DNA from: Ceratodon purpureus
Lineage: Eukaryota > Streptophyta > Bryopsida > Pseudoditrichales > Ditrichaceae
DNA length: 64,000 nucleotides
NCBI GenBank assembly: GCA_014871385.1
Contig: CM026425.1
Location: forward strand, 9,153,243-9,217,242
Direction: 5' to 3'
Numbering within the stretch: position 1 is the stretch's first letter; the number at the start of each line of letters is the position of its first letter. Both the position numbers and the translations under genes were made by a program. The notes beneath the pieces were generated by a model. The model was not told where the DNA came from and did not search any database. It was given only the letters and a program-made list of their open reading frames with translations. Shown piece after piece: positions 1 to 64,000 of the stretch.

Positions 1-1429
1 GATTCAAGTAATGGATTGTAACCATTGTTTGTTCCGTAATGGGAATAGCGGTGTGGACTAGACGTGAAGTTTATGATTAATTAACCCATCTCCGTAACAC
101 GGTTGAAGAAGAATAGAGTGTGTTCCCTCCAGGTCCCTACCATCATTCCGATGCCTAGAGAACAATATCAACAACCTCGAGTTACTCCATCTTTCCTGTA
201 GACATGTACGCGGCATTTACACTATTCGAGTGGAACATTAGTCTTCAAACTCTGAAATGGAATCTATTTGTTTTTGCTGCAAGATTTCCGTAACGAACTT
301 TGAGAATTGTACAAATTATTCAACGAATTCACGGGAAGCTTTTGAGCCTTGTAACGGTCTGAGGAACTAATACTGTTATAAAGGACCTTGACACTCAACA
401 CTGCCTGCACAAGGTAGTTGGACTACGTCATGCAAATTATTGGGATAGAACCCATTCACTTTTACATAATTGGATTATAATGTTACAACATTGCAAACTT
501 TACATGTAGTTATTCACTCATTCATTGAAGCACCTTTGCCAATCGAAATACCAGTATGTCCACTCCAGACTCACACTATTGACCACCTGTAGGATATAAT
601 GTACAATTCAAAACATCCCAGACAACTGAACATCGATCATGTCATGAGAAAACAGCAAGTAGGTCTCTCGAAAACACCAAGCATTTTGGCCAAGAAAAAA
701 AGGTGACTCCATAGCATCAGACCTTGCAGAACCGGAAACGTGCCTAAGAAGACTGACAAAAGGCAGCACATTCACTTGCTAATCAGCATGGAAATCAGCC
801 GAAACCAGCATCTCAAAACCGCTCTCAAGGCAGCAGCAGCTGATGCGGTAATTCACTCAATCCACAAAAGACCACGACGTCAGACCAAAGCATGCCGACT
901 AAGAACCGAGTTATTACAACCCAGATTGTGATTCTAAGATACTCCACAGTGCCACACGAAAGAGTAGAAAATTTTATTTTAAAATAATTAATCCATCATT
1001 TAATTGGATGAGATCTAGATTGTAAATCAGGCCTTCCTGCAGCTATCCTTAGCCCTGGGAATAAATTAAGAGAATTTTCATGGGAGCAACTGAACTCGCG
1101 GCGGAATCACTGGGGTGGCACTTAAATCTATGTGCTTCGTAGGTACGACGTGGGAGTGAATAACGCAAGAGATGCAACGCTGCATCATGGTAGCACTAAC
1201 GTCCTTCCAACGCAGAAATTCCTTCGTCACAAAACATGCCAACGGATGGCCACCAAAGAAGCCAACACGAATCCTTCCTGCTGCTACGTCATTAACCTTC
1301 AATATCAATCAAACTGATTTCATCATATCCAGTTCAAGAAGATAACAAATCACGGTTTATGGAGGGCCAAGTTAGGAGAGTTACCGCAGAGTAGACACAG
1401 GTCCCCTGCCACATCACGAACAGGAATCG
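1..1429. other. Non-coding DNA, nothing recognised
   Basis: AT-rich sequence with only short, unconvincing open frames. I saw no conserved protein motif, RNA gene or clear repeat here. Confidence 0.5.
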
Positions 1430-1573
1430 CCATATTTATTAAATCGGACAATCTTGTTTATTTTGGCCACTACACTAATCAAATAAAGAGAAAAAACTGA
1501 ACTAAAATCCTCACTAAAATCACATTATTTGAGTGGCCAATATAATCAAGATTGGCCATTTTAATGAATATGG
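1430..1573. repeat. Inverted repeat / small foldback element
   Basis: The first ~42 bases (from CCATATTTATTAAATC) and the last ~42 (ending TTAATGAATATGG) are inverted copies with only a few mismatches, separated by about 60 bases. The ends read GGCCAC inward on both arms. The size and structure suit a tiny MITE, or a transcribed hairpin that feeds small RNA production. No target-site duplication is evident. Confidence 0.7.
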
Positions 1574-2740
1574 TTTTTAGAAGTCTGCTGGTCATTGTTG
1601 TGCAACATGAATGGAGAGCTATTTCCCGTCCCCTGATCAATTTACCGTGCATTGTTCTTTGAAACTAGATCATAGCTTATTGTAGGAATCCAATGACGAT
1701 GAACCAGCTTCCTAGCATCCATCCTCAAATTAGGTGTTGATGTATATAAAGTGGAGATAGCTTCTTTTTGTTTGAGATCCTAATAATATACATTCTCCCG
1801 CCTTCTAATACCCCCTCTCCACTCAAATGCAAGTAAAAATATCTGGACATACTACTTGAAGTAATTGTGCCTTCTCCACACCAAAAGGGGAGAAAACTAC
1901 ATGCTTAATGAAGGTTGTAGAGAAGGGATGAAGGTTCTATCATGAGTTTGTCTTATTAACTTCAATGATGTTTAATCTCACATTGAATTAGAATATCTAG
2001 CTTGCCTCATCTTACCTCCTTACCATAGTATATCTTTCTTGTGTTGATTCTCCTTCATGAAGCTTACTTACACTGCACCTAGGGAAAATTAGTATGCGAA
2101 TGGAGAGCGGAGAGCAAATACCATAAATTGGAGAGCAAATAGCGGAAATTGGAGAATAGAGATTTCAATTTTGACAAAAACATTTAGAGGAGAAGTTCAC
2201 CTATAACGGTGGAATTTATTCATTTCCCATTTTTGATATACTTGCTCCATTTTCTTCGCATGCTTCTTCTCCGTGTTTACACAATTTTACTTCTAGTTGA
2301 AAATCTATACCTTCTTAGACCTTAAATTTTGATAGTATCTCCACTTTATCAATATTTATGAGTTTGTTTCCTCATCCTAATTTTGCTTATGTTGTTGCCT
2401 TTAGCTCTTTAATTGCTTGAGCCATATTTTATGTTTTAAATTTGTCTTCCTTTATCCTCATTTGTATTCATTTTTTTCATTTTTTGTCTTCATTAGCTTC
2501 TATCTCTATAAAAAATAATTTGTTAAATAGTTGTTGAAGTTGACTTAATTCAAATATTATAACTTTGTATATCAACCCTCTACTAGTACCTCAAAATGTT
2601 AAGAACTACAACAACCTAGAAAAATGTTAAAACTACAACTTTGTGTATCAAGCCTCTAATGGTATTTTGTGTATCGTAAGCATGAATGAAAGCAAGTTAA
2701 GAACATGATTTCTGACAAAAACAAAATTTGAAAACAATCT
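1574..2740. other. AT-rich spacer, nothing recognised
   Basis: No reading frame with a recognisable domain and no clear repeat. A TATATAAA-like stretch near 1742 has no gene downstream of it that I can support. Confidence 0.45.
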
Positions 2741-2741
2741 T

Positions 2742-2816
2742 GCTCTATATAGGGATCAAACCTATGACCTTCGCGTTATTAGCACAACGATCTAAACTAG
2801 TTGAGCTTAAAATCCC
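2742..2816 (-). pseudogene. tRNA-Ile(AAU)-like relic
   Basis: Read on the minus strand, this 75-base stretch follows a plant tRNA-Ile arm by arm. The D-arm is AGCTCAACTAGTTTAGATC. The anticodon loop is CTAATAA (anticodon AAT) in a TTGTG/CGCGA stem, the variable loop is AGGTC, and the T-arm is ATAGG-TTTGATC-CCTAT with a perfect stem. It is probably not functional: the acceptor ends do not pair, the D-stem has a mismatch, and box B is GGTTTGATCCC, not GGTTCGANNCC. It could be a decayed tRNA gene or the head of a tRNA-derived SINE, but no SINE body was identified. Confidence 0.65.
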
Positions 2817-3000
2817 TTTCCGGGCAGTATTAATAAATGAAACCAGTACAAATGGGCCAAAGCCTAGCCCGCCCCTTGCAGGGTAGGTCAAGTCCGAAGA
2901 CCAAAAATCCTTTGTCCCCAAGCAAGGTCTGGGCAGATCGCAAGGCACCCTACAAAACCAACTACCACCGAGGTAGCGAGAAGGGGAAGCCGCCATCCAT

Positions 3001-3331
3001 TAAGAGAAATCTGTACTCACAAAGGGGCCTTTGACATCCACACGTGCTAAAAACTTTGAGCCCAAAACCATGCACATTTGATGGTGGCACTAATGATTGA
3101 GAGCAGTGTAGTTCCATGGGTCCAGGGAGGGGTCTAGCCAATCGACGCTGTCAACACTATCAATACTGCTTGCACTGCCAGCACTACCACTACTGCCAAC
3201 ACTGTGGCTTCTGATGCTGTCAGCGGATAGCGATATGCATCAATAGGATTTTATGGGGAGGGATGTTTGGGCAGCAGTTCACCTACGACGGGTTGTCTTA
3301 CAAGGCCTCTTTGGAACCTCATTTTTCTCCA
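3001..3331 (-). mobile_element. MITE, family A copy 3 (decayed)
   Basis: In reverse orientation this matches the elements at 6158-6599 and 22745-23084. It shares the end GGAGAAAAATGAGGTTCC, then GGCCTTGTAAGACA, the inner CTGACAGC and TGTTGGCAGT blocks, and the far end with its AAGGGGCCTTTG. The terminal inverted repeats are recognisable (TAAGAGAAATC and its inverted partner) but diverged. It carries no protein and lies just beyond the 3' end of the LINE relic. Confidence 0.7.
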
Positions 3332-3440
3332 AATGGTTGGTCAGAATTGAAAAGAGGGACCAAGGGCCTCAACCCACAAACCGGGTCCATGCGTACGTCC
3401 CCTCAAATCCTAAGGAGATATGCAATAACCATGTAAAGTC

Positions 3441-4335
3441 CTAGTCAAATCCTAGGCTATCTAAGTCAAAAGTAATTCTGTCGCCCTTGCTGAGAAAATC
3501 CTCTTGCTCGTCCTCCGAAAGTAAAGCTGACAATGTTGTGAGCTGCTGTTCCCAGAATTGAATTAGTTCTTCTTGCCACACCGGTAGACCCCAACCAAGC
3601 TCCGTTGTGGGCGGAGGTTGTCGTTCCAAGAAACCTGTCACTGCGTAGGCTGCGCAAGAGCTACAATCCTCTTTTTCTTCTCTGCTCTCTCTCTATCCAA
3701 CCGGACTACTGCCGCATGCCTCTCTTTTCTTATTCTCGCCGCTTCTTTTTTCTATGCAATGTCTTCTAGTCCTCGGCGTTCTTCTTTGTCTACTTCAGCC
3801 AGTCCGTGAGGTTGCTCATCTAGCATCAGTGGAGGTAAGCTTAGTTCTTCTCTCCCCTCTAGCTCTTCTTGCAATGTTGCAGTGAAGGTGCCTGCATCCT
3901 CTTCATATGCCTCTGTCAATATTTCAATCAGCAGCTGATGACGTTCATCCATGTTCCATGAGGTTTCAGGCGTTTGTTGCACCAATGCTTTTGCTTCGAC
4001 TTCCCTCATGAGTTCAAATATAATGCGCTCTGCCTGTTTTGAGCTTTTGCTTGCGCTCTCCGCACCGCTTCCGCATGCTACGACATTGTTGGAAGGTTCT
4101 CAATGTCCGCCTGTAAAGGTGTGCCATCTCTTGCTGTGTGATTAACATGCCTTGACACTGCTGCCCACTGTCTTAGTAAAAAGAGAGGGTCCGGAGCTCG
4201 TTCCCATTGTAGTTGTTTGTTGGCTCCCTTACTGCAAAAAAGCCATCCTTGGATCCACACTTCTTTAAACTGCGCTTCCATCCTTGGGTGCTTATCCGGA
4301 TTATATTTCCTTTTGTAGCGACGAAGCTCCTTCAA
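3441..4335 (-). pseudogene. Charged C-terminal extension of the LINE relic
   Basis: Downstream of the zinc-binding part, open segments at 4335-4078, 4009-3752 and 3641-3441 run in the same direction. They encode a strongly charged, Glu/Lys/Arg-rich, probably coiled-coil stretch (for example EELEGREEL, then RIRKERHAAVVRLDRERAEK across a broken frame). It is more likely the tail of the LINE ORF2 than a separate gene, because spacing and strand are continuous with it. I recognise no named domain. Confidence 0.5.
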
Positions 4336-6157
4336 AGCGCCTATACCTATCTATACAAGAGTTTCCTAGGTGCCGTATAGCACCACTCCTAGAAGAAACT
4401 TTCCATTGCGTAAGTCTCCTGCGCACTTTTGGTACCATACAAACCAGATGAATGCCGCTTTGGCTATGTCCCAAAATGCGTCATTACTGATCACATATTT
4501 CTTCTTCCCTATTGTCCAAGAAAGGTCCTCCTCAGGGTCATTCAGTGCAATAGGTGGTTGCGTTGTGGTAATTGTGCCGTATAGTGCCTCCTTCCAAGAG
4601 GACAACCCTCTATCTAGACTCGCGCGCTGTCTAAGCTGCCTAAGTTGTTCCCATAGCGGGCTTACAGTGGAACTGCTTAATAGTCCATGATCATTGGTCT
4701 CCAATGCCCGCTGTGTACACAGGTAACAGATCCCTGATTGTTGAATTTTTCTCCGCCAGACACCGATCGTGAGGCCTTCCGCCATAGCTAGCCATTGCGT
4801 GCTGGCAATTTTCTTGTGCTTCCACGGATGCCACAGGTTGTCAAAGTACGCTCTCCTTTGTGCAACTGATTGGCCTCTGACTTGAAGCTCCTTATTGAAA
4901 AAGAAGCATGCAGTCTCCTCCTGCTGAATGATGCAGTATCCGCGTTTAGTCGTGTACGATAGGAGTTCAGTAGGTTCAAGGAAGCCCATTTGCTTTCAGT
5001 CCATTGCTTAGGACAAATCCCTAGTTCTTAAACTTGTCCCTCACAAAATAGCTACAGCTCCTCCAAGTTTGGGGAGAGTTATCTCATGGGGTTATAGGTA
5101 GTGTTTTGCTTGGACTCAAAGTGAAGGACTCTGACTACCGTTACAGGTGTGTCTGGTATTTGTGTCATGCCATCAGAAATCATTTGTAGTCTTTCTATTC
5201 CGTCAACATTTTCCTATATAATGGCCAACCTATGTTCTCTTTCCAGCCGGCCTAATTGGAGGACTTGGGTTGGGTGTCCTACGGTAATCACCCAATTGCC
5301 TAGGTGACGGTGCGGTGCTTGAGCAGGTGACCACAACAAGCTTGCAATCAAATTCCTCTTGTGTAAGTCATCTTTGAACCCATTTGTTATGGCTCTAATC
5401 TTTGGCATTGTTTTCTGGTCATCTACTTCCACACTCCAAATGTCTTTGATCGTGTTGATTCCCTTAGCCGATCAAAAGCTATAGGAACTAAAAGGTGTTG
5501 TTTTACCCCACAGTTCTCCGTGCGGTGCTTTAATACCCACGTTCATGTACATTGGCTGGCGTAGGATCTCCTCCCTGCTCGACGGAGACTTCCGCAATGT
5601 CCCCCTCCTTACTTCGGTCCAGGCAAACCAAATCCCCTGCCAAAGCGGGGATCTGTTTGGTTTATCCTTGGGTGCCATGAAGAGCCAATTATTGTCAAGA
5701 TCCCACTCCCTCCTATCTCACACTTGAAGTTTGTCAATGCAAAATCTTTTGAGCTTCTTCCACGGCTCCGGCCCCAAGGAAAGCTCTCTTGTAACCATTT
5801 TGGCCAATAGGGCCAAAGTTTGCGCAAACGGGTCAAAAACCTGTATCCCATTCTTGCAGGTGGGGTGAGTTTTCTTAGCCCACGCAATCCAGGCTCTTGT
5901 ATTCTTGTCAGGGTTGCCCCCCCCCCCCAAGTAAAATTCCTCACAAGTGTTTTGACCTTCAAAAGTAGGCCCCAAGAGATGTCGGTGCAGCTGGCCAAGT
6001 ACCAAATACTTGTCAGTATCACTTGATTAACCACCAATACTTTCTCTGCAAGGGAGAGTGGTCTCTTTTCAGATGTTCAGCTTGGATCTAACTTGCTGCA
6101 TCACCTTACTTTCCTTATCTTGTTGTGAGATTCGGAACCCAAATGGAAACCACCACT

Positions 6158-6599
6158 AGGGGAAAAATGGGGTCTCCAATGGGCCTTGTAAGACAGCCCG
6201 GATTAGGTGAGCTTCCTGCCCGCTGACACTTCTCTGCGAAATCTCATTGGTGGATATCTTGCCCGCTGACAACAAAATTCGCCCCGCTGACAACAGGATT
6301 TGCCCCGCTGACAACAGGATCCGCTACTGTCCAATGGAGTGACAGCAGTGGGCACACGCTCGTTGACAGTGTCATTACTGCTTGTATTGTCCAATGGGGT
6401 GACAGCAGTGGGCAACGCCTTCGCTGCAAGCGATTGGCTGGACCCCCCAAACGCCAACTGCTGGCACTGTTGGCACTGCTGGCACCATTTGGTGACCTGC
6501 TGGCACCATTGGTGCCAGCAGGTAAAGTGCACGGGCATGGCTAATTTTTCAGGCACGGATTCCGACCAAAGGCCCATTGGAGACCCCAATCTTCCCCTA
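6158..6599 (+). mobile_element. MITE, family A copy 1, inserted in the LINE
   Basis: A 442-bp element with ~31-bp terminal inverted repeats: it starts TAGGGGAAAAATGGGGTCTC and ends with the inverted partner GAGACCCCAATCTTCCCCTA. Inside are short repeats (CCGCTGACAACAGGAT twice, and GCTGGCACTG/CTGGCACCATTGGTGCCAGC) that can fold. It encodes no transposase. It separates the FADD part of the LINE reverse transcriptase from its post-RT region, so it arrived after the LINE. A target-site duplication could not be fixed with confidence (TAG on the left, TAA on the right). Confidence 0.85.
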
Positions 6600-8940
6600 A
6601 TGAAGTAGATTGTTGTCTCTCCCTCCCTGAGCCAGATTAAGCCAAGGTGAGTTCCTCACTCCTAATCCCTCCTTCTATTGGATACATAAATAGCCGTGGA
6701 TTTGCTCCATTTTATTTTGCTACCAGTTGCCTGGTAGAACAAATCTATCACTTTGAATGCTTTGTCCAGATTGGCCACCAATCCCTTCACATACATGTAT
6801 ATTTGTATCATCGGCAAAGAGCATTTGTCTTAGCAAGGATCCATCTAGTAGGTCTAACCCCTCAACCCAATACTCTAGGGCGTTGACCATATAGGAGAGA
6901 ACGTCCGCGATGAAGAGGAATAGGTAGGGAGCGAAAGGGCACCCATGTCTGCCCTCCTCTCCAATTTAAACTTTGGCCTTGGAACTCCATTGACTAACAC
7001 TATTGCGTCCGTCCCTTCCTAGAGGGTCGTGGTCCACTTAATCTACTCTTCACTGAATCCCGCTTTATAAAGTACCTTCTGTAGGAAACTCTAATTTACT
7101 CTATCATAGGCTTTTTCAAAGTCTAAAAGAAAAATTACAATGTCTTGGTTACTTTCTATTGCCCATTCCATTGCCTTAAACCCTTGAAATACGTTATCCA
7201 AGATGCATCAATTCTTAACAAATGTTGTTTGTTTTGGACATATCCATCTTGGATTCTTGGCAAATGAGGTTGGAGGCGGTTTGCGACAATTCGCGCGCAC
7301 AGCTTGTACATTGAAGGCAAGACTGAGATTGGCTGATAACTGTTTATGTTGTTTCTCGGTCTTGGCTTTGGAATTAATGAGATTAACCTCTGGTTTAGAG
7401 TACCTTCCAACTCTCCCTCCTCCAATGAGTTGGCAATGAAGGTGGTGACATCATCTGAGACCTCGTCCTACAAGGTCTTAAACAATTCAAATGGGATGCC
7501 TTCTCTGCTCGCCACCTTATTCTTCGGTAAGTCGTCCACCGTTGTCTTGACCTCTTCCTTTGTGAAAAGAGCAAGGAGTTCATTTTCCTGTAGTGTGACC
7601 AAGACTAGCACACTTCGTAGACATATCTCTACGGCCTCTATCTCTTCCTCTACCGTAGATTCCCGTTTGTATAGCGCTTGATAGAAGTCTTGGATGTACT
7701 TAATAGTGATCCCTTCATGCAATGAGATAGCTCTTCTGTCGTCCATAAGCTCCTTTATTGAGTTGTTGGTCTTCTCTGCTTTGTGAAATTCAAAGAATTT
7801 CCTACTACACCAGTCCCTTAACAGTTGTCTACTCAGCTGCAGTTGCATTCTTAGATGCCTCTGGTTTCTCCATTCTGAATCCTTCAACAATTGCTTGCGC
7901 TCTGTTCATTTCCCCCCAAGCTTCCAAATTAGTCCAACCCCGCTTGAATGGCAAGTTCTGCTTCCATTATGTGGCTGAATTGCTTGTCATACTCAATCCT
8001 CCTTCTCTCTTGCGCAATTGCACCGTATTATCGTTGTATTCTTGATTTGCTCCAACGCAGGTGCCATCCTTCTTCTAGCTCTGAGTGGTTGGGGGCTCTC
8101 TCTTTTTATGCACTTTCTCTACCCTCCGACAACCAGATCCACTGTTCCGGTATCTTGCATGAAGGCTTTATTGAACAGAGAACGCATGGCGTTCTTCTTC
8201 CTGGCATTTTCAATCTATGAAACTACCAGAGAGTAGTCTGAGAGGTGAGCCATTGTGGACCAGATTCCATGTTTTCTACCTCTATCTTAATGTCTCACGT
8301 CTACGTAATAGCGGTCAATTCAAAACCATCTTGGATTGAGATTCTGCCAACTCCAAGTAAAGGTTTTACTACCTATCTAACGGAACTCGTTTGCAAGAAA
8401 GGCGTAAAAAATACCTAGGTTCATTGCAAACCGGGTCCACGTTCCGAGCTCTCTCCTCCCCATGCGGGGACCTGTGTAGCTCGAGCTTTGATTTGTGTCA
8501 TTTACTGTTATATTAAAGTCAACGCAGGCTATCCACTCGACTGTCGGGAAGTCATAGTGAACTAGTGACTCCCAAAATATTGCCCTCATCCGTAGCGTAT
8601 TGGGCGCGTAAAGATTTAATATCCCAACAGTCCAGCCATTAATGTCCAGTAGCACATATTGTGCACGTGCTTCAATAATGGCCCCACTTTCTAGAACTCT
8701 CGGTGTCAACTGTTGGGACAGAATGATACTTGCCCCTCCTTTAAAGCGCCTTGAGGCTGTTGAAAATATTGCGTTATTCCAAAAGCAAAATCTGCCCTTG
8801 AAATGTGTTTGTTGAGTTTGTATAAGACACTCCTTATGTGGTGTTCCTGAAAGAGGATTACATGGGGTTGTAGGATGGTCTTGCTGTAAAAATCTCTCAG
8901 GTCATATCTAAACCAATTGAGCTAGATGTTCCCGCCCCCA

Positions 8941-10978
8941 TGATTGTGGATCGCCTCCTTGCTGACGTGGCATCTTTGCTAGAATAGTAAATTCTCCAGT
9001 ACTTGTCAAATCCTCGCAACCATGTAAAATTGTTGATTTTTTAGTGAACTTTTGTAATTCTATTAAAGTCAATTAAAAAAATGAAGAAGTAAAACTTGTC
9101 CAACATATTGTACATAATGTTAAAAGTCTAGTAAACATTTTAGGTTTTTTTACAATTTTTTAAATCATCTAGGTTTTGAAAAAAAAAAGTTATTTTAGAT
9201 TGAGAATGTACCATTTTGTGACTTCTATCTGAACGTAAAACTACTACAAATAATATGAAGGTACATTAATAGAATAATTTTTTAGATTTTGTGATAATTT
9301 AAAAATCTTATAACGGATAGAAAAATACACTTGGCATCACACGCAACAAGGGTTTGCAATTGGAAATAGACCACCCCAAGATGTGATTTACATTAAAAAT
9401 TGATTAAAAGTAGTGTCTCAATTCAAAATAAGTTGCAAGTTATTTTAGAAATTAATTGATATTATTGTTTAAAGGTAACTTTTTAACTTTTATGCTTTAT
9501 TATTCTATAAATGTATCATTTTTTACTATTTTTCTTTTTTCATGTTTAGAAAACATTGATCATGAGATATTTCTTTTCCTTCCACCATAAAATATGCAAT
9601 TGTTCAAAACAATTTCAATTAAAATATCATCACTAAACAATCAAACAATTTGTTTACAAATATTTCAAAATCATCGTCCTTATCATCTATGACTTCTCAT
9701 CCTATCAATACCTTTTAATTTAACTCTCTACTAATCCAAATTCTCTCCTTCACCAACATGCTGGCTCCAAATTTTTCCATGGCCTTGTTGGGGATGGGTA
9801 CCACCAGTGTGTGGGCAGATCCTCCTCCAGCGGAACCCTTATTTCTCATGTACCATCTTCAACTCCATTCAAATACCACCAAACTTGCATTTTATCATGA
9901 TGGCACACCGGATCATCCTGACAGGCCCCTTTTACCTCATATCATGAAGCAGCACACAAATGATGCACCAACTCAAGCAGATAACTTAGAGAGGTCACAG
10001 AATCATGCTGTCACCTGTGTGAACAAAATCCACCTCAACTGCCATTGACCGGGTGTTCAGCTGGTGTACCGGTGAAGACAACCACAGTCATTAAAAAAAA
10101 AGGGCAACACTATCCATGCCAATTACAGATTTCTACCCCCAGATATAGCCCACTGGTACATTAAATATATGTTTTTCACTTGGATATATATATATATACA
10201 CATATATGTACCTTCCCTAGTCACGACAACCCGGAAGGGATCACCTCAAAGAATCCGGAGCGAGAGATGAGAGGAAACATCACTCACTCGGGAGAATTCG
10301 AGAGGAATCTGAGTCTCGAAGTTGCAGCCAGGACAAAAGACGGATGAATCCCGCAATGCACATCACCTCGGCCTGACAGTGAACGATGATCTAACTTGAA
10401 CTTTTTCTCAACCAGTATCGAAAATCCAGTCGATGATCACTCACTGATCACTCACTCAATCGTCGGCCATCACTCACCACGCCGTCTTGTAGTGGAGTGT
10501 AGCTCCCCAGCCAACCTCAATTATTTCACTCTCCTGTTCAATTATGAATCATTGCCCAACTTACACCCCTCCAGGCTCCGTCCAGGTCACAAGTCAACCG
10601 AACCCCACCCCAATCCGGGCCAAATCCCTGCCACCATGGCACATCGATCGTCCCACTCCAGCTATTGCTTTTTGGGATGACTCCATTCAATCCGTGACCC
10701 CGAGAAAGTGAGAGAGAGCTCAGTCCAGCCCGCCTCGGAAGCTGCTCCATGATCCTCAATATTGGTTCAACTGATCCAATCTAGAACTAAATTAAGTTGG
10801 CTGGCTCTTGGACGAAAGTATCATGTAGCATAAGGCACCTCGGCTTTCCTGTTGAATGACGGTGATGCGAATTGATGGGTTTATTTATGATGGACTGGCG
10901 CTGTGGTTAATGTGTCTGATGAGCCTGATGTGCATCAGTACTGTAGATTGAAGTACGTGGGTTTGGAGGGTACAATTA
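8941..10978. other. AT-rich spacer grading into the upstream region of the TPR gene
   Basis: 9000-9750 is very AT-rich with no coding signal. A TA microsatellite lies near 10184-10208. Short open frames at 9758-10048 and 10396-10680 have no recognisable domain and are probably chance. Confidence 0.45.
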
Positions 10979-11675
10979 GGCTTTAGGGTTTAGGATTTTC
11001 AGTTTTAATGGCTTAAATATTGAGTCTAGTAGTTTCGACGCACTTTGACTGGGTCCCGCTGTGTTGTCGCCATCGCTAGCAGCTCTGTCGATAGCATCAG
11101 TTGTAGTGAGCTCGCTTTTGGTTGGCTTTTAGGCCAGATCATGGTGGTGGGCTGATCAGCTAGGGAGAGGGTAGTACGTGCGTGGTGCCGGTACTCATGA
11201 TCAATCGCTCTCTCATTGATTACTAGAAACGGTGGGCGGGTGGAGAGCGTGATGATCATCAGTTTGTCCGCTTGTGAGCTCCGTGGACCATGATGGTCTG
11301 CTTCAAAAGGCCTACTTCCGGCGCCAGTGTACAGTGTCAGCCCGCGATCAGCAGTTGAATGAATTTCTGCGTGTCATGGTGGTGGAGTCGGTGTTCGTGA
11401 TCATGTCTGGATTCTAGCCTGCATGCTCCAGACACGAATTGCCACTGTTCTGGTCTGCAGGACTTTCAATCAGTAGCGTATCTTGGTTGTGACGTTGAGT
11501 GATCAGATTTTTGTCTGTGTGGACTTTGTCGTCGTCAGTGTAGAGGTTTATAGAATTCGCGTGTGCACATTGTGGTGGAGTTTTGAGTTTTGGATTTTTG
11601 GGAGTTCTTGAGTGCAATTAGGATTGTGCTCTGTTTTTTGGAGAAGGTTATGTAAGTTGGGGTGGGAGAGGAAGG
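10979..11675 (+). promoter_or_regulatory. Presumed 5' leader of the TPR gene, with telo-box-like motif
   Basis: AGGCTTTAGGGTTTAGG near 10979 resembles the plant telo-box (AAACCCTA on the other strand), found upstream of many plant housekeeping genes. The following ~680 bases up to the ATG at 11676 are richer in G and C than the spacer and have no long frame on the plus strand, as expected for a 5' leader. The transcription start was not located. Confidence 0.35.
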
Positions 11676-14248
11676 ATGCCTCCGCATGCGACGTCGAATT
11701 TTGGAGGGATGCCGGGGAAGGTGATGAAGAGTATGCCGCCGGTGACGCCGCCCAGAGAGGATTCATCTGAGGCGGCGGGAACTGGGGCTAAGAGAGCGGC
11801 ATGGAAATCGTCTCGGAAGAGCTCATCGAAGGTGATGCCCAAGGAGCCGTCACCGAAGCAAGCTGCTTCGGCGGATTTGAAGACGTTACGGAAGTCCAAG
11901 TCTGGTGCGTTGATTCCCACTAAGGAGCCGCTCAAGTCGTGTCTGAAGAAGCCCTCCGATGGCTCGCAGAAGCTCTCGGTGGCGTCGTCGCCGCCGCTCT
12001 CGCATCGTAGCGAGTGTACGCAGTTGTCAATGCGCAGCGAGTTCACGGAGAGTGTGTTCGAGCACAGTGAGCTCCACGACGGCGACGGCGAGTGCACCCC
12101 GGGCACGCCCAAGAGCGTCGAATTCGCGTCCCAGCACCAGGAAATTGCGCCGACGTGGTCCACGACACCAAGCGTCGCCGATGAGGTGCTGGATGGTGAG
12201 CACCCGTCTGCCGAGCACGAGCCTGTTGTCGCCGCCCCACGGCGTCGGGAGATTCCCGTAGCGTTCCTGGAGGCTTTTTCCCGCGACGAGGACTCTGTCG
12301 CCGACAGCCCCCACATGGGCCCCTACCTGATCAAGCTCGCCAAATCCCATGCCTCGGGGGAAAATCCTGTAAAAGCCTTGGAGTATTGCATTCGCGCCGT
12401 AAAATTTTACGAGCGACACTCGCAACGGGAGAATGTGCTCGACTTAGTGATCAGTTTGCACATCCTCGCCGCCCTACATTGCCATCTCGGGCAATACGAA
12501 GACGCCGTGACGCTCCTCCAGCGCTCGCTCACCATCCCCGACCTTGAAAATGGCGGCGAGGAGCATGCGCTGGCCTCTTTCAGCGGCCACATGCAGCTGG
12601 GCGACACCTTGAACGTAGTGGGCAAATTAGCACCAAGCCTGCAATCCTACCACCGAGCTCTCGACATTCAGAAATCCATTCTCGGAGAGTTTGACAGCCG
12701 CGTTGCCGAGACTTGTACCTACATTGCTGAAGCACATGTACAGGTTAGACACCCACATTTCTCCTTCGATGTCCATTGTCGTGCCATTTCATAATTCACC
12801 TCCATGCAATAACTCGGAACCCGGATTGCAGGCATTGGAATTTGCTGAAGCGAGGGAGCTTTGCGAGCACGCGTTAGTGATCCACACCGAGCATTGTGAA
12901 CCTGGGTCGGTTGACGAAGCTGCAGACCATCGCCTCCTGGCAATCATCTACAGCGCGCAAGGCGAGCATAGCAAAGCATTGGACTCGTTGGTGTATGCGA
13001 ATGATATCTACGTCAACTTCGATCTGCAGGTAGTACCCACTCTGTCTTAACAATCATGAAATTAGGGCTGCAAACAGGGATTCCGAATTGAAGATCTGAA
13101 CGTTGGCTGTTGTGGCAGCTTGATGTGGCCACTGGGAACCAGAGTATTGGCGACGAACTCCTGGCACTTGGACGGGACTCCGAAGCCTTGCAATGTTTCG
13201 GGAAATGTGTGGGTGACTTCAAGATGCTGAAAGGTGAGCACGACGCTCTTGTGGCGTCAGCGCACACAAGCCTTGCGGATCTTTTCCTTCGCACAAATAA
13301 TCCCAGAGAGGCCAAGGTCCACTGCCAGAATGCGCTTCAAATTTACGCCAAAAAGGGAGTGGGTCACGTTCCTAGTGATGTGGCTTTCGGGTTGGTGAAC
13401 ATTGCAAGCATTCTTGAGCAGTTGAACGAGAAAGAGACGGCTCTTCTTCTACTTCAGCGGGCCTACAACATCCAAGACAGGATTCCAGGTTCCGAACGCC
13501 TGCTGCCTCTCAGTTTTGTGGTTTCGCAAACTGTTGGATGAGTGAGAAGTGACAGGATCATTGCAGAAGTTCTTATTCGTGACGGGTGTTCGTTGTTTGT
13601 GTGAGCAGGTCAGCAATCGACATTAGCAGGACTAGAGGCTCAGATTGGGATTCTTCAAAACATGCTGAGGCAGTTCAAGCTGGCCTTGCAATCTTTCGAA
13701 AATGCTGTTGCGAAAATGAAGAGTGGGACACTCAGGAACTCCCCTCTGTTGGGGCTGGTGATAAACCAGATGGGCATTACTGCCATAGAGCTCGGTGATA
13801 TACCACAAGCAGCGTGTTATTTCGAGGAAGCCAAATCTGTTATGGAGAGTACTGCTGGGCCACAACATCTGGATACACTAGATGTGTGCAATAATCTTGC
13901 TTGCACCTACGCCAACCTTGGACGGTATGATATTCCACCCCAGTTCTTTTCTCAACTTTTTCATGGAACCGATTTTGGATTTTGTTCTGATGAGGAGGAT
14001 TTTTGAATTGCCTGGGGATAACAATTAGTGGGAGACGAATCTGCAGGACTGAGGAAGCTCGGGAGCTGCTGGAGGAAGTGGTGAGAATGAAGGAGGAGAA
14101 GCTCGGCGCAGTGCATCCAGATGTTGGCGAAGACCGGGCACGCCTTCAAGTATTGCTCTCTGAGGGGCAGACGACGACGTACAAAAGGTCACGTAAGCTT
14201 GTAGAAATGCTCACGTCCGCGAGGAAAGCTTTCCACACGTCGAAGTAA
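11676..14248 (+). CDS. Kinesin light chain-related TPR protein (KLCR-like), 5 exons
   Basis: The predicted protein has 717 residues. Exons: 11676-12743, 12832-13029, 13119-13488, 13609-13924 and 14047-14248; every junction is GT-AG and keeps frame. Residues 1-200 are a Ser/Pro/Lys-rich, probably disordered leader. From about residue 208 (MGPYLIKLAKSHASG) to ~690 the protein is a run of ~42-residue tetratricopeptide repeats of the kinesin-light-chain type, with helix pairs such as LGQYEDAVTLLQRSL and LNVVGKLAPSLQSYHRAL. It lacks the heptad region that binds the kinesin heavy chain in animals. Plant relatives (KLCR/CMU proteins) bind microtubules and steady cellulose synthase tracks, so a cytosolic scaffold role at microtubules is likely by family. 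The ATG is the first in frame after the leader. It converges with the ABC transporter gene. Confidence 0.9.
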
Positions 14249-14710
14249 GCGTTTCTGTAAAGTAGACGACAGATTGTACATCGTAATCTCAGGCGCCTCA
14301 AGTTGTACATAGACGCTGAAACACTAGAGATTTTGTAATGTAGTTTGGTGCTGGCACGATCGCTCATTCTAAGCCAGATTTCTGAGTCAACAAATCTTAT
14401 GCACATACGAAAATCAACGCAATTGAGTTGTGCCTTGTAAAACTCAGAAAATGTTTTCTATTATCTTCCTTTGAAAATTACCCTTCCAGATTTGAGAGTT
14501 GAATTCATATTACAGAATGTATGATAAATAACCTGAAGGGCTTTGCTCAATTTGTGACAATACTATCTGTGATTGTACACTACATCAGTATACATGTCTC
14601 ATGACTAAAGCTGAAGATTAACTATGGCCGTGATGACTACTATACAACAAATGGGGTTGCTATGATTCTTCCTCACCTACCATGCTACAACCCTACTACT
14701 CATGAATTGA
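14249..14710. other. Convergent intergenic region (shared 3' ends)
   Basis: These 462 bases separate the stop codons of two convergent genes and must hold both 3' UTRs and polyadenylation sites. No other gene is visible. Overlapping transcripts are possible at this spacing. Confidence 0.5.
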
Positions 14711-17573
14711 TTACTTGTCATGCCCCTTTATCCGGTTCAAGAAAAAGTATGCCATGAGTCTATATCCAACAAGCATTATGGCCAAAGCCATCGCAGACAG
14801 GCCCAACTTGTCAAGCCCCACGTTGGCCACCGCGGGATAGTCCACAACTCTGCACAGTCCTGAGGGATTTGTAGCGCAAGGATATGTCTGATCCGTAGAG
14901 TACTGCGCAGCAAGCTGGAGCTTATAGCTGAAGTAACTCACCGAAAGATACTTTATCCAACGAATCCAAACGGGAGTGTTCTGGATGTAATAACCCCCAG
15001 CCAACAAGAGGGTGAGCATGATCACCGACGCCAGAGTCGTTGCTTTTTTCACATCCATCAGAGCCGCCCCCAACGTTAACCCAAGCCCCTGCACACACCA
15101 ATCCGGGTACAGAGTCAATTCACATTCCATTGTTCTTGATTCATAAGATGATGGATTATTATCAAAAACATAGGTGGGAATGATTGTAAGAGGATATGCG
15201 GGCGAAGGTACATACCTGGGATACAAGCACGGTGTAAAGAATGACCAGCAAAGTGAGGAGGAAGCCGACGAAAGTGGGCTTTAATCCACCCATCCAGTAG
15301 ACGATGGTAACGAAGATGGTGGGCAGAATGAGCTCCAGAGGCAGATCCGCCACCGTTCGCGCCATGAAGTAGGCGCTCAGTCGGTACATGCCCGAAGCTC
15401 TCTCCTTGATTAGCATAGCACGTTCTTGTGGGAAGGTGAAGATGGCAGAGAAGACAGGGAAGAAGCCCCAGAATGTGGTGAAGAAAAACAGCAGCCCCAC
15501 CTGTCATTCCGATTGCTGTGAATTAGTCCATATTCTAGTATTGATCAATTGTAAATGAAATCATACTAAGAAATTCAGTGGAATGGACTAACACTTATAA
15601 TTGGTTCTCACCTGATCTTGCACTTGTGAGACGGACGACTTCCACCACAACAAGCCGGCAATGATAGAGATGGCGATGACCTGCCCTATTTTCAAAGGCG
15701 AATATGCTTCGTGACGGCGCTCCTTCCATCCTCGTTCCAATAACACGTTAAACTGCCCTCCCCATGAAGTTGACCACTTCTGCGTCGCTGCTGCCATTGT
15801 TTCAACACGAGAAACAGGAATTATGTAAGAGAATGTCATTGAAATCATTACCCAAGAATAGAAAAGAGACATTCAAACCACATTCGAAGAATTCCATCCC
15901 GAGGTTTCATTCTTTGTCAGCTCTATCGAAGTGTCTCACAGAAAAATAAGTTATGCAAGTCACAATGATTGGCTCAATTAACATAATTTTAAAACAGGTT
16001 TTATAAACCCCATACCTTTGTCATGTGAATTTATTGCAGAGGCAGGAGTGTTGGCCACTTCAGAGTCTACTTTGTCCGCCAAGGTAGTCTTGTAAGCCTC
16101 GATCAATTTCAATCGCATCGCTTTAGGGTCGTCATTCTGTTTCACCAACTTCCGATTCCCTTCCACTCCAATCTTACCTCCCTCGCCCTCAATTAGCTTG
16201 TCAGGCGTCACTCCTACAAACATCAGTCAACACAAGAGAATGCGAATTAGGCAGCTGTCAACTTCAATCAAATCCATTGCATTCACAGATTTTCGAAAGA
16301 ACTAATTTCGGGGCTCAATTTCAGAAAACCAACTTCGATGAAAAGCGCGACGTACCATTGGCAAGATCAAGGAGAAAATCCGCGGGATTCATTGGAAACG
16401 GAGGCGAGAACTGAACGGACTCGAAGTATTTCATCGCTTCGTGCGCGTCGCCGTAGTAAAGCAAGTGACCTTCAGAAAGAAGAATCATCTTATCGAACAT
16501 GTGGTACACTGTACTGGAAGGCTGATGAATCGTGGTGACGATGGTCTTCCCACTGTTTGCCAAATCCTGCAATGTCTTAATTATCCTCAACGCTGTTGTG
16601 GAGTCCAACCCCGACGTCGGCTCATCCAAGAAGAGAAGGCTGGGATCCACGAGCATCTCATGGCCAATACTTACACGCTTCCGCTCTCCTCCAGACACTC
16701 CTCGCTTGAATGGCCCCCCAATAATCGTGTCCTTGCATCTCTCCAATCCAAGCTCTATAATAATGGCCTCTGCCCGCTTCACCTGAAGATCAGAACACAG
16801 AAAATCTTGTAAGCCAAATTCTAAATCCAAATCCCGAAGTACGATTCAACATGTACAAACAAAACCCAAAACGTATTACATCTTCACCTTCAAAACTATG
16901 ACAAGACGTGAGCATTGTGAGGCAATTTACCTTATCCTCACGCGTGTATGTATCCGGTAACCGCAACCTGGCGGCGTAAACGAGGGTCTCCTTCACGGTC
17001 AGATTCGCAAACAGGACATCGTCCTGGGTGACGAACCCCGTGCGCCTCTTGATGAATTTGGAGTGCGGTTCATCATTGTAGAGCACCGTGCCTTCCACTT
17101 TGTCGCTCTTGAGGCGACTCCCGAGAACCTTGAGAAGGGTCGTTTTCCCGCTGCCAGATGGCCCCAACATGACGAGCATCTCCCCTGGGCGCACCACTCC
17201 CGAGACGCCATGCAGAATTTCCTTTGTCTTCGCCTTGGGCGTCTTCAAGTTGGACTTGAACTTTTTCAAGTTAAGCCATTGTTTTGGCTGCTTCAACTCG
17301 ACGCTGTAGACAATATTGGAAAACTGCAACCAACACAATCAACATAGGATAATCAGTCGCCATTAACAAACCTGTCAATGCTTGTCCTCCAGAAATAGCA
17401 AGGAAAACAGAATTCCGAAAATTTTCGAGTCATTCTACCTTCAATGTTATGGGCACGGATGGTAGATGAACAGGTGCGTCAAGGGCGTTTGCATCCGGAG
17501 GTGCGCCTTTCAGTGCATGAACTCCGACTTCCAAGTCCGGTGGACCGTCGTCCGTGCTCATACGAGGACCCAT
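14711..17573 (-). CDS. ABCG (WBC) half-size ABC transporter, 7 exons
   Basis: The predicted protein has 664 residues, the usual length for a plant ABCG half transporter. Exons in coding order: 17573-17439, 17323-16931, 16782-16356, 16213-16016, 15790-15612, 15500-15216 and 15088-14711; all introns are GT-AG and in frame. The nucleotide-binding domain comes first, as in all ABCG proteins: Walker [10 protein letters not shown] (residues ~99-107), signature VSGGERKR (~205-212), Walker [14 protein letters not shown] (~225-237) and switch His in TTIHQPS (~262). The membrane domain follows from ~residue 405, starting near [17 protein letters not shown], with further hydrophobic helices to the C terminus. 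It must dimerise to work. Plant relatives export lipids, cutin precursors, hormones or terpenoids; the substrate cannot be told here. It is closest in style to the ABCG14/21/22/25 group, a tentative placement. Confidence 0.95.
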
Positions 17574-19318
17574 TAATGACGGAGACGTTGATATCTGCCG
17601 CTTTGGAAAGGTCCAACAGCAAACTGTGATGGAATCCTAAGCTGATAAATCGGTCAGGACTGCGACAAGCTGATTTAGTATACTTCGTGCCAAGAAGCTA
17701 ATCACTAAGAACCCCGGAGGATAAGGCCCTGCTCGATTGATGTTCTTGCAAGTGCTGAAACTACAAGAATATGAAAGCCACCAGTTGTCCAGATGTTATC
17801 GATTCCAATCCAATACAGGAAGCCAATTCGATAACCTTAAGGCTTGGTGACGCCGCGAAACAGAAATCTCAAAGCAAAAAAATCCTCGGCAATACTGTTC
17901 CGCCCGGATGATCGATATTGCCAGCAAAAAACCTGGCTAAAGAAAACGGTTGGTGGACGTCTTCAATCACAAAACTAAAACCGAACAAGATGGGTGGTCG
18001 TCTCCAGTCACGCAACTGCTACCATTGATCAAATGCCTTCATGCAACCATGCAGAGAGTTCAAGTCCAGCACTCCAAGTGCAGCTCCAGACCAGTCCACG
18101 TCGCAGCGCAGCCTCAAGTCCAGAACGTCAGCCCAACACACTTGGCACTCACGGTCCCAAAAACTATAACTTCACAACACCAATCCCCGGTCTTTTAATA
18201 CACCATCCCTTTCCCCTATCCACCGCCCACACCCCGCCACCTACAAAACCAACCGTCCACCAGGAACCACCACACGAAAGGTCAACTCCACCACTTCCCC
18301 TCAATTCCCCCCAATTCTCCTGACGCTCATCGACTCCCCACACTCGCCGCTTTCCAACTCTCTGGCACCTTCGCGCGCCACCACTCCATCCAAAACCAAA
18401 ACCAAAACCGAAAACCAACCCCCAATCCCCATGCAGAAGAAAAAAGTTACTCTCCCCGGCACCCAATCCCCTCCCAAACTAACCCCGTCGGCGCAATCCA
18501 AAACGTCAATCCATCCTCCCTCATCGACGTCGCGCACGACAGATCCTGCCAACACCACCAGCCACAGAATATGTCAAAAATAACTAAAATTGAATAACTA
18601 CACTCCCCGGGAAACCGTTATTGAATTCAGGTACACTACTCCGTAACTCCGCTGCACAGAAAGCTGCCCACCTGTCCTGCTCTCCCATCTCACGACCTCA
18701 CCTCACCTCGCCATCATCTCAGGCTTCTAGACGGCCTGCAAAGCAAGCTTAGGTGCCTCCGAAGGTTCCTGCAGTTATGGCGAGTGAGAAATCCTGGAGC
18801 TTGTTGGGAAAAGCAGAAAGGGGAGCATGAGATTAGTTGTGGGAGTAAGTAAGAGGGAACTCCGAGTAATTTTGTGAGCCTGGGTGCCCATGTGGCCAGC
18901 GGAGGCGTGGGTGTGCTGGAGAGGATAATGCTTGGGGTGTGTGGGGGTGTGGGAGGGTGCATGTGGGTCGTCTTGTTCCTTTCCCTTGCGACGGACAGCT
19001 TAACCGCCTTTTGCGCCTCTCGGCCCTTGCCATTTGGCACCGTGGCTCCTTTGCATGGGCTGGCTGGAGGGGCCTGCTTGCCTTGTCAGCTGGTTTCTTT
19101 GCTTTGTGAATGGAATCGTTTGTGTTTTAACTTAGTTTGGAGTTTTTGTTCGGCGTGTTGTTTCTATTGGGGCTGTGGGATTTCTAGAATCTGGGTACGG
19201 TGTTACTGAACTCTTTTTATGTTGGGTGTACCCTTAAGCTCTTTTTATATTGGATATAACCCTTGCGCTTGGAAAGGAAGAGCCCCTGCTCAGAGGGGCT
19301 CATGGGCTGGGAGGGTGC
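17574..19318 (-). promoter_or_regulatory. Upstream region of the ABCG gene
   Basis: No protein-coding signal. 18050-18560 is unusually rich in C and A on the plus strand (so G/T on the transporter's sense strand). No specific motif or transcription start could be fixed. Confidence 0.3.
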
Positions 19319-20147
19319 CTGAGAGCATCCTCCGTCCTGAGAGTTTGGCTCCCTCCATCGGCAATTGGCAGGTGCAGGGTCCTGTGGCGTGGGCCAACGC
19401 CCTCTCTATGCCTCCCGTCACTATGTGTTTCTGGCCAAAAGACCTCCCGATCTCTGCAAATTTTCTTCTTTTTGCCGTGAGCGAAAGTCCTCCTACTAAG
19501 AATCCTGACATGCTAAGAGCATCCTCAGTCGTCAGAGTTTTGCTCCCTCTATCGGCAAAAAATGGGCGCATGAGTTTGTGGCGGGGGCCAATGCCCTCTC
19601 TATACCTCCCGTCATTGTGGGGGTCTCGCCAAAAAACCTCCCGCTCTCTGCAAATTTTCCTCATTTGCCGTGAGGGAAAATCCTCCCGCTAGCAGTCCTG
19701 ACTGCTGCCAGCGATGCTAATTACAACAGATCCAAGATCTTAGAACCCACATGTAATCATGTGAACCGAAGCAAACCACGACAAGGGGGCCACATGTGTA
19801 GAGGGAATCGAAGCCGAGACCCTTTCCCGAGAGCCCACTAGGTACGCAACCCGACAATTCTTCCCGGTATTCAGGCCAGGGCCCGTCAAGCTCCGTTAGA
19901 GGGAGCTAATGACGGGTTTCGACTAAGGATGCCATAAATACATCCATATATCCGAGGTCTTAGAGCCCACAGATAATAATGTGGACCGATGCGAACTAGC
20001 CACATGTGTAGAGAGAATCAAACATGGGACTCTTTTCTAGGAGCCCACTAGATGCACAACTTGGTATATCCTCCCAGTACTCAGCCAAGGCCCGGCAAGC
20101 TCCGTTGGAGGGAGCTGATGGCGAGACTGGACTAACGATGCTCTAAG
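19319..20147. repeat. Compound element with two internal tandem duplications
   Basis: The ends are imperfect inverted repeats: CCTGAGAGCATCCTCCGTC at the left, and CCTTAGAGCATCGTTAGTC read in from the right. Inside, a ~190-bp unit (GAGCATCCTC...CTCTGCAAATTTTC) occurs at about 19321-19505 and 19517-19700. A second ~200-bp unit (TTAGA[A/G]CCCAC...CAAGCTCCGTT[A/G]GAGGGAGCT) occurs at about 19740-19910 and 19960-20125. The GAGCATC end resembles that of many plant hAT-type MITEs. It encodes nothing. It could be a deletion derivative or two nested MITEs. Confidence 0.6.
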
Positions 20148-20849
20148 GTAAAGGGTGGTGCGAAGCTTGTCCTGAGTTGAAGGGCAACGTCCGTGCCCGG
20201 AGCCCCGATTGGCAAGCACTCTTTCAGTGTAACCTTGAGTCATTCGAGTCAAAATGGTCTTGGCTATGCTGCCTGGGTTTTATCGCGGGGCTAGGTTTTC
20301 ACTTGAAAACACGGTAGAAGTCGTAGAAACGAAGAACGCCACATGAGGTTTGTTTGGCAAAATGGAGAAATTCTCCAAAGGGGGTTAGTTAGGAAAGGCA
20401 TACTAGAGGTGTAAGAGTGTGTGACACACTGTTCCTCGTAATATAGCAGAACTTTTTATTTTAACATAACTTCATTTATGGAAATGAGTGATAACGCGAA
20501 TTAGCATGTCAAGTCTTGTGATTGGACAAATTTTTCTCACCTCTCCCCATTGCGCAGTTGCCAATGTTATTGATGATTTCTTATCAAGGGCCTCACTTTG
20601 CCTTTCTTATAAGGGCATATTGCCTTGTGATCAAGAATTGATATTATTATACATTCCGAATTGATATATCCAAAACCAATATATCTTGAACTTATATATA
20701 TTGAACTTTTATACCATGTCCTATATTACGGTATTATTGTTTTATATAACACTACTGAGTTAGTGTATGGCCCTTTATATCTATTAATATATTGTTTTAT
20801 TGATATTCTAAAAATAAGTCATAACATAATATAGATTAGAAGTTTTACC
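20148..20849. other. Spacer, nothing recognised
   Basis: No convincing coding or RNA signal. It becomes strongly AT-rich after 20630. Confidence 0.4.
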
Positions 20850-20852
20850 TTA

Positions 20853-21591
20853 GGGTGTAAGCATGGTAAAGTGGACCAAAAAAGTGCGTAACTATTTGTC
20901 AGTTTCAGCTCTTTTGCAAAAATTGCACAAAAGTGACGGAAAGATGTAATTGAAGTCAATTATTTTTGCTAATATGGATTTCTCAACTTGTTTTTCTACA
21001 ACTTGGAAAAGTTTCGTGCAAAGTAGACACTTTAAAGTTATTGTATGAAGGCTTTAAATCCAAGCAAAGTGAATGCAGTCATTTGGAAAAGTGAACATAA
21101 CGGTTTAGGGTTTTGTCCGAATCACTTTTAATTTCGCGGTGCCCTCTATATATTTAAGAGGTATTCTAAAATAGTCAATTCATATACTCATTAATTGGTT
21201 TAGCGTTCCAAAAGTACCGCAAGGATGTTATTTAAGGGGTCACTTCCGCGGTACTTTTTGTCACTTTTTTTTCACCAAACATTGTTTTTTAAATTGAAAA
21301 AAACATCCTCTAAAGACAACAGAGGCCACCAGATGAAGAAATCAAGACTTTGGAAAAGTTCATTTTCATGATTTACAACTAGTGGTCAAATTTAGTTTCA
21401 ATTCAAGATGTTTTTTTTATGAAGATGTGTGTAAGATACCTTGCGACACCCTAAAAAGTGACTAAAATGCTCAAAAACTACACCAAAATGCTCAAAATCA
21501 GCTTTGAGCTTTAAAAAACAGCACACTTCATATTCACTTGTTAGTGGTCACATGTTGCACTTTGTGGTCCACTTTATTGTGCTTACACCCC
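20853..21591. mobile_element. PIF/Harbinger-like non-autonomous element
   Basis: A 739-bp element flanked by TTA on both sides (20850-20852 and 21592-21594). Its inverted repeats read GGGTGTAAGCATGGTAAAG from the left and GGGGTGTAAGCACAATAAAG from the right, followed by GTGGACCA in both. A TTA duplication with G-rich ends is the hallmark of PIF/Harbinger elements. It has no transposase frame, so it is a MITE-like deletion derivative. Confidence 0.75.
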
Positions 21592-21594
21592 TTA

Positions 21595-22015
21595 ATATAA
21601 ATTAGTATGTCATGTCGTTGATCTTGATGCTTTTATTCATACGATTCACATCACTAGAATTTAGAATTAGATAGTTTACTATGATTACAGAGAAAGGTAG
21701 ACTAAGTAGAATAATTTACAAAATAGTGGGTGTTCTCTTTGAGCATGTTTCCCAATTCTCTACTATATCTCTCATTGTTTTGTGTAGATTAAGGTAATAC
21801 ATCATCTAATTTATCTTGTAAATATACTAAAATGATAATACTAACGGCGAAAATAAACTGTCTTTCATTTATCTTCACAATGTCTATTCACAACACTCTT
21901 TTATCATATACATTTTTAAAAGAATTCTATAACATCTTCTTCTAACATGTTTTCTATAAAAGGATTTTAGAAGGAAAAATAAAGAAACTATGTTTTATTT
22001 TTTAAACAAATTGAA
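21595..22015. other. AT-rich spacer
   Basis: No feature recognised between the Harbinger-like element and the first copy of the RNase H/endonuclease retroelement. Confidence 0.4.
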
Positions 22016-23930
22016 TTCATTTCGTTTACACTGATTCAAAGAGAAAAAATATTATCCATCTTGATCAAGTCACACAAGCCTCTATGGTACAGTTGCTCTC
22101 AAATCGCTCACAACCAATCACAATATATAAAGTAAGAGCACATGTCAACATTGATGGTAATGAATAAGCAGATAAACTAGGAAAAGATGGTGTATATCTG
22201 TCTTATAGAAAACCTACACATTCATCCGAAAACATCCATGATACACCATACTACTACCAAAAAGAAAAATGGCCTTCCATATTTGATACTCCAGAGAAAG
22301 GCCTTTCCAGATCTTTAGAACTTTTTAATAAATATGATCAAAAAATTAACCTTCAAACAATGGATATACAAATCTCTAATATTTTCAAATGGACAAAAAA
22401 GTGCAAACATTGACAAAGAACTTTTTAGTGAATTTTAAAACAATCCTACTATCATCTGTAAATAAAAGTCATGCTTCATCAAATTCCGCATCAAACTTAC
22501 ATGGGCCATGCTTTAAAACAAAACTCCTTTGGTAGGCAAATACATCCTTCCATTTCTTATCTTATATGTAACCCATATGATCCTAATACATTGCTACATG
22601 AACTAGTAATAAACTCACACTCCGAATTTCCCACAAGTAATAAACTCACACTCTTCCTCGTTGATTTTTCAATTATCCACCTACACATTTAGGCAATGTA
22701 ATCACTTATGTTATAAAAACATATCAACACAATGTGAGAAACATTAGGAGAAATGTGGGGTCTCCAAAAGGCTTTATAAGACAGCCCGAAGGTAGGTGAA
22801 CTTGCTGCCCACGCATGCCTCTCTCAGTAATCTCATTGGTGGATATTGTGCCCGCTAACAACGTCAGGAGCTACAGTGTTGACAGCGTCATTACTGCTCG
22901 TACTGTGCAATGGGGTGACAGCAGTGGCACACGCCGTCGCTCGCAGCGATTGGCTAGACTTACGAAATTCACTGTTGGCAATACGTGGCACCATTGGTGC
23001 CAGCAGATAAAGTGCACGGGCTGGGCCAAATTTTTAGGCACGTGGGAAACCCAAAGGCCTTTTGAAGACCCCAAATTTTCCCTAGGCTACTGGTTTTATC
23101 CAAAAAATCTTGGTGCTACACACTCATACATGGAGTCACCTTCAATAATAGTCCACAAAAGGACATTGTTTTTAACTTCTTACTCCTTTGCACATGTGGA
23201 ACATAAAGATGCCATTGTAATTCTAGATTTAGATGAGATACACTTTCTGTTAAAGGACCACCTTATCAAAGTGAACCACCTACAAATATTAAATAGAATC
23301 TTACCATGCAATTCTTTGAATTCACACACTATGACGATAAATTTTCTACATAAACCTTTGAAGCAAAAATCAACATATACAGACCATTGGTTAAAATCAT
23401 TTCAGCAAGAGGTTAGAAAATAGATTCTTTAATTGTCATCACAGCTACCACTAGAGACGCTGCGTACATTTCATCAATGAAACTACATAATGAAAAATTA
23501 ATATATCTAAACCAACCATAAGAAATACTTTCAAAAAAAATTATACTATTGCCATTAAATATGCCATGTCTATCTTTCTCTACTAAAGAAGACAAAAAAA
23601 TCACCAACCTTTGAATCAAATGGAATATCTACTTTAGTTCAAACAAAAATAAAATAAAATAAAATTGAATAGCTAGAGCTACTCTATTCAATGTTAGCTA
23701 ATAGTAACATTGTCTCAAGTTACACATGACATGTGGTGGTGTGCTAGTTGACACAATTCTTTTCCCGCCTACAATTCTTCACTAAGTAGTGTTAAGCCAC
23801 ACATCCGCTCACTCGAATTCATCAAAGTTCTAACCCAAATCAAATATCTAAGATAAATACTCACCACAATCAACAAGAAGCTCATGGCTTGGCAATTGCT
23901 TGGCAAGGAAAACTAGCCTTATACCACAAA
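22016..23930 (+). mobile_element. Decayed RNase H/endonuclease non-LTR element, copy A
   Basis: Homologous to the better preserved copy at 25195-27870. It begins in the middle of the RNase H domain (QPITIYKVRAHVNIDGNE near 22115, with ADKL after a stop), continues through the linker and zinc-finger zone (TYMGHALKQNSFGRQ, LICNPYDPNTLLHE at ~22495-22610), and resumes after an inserted MITE (22745-23084) with the endonuclease domain (SVKGPPYQSEPP, QFFEFTHYDDKFS at ~23240-23345). The tail (IAIKYAMSIFL near 23550) and 3' UTR (to ~23930) match copy B. Many stops and frameshifts show it is older than copy B. Upstream domains are missing. Confidence 0.8.
22745..23084 (+). mobile_element. MITE, family A copy 2, inserted in retroelement copy A
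   Basis: A 340-bp relative of the element at 6158-6599: left end TAGGAGAAATGTGGGGTCTC, right end GAAGACCCCAAATTTTCCCTA. It shares the inner blocks TAAGACAGCCC, CTCATTGGTGGATAT, CAATGGGGTGACAGCAGTGG and CACCATTGGTGCCAGCAG. TAG occurs at both edges. It splits the zinc-finger and endonuclease parts of the retroelement. An open frame through it (22815-23423) is accidental. Confidence 0.85.
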
Positions 23931-24290
23931 GTCTTGTTTCAAATTGTTACAAATTAGATTATTGATTACTTGTGATTATAGTGTTTACTAAATTTAAAGG
24001 GGGGGGGGGTGGTTTTACACTTTTGTTCCTTTGTTTTATAGACCTAGGTTTAAGGAGGGAAGAATATAGACTTTTAATTTGCGTTTGTATCCTTTGAACA
24101 TCAAACTTCCTCTTCTTTATAGACAAATGAAGTATAGAAAAAATGAATTTTAGTCAAAATAAAATCTAGTAATAATTAAAGAAGACATAACATAACTGAA
24201 TCATAAAGGAACTTACCATTTTTAGTAATTTTTTGAAAAAAATGACTAAATATACTTAGGAATAGTATAGTGCTTAGAAATTTTACATGA
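23931..24290. other. AT-rich spacer with a G10 run
   Basis: A homopolymer of ten G lies near 24000-24009. Nothing else was recognised. Confidence 0.4.
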
Positions 24291-24292
24291 TA

Positions 24293-24998
24293 CAATCAGA
24301 CCTTGATATGTATTATAGGTTGGGAGCATACTTTCACGTAACACTTTGAGAGTAGTAAGACATAACACTTATAGAGGGTGATGCCGATGATTTGTAACAT
24401 TTGTGAAAAATAACACTTAAAAAAATTTAAATGGTAAATACATAACATTTATAGAAAAATGGATGAAATTGAAAAAAATAGATTCATTATTCATCTAAGT
24501 TTGTCAAAAGAATGAATCAATAATACTTTGGCAAGTTTATACTACCCGCCAAGATTCTAATAGATAAGATGGTGTCATTAGGTCTTTGCTCCAAAAAACT
24601 CTTCAAAGTTTGAAGAGCACTACCTACATCTTTAAAGCCTACAACTTCTCTTCTATATTCATGTTCACTACCTTGTTGTTGAGATAGAAATATTTCAATA
24701 ATTTTTTCATCATTGGGCTGATAAGGGTTATTCAAATCAAACTTAATCTCATAATTCAACTCTTGAATATTCATGTTATAAACTAATACTTTACCTCAAA
24801 TTTATCTTGTCCCAAGCGATGACTCTTATGAAAAGCCTTTTTTTTGGAAACTCATGAGTTATCGAGGTAAAATTAACAAAGTGGGAAGCGCGACATTGCA
24901 TAACACTTACTAGTCTCATTTTTAAGGGAGCGGAAATCTCTATAACACATATGGAGTTTTAACACTTATTGAGGTAACACATTATCTAAGTCTGATTG
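24293..24998 (-). mobile_element. pogo/Tc1-mariner-like deletion derivative
   Basis: Flanked by TA on both sides (24291-24292 and 24999-25000). The ends are inverted: CAATCAGACCTTGATATG from the left and CAATCAGACTTAGATAATG from the right, the form typical of pogo-type elements. An 85-codon frame on the minus strand (24774-24517) reads like the C-terminal tail of a pogo-type transposase (VGFKDVGSALQTLKSFLEQR), but no DDE catalytic residues remain. Copies of ATAACACTTA lie near the ends. Confidence 0.7.
24517..24774 (-). pseudogene. Transposase C-terminal fragment (85 codons)
   Basis: The frame starts with ATG and lies inside the TA-flanked element. Its composition is protein-like: an acidic stretch followed by an amphipathic helix, SALQTLKSFLEQR. 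In the pogo family the transposase ends with a similar helix after an acidic tract, so I read this as the remaining tail. It could also be a chance frame. It has no DNA-binding or catalytic motif. Confidence 0.4.
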
Positions 24999-25000
24999 TA

Positions 25001-25194
25001 GATCATGTGCCAATTTCTCACAATTGAGAAATTTAAATATAAGAAAATCTTAATTCAGATCCCCTTTCAAAATGATGATATTTATTTTAGGTAAAGAGTA
25101 GAAAATAACTCTAGGTTTAATCCAAATTTGTTGGAGGGAATTCAAAAACTCAATTCAATTGTTTATTTAGTCTATAGTTGAGACTCCAACAAAT
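25001..25194. other. Spacer before retroelement copy B
   Basis: AT-rich; no recognised feature. The junction near 25195 probably marks the 5' truncation of the retroelement. Confidence 0.4.
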
Positions 25195-25226
25195 GTACCC
25201 TTCACACACAAAATAACCAAACCCAC

Positions 25227-25860
25227 ATCTACAACGACACAGGCAAATATATCACTACCATTTCTACCACAAGGATTACATGGCTATGGCAACAATACCA
25301 CACCAACAAAAACCAAAACCACAAAATCATACCTACCATACAAAACTTTGAAACAGAAGTCGCTTGGTTATACCAAAGATACACACACAAAAATAGCAAA
25401 ACCAAAACAAAACAAACACCACATCACTCCCTCCCTGCTACAATCCTAGACACACTTATCACAACATTCAACATAACACACTCATACTTCTCTTCACCAA
25501 TCACATGCCCCATCACAATCACCGTAATTCTACTCACAATTCCCAGGTGACAAAATTTTTGGCTCCTTAGGCAACGCCTTTGAATATAAATGGAAAGGCA
25601 TTGGATATGCTCACCCTAATGACGCTGTAACAGCACAACAAACTATCCATTGGGCTAGATTAGCAGCAAAAAATGATCCTACCACCATCACAATCTTAGC
25701 ACTCCCAGATTCTAGTTGGTACCAAAATTTATCACCCCACATAAGCCCCTTCCCAGACACCCATGTTTAATCCACTTTGCCGCTGACACCATCACATATA
25801 ATGAACCAACATTACCTCTCGAAAAACCAACCACAAAACCATTAGCACTACATATATGGT
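25227..25860 (+). pseudogene. Methyltransferase-like (PCIF1-type) segment of the retroelement
   Basis: Three overlapping frames read in turn as one protein. The first has FETEVAWLYQRY, then ITHSYFSSPITCP. The second has DKIFGSLGNAFEYKWKGIGY, AIHWARLAAK-like TIHWARLAAKNDP and ITILALPDSSWYQN. The third has LIHFAADTITYNEPT. The series aromatic-SSP-C-P, then a loop, then ITILALPDSxWY resembles the PCIF1 family of adenosine methyltransferases (ASPLNC...FIVFIPEW). The catalytic NPPF motif of active PCIF1 enzymes is not visible; GSLGNAF stands where it would be expected. So the fold is plausible, but activity is doubtful even in the parent element. The assignment rests on motif memory only. Confidence 0.45.
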
Positions 25861-26099
25861 GCATTCACCATCAAAATAGCAACATTACTAACTACAACCA
25901 AATTAATACAATCAATACAACTTTAGACAACCTCCACATTCCACAATACTACACACAACTTATACCACCAACACCACCACACACACAAGTCAACAAAAAT
26001 AAAAAATGGACCACATTAACCTACCCCCCATACCAAACCTTACACAATCTTAACACACCACCACTACCAAATTATAACACCCCCACTAAACCAAAATTT

Positions 26100-27023
26100 T
26101 TACCACATCACAGTTATTATACAGACGGCTCCTTTTTACCTCCACAACGAGCAGCAGACGACCACTGGAAAAAGGAAAAAGCCGGCTATGGAATCTATAA
26201 CCCATCCAAACTTGAAATCCAAATATCCAAAAGATTACCTGGTCTCCAAACCTGCTTTCGTGCATAACTCATGGCTATACATGAAACACTCTCTTTATTA
26301 ACAACTATCTACCAACACGAGCCCGCACATATCTTCACAGACTGTCTTAATTGCATCCATGTTCTTAACACACAACTCAAACATCCAACCCAACAAAATA
26401 ACCACGCCGACAAAACCATACTACAAGAAATGGTTACGATGCTTAAAAAACGAACACAACCCACCACAATATACAAAGTCAAAGCACACTCTAACATCAA
26501 CGGCAACGAACAAGCAGATAAACTAGCAAAAGCTGGCACTATGAAAAGGAACTATCAAAAGGCCGCAAAACCACACGAATTTGCACACACCATGCCGTAC
26601 TACTTCCACAAAGACATCTGGCCCGGTCCACAGTACAAAAGACCAGACAAAGGACCAGTCCGCAATTTAGACGAATATATCAAAAAATATGATCGTGAAA
26701 ATAACCTTACAGAATTAGCGCTAAAATTTCCAAATATCAACAAATGGACCACAAACTCCACTATCGATAACATCTTATCAAATGACTTTTGGAAAAACCC
26801 AGATATCACAGATTCTCAAAAAACAAGCATACTCAAATTTAGAACCGGTCAATATATGGGAAACGCTCGCAAACAACTAATTTTTGGTATACAAAGATTC
26901 CCTACAAAAACCTGCTCCATCTGCAATACACAAGATGCCGATACCTGGCTCCATGTACTATTACTATGCCAACACCACCACATTCACGCACTCCGAACAA
27001 AACGACATAACAAGGCTGTATAG
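26100..27023 (+). pseudogene. RNase H domain plus zinc finger of the retroelement
   Basis: Type-I RNase H is clear: YYTDGSF (first Asp, ~26117), EKAGYGIYNP, RLPGLQTCFRA, then LMAIHETL, HIFTDCLN (third acidic residue) and VKAHSNINGNEQADKLAKAG (the His/Asp end). TAA at 26266-26268 falls exactly where the second catalytic residue (Glu of RAELMAIHE) belongs, so one base change both stops the frame and removes the active-site Glu. After the stop the frame stays open to TAG at 27021, including YMGNARKQLIFG and the finger CSICNTQDADTWLHVLLLC. Confidence 0.85.
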
Positions 27024-27573
27024 GAATTAAAAAAATTATTACTTTCTTCCCATAAATCACGATGCTACACCCTTATGAATGCCGGAACATTTAACAACAG
27101 TCCACAAGAAAATACAGTACCTTCTTGGTTGCTCTCCTGCACATGTCTGCAAAATAGATGCACCTGTAATGCTAGATTTAAACCAGATCTACTATGCGTC
27201 AAAGGCCTCCCTTACCAGAGCCCACCTCCCCCCCACCCCGACAACAAATTCACCATACAATTTATCGAATTCACTTACACAAATGACAGATTTTCACCTG
27301 AAGCAATTGGCCTCAAAATTACAAAATACCTACCTCTAATACACAACATCACTAACCACAGATGGAAAGTGGACCCTATCCTAATTATCACTGCCGGAGC
27401 CAGAGGCACCACACACATCCCTCCAATGCAACAACTTCAAAAACATTCAACATTTGCGAAAACTCTATAAAACGCACATTTAAAGCAATCAATACAATTG
27501 CCATACAACATGCAGGCTCCATCCTACTACATAAACGCCGAATAGAAAATAACCAACCACTCCCAACAGAATA
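27024..27573 (+). pseudogene. Restriction-like endonuclease domain of the retroelement
   Basis: This continues in frame after the TAG at 27021-27023 (probably a former Trp codon). A Cys pair zone (CTCLQNRCTC) precedes the motif KPDLLCVKGLP, then IQFIEFTYTNDRF, then K-x4-PLI and ITAGARGTTHIP. The spacing PD...E-x-T...K is that of the PD-(D/E)XK endonucleases found at the C terminus of R2-like and related LINEs. A frameshift near 27470 joins to TFKAINTIAIQHAGSILLHK, ending at 27573. The domain would nick target DNA to prime reverse transcription. Confidence 0.65.
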
Positions 27574-27599
27574 AAGCATTCAAAAAACACAAGTCACAA

Positions 27600-27870
27600 A
27601 GCCACACAAAAGAGAGAGTAGTGGTCACAACCACTGCTAGCCACTCTTTATATATATACTAGCTCAACTTGTCTCAAAGGGATAGAAAGCGGTTGGTTGA
27701 GACAACTTTCCTGCCATGCTTACACACTAGCAGCACCAAGCCACTTGTATCACACTACCGCTCAAACGAGCCCAACAAGGTTCGAACCCGGACCAATTTT
27801 TATGAGATACAACACCTTTTTCCCAACCAACCAAAGATCTCATGACTTGGTGACAATACTTTCCATAAAA
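27600..27870. repeat. Conserved 3' UTR of the retroelement family, with tRNA-like box B
   Basis: Aligns with 23690-23925, the same place after the endonuclease domain in copy A: GTTGAGACAACTTTCCTGCC against GTTGACACAATTCTTTTCCC, then AGCCAC and CATGACTTGG/CATGGCTTGG. It contains GGTTCGAACCC at 27779-27789, a canonical polymerase III box B, next to TATCTCATAAAA on the minus strand. The 3' UTR could carry a tRNA-like fold, or a SINE could share this tail. Confidence 0.55.
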
Positions 27871-30800
27871 ATTCAATTATACACGTGCTCCCCACATAAT
27901 AAAATTTTTACATAAATCCTAAGTTACTTGTTCTTTAAGTTACTATAGTGTCCATTCTCGAAAGGGGAGAGTAGTTTTGTCTCAATAACCCCCTGTCCTA
28001 TGGCCACCGGGTCATTTGACATTACGAACGGACACTTTATTCACGCCGGCCCCTTAAACGGGTTGGTGTTTCTATCTATCTATCTGTATAGTTGATTGAT
28101 ATAGAACACAAATTGCAACCCTTTACTAAAGAGGCCACTTCAATGAGATGCTCTATTATTTAGTTTTCTAATATTTGTAAATCCAACCTTCCAGTAACCC
28201 AAAGAGTCATCTATGACCGGACCTCCATTATTTCTTCTTCAATTATTTATATTCATGATTGAAATACATATCTCAATACAAGAATTTGGAGTCCAAAAAA
28301 TGTACTTATCCACTTCATAGGATAACTGGTCGAGTTTATGAATAATATTTTTGTACTTTTATCATATCATACATGATAGTGGGTGAAAAGTCAAAGATTG
28401 GTATCTAATTTTTCAACTATTATATAATCAAAAAGAAAAAGGAACTTCTCAATATATCCCCTAATTCTGCTGTGTAGATGCTCATTGCTGACCCTGCCCC
28501 ACAATTAAGAATGGATGCTAAAAACTTTACTATGGTTTTCATTGAGCTTCCAGCTTCTGCAAATGTTCCTCACTCACCCATTTTTTCATACCAAGCAAAC
28601 ATTGCATTGTGATGTTGATACCACTTGACTCTCGAAGGGAATCACATGCTCTACCATGTGGCATCACATTCAGTCATCAAATCAGATGAGACTAGTGCAG
28701 ACTGAAGGGAAGCTCATTCTATCTTTCAAGCTGAGCACAGAAGTGGTGGCTGGTCATGCATTATTTGTTGTGATTTGAAAGCAGTCATGATTTATAATGT
28801 ACTGTTACATAGAGAACCAGCACTGACATAGTCAACCTTTTTAGAATACACAACATTTGTGCCCCCGTGATAAACCTTGTCCTCGTCTCAATGACGAGGG
28901 CCCCACCAAGGGCTCCCATTGCAAGGGCAAAAGGCCCCTATAAATACTTTTTTGATGAAAAAAAATTAAAACTTAAAATACTTTGCAAGAATGATGGTAA
29001 TAAGACTACTAAAGAAAGATAAAAAAAAATCAAGATTATCTAATTTATTCATGAAAATGATTTATTATAGATTCCTAAAATTTTGAAACTAAAGTTTCTG
29101 ATTATATTTTGGGAATCCAAACTTCTATGATCTTCTTCAAAAGAATCTCTTAAGTACAGTGCGGTACCAATCAAAATGTCGTTTTTGAATTTGCAGTGAG
29201 AAAAATGCCAACTTTGAAAGCCTCCGGAGAGCTCAAATATTGATATTTTACCACAAAAAAATTACCAAAGAATCGTCTTTAAGTTAATTATATGTATGCC
29301 ATTTTTCAAGGCCAAAAGATTCACCAAAACAAAGTTATTCAAAATCTACCACGGATGACATGTTTTCATTACTGCCAACTTTGACAGCCTCCCAAAGATG
29401 ATTTTTGTTTTTTTCGCCAAGAAATCCTTGGAACGAAATCCCCTTTATATTGATAACATATGATAGAAAGTTCAAGGCCAAAAGACTACTACCAAGTTAG
29501 ATATTAACAATCTACCAAAATGTGTACTTGTTCGAAACAATTCCGGAAGAAACCATTTCATTGAAACCAGCAGTTGAGAAATTGTCCATCTACCATAAAA
29601 ATTGGCATGAATGTTTTTAACATAAAGATCATGTTGTCCAAAAATTTAAATTATCGGTTATGGGTGTGTATACCTTAAGTGTGGCTCATAGCCCATATTG
29701 AGGAGGGGGTCGGAGGGGTGGGGCAAATCTTTGTTCCTATAAATTAAATTTGAATGAGGTCCATTCTTGATCTCTAAAGGACCTCTTGAGTGTTGTTCAA
29801 GTGTGAATGCCCAAAATTAAGCAAAAAAAAAAAATCAAAAAAAAATTGTGGGATCTGAAACTGAGAAGGCCAGAAAAATAGATTGAACAAAGTCTTGCAT
29901 CAAAGCCACATTCTTTGGAGAGAAATAAAGAGACCCATGGTTTTTGTTTGTGCAAATATAGACTAAGGTAAAGAAACCAAAAACTGTGAATGCCCTTAAG
30001 GATGTGGTAGAGTTGCTCAAAACTAGCACGGCCGGCTAGGTTTTGGTGGACCAGCTTGGTTTTGCCGTGTAATGTCAAGTTGTGGTTTTTTAGTAGTCTT
30101 ACGTCCAATTTTCTGTGATACCGGTTAACGATTTTAGAACACCACACGTTTGGTTCATGAAGAGTCAAGCATACAAGAAGGAGGTTTGACAAACTTCCCA
30201 CTTTCAGAAATTCTTCGCAATTATTTACAGGGAATAAAAATACGAAACAAACTGCAATTTTCATCATTTCTTCTTCTTCATTTCAGAAAAAATTAGAGAA
30301 TTACTATCTCCGCCCTTTATGGTCAAATCACCTTATTTTCATGATTTTTGGTTTCTCTACCTAAACAGTCATAGCAGGAACTCTGCATACCTTAGCGCAT
30401 TCTTTGACATTCCCTCCAAATATGTTGTCCTCCAATAAACTCACTGTCCGCTTTAACCCCTAAAGTTCTGAGGGTATTTTTCATCAAAACTGCCTCAAAA
30501 CAGCCCCTCTTCAAAAGTAAGGAGGATTTTGCAAACTTGGGGTCTTAATTAGTACATCTAACCGTAAGATCTTGTAGCTAACTTTTATGTCTACATGTCC
30601 ACCAAAACTCACACAGTCATTCCTCACCAATTTTTTTTCATAGCATTCAAAGTTAAAAAACAAGGTTTTTTTCCCTGCGCAAAAAGGAGACAGCAGAGTT
30701 TTGAAGGCCCAAAACACCATTTTTTAAAGTAGATATGGAATGCGTCTCTCCATATTCATCTTCCTAAGTGAGTTAGGTACATGTCCAAAAAATATCATAT

Positions 30801-32111
30801 TCAAAAAAGTTGTGGAAGGTTGCCAAAAAAATCCTTTTCTACTAGGTGGTATACTGAAATTCACAAACAAAGGCTGTTTTTTGACAATAAAAATAGCATA
30901 TGAAAAAATTTTGGATTGAAAATCCGAACGGTGGGAATATACTCTGCTGCCTTTTATATACATAGAAATTTTTATTTTTGAAAAATATCAAAATCTCAAT
31001 TTTTGGTGGAATTTCAAAGTTTCGTCTTTGGGCAGATTTTGGTAATTTTGGGCAGTTTTGGGCAGAATTTGCTGCATTCACTGTCATTCTCATTGGCTAA
31101 CTTCCTGCCCTTGGAGGAGCTTTTGCGGTTCGGAGGTGAATAACTTTTGATTCCGACATCGGAATTGAGAATAAAAAATACCGACACGAAGCTCTCATCA
31201 AGGCCTACTTTCATCAAAATTTTCATAAAATCTTGAATTAAATTGAAGTCACAGGTACATGCCCAAACTCTAAAATAGCCCATTTTTGCCGCATTGTCCT
31301 TTAGGGCTTAACTTAGCATAACGTCGATTGTAATGGGAAGTGGGCCTAAAGCGTTCTTTTGCCTACCGTTGCCTGTAAATGTGAAGTGGGCCTAAAGTAT
31401 TGGACAGAGGCACAATTTTACAGGAAACTGCTACAGGTCCCTGACGAGAATACTTTGATCCACCTTAATGACGAAAATCTCTTTGAGATAAAAGTGATTG
31501 TTTCGACACAGGCGATGCTCCATACACATTTAAACATTCCTGCTGTCCAGAACCTAGTACGCTCTTTCTTATAGATTTGTGAGGTGGCAGCCGAAGTGCA
31601 ACCTTCGTTGTGCTTCTAAATCAAATTCTCTGCTTTGAGTGTGTTTCTGATAGCAGCCTGTAGAACACAAACACATGTGGGTATTACCAAGCACTTGGGG
31701 TGCTGGGACATTTTCAAAAGTGGCTTTAGAAGATTCCAGTTTAGTGGGTTCAGATGTTGTAGTGTCCAACTCAGCATGCACTTGAAGGTTTTGCAACTTT
31801 GGAATCTCAGTAACATGGGATTTCTTGCATGAGAGCTTATTTTCCTGTCATTACATTCAAGAAAAGAAGCATGAGAATCTCCACCCTTTTCAAACCCTTG
31901 TCCCTACCCATGTCCACTGGACACATGTAATAGGCCCAGGAGTTTAATTGTCCTATAATAATTCGGATCTACCCCAGATAGGGGACTTTTTTACAAGCAC
32001 ATAAACAAAGAACCAATATGTTGCATCCATCCGTTGCTTTCCCAGTTTCATCAAAAATTGCCAAGAATTGCTAAGAATTGCCAGTGCTCTGTACATCTTT
32101 GATGAAAACTA
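27871..32111. other. Long non-coding, AT-rich stretch
   Basis: No gene could be supported. The longest frame (30267-29797, minus) has no known motif. Small notes: a CTAT microsatellite near 28072-28085, and the phrase GAAGTGGGCCTAAAG repeated at ~31336 and ~31382. Probably old repeat debris. Confidence 0.45.
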
Positions 32112-32829
32112 AGGGCCTGTTCAGACTAGACCAAAGTCGAGAGGAGAAGCATCCCTTTCCTAGCCCAAATTATGACAAGAGGAGAAACCTTTGGCTTGAA
32201 AATGTATATTAAAATAATCCACTTGACGCTTTGGGCTTGTCATAGTGTGAAAGCCCAAAGGAAAAGTTTAAAGGTCAAGACTAATAATCCAAATATCTAA
32301 ATTTTTAAGGAATATTTGAAAAATAAATAAATAATAAATTCTGAAAAACACAGGGAAGGTGAACAAATTAATGAAGAATGTGTCAAAACAATTTTAGCAA
32401 AATACATTGTTATGAAAAAGTTACGATTGATTGAAGTTCAATTTATTTTTGGATGAATATTGATGTAATGCCAATGATTGTCAAAGGATTCATTAATAAA
32501 GCATGACATAGCTCATAGTGCATGACCAGGTGTTGATAGCCCATGAGCCATGAGCCTTCACTTCTTGTGTACATTTTAATGAAAAAAAGTTCGGCCCCTC
32601 GACGAAAGTATGGGTTGAGCATTTTGTTCAACTCAAACTTTGCTCAAGAGGCCAGTCTTGGCACCATAATTTTTTAAAAGTGCTACCACCTAGGCTCTTT
32701 TAGAGGCGACTTCTTTTGGACTTCGGCCTCTAGTGTAAAGGCCGAGAGGACGAACTTTGTGCATTTCTGTATTTTCATTAGTTGAGATGCTTCTCCTCTC
32801 AAAGTTTGGCCATAGTCTAAACTGGCCCT
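32112..32829. mobile_element. TIR element, ~718 bp, family B
   Basis: The left end AGGGCCTGTTCAGACTAGAC and the right end read inward, AGGGCCAGTTTAGACTATGG, match, and the match goes on to GAGAGGAGAAGCAT on both sides (~40 bp). No transposase. No certain target duplication (GAAAACTA on the left, ATCACTAA on the right). A related left part occurs at 46042-46290. Confidence 0.65.
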
Positions 32830-34554
32830 ATCACTAATCGTTTTTCAACTACACTGCTACATTTTAAAAGAAAATACATGCATTGATATGCAACTGTCTA
32901 AAGATTTCTAGCGATACTCGGCATGTGACTCGGCACTTCTCTACATAGTTTATCTGCATTTACGAGTCTCCAGAGCGTTAAACTTGAAAGTTAGTAGAAT
33001 CTCAGCGTAAATACACTGCACGTAGTTCATCTTAATTTCCACATTGATCAGCATTCCACTGACATATGTTTAACACCTAAATGCCAAAGCAACGGAAATG
33101 TAGACGCAACCTCTTTTGGGACGGGGTCTTAAAGTGTTAAAATTAATTATTAGGTTTTGAGATTTTGTATGTCTTAAAGTGTTAAAAATAATTATTAAAC
33201 TTTGAGATTTATATGTAGATTCTTTAGGTCAATATGTACATGTCAAACTTTGTTTCATTAAATTTCAATTACAGTTTATTGCAAAAGTTATGAATTTTTG
33301 AAGGTTTTGAATCTTAATGTAGACAACCACAAAGAATTTCATAAATATTTTTAAAAATAAATTAAAAACATCATTATTTTATGAATATTCATGTTCATAG
33401 GAAAAGCTTGGAGTTAGTCTATTCCAATAAGTGAGGTAAGAGATATGAAAAACTATGTACTGTAGATAATCCAACTAAGTCTCCATCAAAATAATTTTTA
33501 TAGCTTGTTTTCAATACAATTTTAACAATTTTTCAAAATGCATTTGTCCAAGTTTAATCATTTGATATTCATAATGATGAAATATAAATATATACAATCC
33601 TACCTACGCTATTCCATAGTATAAGATATAATATATATGTAGATTTAGAAATTCATATTTGTAATTATCTAATTTACTGTATGATGCTAAAGTATGGTCC
33701 GATCGGACTATAAAAACCGTGACGATGCATCACTAATATGAAATTAGATTACAAACCAAACTTATAGATACTCATATATATAAGTCTTATATCTAGGTTT
33801 GAATGTAATATGAACAATATCAATATTTTAATATTATTTTAAAATGAAATCATGAAATTCAATATAAACAAATACAAGTGTTTTTTCATGTCTGTTTTAA
33901 GATTATTTAGAAGATATAAGCATTTTTCATGGTAAGCTCCTACTAATTTGAAGTCCAATGTTCCCCCACAAACAGCATGTACAAATAAACTACACTAATT
34001 AATTCATCTTATCTTTCACAGAATTGAGCGGCGTTACACTGTATGGTTAACGTGGTTTCCTCTGCAGTGCAATTAACAACCCAAAGTGTTGTAGTGTGAT
34101 TCCTTAGGCATGATTCACACATGCCCAATTGATATGAACAATGATCTATATATTGCATTCGCAAAGCATATTGATACATACTACACCATACGCAGGCTAA
34201 ACTGAAACAAATCACAACTTGCTGATTTACAATTCCAAGAGTTCACGCTGATTAAATTCTCATAATTAATATTAGCTTTTCATGCATTATAAGTCTAGTA
34301 TATTGCAACAACAGTACCGAAGCAGACTCGGTATCAATGAGCAATGTTCAAACACAAAATTATTGTCGAGAATTACACTGCCTGTTAAACATATATTATT
34401 AAATCATCGTTGGCAAGCCAAAGCCATGGCAACACACTCCGCGAACACCGAAGGAGTACTATGCACATGTTCTAGTGATGCCAATCTGTGGCAAATGTTC
34501 AACGATTGAAATGCCTGAGTTCAAATGCCAGCTACAAATATTATGCTTCCCGGT
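32830..34554. other. AT-rich spacer with one short tandem duplication
   Basis: A ~45-bp unit (TCTTAAAGTGTTAAAA...TTGAGATTT) is repeated head to tail at about 33127-33216. No gene recognised. Confidence 0.5.
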
Positions 34555-35213
34555 GTCCCAGAGATTCAAGCCTTCAAAGTGCATGATTCTGTAGATTTGT
34601 TAATTTCGTCACGTCGCATGGATCGACAAGTTGTTCTGAAATTCGTGAATCACTGCGCTAGTACTACAGATATCGCTGCAGCAGCGCTGGGACGCTTGAG
34701 GAAGCTTGAGCAATGGCGCCCATAGTTGTTGATCATCGCGCACAGCCGGGAATTGTTGCAGACTCTGAGGCAATTTGTTTGCCATATTGCTGCTGCATCC
34801 ACGGCGCGGAGGCAGCGTCGACGACGTTAACTCGTCTGAGTCCTCAATATTGTCCTTTGACTGATCAATCAGCTTCTGCTTCTTGTGCTTCAGCTTGTGC
34901 GGCTGGTGTTTGGACTCCGAAATATATGTGGAGAGAAGCTTTCTCTTACAAGTAGAAGTCTTACTGTGTACTTCATGTGCAGCTGCCTGATCTTGATCAG
35001 CTTGATCAGCTTGATCAGGCTGAGGCTGGTGCTGGTGCTGCTTTGCCTTCTTGCCACGGTCAGCATGCATACGGCAAGGAAGCCTGAGGAGGAGGAGACC
35101 CTTGGCGGCCCCAAATTCCATGTCCTCCGGAATGAATGGCAACAATGCCCCTTTCGCAGGCACCATCTGTGATCCTTGCACTTGCAAAGCAGCCTGTGAC
35201 AACGTCCTGCCAT
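34555..35213 (-). pseudogene. Frameshifted copy of the small basic ORF family
   Basis: A direct repeat of the ORF at 38757-39353. An ATG at 35213 opens a frame with CKCKDHRWCLRKGH, but a frameshift then throws it out. The second half (PEDMEFGAAKGLLLLRLP, then STCKRKLLSTYISESKHQ) is read in another frame. Differences include the loss of a ~12-base block that codes YEHT in the other copy, and a CTTGATCAG tandem run coding for DQADQADQ. Function unknown. Confidence 0.5.
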
Positions 35214-36626
35214 TGCTTTGACTAAATAACTTTGACTAAATAACTTTGCTGATGGATCTAAATTTTTTTAATTGTGATCTCAACTTATTCAGATCAAAAA
35301 CATTTGCCTAGAACTACAGTCAGGGTTTTCTATTTGGTCGCGACGTGGCCCTCTTGCGTCATAATGTCGAGACGTCACGACGGTTTAGAGTCACGACCGG
35401 ACGTCCCATTCGGTCTTTATTGTGACGGCCCAACTCCTTAAGGCAACCTTTTCATTTTTACATTTTCATTTTTACATTACAAAACCTATTATAATTCTGT
35501 GTTTCAACAGAATATTCAACCAGGAAAAGAAGGAGAAACTCGATCAATAAACTATTGCACTACGAGGCACAACCCACCTTCCAATTATGAAGGGCCACAG
35601 CAGCATGATTGTAAAAAGCATTCAGGTACGTCTCTACACGGGTCTTGATATGAATGTACTTGGTTTCCAATCGCAAGGGCTTCAACTGCAAAAACCATGA
35701 CAGAGCTTACACTCCCGTCTGCAGCCACCATCCCTCAAATAGAATTTCAATGATCACTTTTTATTAAGTTGCACGTATAGGGATGGACCTTACTTATGAT
35801 GCCATCACATCTTTTACGTTCTGCATGGCGATTAAGATTAATCCTTGAGAGAAAATTGAGAAGTATTTATTCAAAGTAAGATTTAGAAGAAAAGAAACAC
35901 TGTAGAATAGCATGGATTTCTTCAATCCCAAGTAACATATCAAAGAAGTCTTGTTAATTTCTGTTGACCCCTAAAAATCCAAGCAATTTTTAAACCACCA
36001 AAATGATGTCACTCCATCAGCAGTCTTCAGACACAGCAATAGTACTACCCAGTGCCAACTGTCACAGAAGTTGAGCAACATGCAATCCACAAGGGTGGAA
36101 AATGAAACTACCCTCATGGCACTTGCATTGTTAAGAAAAATAATGGAAATCTTGCCACTACTGTACAGTATTGCACTTACTCACCCCTAAAACAAAAACA
36201 AACTGTATTCTCCTTGTCAGAAAGGCTGAGTACCACTGTTTGGTCTCTAAACTTCACCTATCTACCTCGCAAGCACTCAACTATACATCCCTTCAGGTGC
36301 TTCTCGCAGATCTGAGACCATAGAGTAAAAACCCTAAAAACACACAGCACCAGTGGGGCAGAATTAATTTCCTTTCTCTAGCGTCTATCCTAAACGAGTA
36401 ACTAAATAACAGTAAACCAAATAACTAAGTAAAATTGGGCCTGAGTTTTAAAACAAGGATGATTACATGCATAGGATTTGTGTTTCTTAGACAGACTAAA
36501 CAGAACTCTACACCCTAAACCACACCCAAAGATAGACTCCTCACAGGTCACAACCCTTCGACCATTTTTCTCATTGGATCTGACTTGTCCAGACCTATGA
36601 ATTCCTATGCAAAGAGAAAATCCTAC
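35214..36626. other. Spacer
   Basis: No coding or RNA gene recognised. 35330-35440 has CpG-rich phrases (GGTCGCGACGTGG, CGTCACGACGG) out of keeping with the AT-rich surroundings, of unknown meaning. Confidence 0.4.
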
Positions 36627-37439
36627 CTACACAAGACCATCACGGATCAAGCTACTCAGCTCATTGAGGCAATACAAAGCAGGTGGTCTGCTGTTGGGGT
36701 TTTGATCTAAGCAGCGATCCTGAAGCTTGATTAGCTGTGGTCCCAAACCCAATACTCCAGAAGTTTTGATTAAGTGTCCCAACCCCCAAATATCAACAGA
36801 ACAGCCGTGTCCTCCTGTACATGTCTCTGGAGCATGAGTTTCAGGGATCAGACTCATGTGCGCCTCTGATTGCGGCGAAGTACAGGCTTCATCAAAATCC
36901 AAAAGAAACCACAACTCGTCATGGTGCCCCATGTGTGACCACCGTATATCGCGATGCATGATAGACCTCTCGTGAAGCCAGACCAAAGCTTTGGCTACGC
37001 ATACCAAAGCCTTGACCAACTCTGACTCTGACCTAGCCCTTTGCACAACGAGGCTACAACGAGGCTAGAACACTATTGAGTGCCACCTGTCTGATCCATC
37101 CTGAAGGGAAGAACTCACAACCTGCTCAGAATTTGGGCATCCACTGATAAGTTTGTACACTTCCACCACACGGTCAAAAACTGCCCGGTCCAGATATAAC
37201 TTCTTCACTGAGCTGCCATACAGCCTCACCTCCTTCCCATTTCTCTCTAAAAGGACCTTGAATTCTGCCTCGACACTGAAGTCCTCACACAAAGAGCTTA
37301 AGCAAGGTATTAATCTGGCCACATTGAGACAGGCCAAGATGATTTTCACACGACCATCTACAGTCCCTAAATTGAATGTACCCAATTTTTTTATTTTCTT
37401 GGTTCCCTCCATATATAAAGCAACCAAAGTCACCATCAC
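36627..37439 (-). pseudogene. Protein kinase relic (single frame, one internal stop)
   Basis: One reading frame runs from 37439 to 36627 with a single TAG at 37067-37065. After the stop it has kinase subdomain VI (WLHERSIMHRDIRW), VII (LLDFDEA in place of DFG) and VIII-IX (HGCSVDIWGLGHL), ending with PNSRPPALYCLNEL near the close of a kinase fold. The catalytic-loop Asn of HRDxxxxN is His here, and the glycine loop and the VAIK lysine are not visible. The upstream part (GRVKIILACLNVARLI, KKLYLDRAVFDRV) resembles the region before the kinase in crinkler-type kinase proteins; that is inference. An 11-base tandem duplication lies beside the stop. Probably a pseudogene. A spliced or read-through gene cannot be excluded. 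Confidence 0.65.
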
Positions 37440-38751
37440 CCCTCTAGCATAATAAGCGAAAATGTAAGGGACCCGATCATATAACCCAACTAACCTTTTT
37501 TATCCGACATTTTTATTTGGAATTTGTTTTTTGCCAAAGCTACCTCTTCCATACTACTGTATCAGTACATAACAACAACCTTTACATATTTACATATTTG
37601 GAATGCATTCAATTAAAACAGGTGTAAACAATCACTCTTCTTTAATCTTGTCCTCACTATAGTGAGATTCAATTACACACATGAACTTTTTCATGGGTAC
37701 TAAAGTAATTGAAAACACCATTGAAGCACACACTGAAGTCTGAGTCTTCGGATTAAATGAAATAGTGCAAATATGTGCAAATGTGAGTACAAGAATAAGA
37801 AAGTTTGTTCACAATCCAGGCCTGCTACCAAGTGAGGTGATATGAAATGAATAGCATCACTAAGTTGGGGATGCGAAACTTCTTAAACTATGAGATGGCG
37901 ACTTCAATTAAAATCCGTGACCCAATTACCAAGTGCTGGAGCCCAGTGGGTGGTCACAAGTTCACAAGGCTTACAATCTTCATGAGCTCTAAATGGTAAT
38001 AGCAACCAACCACGGTCCACCAAAGATGAAAAAGAGATCAGCTGGAAGCCTGGACGGTCTCCAATTTCATTTCAAACTAGAAACAAAGTTTGAAGTAATT
38101 ACATTTAAATTCAGCCATAATTGTTGTTCAGCTCCACAAAATGACCATGATGTTTTGTGATTTACATGGGCTACAAGCCCACTTGGATTATTCACAGTTA
38201 CTACAATTGTACAATTCCTGGTTCAAGCTTTCAATGTCTACAATATTCTCTTGAAACTGTAACAATTCAAGACTCTGCCTGCAGGAAGGCGCCTGAATGC
38301 ACTACAGTTTAGCAAGTCTGTAGACCTGTGATTGAAGACTTAGTGCATATGTACAGATTCTGTAAAATTGTTTATAGACAGTTTGTCAACAGGTCAAGAT
38401 TCAAAGCTTGGTTGAATTCTTGTTTTTGCTTAATTCAGGAGTCCTGTCAAGATTGAATTTGTCATTCATGAATGTCTTGCAATCTTGAGATCAAGAGGCG
38501 CCATATGATGGTTTCCCCCCAGACTCACTCACTCTCCAGTGACTACACTGGTTTGTAGCAACTTATTAATTCCAGCACTTGGCCAGTGGCCAGTGGGTGA
38601 CAAAATTATAATTTGTAGCACTACTACAGTTTCTCCCAGCTGCTGAGCTGCAGCTTGGCAATCCCATAATTCATGAAATCTTGGGGAATTACCAGCTTGT
38701 AATAGGCTTGAATATAATTACTGAATCCCAAATTATATTGTATGGAGTCAC
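37440..38751. other. Spacer
   Basis: AT-rich, with no recognised feature between the kinase relic and the second copy of the small ORF. Confidence 0.4.
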
Positions 38752-38756
38752 TCGAT

Positions 38757-39353
38757 TCAAGCCTTAGACTGCTGCTGCAAGACCTGCAGATTTATAGCTT
38801 CGTTGATTTCGTCACGCATGGATCGACAAGCATGGAAATCGAGCGACAAGTTGGCCAATTCGTTCACCACTGCGCAGCTAGTACCAGTACTAGTACTCGG
38901 CAAAAATTGATTTGCCATATTGCTGCTGCATCCAGCTGGGCGCGGAGGCAGCGTGGACGACGTTAACAGCTGCTCGTTCTTCTGATCAATCAGCTTCTGC
39001 TTCTTGTGCCTCAGCTTGTGCCGCTGGTGTTTGGACTCTGAAATATATGTGGAGAGAAGCTTTCTCTTACAAGTAGAAGTCTTACTGTGTACTTGATGTG
39101 CAGCTGCCTGATCTTGATCAGCTTGATCTTGATGTTGATCAGCAGGCTGGTGCTTAATTGCCAGCTTGCCACCTGCAGGAAGCTTGAGGAGGCGGGGGCC
39201 TGCAGGAAGCCTGAGGAGGAGGAGACCCTTGGCGGCCCCAAATTCCCTGTCCTCCGGAATGGATGGCAACGTATGCTCATAGTGCCCCTTTCGCAGGCAC
39301 CATCTGTGATCCTCGCACTTGTGCAGCAAGTTCCAGGTGTAACGTCGTGCCAT
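38757..39353 (-). CDS. Small basic hypothetical protein (198 aa), intact copy
   Basis: An ATG at 39353-39351 opens an uninterrupted 198-codon frame. The N-terminal ~25 residues contain HKCEDHRWCLRKGH, a Cys/His-rich phrase that could bind metal. Next come PEDREFGAAKGLLLLRLP, a Gln/Asp-rich stretch, then a strongly basic section (STCKRKLLSTYISESKHQRHKL and following) and a Ser/Asn-rich tail. I recognise no family. The frame is broken in the copy at 34555-35213. This means either that only this copy is a gene, or that neither is and the frame is chance in a repeat. A GA-rich tract lies upstream at 39440-39490, as is common in plant 5' leaders. Confidence 0.35.
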   Translation of the reverse strand: MARRYTWNLLHKCEDHRWCLRKGHYEHTLPSIPEDREFGAAKGLLLLRLPAGPRLLKLPAGGKLAIKHQPADQHQDQADQDQAAAHQVHSKTSTCKRKLLSTYISESKHQRHKLRHKKQKLIDQKNEQLLTSSTLPPRPAGCSSNMANQFLPSTSTGTSCAVVNELANLSLDFHACRSMRDEINEAINLQVLQQQSKA

Positions 39354-39439
39354 TGCTGATCAATCAATTTGTGAAGAAAAATTGCCTGACAGTCACGAGA
39401 ATTGCGAGAGGAAATTTGGTGAAAATGGCAAGATGGGAG

Positions 39440-39490
39440 AGAGTCTGAGAGTGTGAGAGAGAGAGCTCGAGAGAGAGAGAGAGAGCTAGA
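39440..39490. repeat. GA-rich microsatellite
   Basis: GAGAGAGAGCTCGAGAGAGAGAG and similar. It lies about 90-140 bases upstream of the ATG of the small ORF on the minus strand, so it may be part of that ORF's leader or promoter. Confidence 0.6.
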
Positions 39491-41544
39491 GGCATTGAAG
39501 AATGAATGAACGGTGAGAGCATGTTTCCTTTTTCTACCATGAATGCCCATGTCAACTTGAGAATTAACTTGTTTTGCAAGCAATCTACTAATTACATGTC
39601 TAATTTTCATCTTTTTTGGGTATTTCACATTCATTCCTTTTCATTTCAACTAATTTTTCTTAATTTACATTCTACTTTTGTTATCTTTCTCATTCATGAA
39701 TTCACTTCTTCCAATTTTCATCTATTTTGTTCATTAGTCATTACCTTAAGATACTTTTCATCCATGCTCATTTAACTTTACACTTCTAGATCTTTAAGAA
39801 GAAGGACCTCTAGCCATAGAACAAGGCTTTGTGAATCATAATAAAAAAGTGAATTGCGTCATTATAATTTATAAATGAGATTCAGAATTTTTTGAAGGAT
39901 GTAGCAAACCTTTGAAGATTCTAGAACAAATTAATTTTCAATTGATTGTAAGAAGATTTTCTTTAGACATAATTGTCAAAAAAAATCACATTAGCTAGTG
40001 TATATAAAAACTCTTTAAGGTAGTAATGTGGTGAGCAAATGTTTTGGAGTTGCTCCTTTTTGGGAAAAATGCCCTATTTAAAGAGTAATTGATATAGGCT
40101 TAAGATAAAGATATATATATTTTTTTAAAATGATATCTTTACAAAGCTGAATTAGTGATTTCCTACATCCACAGTTGCTTTTGAAATTTCTTATTCAAAA
40201 TTGACATTGTATATGAACTTATCAAAAAGCCCATTCATGATTTAAGGTCTTTTAGAAGTTAGAAAAATCAATTCACAAAATCAAGCAATTACAACAATGT
40301 GGAGATAACACTACTGTACTTTGGGGGCAATTTCATCATCCATTGATTGAATAATTAATTAATTTCAAATTTTTGTGTTCAACAATTTAATAATTTAGAA
40401 AATGATTTTTTGAAATTTGAGTTTTCAAGAAATAAATAATTTTACTTAAATTGACTTTCATCCACAATTCATGAAGTAAAAACAAGGTAGTAATCCCCCG
40501 ACGTTGGGGATCTGAGTGTGGGGGTGCGATGGAGGGTGCACTCTCAATAGTAAATTCCGCTTCCAATCGTTCCACCGAGAGCCTTATCTAACACCACAAG
40601 CTGGCTCGTGACCGCTAGTCTTCCGCCTACCCCTGACCCTCCCTCCGCCCTAAACCCACCATCCCTAAGTCCCCCCATATTGCCCCTGCCTCCTTTCGCA
40701 ATCGCCCCTCTCCAACCTTCTATTCACCATAGATTTGTTGCAGTGCCCCGACCCATATTGCAGCGCCCCGACCCATGTTGCTTCACCCACGGACCGCTCA
40801 TGGGTGAAAGGGATCATCACACCTCTCCTCTTTACAAGCAAAACAAAGACAGTTCATGGGTTTTTTCGGACCTTAAAGTAGTACTTTTTAATTAGTTCAA
40901 TGACATTTAATCATCAATTTCAGGGGTCCAACTTCACAAAGATGTCAGGATCTATGCCCGCCTAGTGGCCTATCTAAGACTCCACACTCAAAAATTCATA
41001 GAAAATTAGAGACTTATTCCAAAAATGTATTTTTTTGGGATGGATTTGCACTAGCTTTGCAAACCATCCAAAAATTCTAACTTTTTTGCATCCATGTTCT
41101 AAGTTGCACACCTGAAATTTCCTTGGTTTTCAGTACCTCTAAGGTTGAGACACCCATTCCCGTAACTTGAAGCAGATTATTATACTTCTGAATGAGTAGT
41201 TTGTAAGGTAATTATATCAAGTGCAAGGCAATTAGATATTAATCTAGACTATATCAACAAAGTCAAGTTATTGCACAATCTGTGTACATTCCCGATAATC
41301 AAAGCCAAAATATGATTTGCACATTCTAACTGTGTTTGAATACACTTGATTCCATGACTTGGAGAAGCAACTTCTGCCATGAAAAGTTCCTTATAATAGC
41401 AAAGTTCTTCAACCACCCAAGATCAGAGTCACTCAATCGGATTGAGGTGCCCCAGATGGGAATGGGTGCCGTCACAGGAATGGGTGTCCCTATCTTACCT
41501 TATGCTTCAGTACAAGCTCTCACTTTGCAGCGGGGTTTTGCAGC
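39491..41544. other. Spacer with a GC-rich island
   Basis: Mostly AT-rich. 40490-40810 is GC-rich with C runs and a repeated phrase (GCCCCGACCCAT, twice near 40745 and 40764), but no frame could be assigned to a protein. Confidence 0.4.
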
Positions 41545-41570
41545 AGGGTTTAGGGTTTAGGGTTTAAACC
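41545..41570 (+). promoter_or_regulatory. Three interstitial telomere repeats (telo-box) upstream of the RlmN-like gene
   Basis: GGGTTTAGGGTTTAGGGTTT, about 200 bases before the proposed start codon. Telo-boxes are common near the transcription start of plant genes for translation and ribosome assembly, which suits an rRNA-modifying enzyme. A regulatory role is inferred, not shown. Confidence 0.5.
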
Positions 41571-41763
41571 TCTGCAGGAAATTTCGATCCCGTGCACATC
41601 CACAGTGTTCAATCATGTCCATGAGCTTCGATTCTTGACAAACACAACCCAACCTAGCTGTGCATTGTTCACTTTGGATTTTGATAATTATTTGCATTCC
41701 AAAGTTCTATCTTATCTGCTCCTGGGTCAGCTGGAGTTAAGCTTCCAAGGGTTGAGAGTGTGG

Positions 41764-44700
41764 ATGGCCATGACGAGGGGCGGGCCGGTCAGGGTGGTGG
41801 CTTCTGTGGGAGCTGCAGTAGCAGCTGGGAGGTTTACATCTTCGACGGTGTCGTCTGTTTCGTTGGGCGGGGTTTACACCGTTGGAGAGAGGCCACAGGT
41901 AAGCTCCTTCTTATCTATGAAATGAATTTACTTGAATTTGACCTTAAGGTGGGGACCTTCTTCATGGAATTTATGGGCAGTTGGTTGTGTTTTAGATGTG
42001 GTTGAAAATTGATGAAAAAATCGGCCCGAGTGAGGGAGTGAGTGGCTGGTAACTGGTTCTGTGGTTTAGAGTACGGTTTGTTTAGTTTTGACGAGATGAA
42101 GTTTGCCGATGATTTTTCCCTGAATGGTATGTCTCTTGATGGGGATTGAATTTGGTGGAATTTGGGATTTTCAGTAGCTTATGTGATGAGGATGCTGTGC
42201 TGTTGCAGATAAGATCTGCGCCACGCTGTTTGGGTTGCAAAGCTCATGCCGTAGAGTGTCGGTTGTGCAAGGGGAATTCTACAAGTGATTGGGTGCCTTC
42301 GTATGATCCGGCGGTTGCTAGATTATATGCTCTTCCGCAACGCCACAGCAGCAGGTGTAGTGTGTTCACTGTGTTTGTTTCTATTCACGTTTTGCTTCGT
42401 TTAAACTCTTCATTCGATTGGTTTGTTTTCTTGTTTTACTTTCTGCAGCAGTTGTTCTTGCTTGAATTTCGAGAGTATCAAACATGTCCTCATTGGGTGA
42501 CGGAATCGCAGGGCTCAGCAGCGCTTGAATTATGCAGCAAAGAGGTATGAATACTGCTAAGGTTCTGGAGTATCATTTGGACATACGATTTCAGCAAATA
42601 GACTCCATCTTTGCTGAGAATACCAAGTTTTACTGAAGTAACAGAACGAGAATTTTAGGGCAGGAGTGTTACAGCATATTGGTTAAACTTTTCTTTGTAA
42701 CTGTGCGCGCACTGATGAAGTTGAGGGATTGGAACGGGATAGTGTCAACTTTCAAGCGACTTCATAAATGGTTCTTATTTTGTCTTGGGGTTGATTTTTG
42801 AGTTACAGGCAGCCGTGGCTCATCAGAGGAATGACAACTGAGAGTGCCGTCGAAGCTGTCGAAGCTGGTGAGATTCCTGTATTGAAAGGTACGGGGGAGG
42901 GTGACTTAAGTCAGCAAGTGACTCGCAAGTATCTAATCGGCAAGACGCAAGAAGAGCTGGAAGGGATTGCGCTGTCGTTCGGCGAGGTATGCTTTTTGAT
43001 ATTCCCCTCCATGTGAAAGGTTTTCCTGTTAAAATTATACATGGTATTTGACTTCTTAAAGGTGCTACCATGCAGCAAAAGTATCGTGGGAAGCAAATGC
43101 ACCAGCTTATCTACAAGAACAAGATCAGAACTGTCAAAGAGCTAGCACAGAGTAATCATCTTTTTCTGCATGAATCCGCTTTGTATTATCCTCTTGAAGT
43201 ATTTACTTTCCTTTAGAAAGAAACTAATGAAGAATCTTCTCGAATGGAACAATTTTTGTTTTTCACATCTCTGGACCTTCTGGTATTTCTTTTCACTTCA
43301 ATTACTCCCAGCCAATATTTGTCGTATACATGATTTGGGTAATTGATGTAGGCTTTGTTTACCTTGAAAACCTGTGTGTGATCAGTACCTAAGCAATTGC
43401 GCGATGCCATGGAGTCAGCGGGATGGAATATCGGGCGGTCCCCCATACATCATGTTGCGACTTCAAAAGACGGAACTGTGAAGGTGCTTCTTTAGCCATT
43501 TGGCGTAATTATTGATGGATATTTGAAATCGCCTATCCAGTTCCACACTTTCTTCTTTTTTGGAGCAGTACGTGACCTTATATGTAGTTTGATTTTGTCT
43601 CTCCGTGTTCAGCGGATGTCTATGTACGAGTTATCTTTGTAACCGCGGGGGCTTACTTGGTTTAACAACGCAGTGTTACCGACCTATTTAATTTGGCTGT
43701 TACAGATTTTGCTGAGATTGGATGATAGTAGACTTGTTGAAGCCGTCGGTATTCCGGTGAAAGATAAAGAAGGCAATGCGAAGTTGACTGTCTGCGTTTC
43801 ATCTCAGGTCTGAGTTTATTCTCTCATGTTGAGGGCCGTCCTCTTCTGATTGTATTGGAGTCGGTGCTTCTATTTGCTCTTGTTGGTTTAGTAGTGCCCA
43901 TGTAGCGCCTGAGAGTCATCAAATGCATTACTTTCAAGTGGCAAGTAGAGGATTAAAGTCACAATATTGTCTCTGGACTATCGATTCAATATTTTGATTG
44001 TAGCTGTGCATGTACTTACAACTCAAGCTATAACTTGCTTATGCAGGTTGGCTGTGCACTAAAATGCGCTTTCTGTGCCACTGGAAAGGGTGGCTTTGCA
44101 CGTAATTTAAAGTCACATGAAATAGTCGATCAGGTATTCTGCCTCTTTGTTTCTTGCTATTCAGCTTTTCTGGTTAGTTGGCCGTTGAGAATCTGAAGGC
44201 AAACTAAGGGTTTTCAATAAGCTCGCATCCAGCGATGATTTTGTGGCGTTGGTGAAATCACTGGTCCGTGGGCTTTGATGCTGCTGTTACGTCTGCAGGT
44301 CCTCACCATAGAAGACATATTCAGGCAACGAGTGACAAATATTGTGTTTATGGGCATGGGCGAACCGCTAATGAATCTTGAAGCTGTCTTAAACGCTCAT
44401 CGCACTATAAATAAGGTTTGTACTGGTCCTTAGCATTGCCTTGATTGTCTACGTTTCTACAAAGTGTACTATGAACACCGCGTAATGATTTTTCTTGTCT
44501 CTTTGTCAGTTGTTCCTAGTTATTCTTGTCGGTTTCGAATAACACTGAATCACTGATCTCTTTCGTGTAATGATTCAGGAGTTGCTTATAGGGCAGCGAA
44601 TGATGACAATCTCAACTGTGGGAGTTCCAAACACTATAAGGCGCCTTGCAGCCCACAAGCTTCAATCTACATTGGCTATCAGGTACAATAATCAGGACAG

Positions 44701-45689
44701 GATTCGTTTCTACTAATTTCATATGCAGCGGTGCACCTTTTTGCACTCTTTTTTCTTGTCACGATTCTTGCAGAAGACACCAATAACAAGTCGTTGATAT
44801 GATATTTGTTATGCAGTTTACATGCCCCAAATCAGGATCTACGGTCGCAAATAGTTCCAAGCGCGAAAGGGTATCCACTAGACGCATTGCTGGAAGACTG
44901 CAAATACTATTTTGAAACAACTGGACGGCGTCTATCATTTGAGTATACTCTTCTTGGTGAGTTTCAGAAACGGTGATTTGGTGTGTGCACCGTGCATTAA
45001 TCAGGATGTTTTTGGTGATAATTTGCAATATCGTTCTTGCCTCCTATGTTCAAGTCATTTTGCATATCTAGGAGAAGTGTTGAACGTTCAACTTATAGTT
45101 TTTGAGAGGATACATTAACTCTTCATAACTGTAGTAGAGCAATGGGCCCTTCTATAGAAAGTGGGCGTTCACTAAGAGATGTTGGGCTGTAATTTTCTTG
45201 CAAACGGTGAACTTTATGAGCTGGTTGTTTTGCAGCTGGTGTGAATGACCAGAGAGAGCATGCTGAAGAACTTGCAACTCTGCTTCATCAGTGGGACTTA
45301 GGACGTCATGTGAACATTATTCCGTATAATCCAATAGCTGATTCTGAATTTGAACGTCCAACCAAAGCAAGAGTAAGCCACTTCCTCTTGGCATCACTCT
45401 ACTATACAACCATCAAATGATGCCCAGAAACTCGTTTTGTTTCGATCCTATTGCAATAGTTGGATTCTATATGATTGTTCTTATGACCATCTTAGTTCTC
45501 AAACTAAAGTTACAACTGGGTCTTAACCTCCAGGTACTGGCATTTGTGGAGACGCTCAGCAAACGGAGGGTAACCACCAGTGTTAGAGTAACACGAGGCT
45601 TGGATGCGAATGCTGCGTGTGGCCAATTACGAAACGAGTTCCAAAAAACCCCTTTACAGGCACCTATGGAATTATCTGTGCCTGCTTAG
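41764..45689 (+). CDS. RlmN-type dual-specificity RNA methyltransferase (radical SAM), 12 exons
   Basis: The predicted protein has 491 residues. Exons: 41764-41898, 42209-42354, 42809-42986, 43076-43151, 43386-43483, 43706-43807, 44047-44133, 44299-44415, 44579-44682, 44817-44956, 45236-45372 and 45534-45689; all GT-AG and in frame. The core from ~residue 110 matches bacterial RlmN, which methylates C2 of adenine 2503 in 23S rRNA and A37 in some tRNAs. It has the 4Fe-4S motif CALKCAFC (Cys ~248, 252, 255), the substrate-radical Cys in TVCVSSQ (~241) and the methyl-carrier Cys in NAACGQL (~469), as well as [10 protein letters not shown] and [10 protein letters not shown]. The first ~100 residues are an added N-terminal stretch, Arg/Ser/Ala-rich at the start, that could be a plastid or mitochondrial transit peptide. 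The first three exons are the least certain part. Confidence 0.9.
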
Positions 45690-47016
45690 ACATCTCATTT
45701 TATAGAGCAATTAAAATGTGTTATATAAATTTTGTTTGAAGTGTAGCTGCTGTAGGTGATGTTTGAATCTCTTTCTATTAGATTAATCTGATCAAAAACG
45801 TGCCGGAAGCCACAGCACATAAATTGAGAATCTTTGGTCACATGGATGGTACTTAGCAAAGCTTGATTAGGCGTTGACATATGGTGATGTTTGACGTATC
45901 TGAAAATCCTTTGTATGGTTGTTACAAAGAGTTGTTCCACAATGGTGCACGTCTGTTTGGAAATTGTCAATCTTTCTTTCATTTTCAAAATTACTGCTGA
46001 TTGATGCATAAACTTGTTGCACACCTAGACTATACTTCTCATAGCCGGTTCAGATCATGCCGAAGTTGAGAGGATAACTATGCTGAAGTTGAGAAGATGA
46101 CTATGTTGAAGTTGAGAGGATGACTGTCAGTTCTTTGGTCCAAACTATGTCAAGAGGTCAAGGGTTGAAAAAGTATATTAAAAAAATCCACTTGAAGCCT
46201 TTGGCCGGTCATAGTTTGAAACCCCAAGTCCAATGGCCAAGATCTATAATCTGAATATCCAAGAATTTATAGAAAATTGACATTTATAATAACACACACC
46301 GTTGAGGCTCATAGTGTAGATTTCAACTTTGGTGTGGAGACCATAAGTACAGTTCTTTTTTTCCTTGAGGAACCATAATTGAGTATTTGTCTCCCACTTC
46401 AACTAAATCTCCTTGTGCAGCATCGGGTTGAAATTAATCTTAACAAAAAAACACCTCAAATATCAACTGAATCCCCATGTGCGGGGCTCCCCTTAAAGGG
46501 GCCCTTGAAGCTAGCGTAAATGAAGGATTCTCTCATTCAAGGGCGTAGAGGGTGTTTCGGTAATAGTCTCTTTGATTGTTTTACATCGTGGTCTGTACGT
46601 GATTAGAATGATTTTCAAGAATGCTGAGAGGGCAGAGATTCTTCAAAGGCTAGACAGCTTGAAACGCCAACTGTCTCGAAACTTCAACCATGTGGGAGAA
46701 TGTAAAAGTACAAATTTGTTACACAGACCGTCACGTACCTTAACAACTGATTGCTTAAATCTAAGGACATTCCTTCTGCATATGGATCGTTCACTACTTT
46801 TCTAGAGCTGTGTACAGTACAGTACAGCACACCATGTTTGCCATTTTCAGCTGAAATGGAGCTTTGTTTTCTAGAACTGTGTAATATCATGACACTGACA
46901 AGGGCATGGAAGCAAGCTTTGGTGTTTTTGTATCTGGGCAATAGAAACGAAAAAGAAATTCCCAAGTGTAGGTTACACTCCGAGTAGCAGTAGGAGAGGA
47001 GTTTCAATTTTGGGAT
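45690..47016. other. Convergent intergenic region with repeat fragment
   Basis: Lies between the stop codons of the RlmN-like gene (+) and the OSCA-like gene (-). It contains the TIR-family B fragment at 46042-46290 and no further coding signal. Confidence 0.45.
46042..46290 (+). repeat. Family B TIR-element fragment with 25-bp tandem triplication
   Basis: Related to the left part of 32112-32829: GCCGGTTCAGA, then CAAGAGG, then AAAATCCACTTGA[A/C]GC and TTTGG...GTCATAG. Near the start a 25-bp unit (GAAGTTGAGAGGATGACTATG with small changes) occurs three times at about 46060-46131. In the full element GTCGAGAGGAGAAG occurs once at this place. No right-hand end was found, so it is a fragment. 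Confidence 0.55.
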
Positions 47017-50000
47017 CTAAAGAACTGCGTTGATTGAAGAATCAAGCTGAGTGGCGAGATTTGATCGTCTATCACGGATACCAGGATGCCCCTCTTGTAA
47101 ACATGCAGGTGTGTAGGCTTCGGCGATGGCTCCCGGAGGTGGCTTAGCCTTGGGCACCTCAGATGCCGTCCACAGTGATACATACCTGATTGATGGATAG
47201 TAGTTGTTTCTGCAGAACACGTAGAAAATCGCTGAAGCGATGGGTAGAACAACCAGAACAGGCGTGAATGGGAACTGCTTCACTCCGAAGTATCCCAGAG
47301 CTGTAATTTGAGCAACCAGTAACGCCGCCAGGATACGGTTGTGGATGTGAGGCCAGAAACTCCCGTGGCTCTCCCAGTCAGGAACATGAACATTCAAAGC
47401 CTGCAGTTGGAGTAAATTAGTATAATTTCATAGTTGCAGACATTAGGATCCTTCTTATATTCAACTCGAACTCGAAGCTGTAAACCTCACCACGGTGAGT
47501 TCAATAAGCATTGATCACAAAGCAAAAAGAGATTCTTGAAGGCTCACCTGATTACGCATGATCAACCATCCGAGTGCGTAGTACATGATGGCGAAGGGCA
47601 GAATCAAGGGCGCGATCACAGCATAGCATAAGGAGATCGTCAAAATGAGCAAATCACTTGCGATGTTCTTGTGGTATGTAAATGCCCCTGGTGCCCATGC
47701 CTCTTTCAGCTCCCTCTCGGTCTTGCACTTGAATTTTCGCTTGAAGGTGAAAAGGAGCAACGGGACGAGCCGTGACAATTCTAAACCGTAACCAATGAAG
47801 AACTTAAGAGCAACATATGTGATGTAGTAACTGGCAACTGGAGGCAGCTTGGAACCAAAGAGCTGCACCACTTTGGTGGGGGAAAGGTTACTTTGGGAAA
47901 TAAGAAAATTGACACTGCTGATATTGGAGAATACCGCGCCGAAGATGGTGACTCCCAGAAACACGTTGAATATGATGAAATAGAAGTACTTCGATGAAGC
48001 CGATCGCACCACCTGAGACTGACTTGCAAACCCTTCGGCTTGCGAAAGAATCAACATGATTTTTGGTAACAGAGCGAGGAAGATGAGCAGCGCCAGTTGG
48101 GGTAGATACGCCTATCAATGATCACAATTGCTTATCAATGTAGATATCTAGGCACCAATCCGGCCTTCCCTCATTCCCTCTCCGGTGTCCAAGTTAATCC
48201 TTCAACAGCACCTAATCAAATGTCAGATTAACACCTTACTGAACCAAAAAATCTCCTAGTTTTGATTTCAAGATACACAAAAAAGGAACATACCTGTATA
48301 GCTTCTGCTAGAACAGGGATCTTCAGGAGTGATTTGATGAATGGTAGGAGCTTCTCCAGATTTTCGAGTGTTGTGAGACCCGCAACAAACGCGATTGGAA
48401 TCATATAAAAGACGATCAAGAGAACCGTGAGGGTGTTCACAATTATTCTCCGAATCGCGCGGCTCCATGCAGGGATATACAGACTGTTCCAACAAACCTC
48501 CTCCGGTTCGGGTGCTTGATTGACTTTCCATTTCAGGGCGTGAGGTGCATGCACTACCTGCAAGAATGATGCGCGCGGTTATCGTCAAACACTCAGTCAT
48601 CTCAAAGGAAGCTTTGTCATAAATCTATAACATTCTATCAGTGTGCCCAAGGTAAACCATTTGTTTCCGAAGCATGCCTGCGCAGCTTCAGTAGCTTCTC
48701 GCCGGTCCTTGAAAATAACGAATGCTGCATCCTTTTCCAAGTCCTGGCGGGTTCGTCTCTGCTCCTTCTCAAGTTCCGGTGTCAATTCCTGGCTCTTATC
48801 GCGCAAATAGTCGATGGAGTCAACCTTTGGTCCCCATAGGCCCATAAACCCCGTCCTGTGCACTGGACGTTTCCCATCTCCGCCACCTTCTTTTTTCTTT
48901 GACAACTCCCATACTGCTTCAGCGTGTTCGAGCTTCCGCAACGCTTCCTCACGTTCACTGAAGATCTTCTCAACCTATCCAAGGAAAATGCACATTCGGG
49001 TTCAGAGCTCAAAGTGCTAAAATTGTGAGTGATAATTTGAAAGATTCAGAATTTCATACTGTTGAACATCAGCTAATTGATCGCCACACACCGGTTTGAT
49101 TTTGTGCACAGGCTGGACTCGGCTGTATTCACCCGGATGAACCTTTGAGAAAAATCTCTCTACTTGCTCAGTACGAGTCTCCTTCCCGTCTGTCTTCGGA
49201 ATATCCCTGACCAGCACGACGAACTGTTGAGGGCGAGCATATGCGGAACCTTGTACTCTGTCGCGCATGTTCAGAATGCGACGGTAGGATGTCCATAAGA
49301 CAAAATACGTTACTATGGACACCCAGAACATTCCAATGAGGAAGGCCCATATCTTCCGGCTGCTTGGCTGTTGCACCATCCAAAACCACATTTAAGATTG
49401 GTGCTCACATTAATCAATTCCGATCAATTACAATTAAATCAAAACTGTTCTAACCCCAACGACATCAAAGCAATTTACTGGTGCACACAATCTGGGCTTG
49501 CTTACCTCGACGTTGCCCATTCCCAAATTGTCGAAACTGGTGTAGGTGAAATTTGCATCACGACTCTGTTGCACCTGATTGTAGTTGCTCCTAGACGAGA
49601 GGGTAATCAAGACAGGCACACAAAAGAGCGCCGAGAAGAAAACTATCTCCAGAGCTGGAAAACGCAAACATGGAATAACATTACAACGCTGCATGCATTC
49701 GCCAGTGGAGGGAAATCTTTCTCTCTTTAGAAACAACCAGGTAAAACAACGACTTCATAAGACAAATTCAATAATTTGATTAAACTAATTCACGAAGTTA
49801 CTTAACAAAAGTCCAGGATAAACTCGTCGTCCCGAAACCCGAGGACGGTGTGAGGATGTGAGGAAAGATAGGTCTCATACCTGCGGTGAAGAGATGCATG
49901 TAAACCGCAGCATCCAAGCCTCCAGCCGCAACGATGTCATCCTCTGTAGCTCTAAAAGATTCAACAATCCATGTAAATGCGCCGTGGCGCTTAGCCACGG

Positions 50001-50151
50001 TTGCTGCATCCTCGCCCCGCAGCAGCCGAAGTGGGTAGTAGATCACCGCGTTCCCTGGTCGCCGATGGAGGATTATATACACCAAATTCAAAACCAAAAA
50101 CACCACGCACGACGTCACCAAAGAGGTGATAAACGACGCCTGCTGCACCAT
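47017..50151 (-). CDS. OSCA/CSC1-type hyperosmolality-gated cation channel (OSCA4-like), 7 exons
   Basis: The predicted protein has 734 residues. Exons in coding order: 50151-49881, 49654-49506, 49367-49092, 48974-48678, 48557-48294, 48111-47548 and 47400-47017. The N-terminal helices (SLVTSCVVFLVLNLVYIIL) and the helix pair in exons 2-3 are followed by the cytosolic domain with RDIPKTDGKET, the phrase RTGFMGLWGPKVDSIDYL and the coupling stretch WKVNQAPEPEEV. The channel-forming DUF221 region follows: FYMIPIAFVAGLTTLENL, LLPKIMLILSQAEG, SSKYFYFIIFNVFLGV, YVALKFFIGYGLELSRLVP and PLILPFAIMYYALGWLIMRNQ. Family knowledge: mechanically or osmotically gated calcium-permeable channels in plant membranes. 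The exon 4/5 intron uses a GC donor. The exon 3 donor is uncertain (49091 chosen; a site ~30 bases further would add ~10 residues). The in-frame ATG at 50151 is taken as the start. Confidence 0.9.
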
Positions 50152-51112
50152 CTCTGCCTCCTTTTCCACAGTCCCCTTCCTCTCGAAACAACCACTACCT
50201 AATCACCGCACTCATAACCACTAGAGCCAGATCAATACCGCCCAACAACCCCACCTCTCGTCACCACCCTTCCAAAAACCCGCCGACCACCGAAACTCCA
50301 AATCCTCCTCAACCTTCTCCACGAAAACCACACCACTAGCCTCCTTCCTCCACCTCCCCCATCTATCACCAGCCAAAAATAAATCTAGATCTCCTCATCT
50401 TGTCGATTCCTGTCAAATTACCCACTTCATCAACACCCGTCCATCGATCGGACCAACAACCTGTACTACACCTCTAGAACCAGCTGATCACTACACAGGA
50501 AGACCTCTCACTCAATCCCTCCCACCTCTCTCTCCCAATCTCCATCTGTGCCCCTCCTCCCACTGTCATGATCTGCAAACTGAAATATGACAACTCGAGC
50601 TCTGAGTGACCTCTTCATGCAAGGTGAATCAGTTAATGACAGAGCTTGGGTAATGAATCGGTACTAGCAAGAAGGAATAGGCAAGAGAAGAGAGATGGCA
50701 GTGGCAATTAATGGTGTGAAGGATTGGATTGCAAAATGACAAGCGGATCGATCGTGTCTGGCGACTAGTTATGAGCTTCGGCGATCACGTTTTAGGACAG
50801 CGTGAGACGGATTTGGGACGGCTTTGGGTCCTGGGACGGGTTTAGGGGCGTCTTTGTTGGGTTGGGATCCGGCACCGACCGGGACAAAGGTCCGCCACGT
50901 GGCGGTAGAGGAGGTTATGTTGGTCCACCAGGGAATTTGTCCACGTGGAGGACAGTTATTTGTTTATTAGGTGTTTTTGTAGCTCCGAGTTGGGACATAT
51001 TCTATGCTGAGCTGCTTGGTTTTGATTGGTCTTGATTGGTTTTAATTGCTGTTCTTTGATTTAAAAATTGTTTTTCAGGTTGCACTGAAGTACCTCTCTT
51101 GCCGTGAAATAA
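50152..51112 (-). promoter_or_regulatory. Upstream region of the OSCA-like gene
   Basis: 50200-50560 is pyrimidine-rich on the plus strand (purine-rich on the sense strand of the gene), like a long 5' leader. No specific motif or start site was identified and no other gene is apparent. Confidence 0.3.
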
Positions 51113-51386
51113 CTTAGAGCATCCCCAGTAAGCTGTAAAGCTGTAAGCCTGTAATTATGAGAACATCGTTCTCCCAAACCTGAGTGCCTTTCCGAAGCAA
51201 AACATTCCAAAACCGTTTACAGATTTACAGGTTTGCCCCAAAAAATCTTCCAAAATGAGGTTTTGACCTGTAAATTACAGACTTACAAGCTCGAATACAG
51301 GCTTGGCCTGAATCGCAATTCACATCTTTCTACATCTTTCCGATTACAGGTTTACGGTTCAGGCCTTACTGGGGATGCTCTTAGAG
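51113..51386. mobile_element. Foldback MITE (~270 bp)
   Basis: Inverted ends CTTAGAGCATCCCCAGTAAG and CTAAGAGCATCCCCAGTAAG (the latter read in from the right). The interior is built from alternating TGTAA and TTACAG phrases that can pair along much of the length. CTTAGAG occurs as a direct repeat at both edges and may be the target duplication. The GAGCATCCCCAG end is common among plant hAT-type MITEs. Non-coding. Confidence 0.7.
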
Positions 51387-54300
51387 TGTGTTTGAGTACT
51401 GTGAGAACTCGAGAAAAGAAAAGAAGAGGAACTTTGGTCTTTGAAGGAGCCCGATGTGAATGAAATGCCTATTAGTTCTTGTCATCCACACTGAAAGTTC
51501 TTTTGATCCTCATACGGGCCAAAGGATAATGAGCAGCTTAGATGGAGTAGTGAAAAGTAATATTTTGGTGTGAAATCTTTTGTGAAGCAAGATTTTAATA
51601 CAAACTAATTGTGTAAACTTTTTCGTAAATTCATGATTTTTTGGATTTTTTCCATTTAAGAATTAGTTTTCTCTTCATATTTGGAAAGCTAAAAACTTTT
51701 TAAGTTTAAGATTTTTTTAATTTTTTGATTGTAATGTATTCTTAACTAAATTTCTATTCAAACTACCAACGTATCCAAGTTGTAGTATAAATGAGTTTTC
51801 AATATTCAAAAGCACACTTAAATTTTTATGGAAAGTGTACAGTTGCTAACAAACAATAACTCCACTTTGATTTTTGTGATCCTACAAATAAAACGAAAAA
51901 CCTCATGGACATATGAATATTCTTTTCATTGGACTTTTAAAAAATAAATTCGACCCTCAAAATTAATTTTCCTCAACAACTTACATAGGCCAATTTCAAA
52001 AACTTTCCTATACTCATGGAAAATCAAAGGAAATATCATTCAGGGCTTCCAAAAATGGCCTTATTGTGTAAGAAGTACTGTTGAAAGTTCTAAATTATCT
52101 ATCTTAAATTCATGATATGTTATTTCTCAATTTTATTAGTTTATTTTTTTCCAAAATTTGGATTATAGCAAATTTTTATGATCACACATTTTTTTATATA
52201 AAAATATTCTCATTGAATTTTTAATACATATTATAGTCACGTATCATATCTTTGAGTAGATATATATTAAAACATTTAAGAATTTGAGGTGTTTTTAATT
52301 TTTTAATTTTTTAATTTTTAATTTTTCAAATATAGTGCATTGAAATGTGTTATTATAAATGGTGTGCTTTTAACAACTCTACAATGTATGTCGCATCAAT
52401 TTTCCATAAAAATGGATAAACACGTACTTTAATAAATCAACACTATTTTTTCTTTATACTTCGTTACAAATCAACAATTTTTCTTATTAATGTTCCATGT
52501 TGTTAAGTCTCTTTCTAAAAAAATTTCTTTTTAAAAACTCTATGCTTAATTATGGTCTCCTTCCTTTGACCTTTTTAACAAGAAAACATTACTCCATGAA
52601 AAAGCCGCAAATTATGACATTTAAGCAAGTTGGGCAATTTTTAGTTTGTCAACAAAGAATAAAGAATTAGTTCCATTCTAAAATGATATAAAGATTATCT
52701 TTGCATAAGTTGATAAGACATACTTTCTTATTCAATATATGATTTTTAAATGGAATTAAATGAAACATTAAATGATTAACAAGACTCTCTTCTCAATACA
52801 CTTCAAGCTCTTTAATATTCATTAGCCTTTGAAAATCCTTAAATTGTTCCAAAAGTTTTTTGATAGTTTGAGCACCCCGAGTCTCACAACGGTCCACTTC
52901 ATATCACATTTTTTCAAAAATAACAAACAACTAATCACAAAAATCGAAATGCCTATAGTTCCACCATCTAAACGTTTCTTGTAAAGGCAAAAGCTTAGGT
53001 GTTGTTTTCTAACTTAATGAAACAAACGCAATTTCATATATGAGCATTCAAAGAACATGGATTGGCCCCATTCAGTGACTATGAGTTGTATTTGATCAGT
53101 CTCTTCATTAGGTTGAGCATTTAAGGATGCATTTCCCTTTTTATCATAGTCTATGATCATGGATTTTCACTACTTCACTAGGCTCGGTGGTGGTTGGAGC
53201 TTGACTTTTGTGGAATGTCGTTGGAAGATGCAATTAACCATTCTAAAATTAATCATATGACCTCATATAATGTAATATTGAGTCTGCCACTTCTTTCCAT
53301 ACATAGGATTCGCTCTTATATTTTTGCATCTCTCAATGACTAAGTTTACTTGAAATCTCTACATCCAAAGAAAGTTCAAAGTGCATCTTCATATAGTAGA
53401 TTGGTCACATATCATAATTTTGATATTGAATTCTTAAAGGCTGCAAATAGGTTATGGAGTCGATATTAGTTGACTCATTTAATTCCATTTGAAGGTTAAA
53501 TTGCATCTTGTAGTTGAAAGTTAAAAATAGTATAAAAAGTCTAATCGTCTTGGAAAACACTGAATCATAAGTTTCTACAAGAAAACTACAAACATCTTCA
53601 TCATATTGCTATTGTGTATTTAAACTATTCGGGCTTTTTACTAGTTGTTTTAATATATACTTTGGATAAAAGTTGAAATTGGTGGACTTTTTAGATTGAT
53701 CATGCAATTTGTATGTTGGATGTTAAAATATCCATCAAGTCACTTTCATCACTTAAAAAGGATAGCCATGTTATTGTTTAGAAATTTACTTGAAGTAATC
53801 GAGTATAAGTGAAGTATAAGTGAAATGAAGGAAGTTCCTTCGTAGTAGTCCTTCCAAATTAATTTTCTCATTAGATTTCAAACTTTGGAAGTAACTTTTT
53901 CAAGAAAAGTAAGATATTTGAAAAATGTTGGTATTTAGATTGGTATATGGTTCATACAAGATGTATCTCCAAATGCCAAAAGGGATTAACAATAACTTCT
54001 ATATTGAAAATAGATGTCAAGAATGAAGATAAAGAAAAAGAAAAAGAAATCTAATTGATTTGAAAATTGAACTATGAAATACTACTTAGGAACATACAAC
54101 TTCCCTTGACATTAAAAATAGTCAACTTCCATTCTAACACTTATAATACTACAATATAAACCTTTACTACAACCAATTGCTATTTCATTTGAAATGGTGT
54201 ACATCGACAAAGCCACGATCCATTTTATGAACCTCACTTCTTCCCTTTGACACTTATTGACACATGCACATACACAATCTTGTAGAACACTCAAGATCTA

Positions 54301-55735
54301 ACCACACAAGGGATAGAGGAAGTTTCTCAATTTCCTCTAATAGGCCCTTTGAATTTGAAATGACTCCTTTTCCTTGTTTTTCTATGGAACTCCCAAGCAT
54401 TGGTGACGGGAAAGCTTGAAATAGATTTATTGTACCATGTCATTTCCATGTACATCCCAAAGAAACATCCAAAGCATACCAAAGCTACAAAGTTGTTCCA
54501 TGTCATTCTTGCCACTCCCCCTGCTACTTCTCATGTGGCAACCACTTGCTACTTTAAACCAATGCTATTCATCCGACTCATTGCTTTTCCTCTCCTATCG
54601 TTCCACCTCATTTTGAAGCTTTCTTTCACTCGCTCTCACCAAAGAGATGTACGAAGTTCCCTTCCCGCAGTGCTAAAGGACGGAATGAATATTTTTATCA
54701 AAACTTAGCAATCTTCATGGAACACCACTTGCCGGCGATGAGCTGCACAACGCCGCCTCTCGCTCACATTGCTCCAAAATAACCCCTAAAAGTTACCCAG
54801 CATGCACAACAGCCAAGCAAGTACCCGGACACCGCGACAACATCATATCGTGTCGCAGATGGGTTGCACCAAATAAATCAAGTCCTCTATACACAGCTCT
54901 CATACAAATGAGCCAGTTTCAAATGTTCGCACTATCCTCGGTATTCACAATTTTAAACCTAGGACATTTAGAAGTCGGAAGCCACTCCCACTCCAGAAAG
55001 CCAAAAATGGTGGAAATTGTTTATTGCCAGACGCAAACCTACTCGAGTATCCTTTATTCCTACACCATCTACAAAGCTACTCCAATTAAATTAAAGACAC
55101 CAAAATTTTCCTTCTCTCAACAGGGAGGCGTAAGAAGTGCAAAAATCTCACTCGAGGTCTCTCTATGCTCACCGGCTGTTTGGGATGTAACAGCATCTTC
55201 TCTGCTCTCCCTTGCCGTAGTTTTTTTTTTTCAGTTTTCGGTGCAGGCTCTCACTCAACTGCAGACCTCAAAGTCTTTTGCTTGTATTAGTCGTACGCAA
55301 GCGGGAGAGCTGCAGTCCTCAAGAAGTGACTGTATAACACACAAAAATAACACCGGAAATCATCCGGCTGGTATGCCATCCGCAACTGAATACCGCCCGA
55401 GCCGCTGCCCTCGTTGTCAGCCCTGACCTGCTGTAGTTCGACGAGACGATTTTGGCTCCATCTTCGATTTGCCAAACATCTCCACACCACATCAATTGCC
55501 ACGTCCCAAAACTCCAAAAACTCTATCGGCAGGCGATCATGAATAAAAAGATAGCCATGGAGGACAGAGTCTATCAGAGTAACAATGCTCACTGGCACAA
55601 GACGATCCTGCATGAGATCCTCGTGTCAGGGCTTTCCAAACCATGCGCGGCCTTCATAGGTCTACATCGACGTCATTTTTTCCTTTTAAAGCGCTTCGCA
55701 ACGTGGACGATGGACAGTCCGGTCATGCACGGCGG
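51387..55735. other. Long AT-rich spacer
   Basis: No gene or clear repeat could be supported. Frames at 54112-54294, 54400-54708, 54908-55426 and 55287-55613 have no recognisable domain. The last ~300 bases before 55736 probably contain the 3' UTR of the poly(A) polymerase gene. Confidence 0.45.
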
Positions 55736-58374
55736 CTACTGTGGCGCAAGGGACGAATTACCGCTCGTAAACAGCTGATCCAGCAGCGGCAAAACCCGCC
55801 TTCTGCCTAAACCCATACCAACAATCTCTGGACTCGCCACAGCTGGAGGCCTCGTCAAAATGCAAAACATTTCCTGCATCGCACCCTACAAAAGACATCA
55901 CAAAGTGCACCACCATTAGTCCCGCTTATCCCTATTTATCTCGCAAGCGCGTAGAAAAACCAAAGCTTCCCCGGTGACTCCGGGATTGCTGAAAGTGGCT
56001 CACGACACATGCACGAAAACGTCGTTTGATTACTCTTCACATCCGCCTGCCCTTGACACTCATACCAAACACCGTCGAGACAATGCAACCCATCTAAACT
56101 CAGGATCAACCTTACTGACGCGACTCTCAACATAGACCATCTCCTTAAGCAAAAGCAACCTAACACATTCATACTGCAACCACAATTTCTGGTATGATGT
56201 ACCTGGACCCGATGCATGTTGAATGACCCAGCCCCGATATTCGCACCAGGACGAAGTGGGTCATCGATTGTCAGTGCAACTGGACCTGATGTCTTGTCAT
56301 GGTAAAACAACCCTCCGTTGCCACCGTTGCCCTGCCACATCAACAGCATGACAACCGTCAGAACTCCACCCACATCATCTCCAACACAGCTGCCCCGGAA
56401 ACTCCAAAACAAACGTCGGAACGTCGCTATGGTTAAAGCGTGCGGTACTGCGAAACAGACGTTACCCATCTAACCATCAACAGCTCAAACACCTCCAGAC
56501 ACGAGGAAACATTGCGTCCATGTACCTTCGTCACAAGCCGCACTTGGGTGAAATCTATCGACCACCCAAATATGTGTAGGAACCCAATCAGCAAGGTGCC
56601 AAGATTTGGCGACGCAACAGAATGCATCGATGCCATCAACTGCTCTACTATTCCTCCCGTCCATTGATTGCAGCCTCCGGCCTTCGAGGCATCCACTGCC
56701 AACGAGGCATGACCAGCAGTGGCTGCTCCTGTTGGGCATCCACTCATCACGTTAGGGCAGCACGACGCATACGAAGCCTCTTGAGACTCAATACGCGACT
56801 CTTCAGGCGATACCAAACAGGAAACGGCAGATGTACTGCACCCACCATTTTCTAACGACCCTTCAGAAGCGGAGTTTGGTACCGAGACCGTGTCAGTTGC
56901 AGTAGATGAGCAAGCAGACTCTTCCTCACAGGAATCCAAGGAATCTGTACCAGGTGGCATGGCCGCCGAATGTGTCGTGTCAGCAGATAATGTCGAGTTG
57001 GCACGGGCATTCGAGGGTGCAACGCTCTGTGGTCTCACTTCTTGGGGTGCGCCACACGCGATGGGCACCCGCTGTCAACATCAAATAGACACAACTCCCC
57101 ACATGAGCTACCGAGATGAATCCCATTGTCATCCTAATGAATAAATCAAAGCCGTGCATCCCCAAAACAGTGCCAAGCTGGGCAGCCTAAAACACAAGGT
57201 GCACACAAACCTAAGGATCCCAAATCATGCACTGAATCCGCACATACGTCGTGATAACGTACCTCCAGATAAAATACTAGCATGATCGTCAGAGAAAACG
57301 ATCCAAGCCCTCCCGTATAGACATCCTTCAGCCCTTTCGATTGCAGGTACGATTTCAGAAGCAGAACCTGTTAGTGGCAATCCACAGCCGTCAGCACAGA
57401 CCTCAACATCGCTTCATTAAATCGCAACTGCCTACTAGACTGACCTGCTGCATCATGCACCTGCAGAACCGACAACACGACCTCCCTCGCACATACCGTG
57501 CGTGGTACGGCACACAGGTGCATAAACCTCCTGCACTACAAGCAGGAAACGAGCCAAATACCAGGGGTGCTAGAGCAGGATGTTGGTGAAGTCTTTTGAT
57601 GACATACTCCCTCGCTGCAGCACCATTATGAAACCTGCTTGCAGCTTCGTAATTAGAATTCACCTGCCTGCTGCTTTCCACTCCTTCGCTGTTCTGTGCT
57701 GCACCACCAACTGCTTCCCCGCCCATCTTCTTTCCGCCAATCGTGATATCAATCTTCACCACTGGCGCACCGGGATCCAAAGACAAAACCGAGGGCCTAC
57801 AATGAAGCTTGATCACGGGCATCGTTGCACTGTCGATAGTGGCAATGCTTTTGCACCATTCATAGTCTCGCAACGCTGACCCCAGCAAACGGATAGATGG
57901 CGCAAGCAGTCGTGTTCCAGTCAGCCCCACTGTTTCGGGTGTTTCCAGAGGGGGTGGGGCATCGACTACTACCACATCCACATCGCTGTGGAATAGGCAC
58001 AGCCCAGTAGCATATGAACCAAACACCTGGACATGGAAAAAAAAACCGCCACACATCTGTCAGTAGGTGGTCAACACATCCACGAACCCAAGGCCGTTCA
58101 ACACAATTTCCTGGTAAATTCGACCACAGTGGCATCACCTCGACAGGCCAGTCCATACCTCCACATCGGCACTCGGCCATAGTTTCTTCACGGCATCCCT
58201 CACACAGTCGATGGCAGCCTCCGCACAGCTCCTTGCTTCCGCCGACGGGCTTGCCGTGTGTGCAAACTCCAATATCTCCGCATGTAGCTGCTCTGCGTTG
58301 ACGAGAGATTGTTGCGGTGGGAGTGTAAACATGCCATTCGCATCAAATAGGTAACCCTGCGGTATCATTGGCAT
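55736..58374 (-). CDS. TRF4/5-type non-canonical poly(A) polymerase (nucleotidyltransferase), 6 exons
   Basis: The predicted protein has 536 residues. Exons in coding order: 58374-58159, 58026-57562, 57367-57263, 57071-56526, 56331-56203 and 55885-55736; all GT-AG with phase 0. LHAEILEFAHTASPS and AAIDCVRDAVKKLWPSADVE lead into the catalytic motif FGSYATG...SDVDVVV (Asp 87 and 89), and KIDITIGG supplies the third Asp (~165). The central domain has LKSYLQSKGLKDVYTGGLGS and NLGTLLIGFLHIFG. The PAP-associated domain shows IDDPLRPGANIGAGSF. Relatives add short A tails to nuclear RNAs to trigger decay or processing (TRAMP). A Ser/Ala-rich ~140-residue insert (residues ~263-405) divides the central domain. 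The start is uncertain: this is the first in-frame ATG, but an upstream exon is possible. Confidence 0.88.
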
Positions 58375-58837
58375 CGATGAAGCCACGCCCCACCCACCTT
58401 GCACCACTCCGTTCTGGAGTCCGTATTCTCCTTCTCGCAAGCCACGAGGAACTGTTCGATACGCAATTCCATGATGCACCACGTCTACACGACATGCGAC
58501 TTTCCATTAATCCTCGCAAAAAAACAAAAAAAAAAAAAAAAAAAAAAAAAAAACAAAACAAAAAAAAAGACGGATACGCAGCATAGACACAAAGCCAAAC
58601 ACATTCTTCCCGGGCAAACAAAACTACAACATCTTCCCCAGATGCACCTCACTGATAACCCTGCCCGATGAATCAATTACATACAATGCGAACAACACAC
58701 AACTCTTGCCCACTCACAGTGTTTGATGGCGCACTCACGCACATCTTCGGTCACAAGAAACCACCGCGTGGCTTAAGCCTCACAGTCCAGGTTGGCAACC
58801 GCTCAGCTAGGACACGATGAAAAGGAAAAACAGCACC
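58375..58837 (-). other. Intergenic region between two co-oriented genes, with poly-A/T tract
   Basis: Only 463 bases lie between the stop of the DCD gene and the proposed start of the poly(A) polymerase gene. It contains a ~50-base A-rich run (58518-58569, T-rich on the sense strand). On the sense strand an ATG near 58470 opens a 35-codon frame that overlaps and ends just past the proposed start, a possible upstream ORF. Confidence 0.5.
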
Positions 58838-61800
58838 TCAAACATTACGACCATCATCGGAAATCGCAGTGAGATTGTCAAGTGACTGACCAGGATGAAA
58901 TTGCTGATGAGGAGACTGCAGTGGAGGTGTCGATATCCTCGCAGGCATCAAGTTCTGCCCACTCTGACGCTGCTGTACCAGAGCCGGAGCTTGGTCAGGT
59001 AAAGGTGATTCTGTCCTCCGGAAATGCACTTTCTCGTCCCTCTCCTTCGGTCCGTTGTGCAGTTGGCCCCTTCGAACATCATTTGCCGGCCTGCTCGATG
59101 CCGACGAAGGCCCCTGCTCTTCACCCTTCGTCTGGGAAGCACTCGAGGCCATGTCAGACCTCTGTTCCGGTTGCCGACCATTCTGCTGCACATCACCAAT
59201 CACCATACCCATCTGCCCTGCACTCTGCCGTGCCTCCTGCGCCTGTGAGCTCGTCTTACTAATGCTCTCGGACGTGCTCGTGGAGACATTTAAGTAGGTC
59301 TGGGTCTGCTGCCCAGATGACGCCACAGCCGTCGGATTTGCGCCGTTTGAAGCAGGTAAAGCCTCGACCGAACGCCGAAGAACCGCTGCATCATTCCCTT
59401 GCCATGGAATCTTCTTAACGACACTCTCAACACCCACCCTTGTGCTGTCCGCGCTGTCCTTCGCCGCAACCCTTCCCTCACTGCTGGAGCTTCCCTTGCC
59501 AGCTCTTTCACCTTCCTGGGCCAACGCGAAACTCGTTGGGCTCTTTCTCCCGTTGGCACTGCCATCTCCCGAGGGACCCTTTCCTGAGGGATGCCCACCT
59601 TCCTTCATCCTTCCACCCACGCTTCCACCAACGCTGTGCAATACCCTGCTTCCTCCCTCCGGAACTGCCATCGTGGCAGCCAAAGATGTTTTCGTATCAC
59701 TCCACGCCGGTCTGCTCTCCGCTTTCTTCGCCTCCCCATCCCAGCAAATGGGTTTACTGCCTTTCCTCTCTTGCCATACTAGATCGCCTCCGTAATAAGA
59801 TCCCAAAACTGGTTGCGCGCCGCTGGCAGACATTTCCGAATTGGTCGACGACCTTCTACTCCCTACCGCCTCAGTGTGTTTACCACTCCCTAGTTTACTA
59901 CCGTCTCCGACAAAATCTGCGTTTGCACTCGAGGGGACAGCAACATTAACATTTGATGCAACTCTAATGCCACTGGTCTGCCCACTTTCAACAGCCCCAT
60001 TTGAATCAACACTACCACCACTACCTACGTCCGTTGAACCACCCGCCATTCCGGCTTTCAACGCTGCACTATACGAAGTAAACCCGGGACGATTGGGAGA
60101 CTGAGACTCTATCTGCGAGTCTCCTCCGAGACTACTCCTCGTTCCATTACATTCTGTATTTAGGTCATCCGAATCTGCCCTAGAATCCCTCTCACTCCCA
60201 TTTTCACACAATCCATTGCTGTGCTCATAGCTCTTCACAGTGGTTGCGTTGTGTGGGTCGAGATACTCACCTGCTCTAACTACACCATTTGCCTCACCAT
60301 AAGTTACACCGTTCTCCTTCGTACCCTTCTTCGGCCTCTCCTCATCGTGCGACGCCCAGCTGGACGTTGACAGTCCGGCGCTTGATGACCCGCTCCACGA
60401 GTCTGAGTCGGATCGCCATCGTTGCGCTGTATCGGCCCTCGCCTCCCTACCGCGCCCAAATTCGCCGTTCGAAGAGTAATGAGAGGTAGACTGCGACGCG
60501 TTGCTGCTCGCACTAGACCCATTCACAGGGAGTCCCACTCTTCTCCTTCCTGAGGAGGAGTTCGGAGAGCTCGATCGCTTCGTGGGTTGCGGACGATGAA
60601 CACGAGTCCCGCTCCCCTTGCTCTTCACTTTCACTCTCTCCCACTCACCCCCGAGGTCATCCTGACTCTTCTCCGCTTTCTGAGTGTGACGGGTGCCGAA
60701 AAGCTCCAACAATTCTTCGGCCTGAAAGCCACACATACCACCAATACTCAGACACAAGCACCACACATGGATTCTCGAAATCTTCCACGCATGACCAAGC
60801 TCGACTCCCCGACTCAGCTCCCTCTATCGACTGCTTGCACCTCGCACTGCCTTTCAACTCTCCGCAATCTATCACCCGGCTCTACCGCAAGTCCTAACTC
60901 GTACTAATTCAATCATGTGCACGAACAATCGGCACCAGAGCTCGGATCAAAATGCTCCAGCTTCGCACGAGATTTAAAAGAGGTGGCAAAAAAACCAAAA
61001 AACCAAAAAGCATCAGAAGACTTTCAAGGAAGTTCCCGCAAGCTTCCCAGTTCATTGACTGCCCCGTCACTGCTTTTTTCTCGTCGTTACTACTAAGTCA
61101 ATCACGAAGGCCAGGCTCAGAAACAAAGATGTCCCACGCGCAGCCTTGACATCCTCGGACGAACAACATCCTCGCACCCGGGCAGAACAGGACCGCAACA
61201 GACCATTCCAGTGAGGTAATTCAAAGCACAAGGGTACGATACATCCCAACATCCAACAAAGCGGCAATTAACAGCTGGTTCGCATGATTCACTACTTACC
61301 TCAGGCACTGTGAGCTCTAATCTGAATTTAGGACCATCGTAATGATAAAGTATGGGACGAAACTTTGCTTCCTCCAATGGGGGTCTCTCCTCCCTCAAAC
61401 GCACTCTAACCTGCATAACCAAAAACGCCAACGGAGCGTCATTTCCACAGGATAAAGTATGTGCTCAAATGCGCATGCGTGCACAGGCCACCCCAAGTAC
61501 ACAACTCCGCGGCCACCATCTACGCACGCAAAAATCAAAGCGCCAAGGGTTTCAACAAGCACAATTTCGCAGGTAGCAGTGCACACTGAATGTGGTCGCC
61601 TGCCATGGTAGGTAATCAGTATATGCATATCCGTATGGTCCGCCTCTCGTGCCGCCTGTCGAAGTGCGATGCGCTCTAGTTTGCAGTTCTTAGAAAATCA
61701 GGTCCTAGTACATGTTTGCCTTCCCCATGACTGGACACCGAACTTTCCCAGAAAACAAAACCTGCGATAGAGGAAAAACAAACAGTAGAGCAGAAACAGG

Positions 61801-63888
61801 CAGCGAAACATGCCTGAGCAGGAAAACGAGATACTGGTCGCCCATTCTTCTTCGCATCTTTATTCTCCCAAGCCTCGGGTTCGATATTCAAGCCACCGTC
61901 ACCCGACGCCTGCAACAAAGCAAAGTCAGGCATACAAACTAGACAATAGCTCATCCCTGGTCCACGTTAGCACCTCCAACAAATACTTGGCCATCACTGT
62001 TTATAACAAGGATGGACGACCATGCAACTCACCTCGAAAACTCCATGCAGACATCTTGTGGAGTAGTTGTAGAGAAACAGCGGAAGCCCCGGCTGTATTG
62101 CCCTCACAGAATCTTGGTACCGCTGAGGGAGCCCTGTACACAAGTGAGAAAATGGTTGAGCAGCAGCCTCACATCATACGTCACGTTATGAACACTACTT
62201 TGCCACCTACTGCTCTACCATGGACCACACTACCTACAGCCACATCTGCGTCGTCGAGAACCGAAACTACAACAACGCACGGTAAACAACTGCGGTGACA
62301 GCACCTGGGACTGTAAGCACTCCTACTTCAAATAATGCAAAATGCACAAAATTGTCCACACAGTTCTGTGTTTCCCAACAATGTGCGAGCTGCCTACTGG
62401 ATGGCCAGGCTCCTGGTCGGGGCACCTACCTTGAAAACGCAGCGAGGCCCTCACCAACCCAGAGATACTAGTTTCTGCAGATTATTCAGGACAAAGGTGA
62501 TTGAGCAGACCTTGAATCAGTGACAGGCCAAAGCCACGTGAGATCATTGCCTCTCTACAAATAAAGTGCCTCAGCCGCACCACACATCCTCTCCTCTCAG
62601 GTGTCTGCATCTAGATACCACCAAAACTGCAACCATTGCAATGCATCTAGATACCACCAAAACCTGCAAACATACGATCCGACTCCCAAAGCCACGAGTC
62701 TTCCGTGCGGATCGACAACACAGTTCGCATCCTACACCGTGCGCGCTATCTAAGCGCCCACGTACAATCTCCTTGAGATGTTCGCGATGAGCGCAGACAT
62801 GTAATGCGTCATCATATATCAAACCCGTCACTCTCTGCTATGAAAAAATGCGCATCAGTGGTTATCACCTGCGACGACAGTTATCCACGCACCTCGCAGA
62901 GCATCCGCAACGCAAATCCGTCAACTGAAACACAAGACAGAACCGCCTACATTCCTGCGCATAAGACCCCACGCTACACAATACGCATCTGCTGGCCATA
63001 GCTACTCGCCGCATTCCCTGAAAGCGTCTAGCCCGTACAAAAACTCACGGATTGATCCACGTCAAACCACCACCAATTGATGGAACTATCAGAGACACGC
63101 TGACGTGATCCGAACTGCACACGCCTGCCCTAACCCCAGGGCACACTCCATGTACAGCTCCGAAATAGCCCCGCAACTGCTCATGGGAGACGCTACAATC
63201 ACACCGCTCTACCATTCTGTCTCATCCATTCCATCACTACCCGAATTGCATGGCCTATCGCCGCCACCAAATCTGACTACATCGCCCCAAAATGGCACCA
63301 TGCACGGGTCCGCATAACAACGCAATGACCCGCACACCCAGACAAATGCCATGCCTGCAGTCGGTTAGGGCTCCTCCACAGTGCAATTCACGCAATTGAC
63401 GAGACGTCTACGTAATTAATCCCGCCACATTTACGGGGTATGCACTCATGGCAATTGCAAGGCCACCAGCGACGACAAGGGAGGGGGGGCAAAACGGTGG
63501 CATTGCCACCATCCCAACCCCCCCTGCGCATGGCCGCAAAAACCTAACGTCGCGTGCAGCAGGTGCAGACCAAAGCACATCAATCGAAACGCCAATCCAA
63601 ACCACGGCAATCAGGCAGGCAGACACAGAGACAGAGAAATCGCAAGGAAGCGAAAGTACCGAACAACTGCCGCTCCAGGTCCTCCGCCATGGTGTCATTG
63701 TTGCACACGAAGATGAACCCGCCCATGGGCTCGCTGAGCCCCGACGCCGCGGGACCGCCAGCATTGCCCGCACCCGCGCCCCCGTCCACCGCTCCCCCAC
63801 GCCGCTCCTTCACGTGCGTCGCGTCCCCCTGCTGAGCCGCCAGCGCAGGGCCCTGCCCCTGCCGATGGTGCTTAGCGGTGGCCACCAT
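58838..63888 (-). CDS. DCD-domain (development and cell death) protein with long Ser/Gly-rich tail, 5 exons
   Basis: The predicted protein has 806 residues. Exons in coding order: 63888-63660, 62133-62033, 61909-61814, 61410-61300 and ~60721-58838. The DCD domain spans residues ~56-179: GGFIFVCNNDTMAEDLERQLFG, then LPQRYQDSVRAIQPGLPLFL, YNYSTRCLHGVFE, IEPEAWENK, SRFPAQVRVRLRE and LYHYDGPKFRLELTVPE. The domain is plant-specific and found in N-rich proteins linked to ER stress and cell-death signalling. The remaining ~625 residues are Ser/Gly/Asn-rich and low in complexity, with no second domain recognised; plant DCD proteins often carry Kelch, ParB-like or other partners, and none is seen here. 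Intron 3 (61813-61411) has a GC donor. Intron 1 is long (about 1.5 kb). Confidence 0.9.
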
Positions 63889-64000
63889 CCTCCCACACCG
63901 CACCCCACACTAATCCGCTCCCCGCACCTCCTGTGCTCTATCCGCCCCGCCCTCTCATGCCACCATCACCCACACCACTCCCCCCTCCGCCAATTCCCCT
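63889..64000 (-). promoter_or_regulatory. Start of the DCD gene leader (cut by the window end)
   Basis: The 112 bases upstream of the DCD start codon are C-rich on the plus strand. The rest of the leader and the promoter lie outside the window. Confidence 0.3.

Follow-up and report, generated by a model that had tools for sequence, protein, structure and literature searches.

A PCIF1-like domain between reverse transcriptase and RNase H in a LINE family of Ceratodon purpureus

The window analyzed here, 64,000 nucleotides of the Ceratodon purpureus genome (C5:9153243-9217242), carries exons of ordinary host genes together with retroelement sequence. Pfam matches identified exons of a TPR protein (11622-12788, + strand), an ABC transporter (16796-17338, - strand), a protein kinase (36633-37064, - strand), a protein of the RSN1_7TM calcium-channel type (47521-48111, - strand), and one of the poly(A)/nucleotidyltransferase type (57409-58059, - strand). 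No Rfam match was found in the window at the gathering threshold. The feature that concerns us, copy A, is a dead, 5'-truncated, and frameshifted insert of a non-LTR retrotransposon of ~12.8 kb, and it occupies 25182-28086 on the + strand. A sequence-only reading of this DNA had located the element but placed its limits at 25195-27870, inside the measured ends. When copy A was searched against the genome (362,488,568 bases, 151 contigs), at least 44 matching stretches were recovered (the best 40 of 764 candidates were scored), and, besides copy A itself, at least 22 matches extend over almost the entire query, with identities of 80-94%. Comparison of these copies set the ends of copy A.

From 5' to 3', copy A contains a PCIF1-like methyltransferase domain with two frameshifts inside it (25275-25905), an RNase H domain (26112-26537), a CCHC zinc-finger motif read directly in the sequence (CSICNTQDADTWLHVLLLC, 26913-26969), a restriction-like endonuclease (RLE)-like region (27072-27440), and a 3' untranslated region (27575-28086) with (TATC)n at its end, which is common to other copies. 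The + strand is A+C-rich from ~25190 through the PCIF1-like part, the linker, RNase H, and the RLE region. The RLE-like piece gave zero matches to Pfam and PDB profiles, and its predicted identity comes from the motif KPD...IEFT...KY and its position after the CCHC finger. The coding region is split over frames 0, 1, and 0 of the + strand, where translation recovered all the peptides quoted in the sequence-only reading. Frameshifts lie near 25524-25545, 25750-25767, and ~27440, and there are two in-frame stops, a TAA at 26265-26267, which replaces the Glu codon of FRAELMA seen in the RNase H of other copies, and a TAG at 27021-27023.

We searched copy A against Pfam both in pieces and joined across its breaks. 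Unjoined, the piece at 25182-25547 matched PCIF1_WW at 4.4e-7 (30.1 bits, just below the cut-off of 31.1), that at 25528-25767 matched the same profile at 0.12, and that at 26268-27020 matched RNase_H at 1.4e-9; the piece at 25716-26264 gave a single unrelated, sub-threshold match. The read-through of 762 letters, with X at the breaks, matched PCIF1_WW at 1.6e-12, above the cut-off and over profile positions 6-104 of 176, and RNase_H at 1.9e-14. Its reversed-sequence control had zero Pfam matches, as did the part from the catalytic loop onward searched alone. In a single-sequence PDB search, the PCIF1-like part retrieved PCIF1 chains only (0.075 and 0.46), and the RNase H and RLE pieces retrieved none. 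Two AlphaFold models built without an alignment were uninformative (mean pLDDT 35.6 and 38.7). No relatives of the element were confirmed in viral contigs, genome contigs, or phages.

The insertion itself is well delimited. An exact 9-bp target-site duplication, TATAGTTGA, stands at 25173-25181 and again at 28087-28095 (+ strand). We fetched 20 of the 22 near-full-range copies with their upstream sequence, and at the 3' limit the sequence GGTGTTTCTATCT, followed by unrelated flank, is exact in copy A and in 18 of these 20; L012 has it with one change, and the L009 sequence stops short of it. The copies terminate with GGTGTTTCTATC(TATC)n and diverge beyond, their 3' flanks being unlike each other, and L014 is flanked by TGAGCTAAACAG and TGAGCTGAACAG, a target-site duplication of its own. 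The duplications, the (TATC)n tails, and the 5' truncation are marks of target-primed reverse transcription. The 5' truncation points of copy A (25182) and L014 (~6890, oriented) lie no more than ~5 bp apart, immediately ahead of the PCIF1-like domain, and this shared point may mark where the reverse transcriptase stops or where an internal RNA starts. A separate short element beginning there was rejected, given the distinct target-site duplications and the other copies that extend upstream. Near the 3' end of copy A (27780-27800), GGTTCGAACCCGG resembles by eye a tRNA T arm or Pol III B box.

Ten of the 20 fetched copies were extended further. All 20 had been selected as near-full-range matches, so the presence of the PCIF1-like part in them reflects that selection. 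One copy, L015, has an intact frame of 2966 codons (~2.9 kaa) that encodes, in this order, a 2A-like peptide, an APE endonuclease, a reverse transcriptase (RVT_1 3.2e-26, residues 1465-1729), the PCIF1-like domain (PCIF1_WW 6.7e-12, residues 2209-2309), an RNase H containing KAHSN (RNase_H 8.6e-16, residues 2482-2622), a CCHC finger with the motif of copy A, and the RLE-like end. The APE part matched Exo_endo_phos_2 (1e-5) and Exo_endo_phos (4.7e-5), both slightly below the curated cut-offs, and ExoIII at 0.0039 by profile, and it has the motifs WN, QETK, GDFN, and SDH. Pfam found no WW domain in the L015 frame. Thus, the proposal of the sequence-only reading, a retroelement frame in which a PCIF1-like segment precedes RNase H and a zinc finger and an RLE-like end follow it, was borne out in both copy A and L015, and the reverse transcriptase that it expected upstream in fuller copies is present. 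The 2A-like peptide (LSGDIETNPGPMP or near-identical) occurs in 11 of the 20 copies, several others being 5'-truncated; L027 has another NPGP stretch, GATEQNPGPMPK (~1252, oriented), ahead of the usual peptide. Similarity among L009, L010, and L015 runs in the extended L010 from ~985 to 13809 (~12.8 kb), and L009 has a first frame of 1108 aa, with no Pfam match, that overlaps the second frame at the latter's start. L016 and L017 are 99.4% identical in their shared 3' part, which indicates recent movement.

The PCIF1-like domain is abundant in this genome. A search with the PF12237 (PCIF1_WW) profile matched at least 150 places, all above the cut-off (150 of 277 candidates were scored), and none in 14 control genomes. 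Of the 150 scored matches, 26 lie within frames at least 2000 codons long, up to a maximum of 3312. The RLE-like region likewise has at least 150 genome places (150 of 1014 scored). Among the matches listed for contig C1, 11 of 20 RLE matches are preceded on the same strand, at a distance of 1.7-2.0 kb, by a listed PCIF1_WW match, nine have no such listed match, and five of 16 PCIF1_WW matches are without a listed RLE partner. With an animal PCIF1 fragment as query, 62 genome places matched (lowest E 1.7e-4, with 38% identity); none stands out as a host PCIF1 gene, which we therefore set aside as the source of the domain, although an intron-split gene could escape such a search.

Homology to PCIF1 extends into the catalytic half of the domain. 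A profile built from 12 domains retrieved just two sequences from the PDB, both PCIF1 (1.7e-5 and 1.5e-4), and the domain of L039, a member of another family, matched PCIF1_WW at 1.5e-14 over profile positions 15-157, indicating that the catalytic half is homologous too. Together with the matches of copy A and L015, this upholds the PCIF1-like assignment of the sequence-only reading. A putative green-algal retroelement protein has ANPEY at the NPPF site and matches PCIF1_WW at 1.5e-8; we treat it as a lead only. In copy A, the codons at 25609-25620, aligned to the ANPP(F) of PCIF1, encode AHPN, with the His codon at 25612-25614. The position of the catalytic Asn is His in all 34 sequences compared (20 of 20 loci, copy A, and sets of 8 of 8 and 5 of 5), many of them close relatives and hence not 34 independent cases. 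The variants at this site are AHPHN, AHPHT, AHPNN, AHPND, AHPPN, AHPPT, and AHPPD, with AHLHN in the broken L050, which also has a stop; some families thus keep both prolines, and no Phe follows them. Other PCIF1-like blocks, such as SSPxTC and FGSxG, are conserved, and many positions are invariant across families that are just 43-58% identical. The altered motif, as read from these alignments, speaks against cap-adenosine methylation by the domain. The sequence-only reading had suggested a decayed methyltransferase, and as a property of copy A this did not hold: its frameshifts are local, whereas the His is also found in intact frames and the domain is under purifying selection (see below), so the catalytic change is not decay of copy A.

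We next estimated selection by Nei-Gojobori dN/dS, averaged over pairs with dS > 0.1; post-insertion decay raises all the values. The PCIF1-like domain is under purifying selection, with a dN/dS of 0.17 (20 copies, 190 pairs). This constraint is weaker than that on the enzyme domains (APE 0.10, RT 0.08, RNase H 0.09, RLE 0.11), amounting to about twice the dN/dS of RT and RNase H; the CCHC region stands at 0.08. The linkers before and after the PCIF1-like domain have values of 0.22 and 0.37, and the region with the 2A peptide at its end gives 0.58, the latter from four copies only. In 60-codon steps over the 20 copies, dN/dS was 0.14-0.17 in the domain and 0.26-0.29 just downstream; the two steps just upstream (P0002 2080-2200) gave 0.16-0.17, and those before them 0.30. 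With these upstream steps equally constrained, the constraint is not sharply confined to the domain.

Among known elements, the closest counterpart is Dualen/RandI (Kojima and Fujiwara 2005, as cited in the portions consulted of PMC4640811 and PMC8226300). Dualen is the group described there as having both APE and RLE, and RNase H is reported for its clade (PMC4640811, same portions). RandI elements have 3' ends of (ATT)n or (CTATTT)n, according to the excerpted text of PMC3747384. The moss element similarly combines APE and a putative RLE-type domain with RT and RNase H, and it ends in a short tandem repeat, here (TATC)n, rather than poly(A). Dualen/RandI-like is the best reading of its probable affiliation. 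It differs in the PCIF1-like domain between RT and RNase H, none being mentioned in those portions of the Dualen/RandI descriptions. Utopia is an RLE-type LINE, with RNase H in its oomycete members; in the account drawn from PMC4640811, however, that RNase H lies upstream of RT and has Arg for His, whereas here it lies downstream and has His (KAHSN in L015). Utopia inserts into U2 snRNA genes; the 3' flanks of the fetched moss copies differ from one another, and no Rfam match was seen in the window.

The domain shares with the cap adenosine-N6 methyltransferase PCIF1/CAPAM a homologous domain that includes the surroundings of the catalytic loop, and differs from it in the His for Asn, the missing Phe, the absence of a Pfam match to a WW domain in the L015 frame, and its place inside a LINE. 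Retrotransposons with methyltransferases are already known: SymbioLINE-Dnmt, SymbioDIRS-Dnmt3, and KnitGypsy-Dnmt3 (PMC5890265, in the parts consulted), along with DIRS elements with a Dam-like methylase, resemble the moss element in encoding a methyltransferase-type domain under purifying selection. Their enzymes, however, are DNA cytosine or Dam-like methylases, and that of SymbioLINE is in ORF1, upstream of the RT frame. In the open-access literature, we found no description of a LINE that incorporates, between its RT and RNase H, a relative of the enzyme methylating RNA cap adenosine, nor any report linking PCIF1 to a retrotransposon-encoded protein; a description elsewhere is possible.

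The explanation we favor, at about even confidence, is a Dualen/RandI-like dual-endonuclease LINE that has retained its PCIF1-type domain, which is probably non-catalytic and would bind RNA. The domain would have lost methyl transfer while keeping its fold. During retrotransposition, APE, RLE, or both would nick the DNA, RT would copy the element RNA, and RNase H would then remove that RNA; the PCIF1 fold, situated between RT and RNase H, may hold the element RNA or the RNA:DNA hybrid for both. METTL14, which has a degenerate motif, serves METTL3, and by analogy the PCIF1-type domain could play much the same role.

The main rival, which we judge somewhat unlikely, is that the domain works as an adenine methyltransferase by means of a variant catalytic loop (AHPP/AHPH), modifying the element RNA (cap or internal) or the cDNA as it forms, either for stability or as a way to evade silencing. 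Such an enzyme would account for the purifying selection, the retention of SSPxTC, FGSxG, and similar blocks, and the two prolines kept in some families; moreover, ssRNA and RNA/DNA hybrids are the best substrates listed for PCIF1 (PMC10544176, in the sections consulted), and the retrotransposons cited above set a precedent for carrying other methyltransferases. Against it stands the catalytic site itself, with His for Asn in every sequence and no Phe after the prolines, since N553 and F556 (NPPF) mutants serve as the standard inactive PCIF1 (PMC10544176, same sections). A passenger role, in which what is left of a captured PCIF1 acts as a folded linker without a function of its own, is quite improbable. 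The lost catalytic motif would suit a passenger, as would a constraint that falls below that of the enzyme domains and does not exceed that of the adjoining upstream sequence, but a dN/dS of 0.17 over 190 pairs, the many positions invariant between such divergent families, and at least 150 genome matches argue otherwise. Chance similarity, or a host PCIF1 pseudogene adjoining a retroelement, might be entertained from copy A alone, broken and covering only part of the profile, but is refuted by the single intact frame of L015 spanning RT, the PCIF1-like domain, and RNase H and by the L039 match, the reversed control being negative, and we consider it vanishingly improbable.

A broader and more tentative proposition, possible but short of probable, sees the PCIF1-type domain as an ancient component of green-lineage dual-endonuclease LINEs that has so far escaped notice. 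On this view, it would have turned into a pseudo-methyltransferase in this plant (AHPP for NPPF), providing a platform for RNA or RNA:DNA between RT and RNase H, while more catalytic versions may persist in other branches. With this family, it becomes possible to test whether a methyltransferase fold serves LINEs for marking their own RNA or only for holding it. It also calls for caution with PCIF1_WW annotations in plant genomes, which can be transposons.

The window holds further repeat-like sequence. Endonuclease-like and RT-like frames at 7474-8901 (- strand) look by eye like another LINE, with zero Pfam matches at 0.001. Similar open frames at 34612-35235 and 38760-39359 (- strand) share VHSKTSTCKRKLLSTYISESKHQ and represent a local duplicate or a repeat. 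An older relative of the element, copy B, lies at 22009-23900 on the + strand (3' limit approximate) and comprises part of RNase H, together with the RLE region, identified by tblastn (37% and 47% identity) and by alignment of the 3' region. It is split by an insert at ~22739-23084, which recurs at 6154-6599 and 3193-3338 with 70-79% identity and belongs to an old repeat family.
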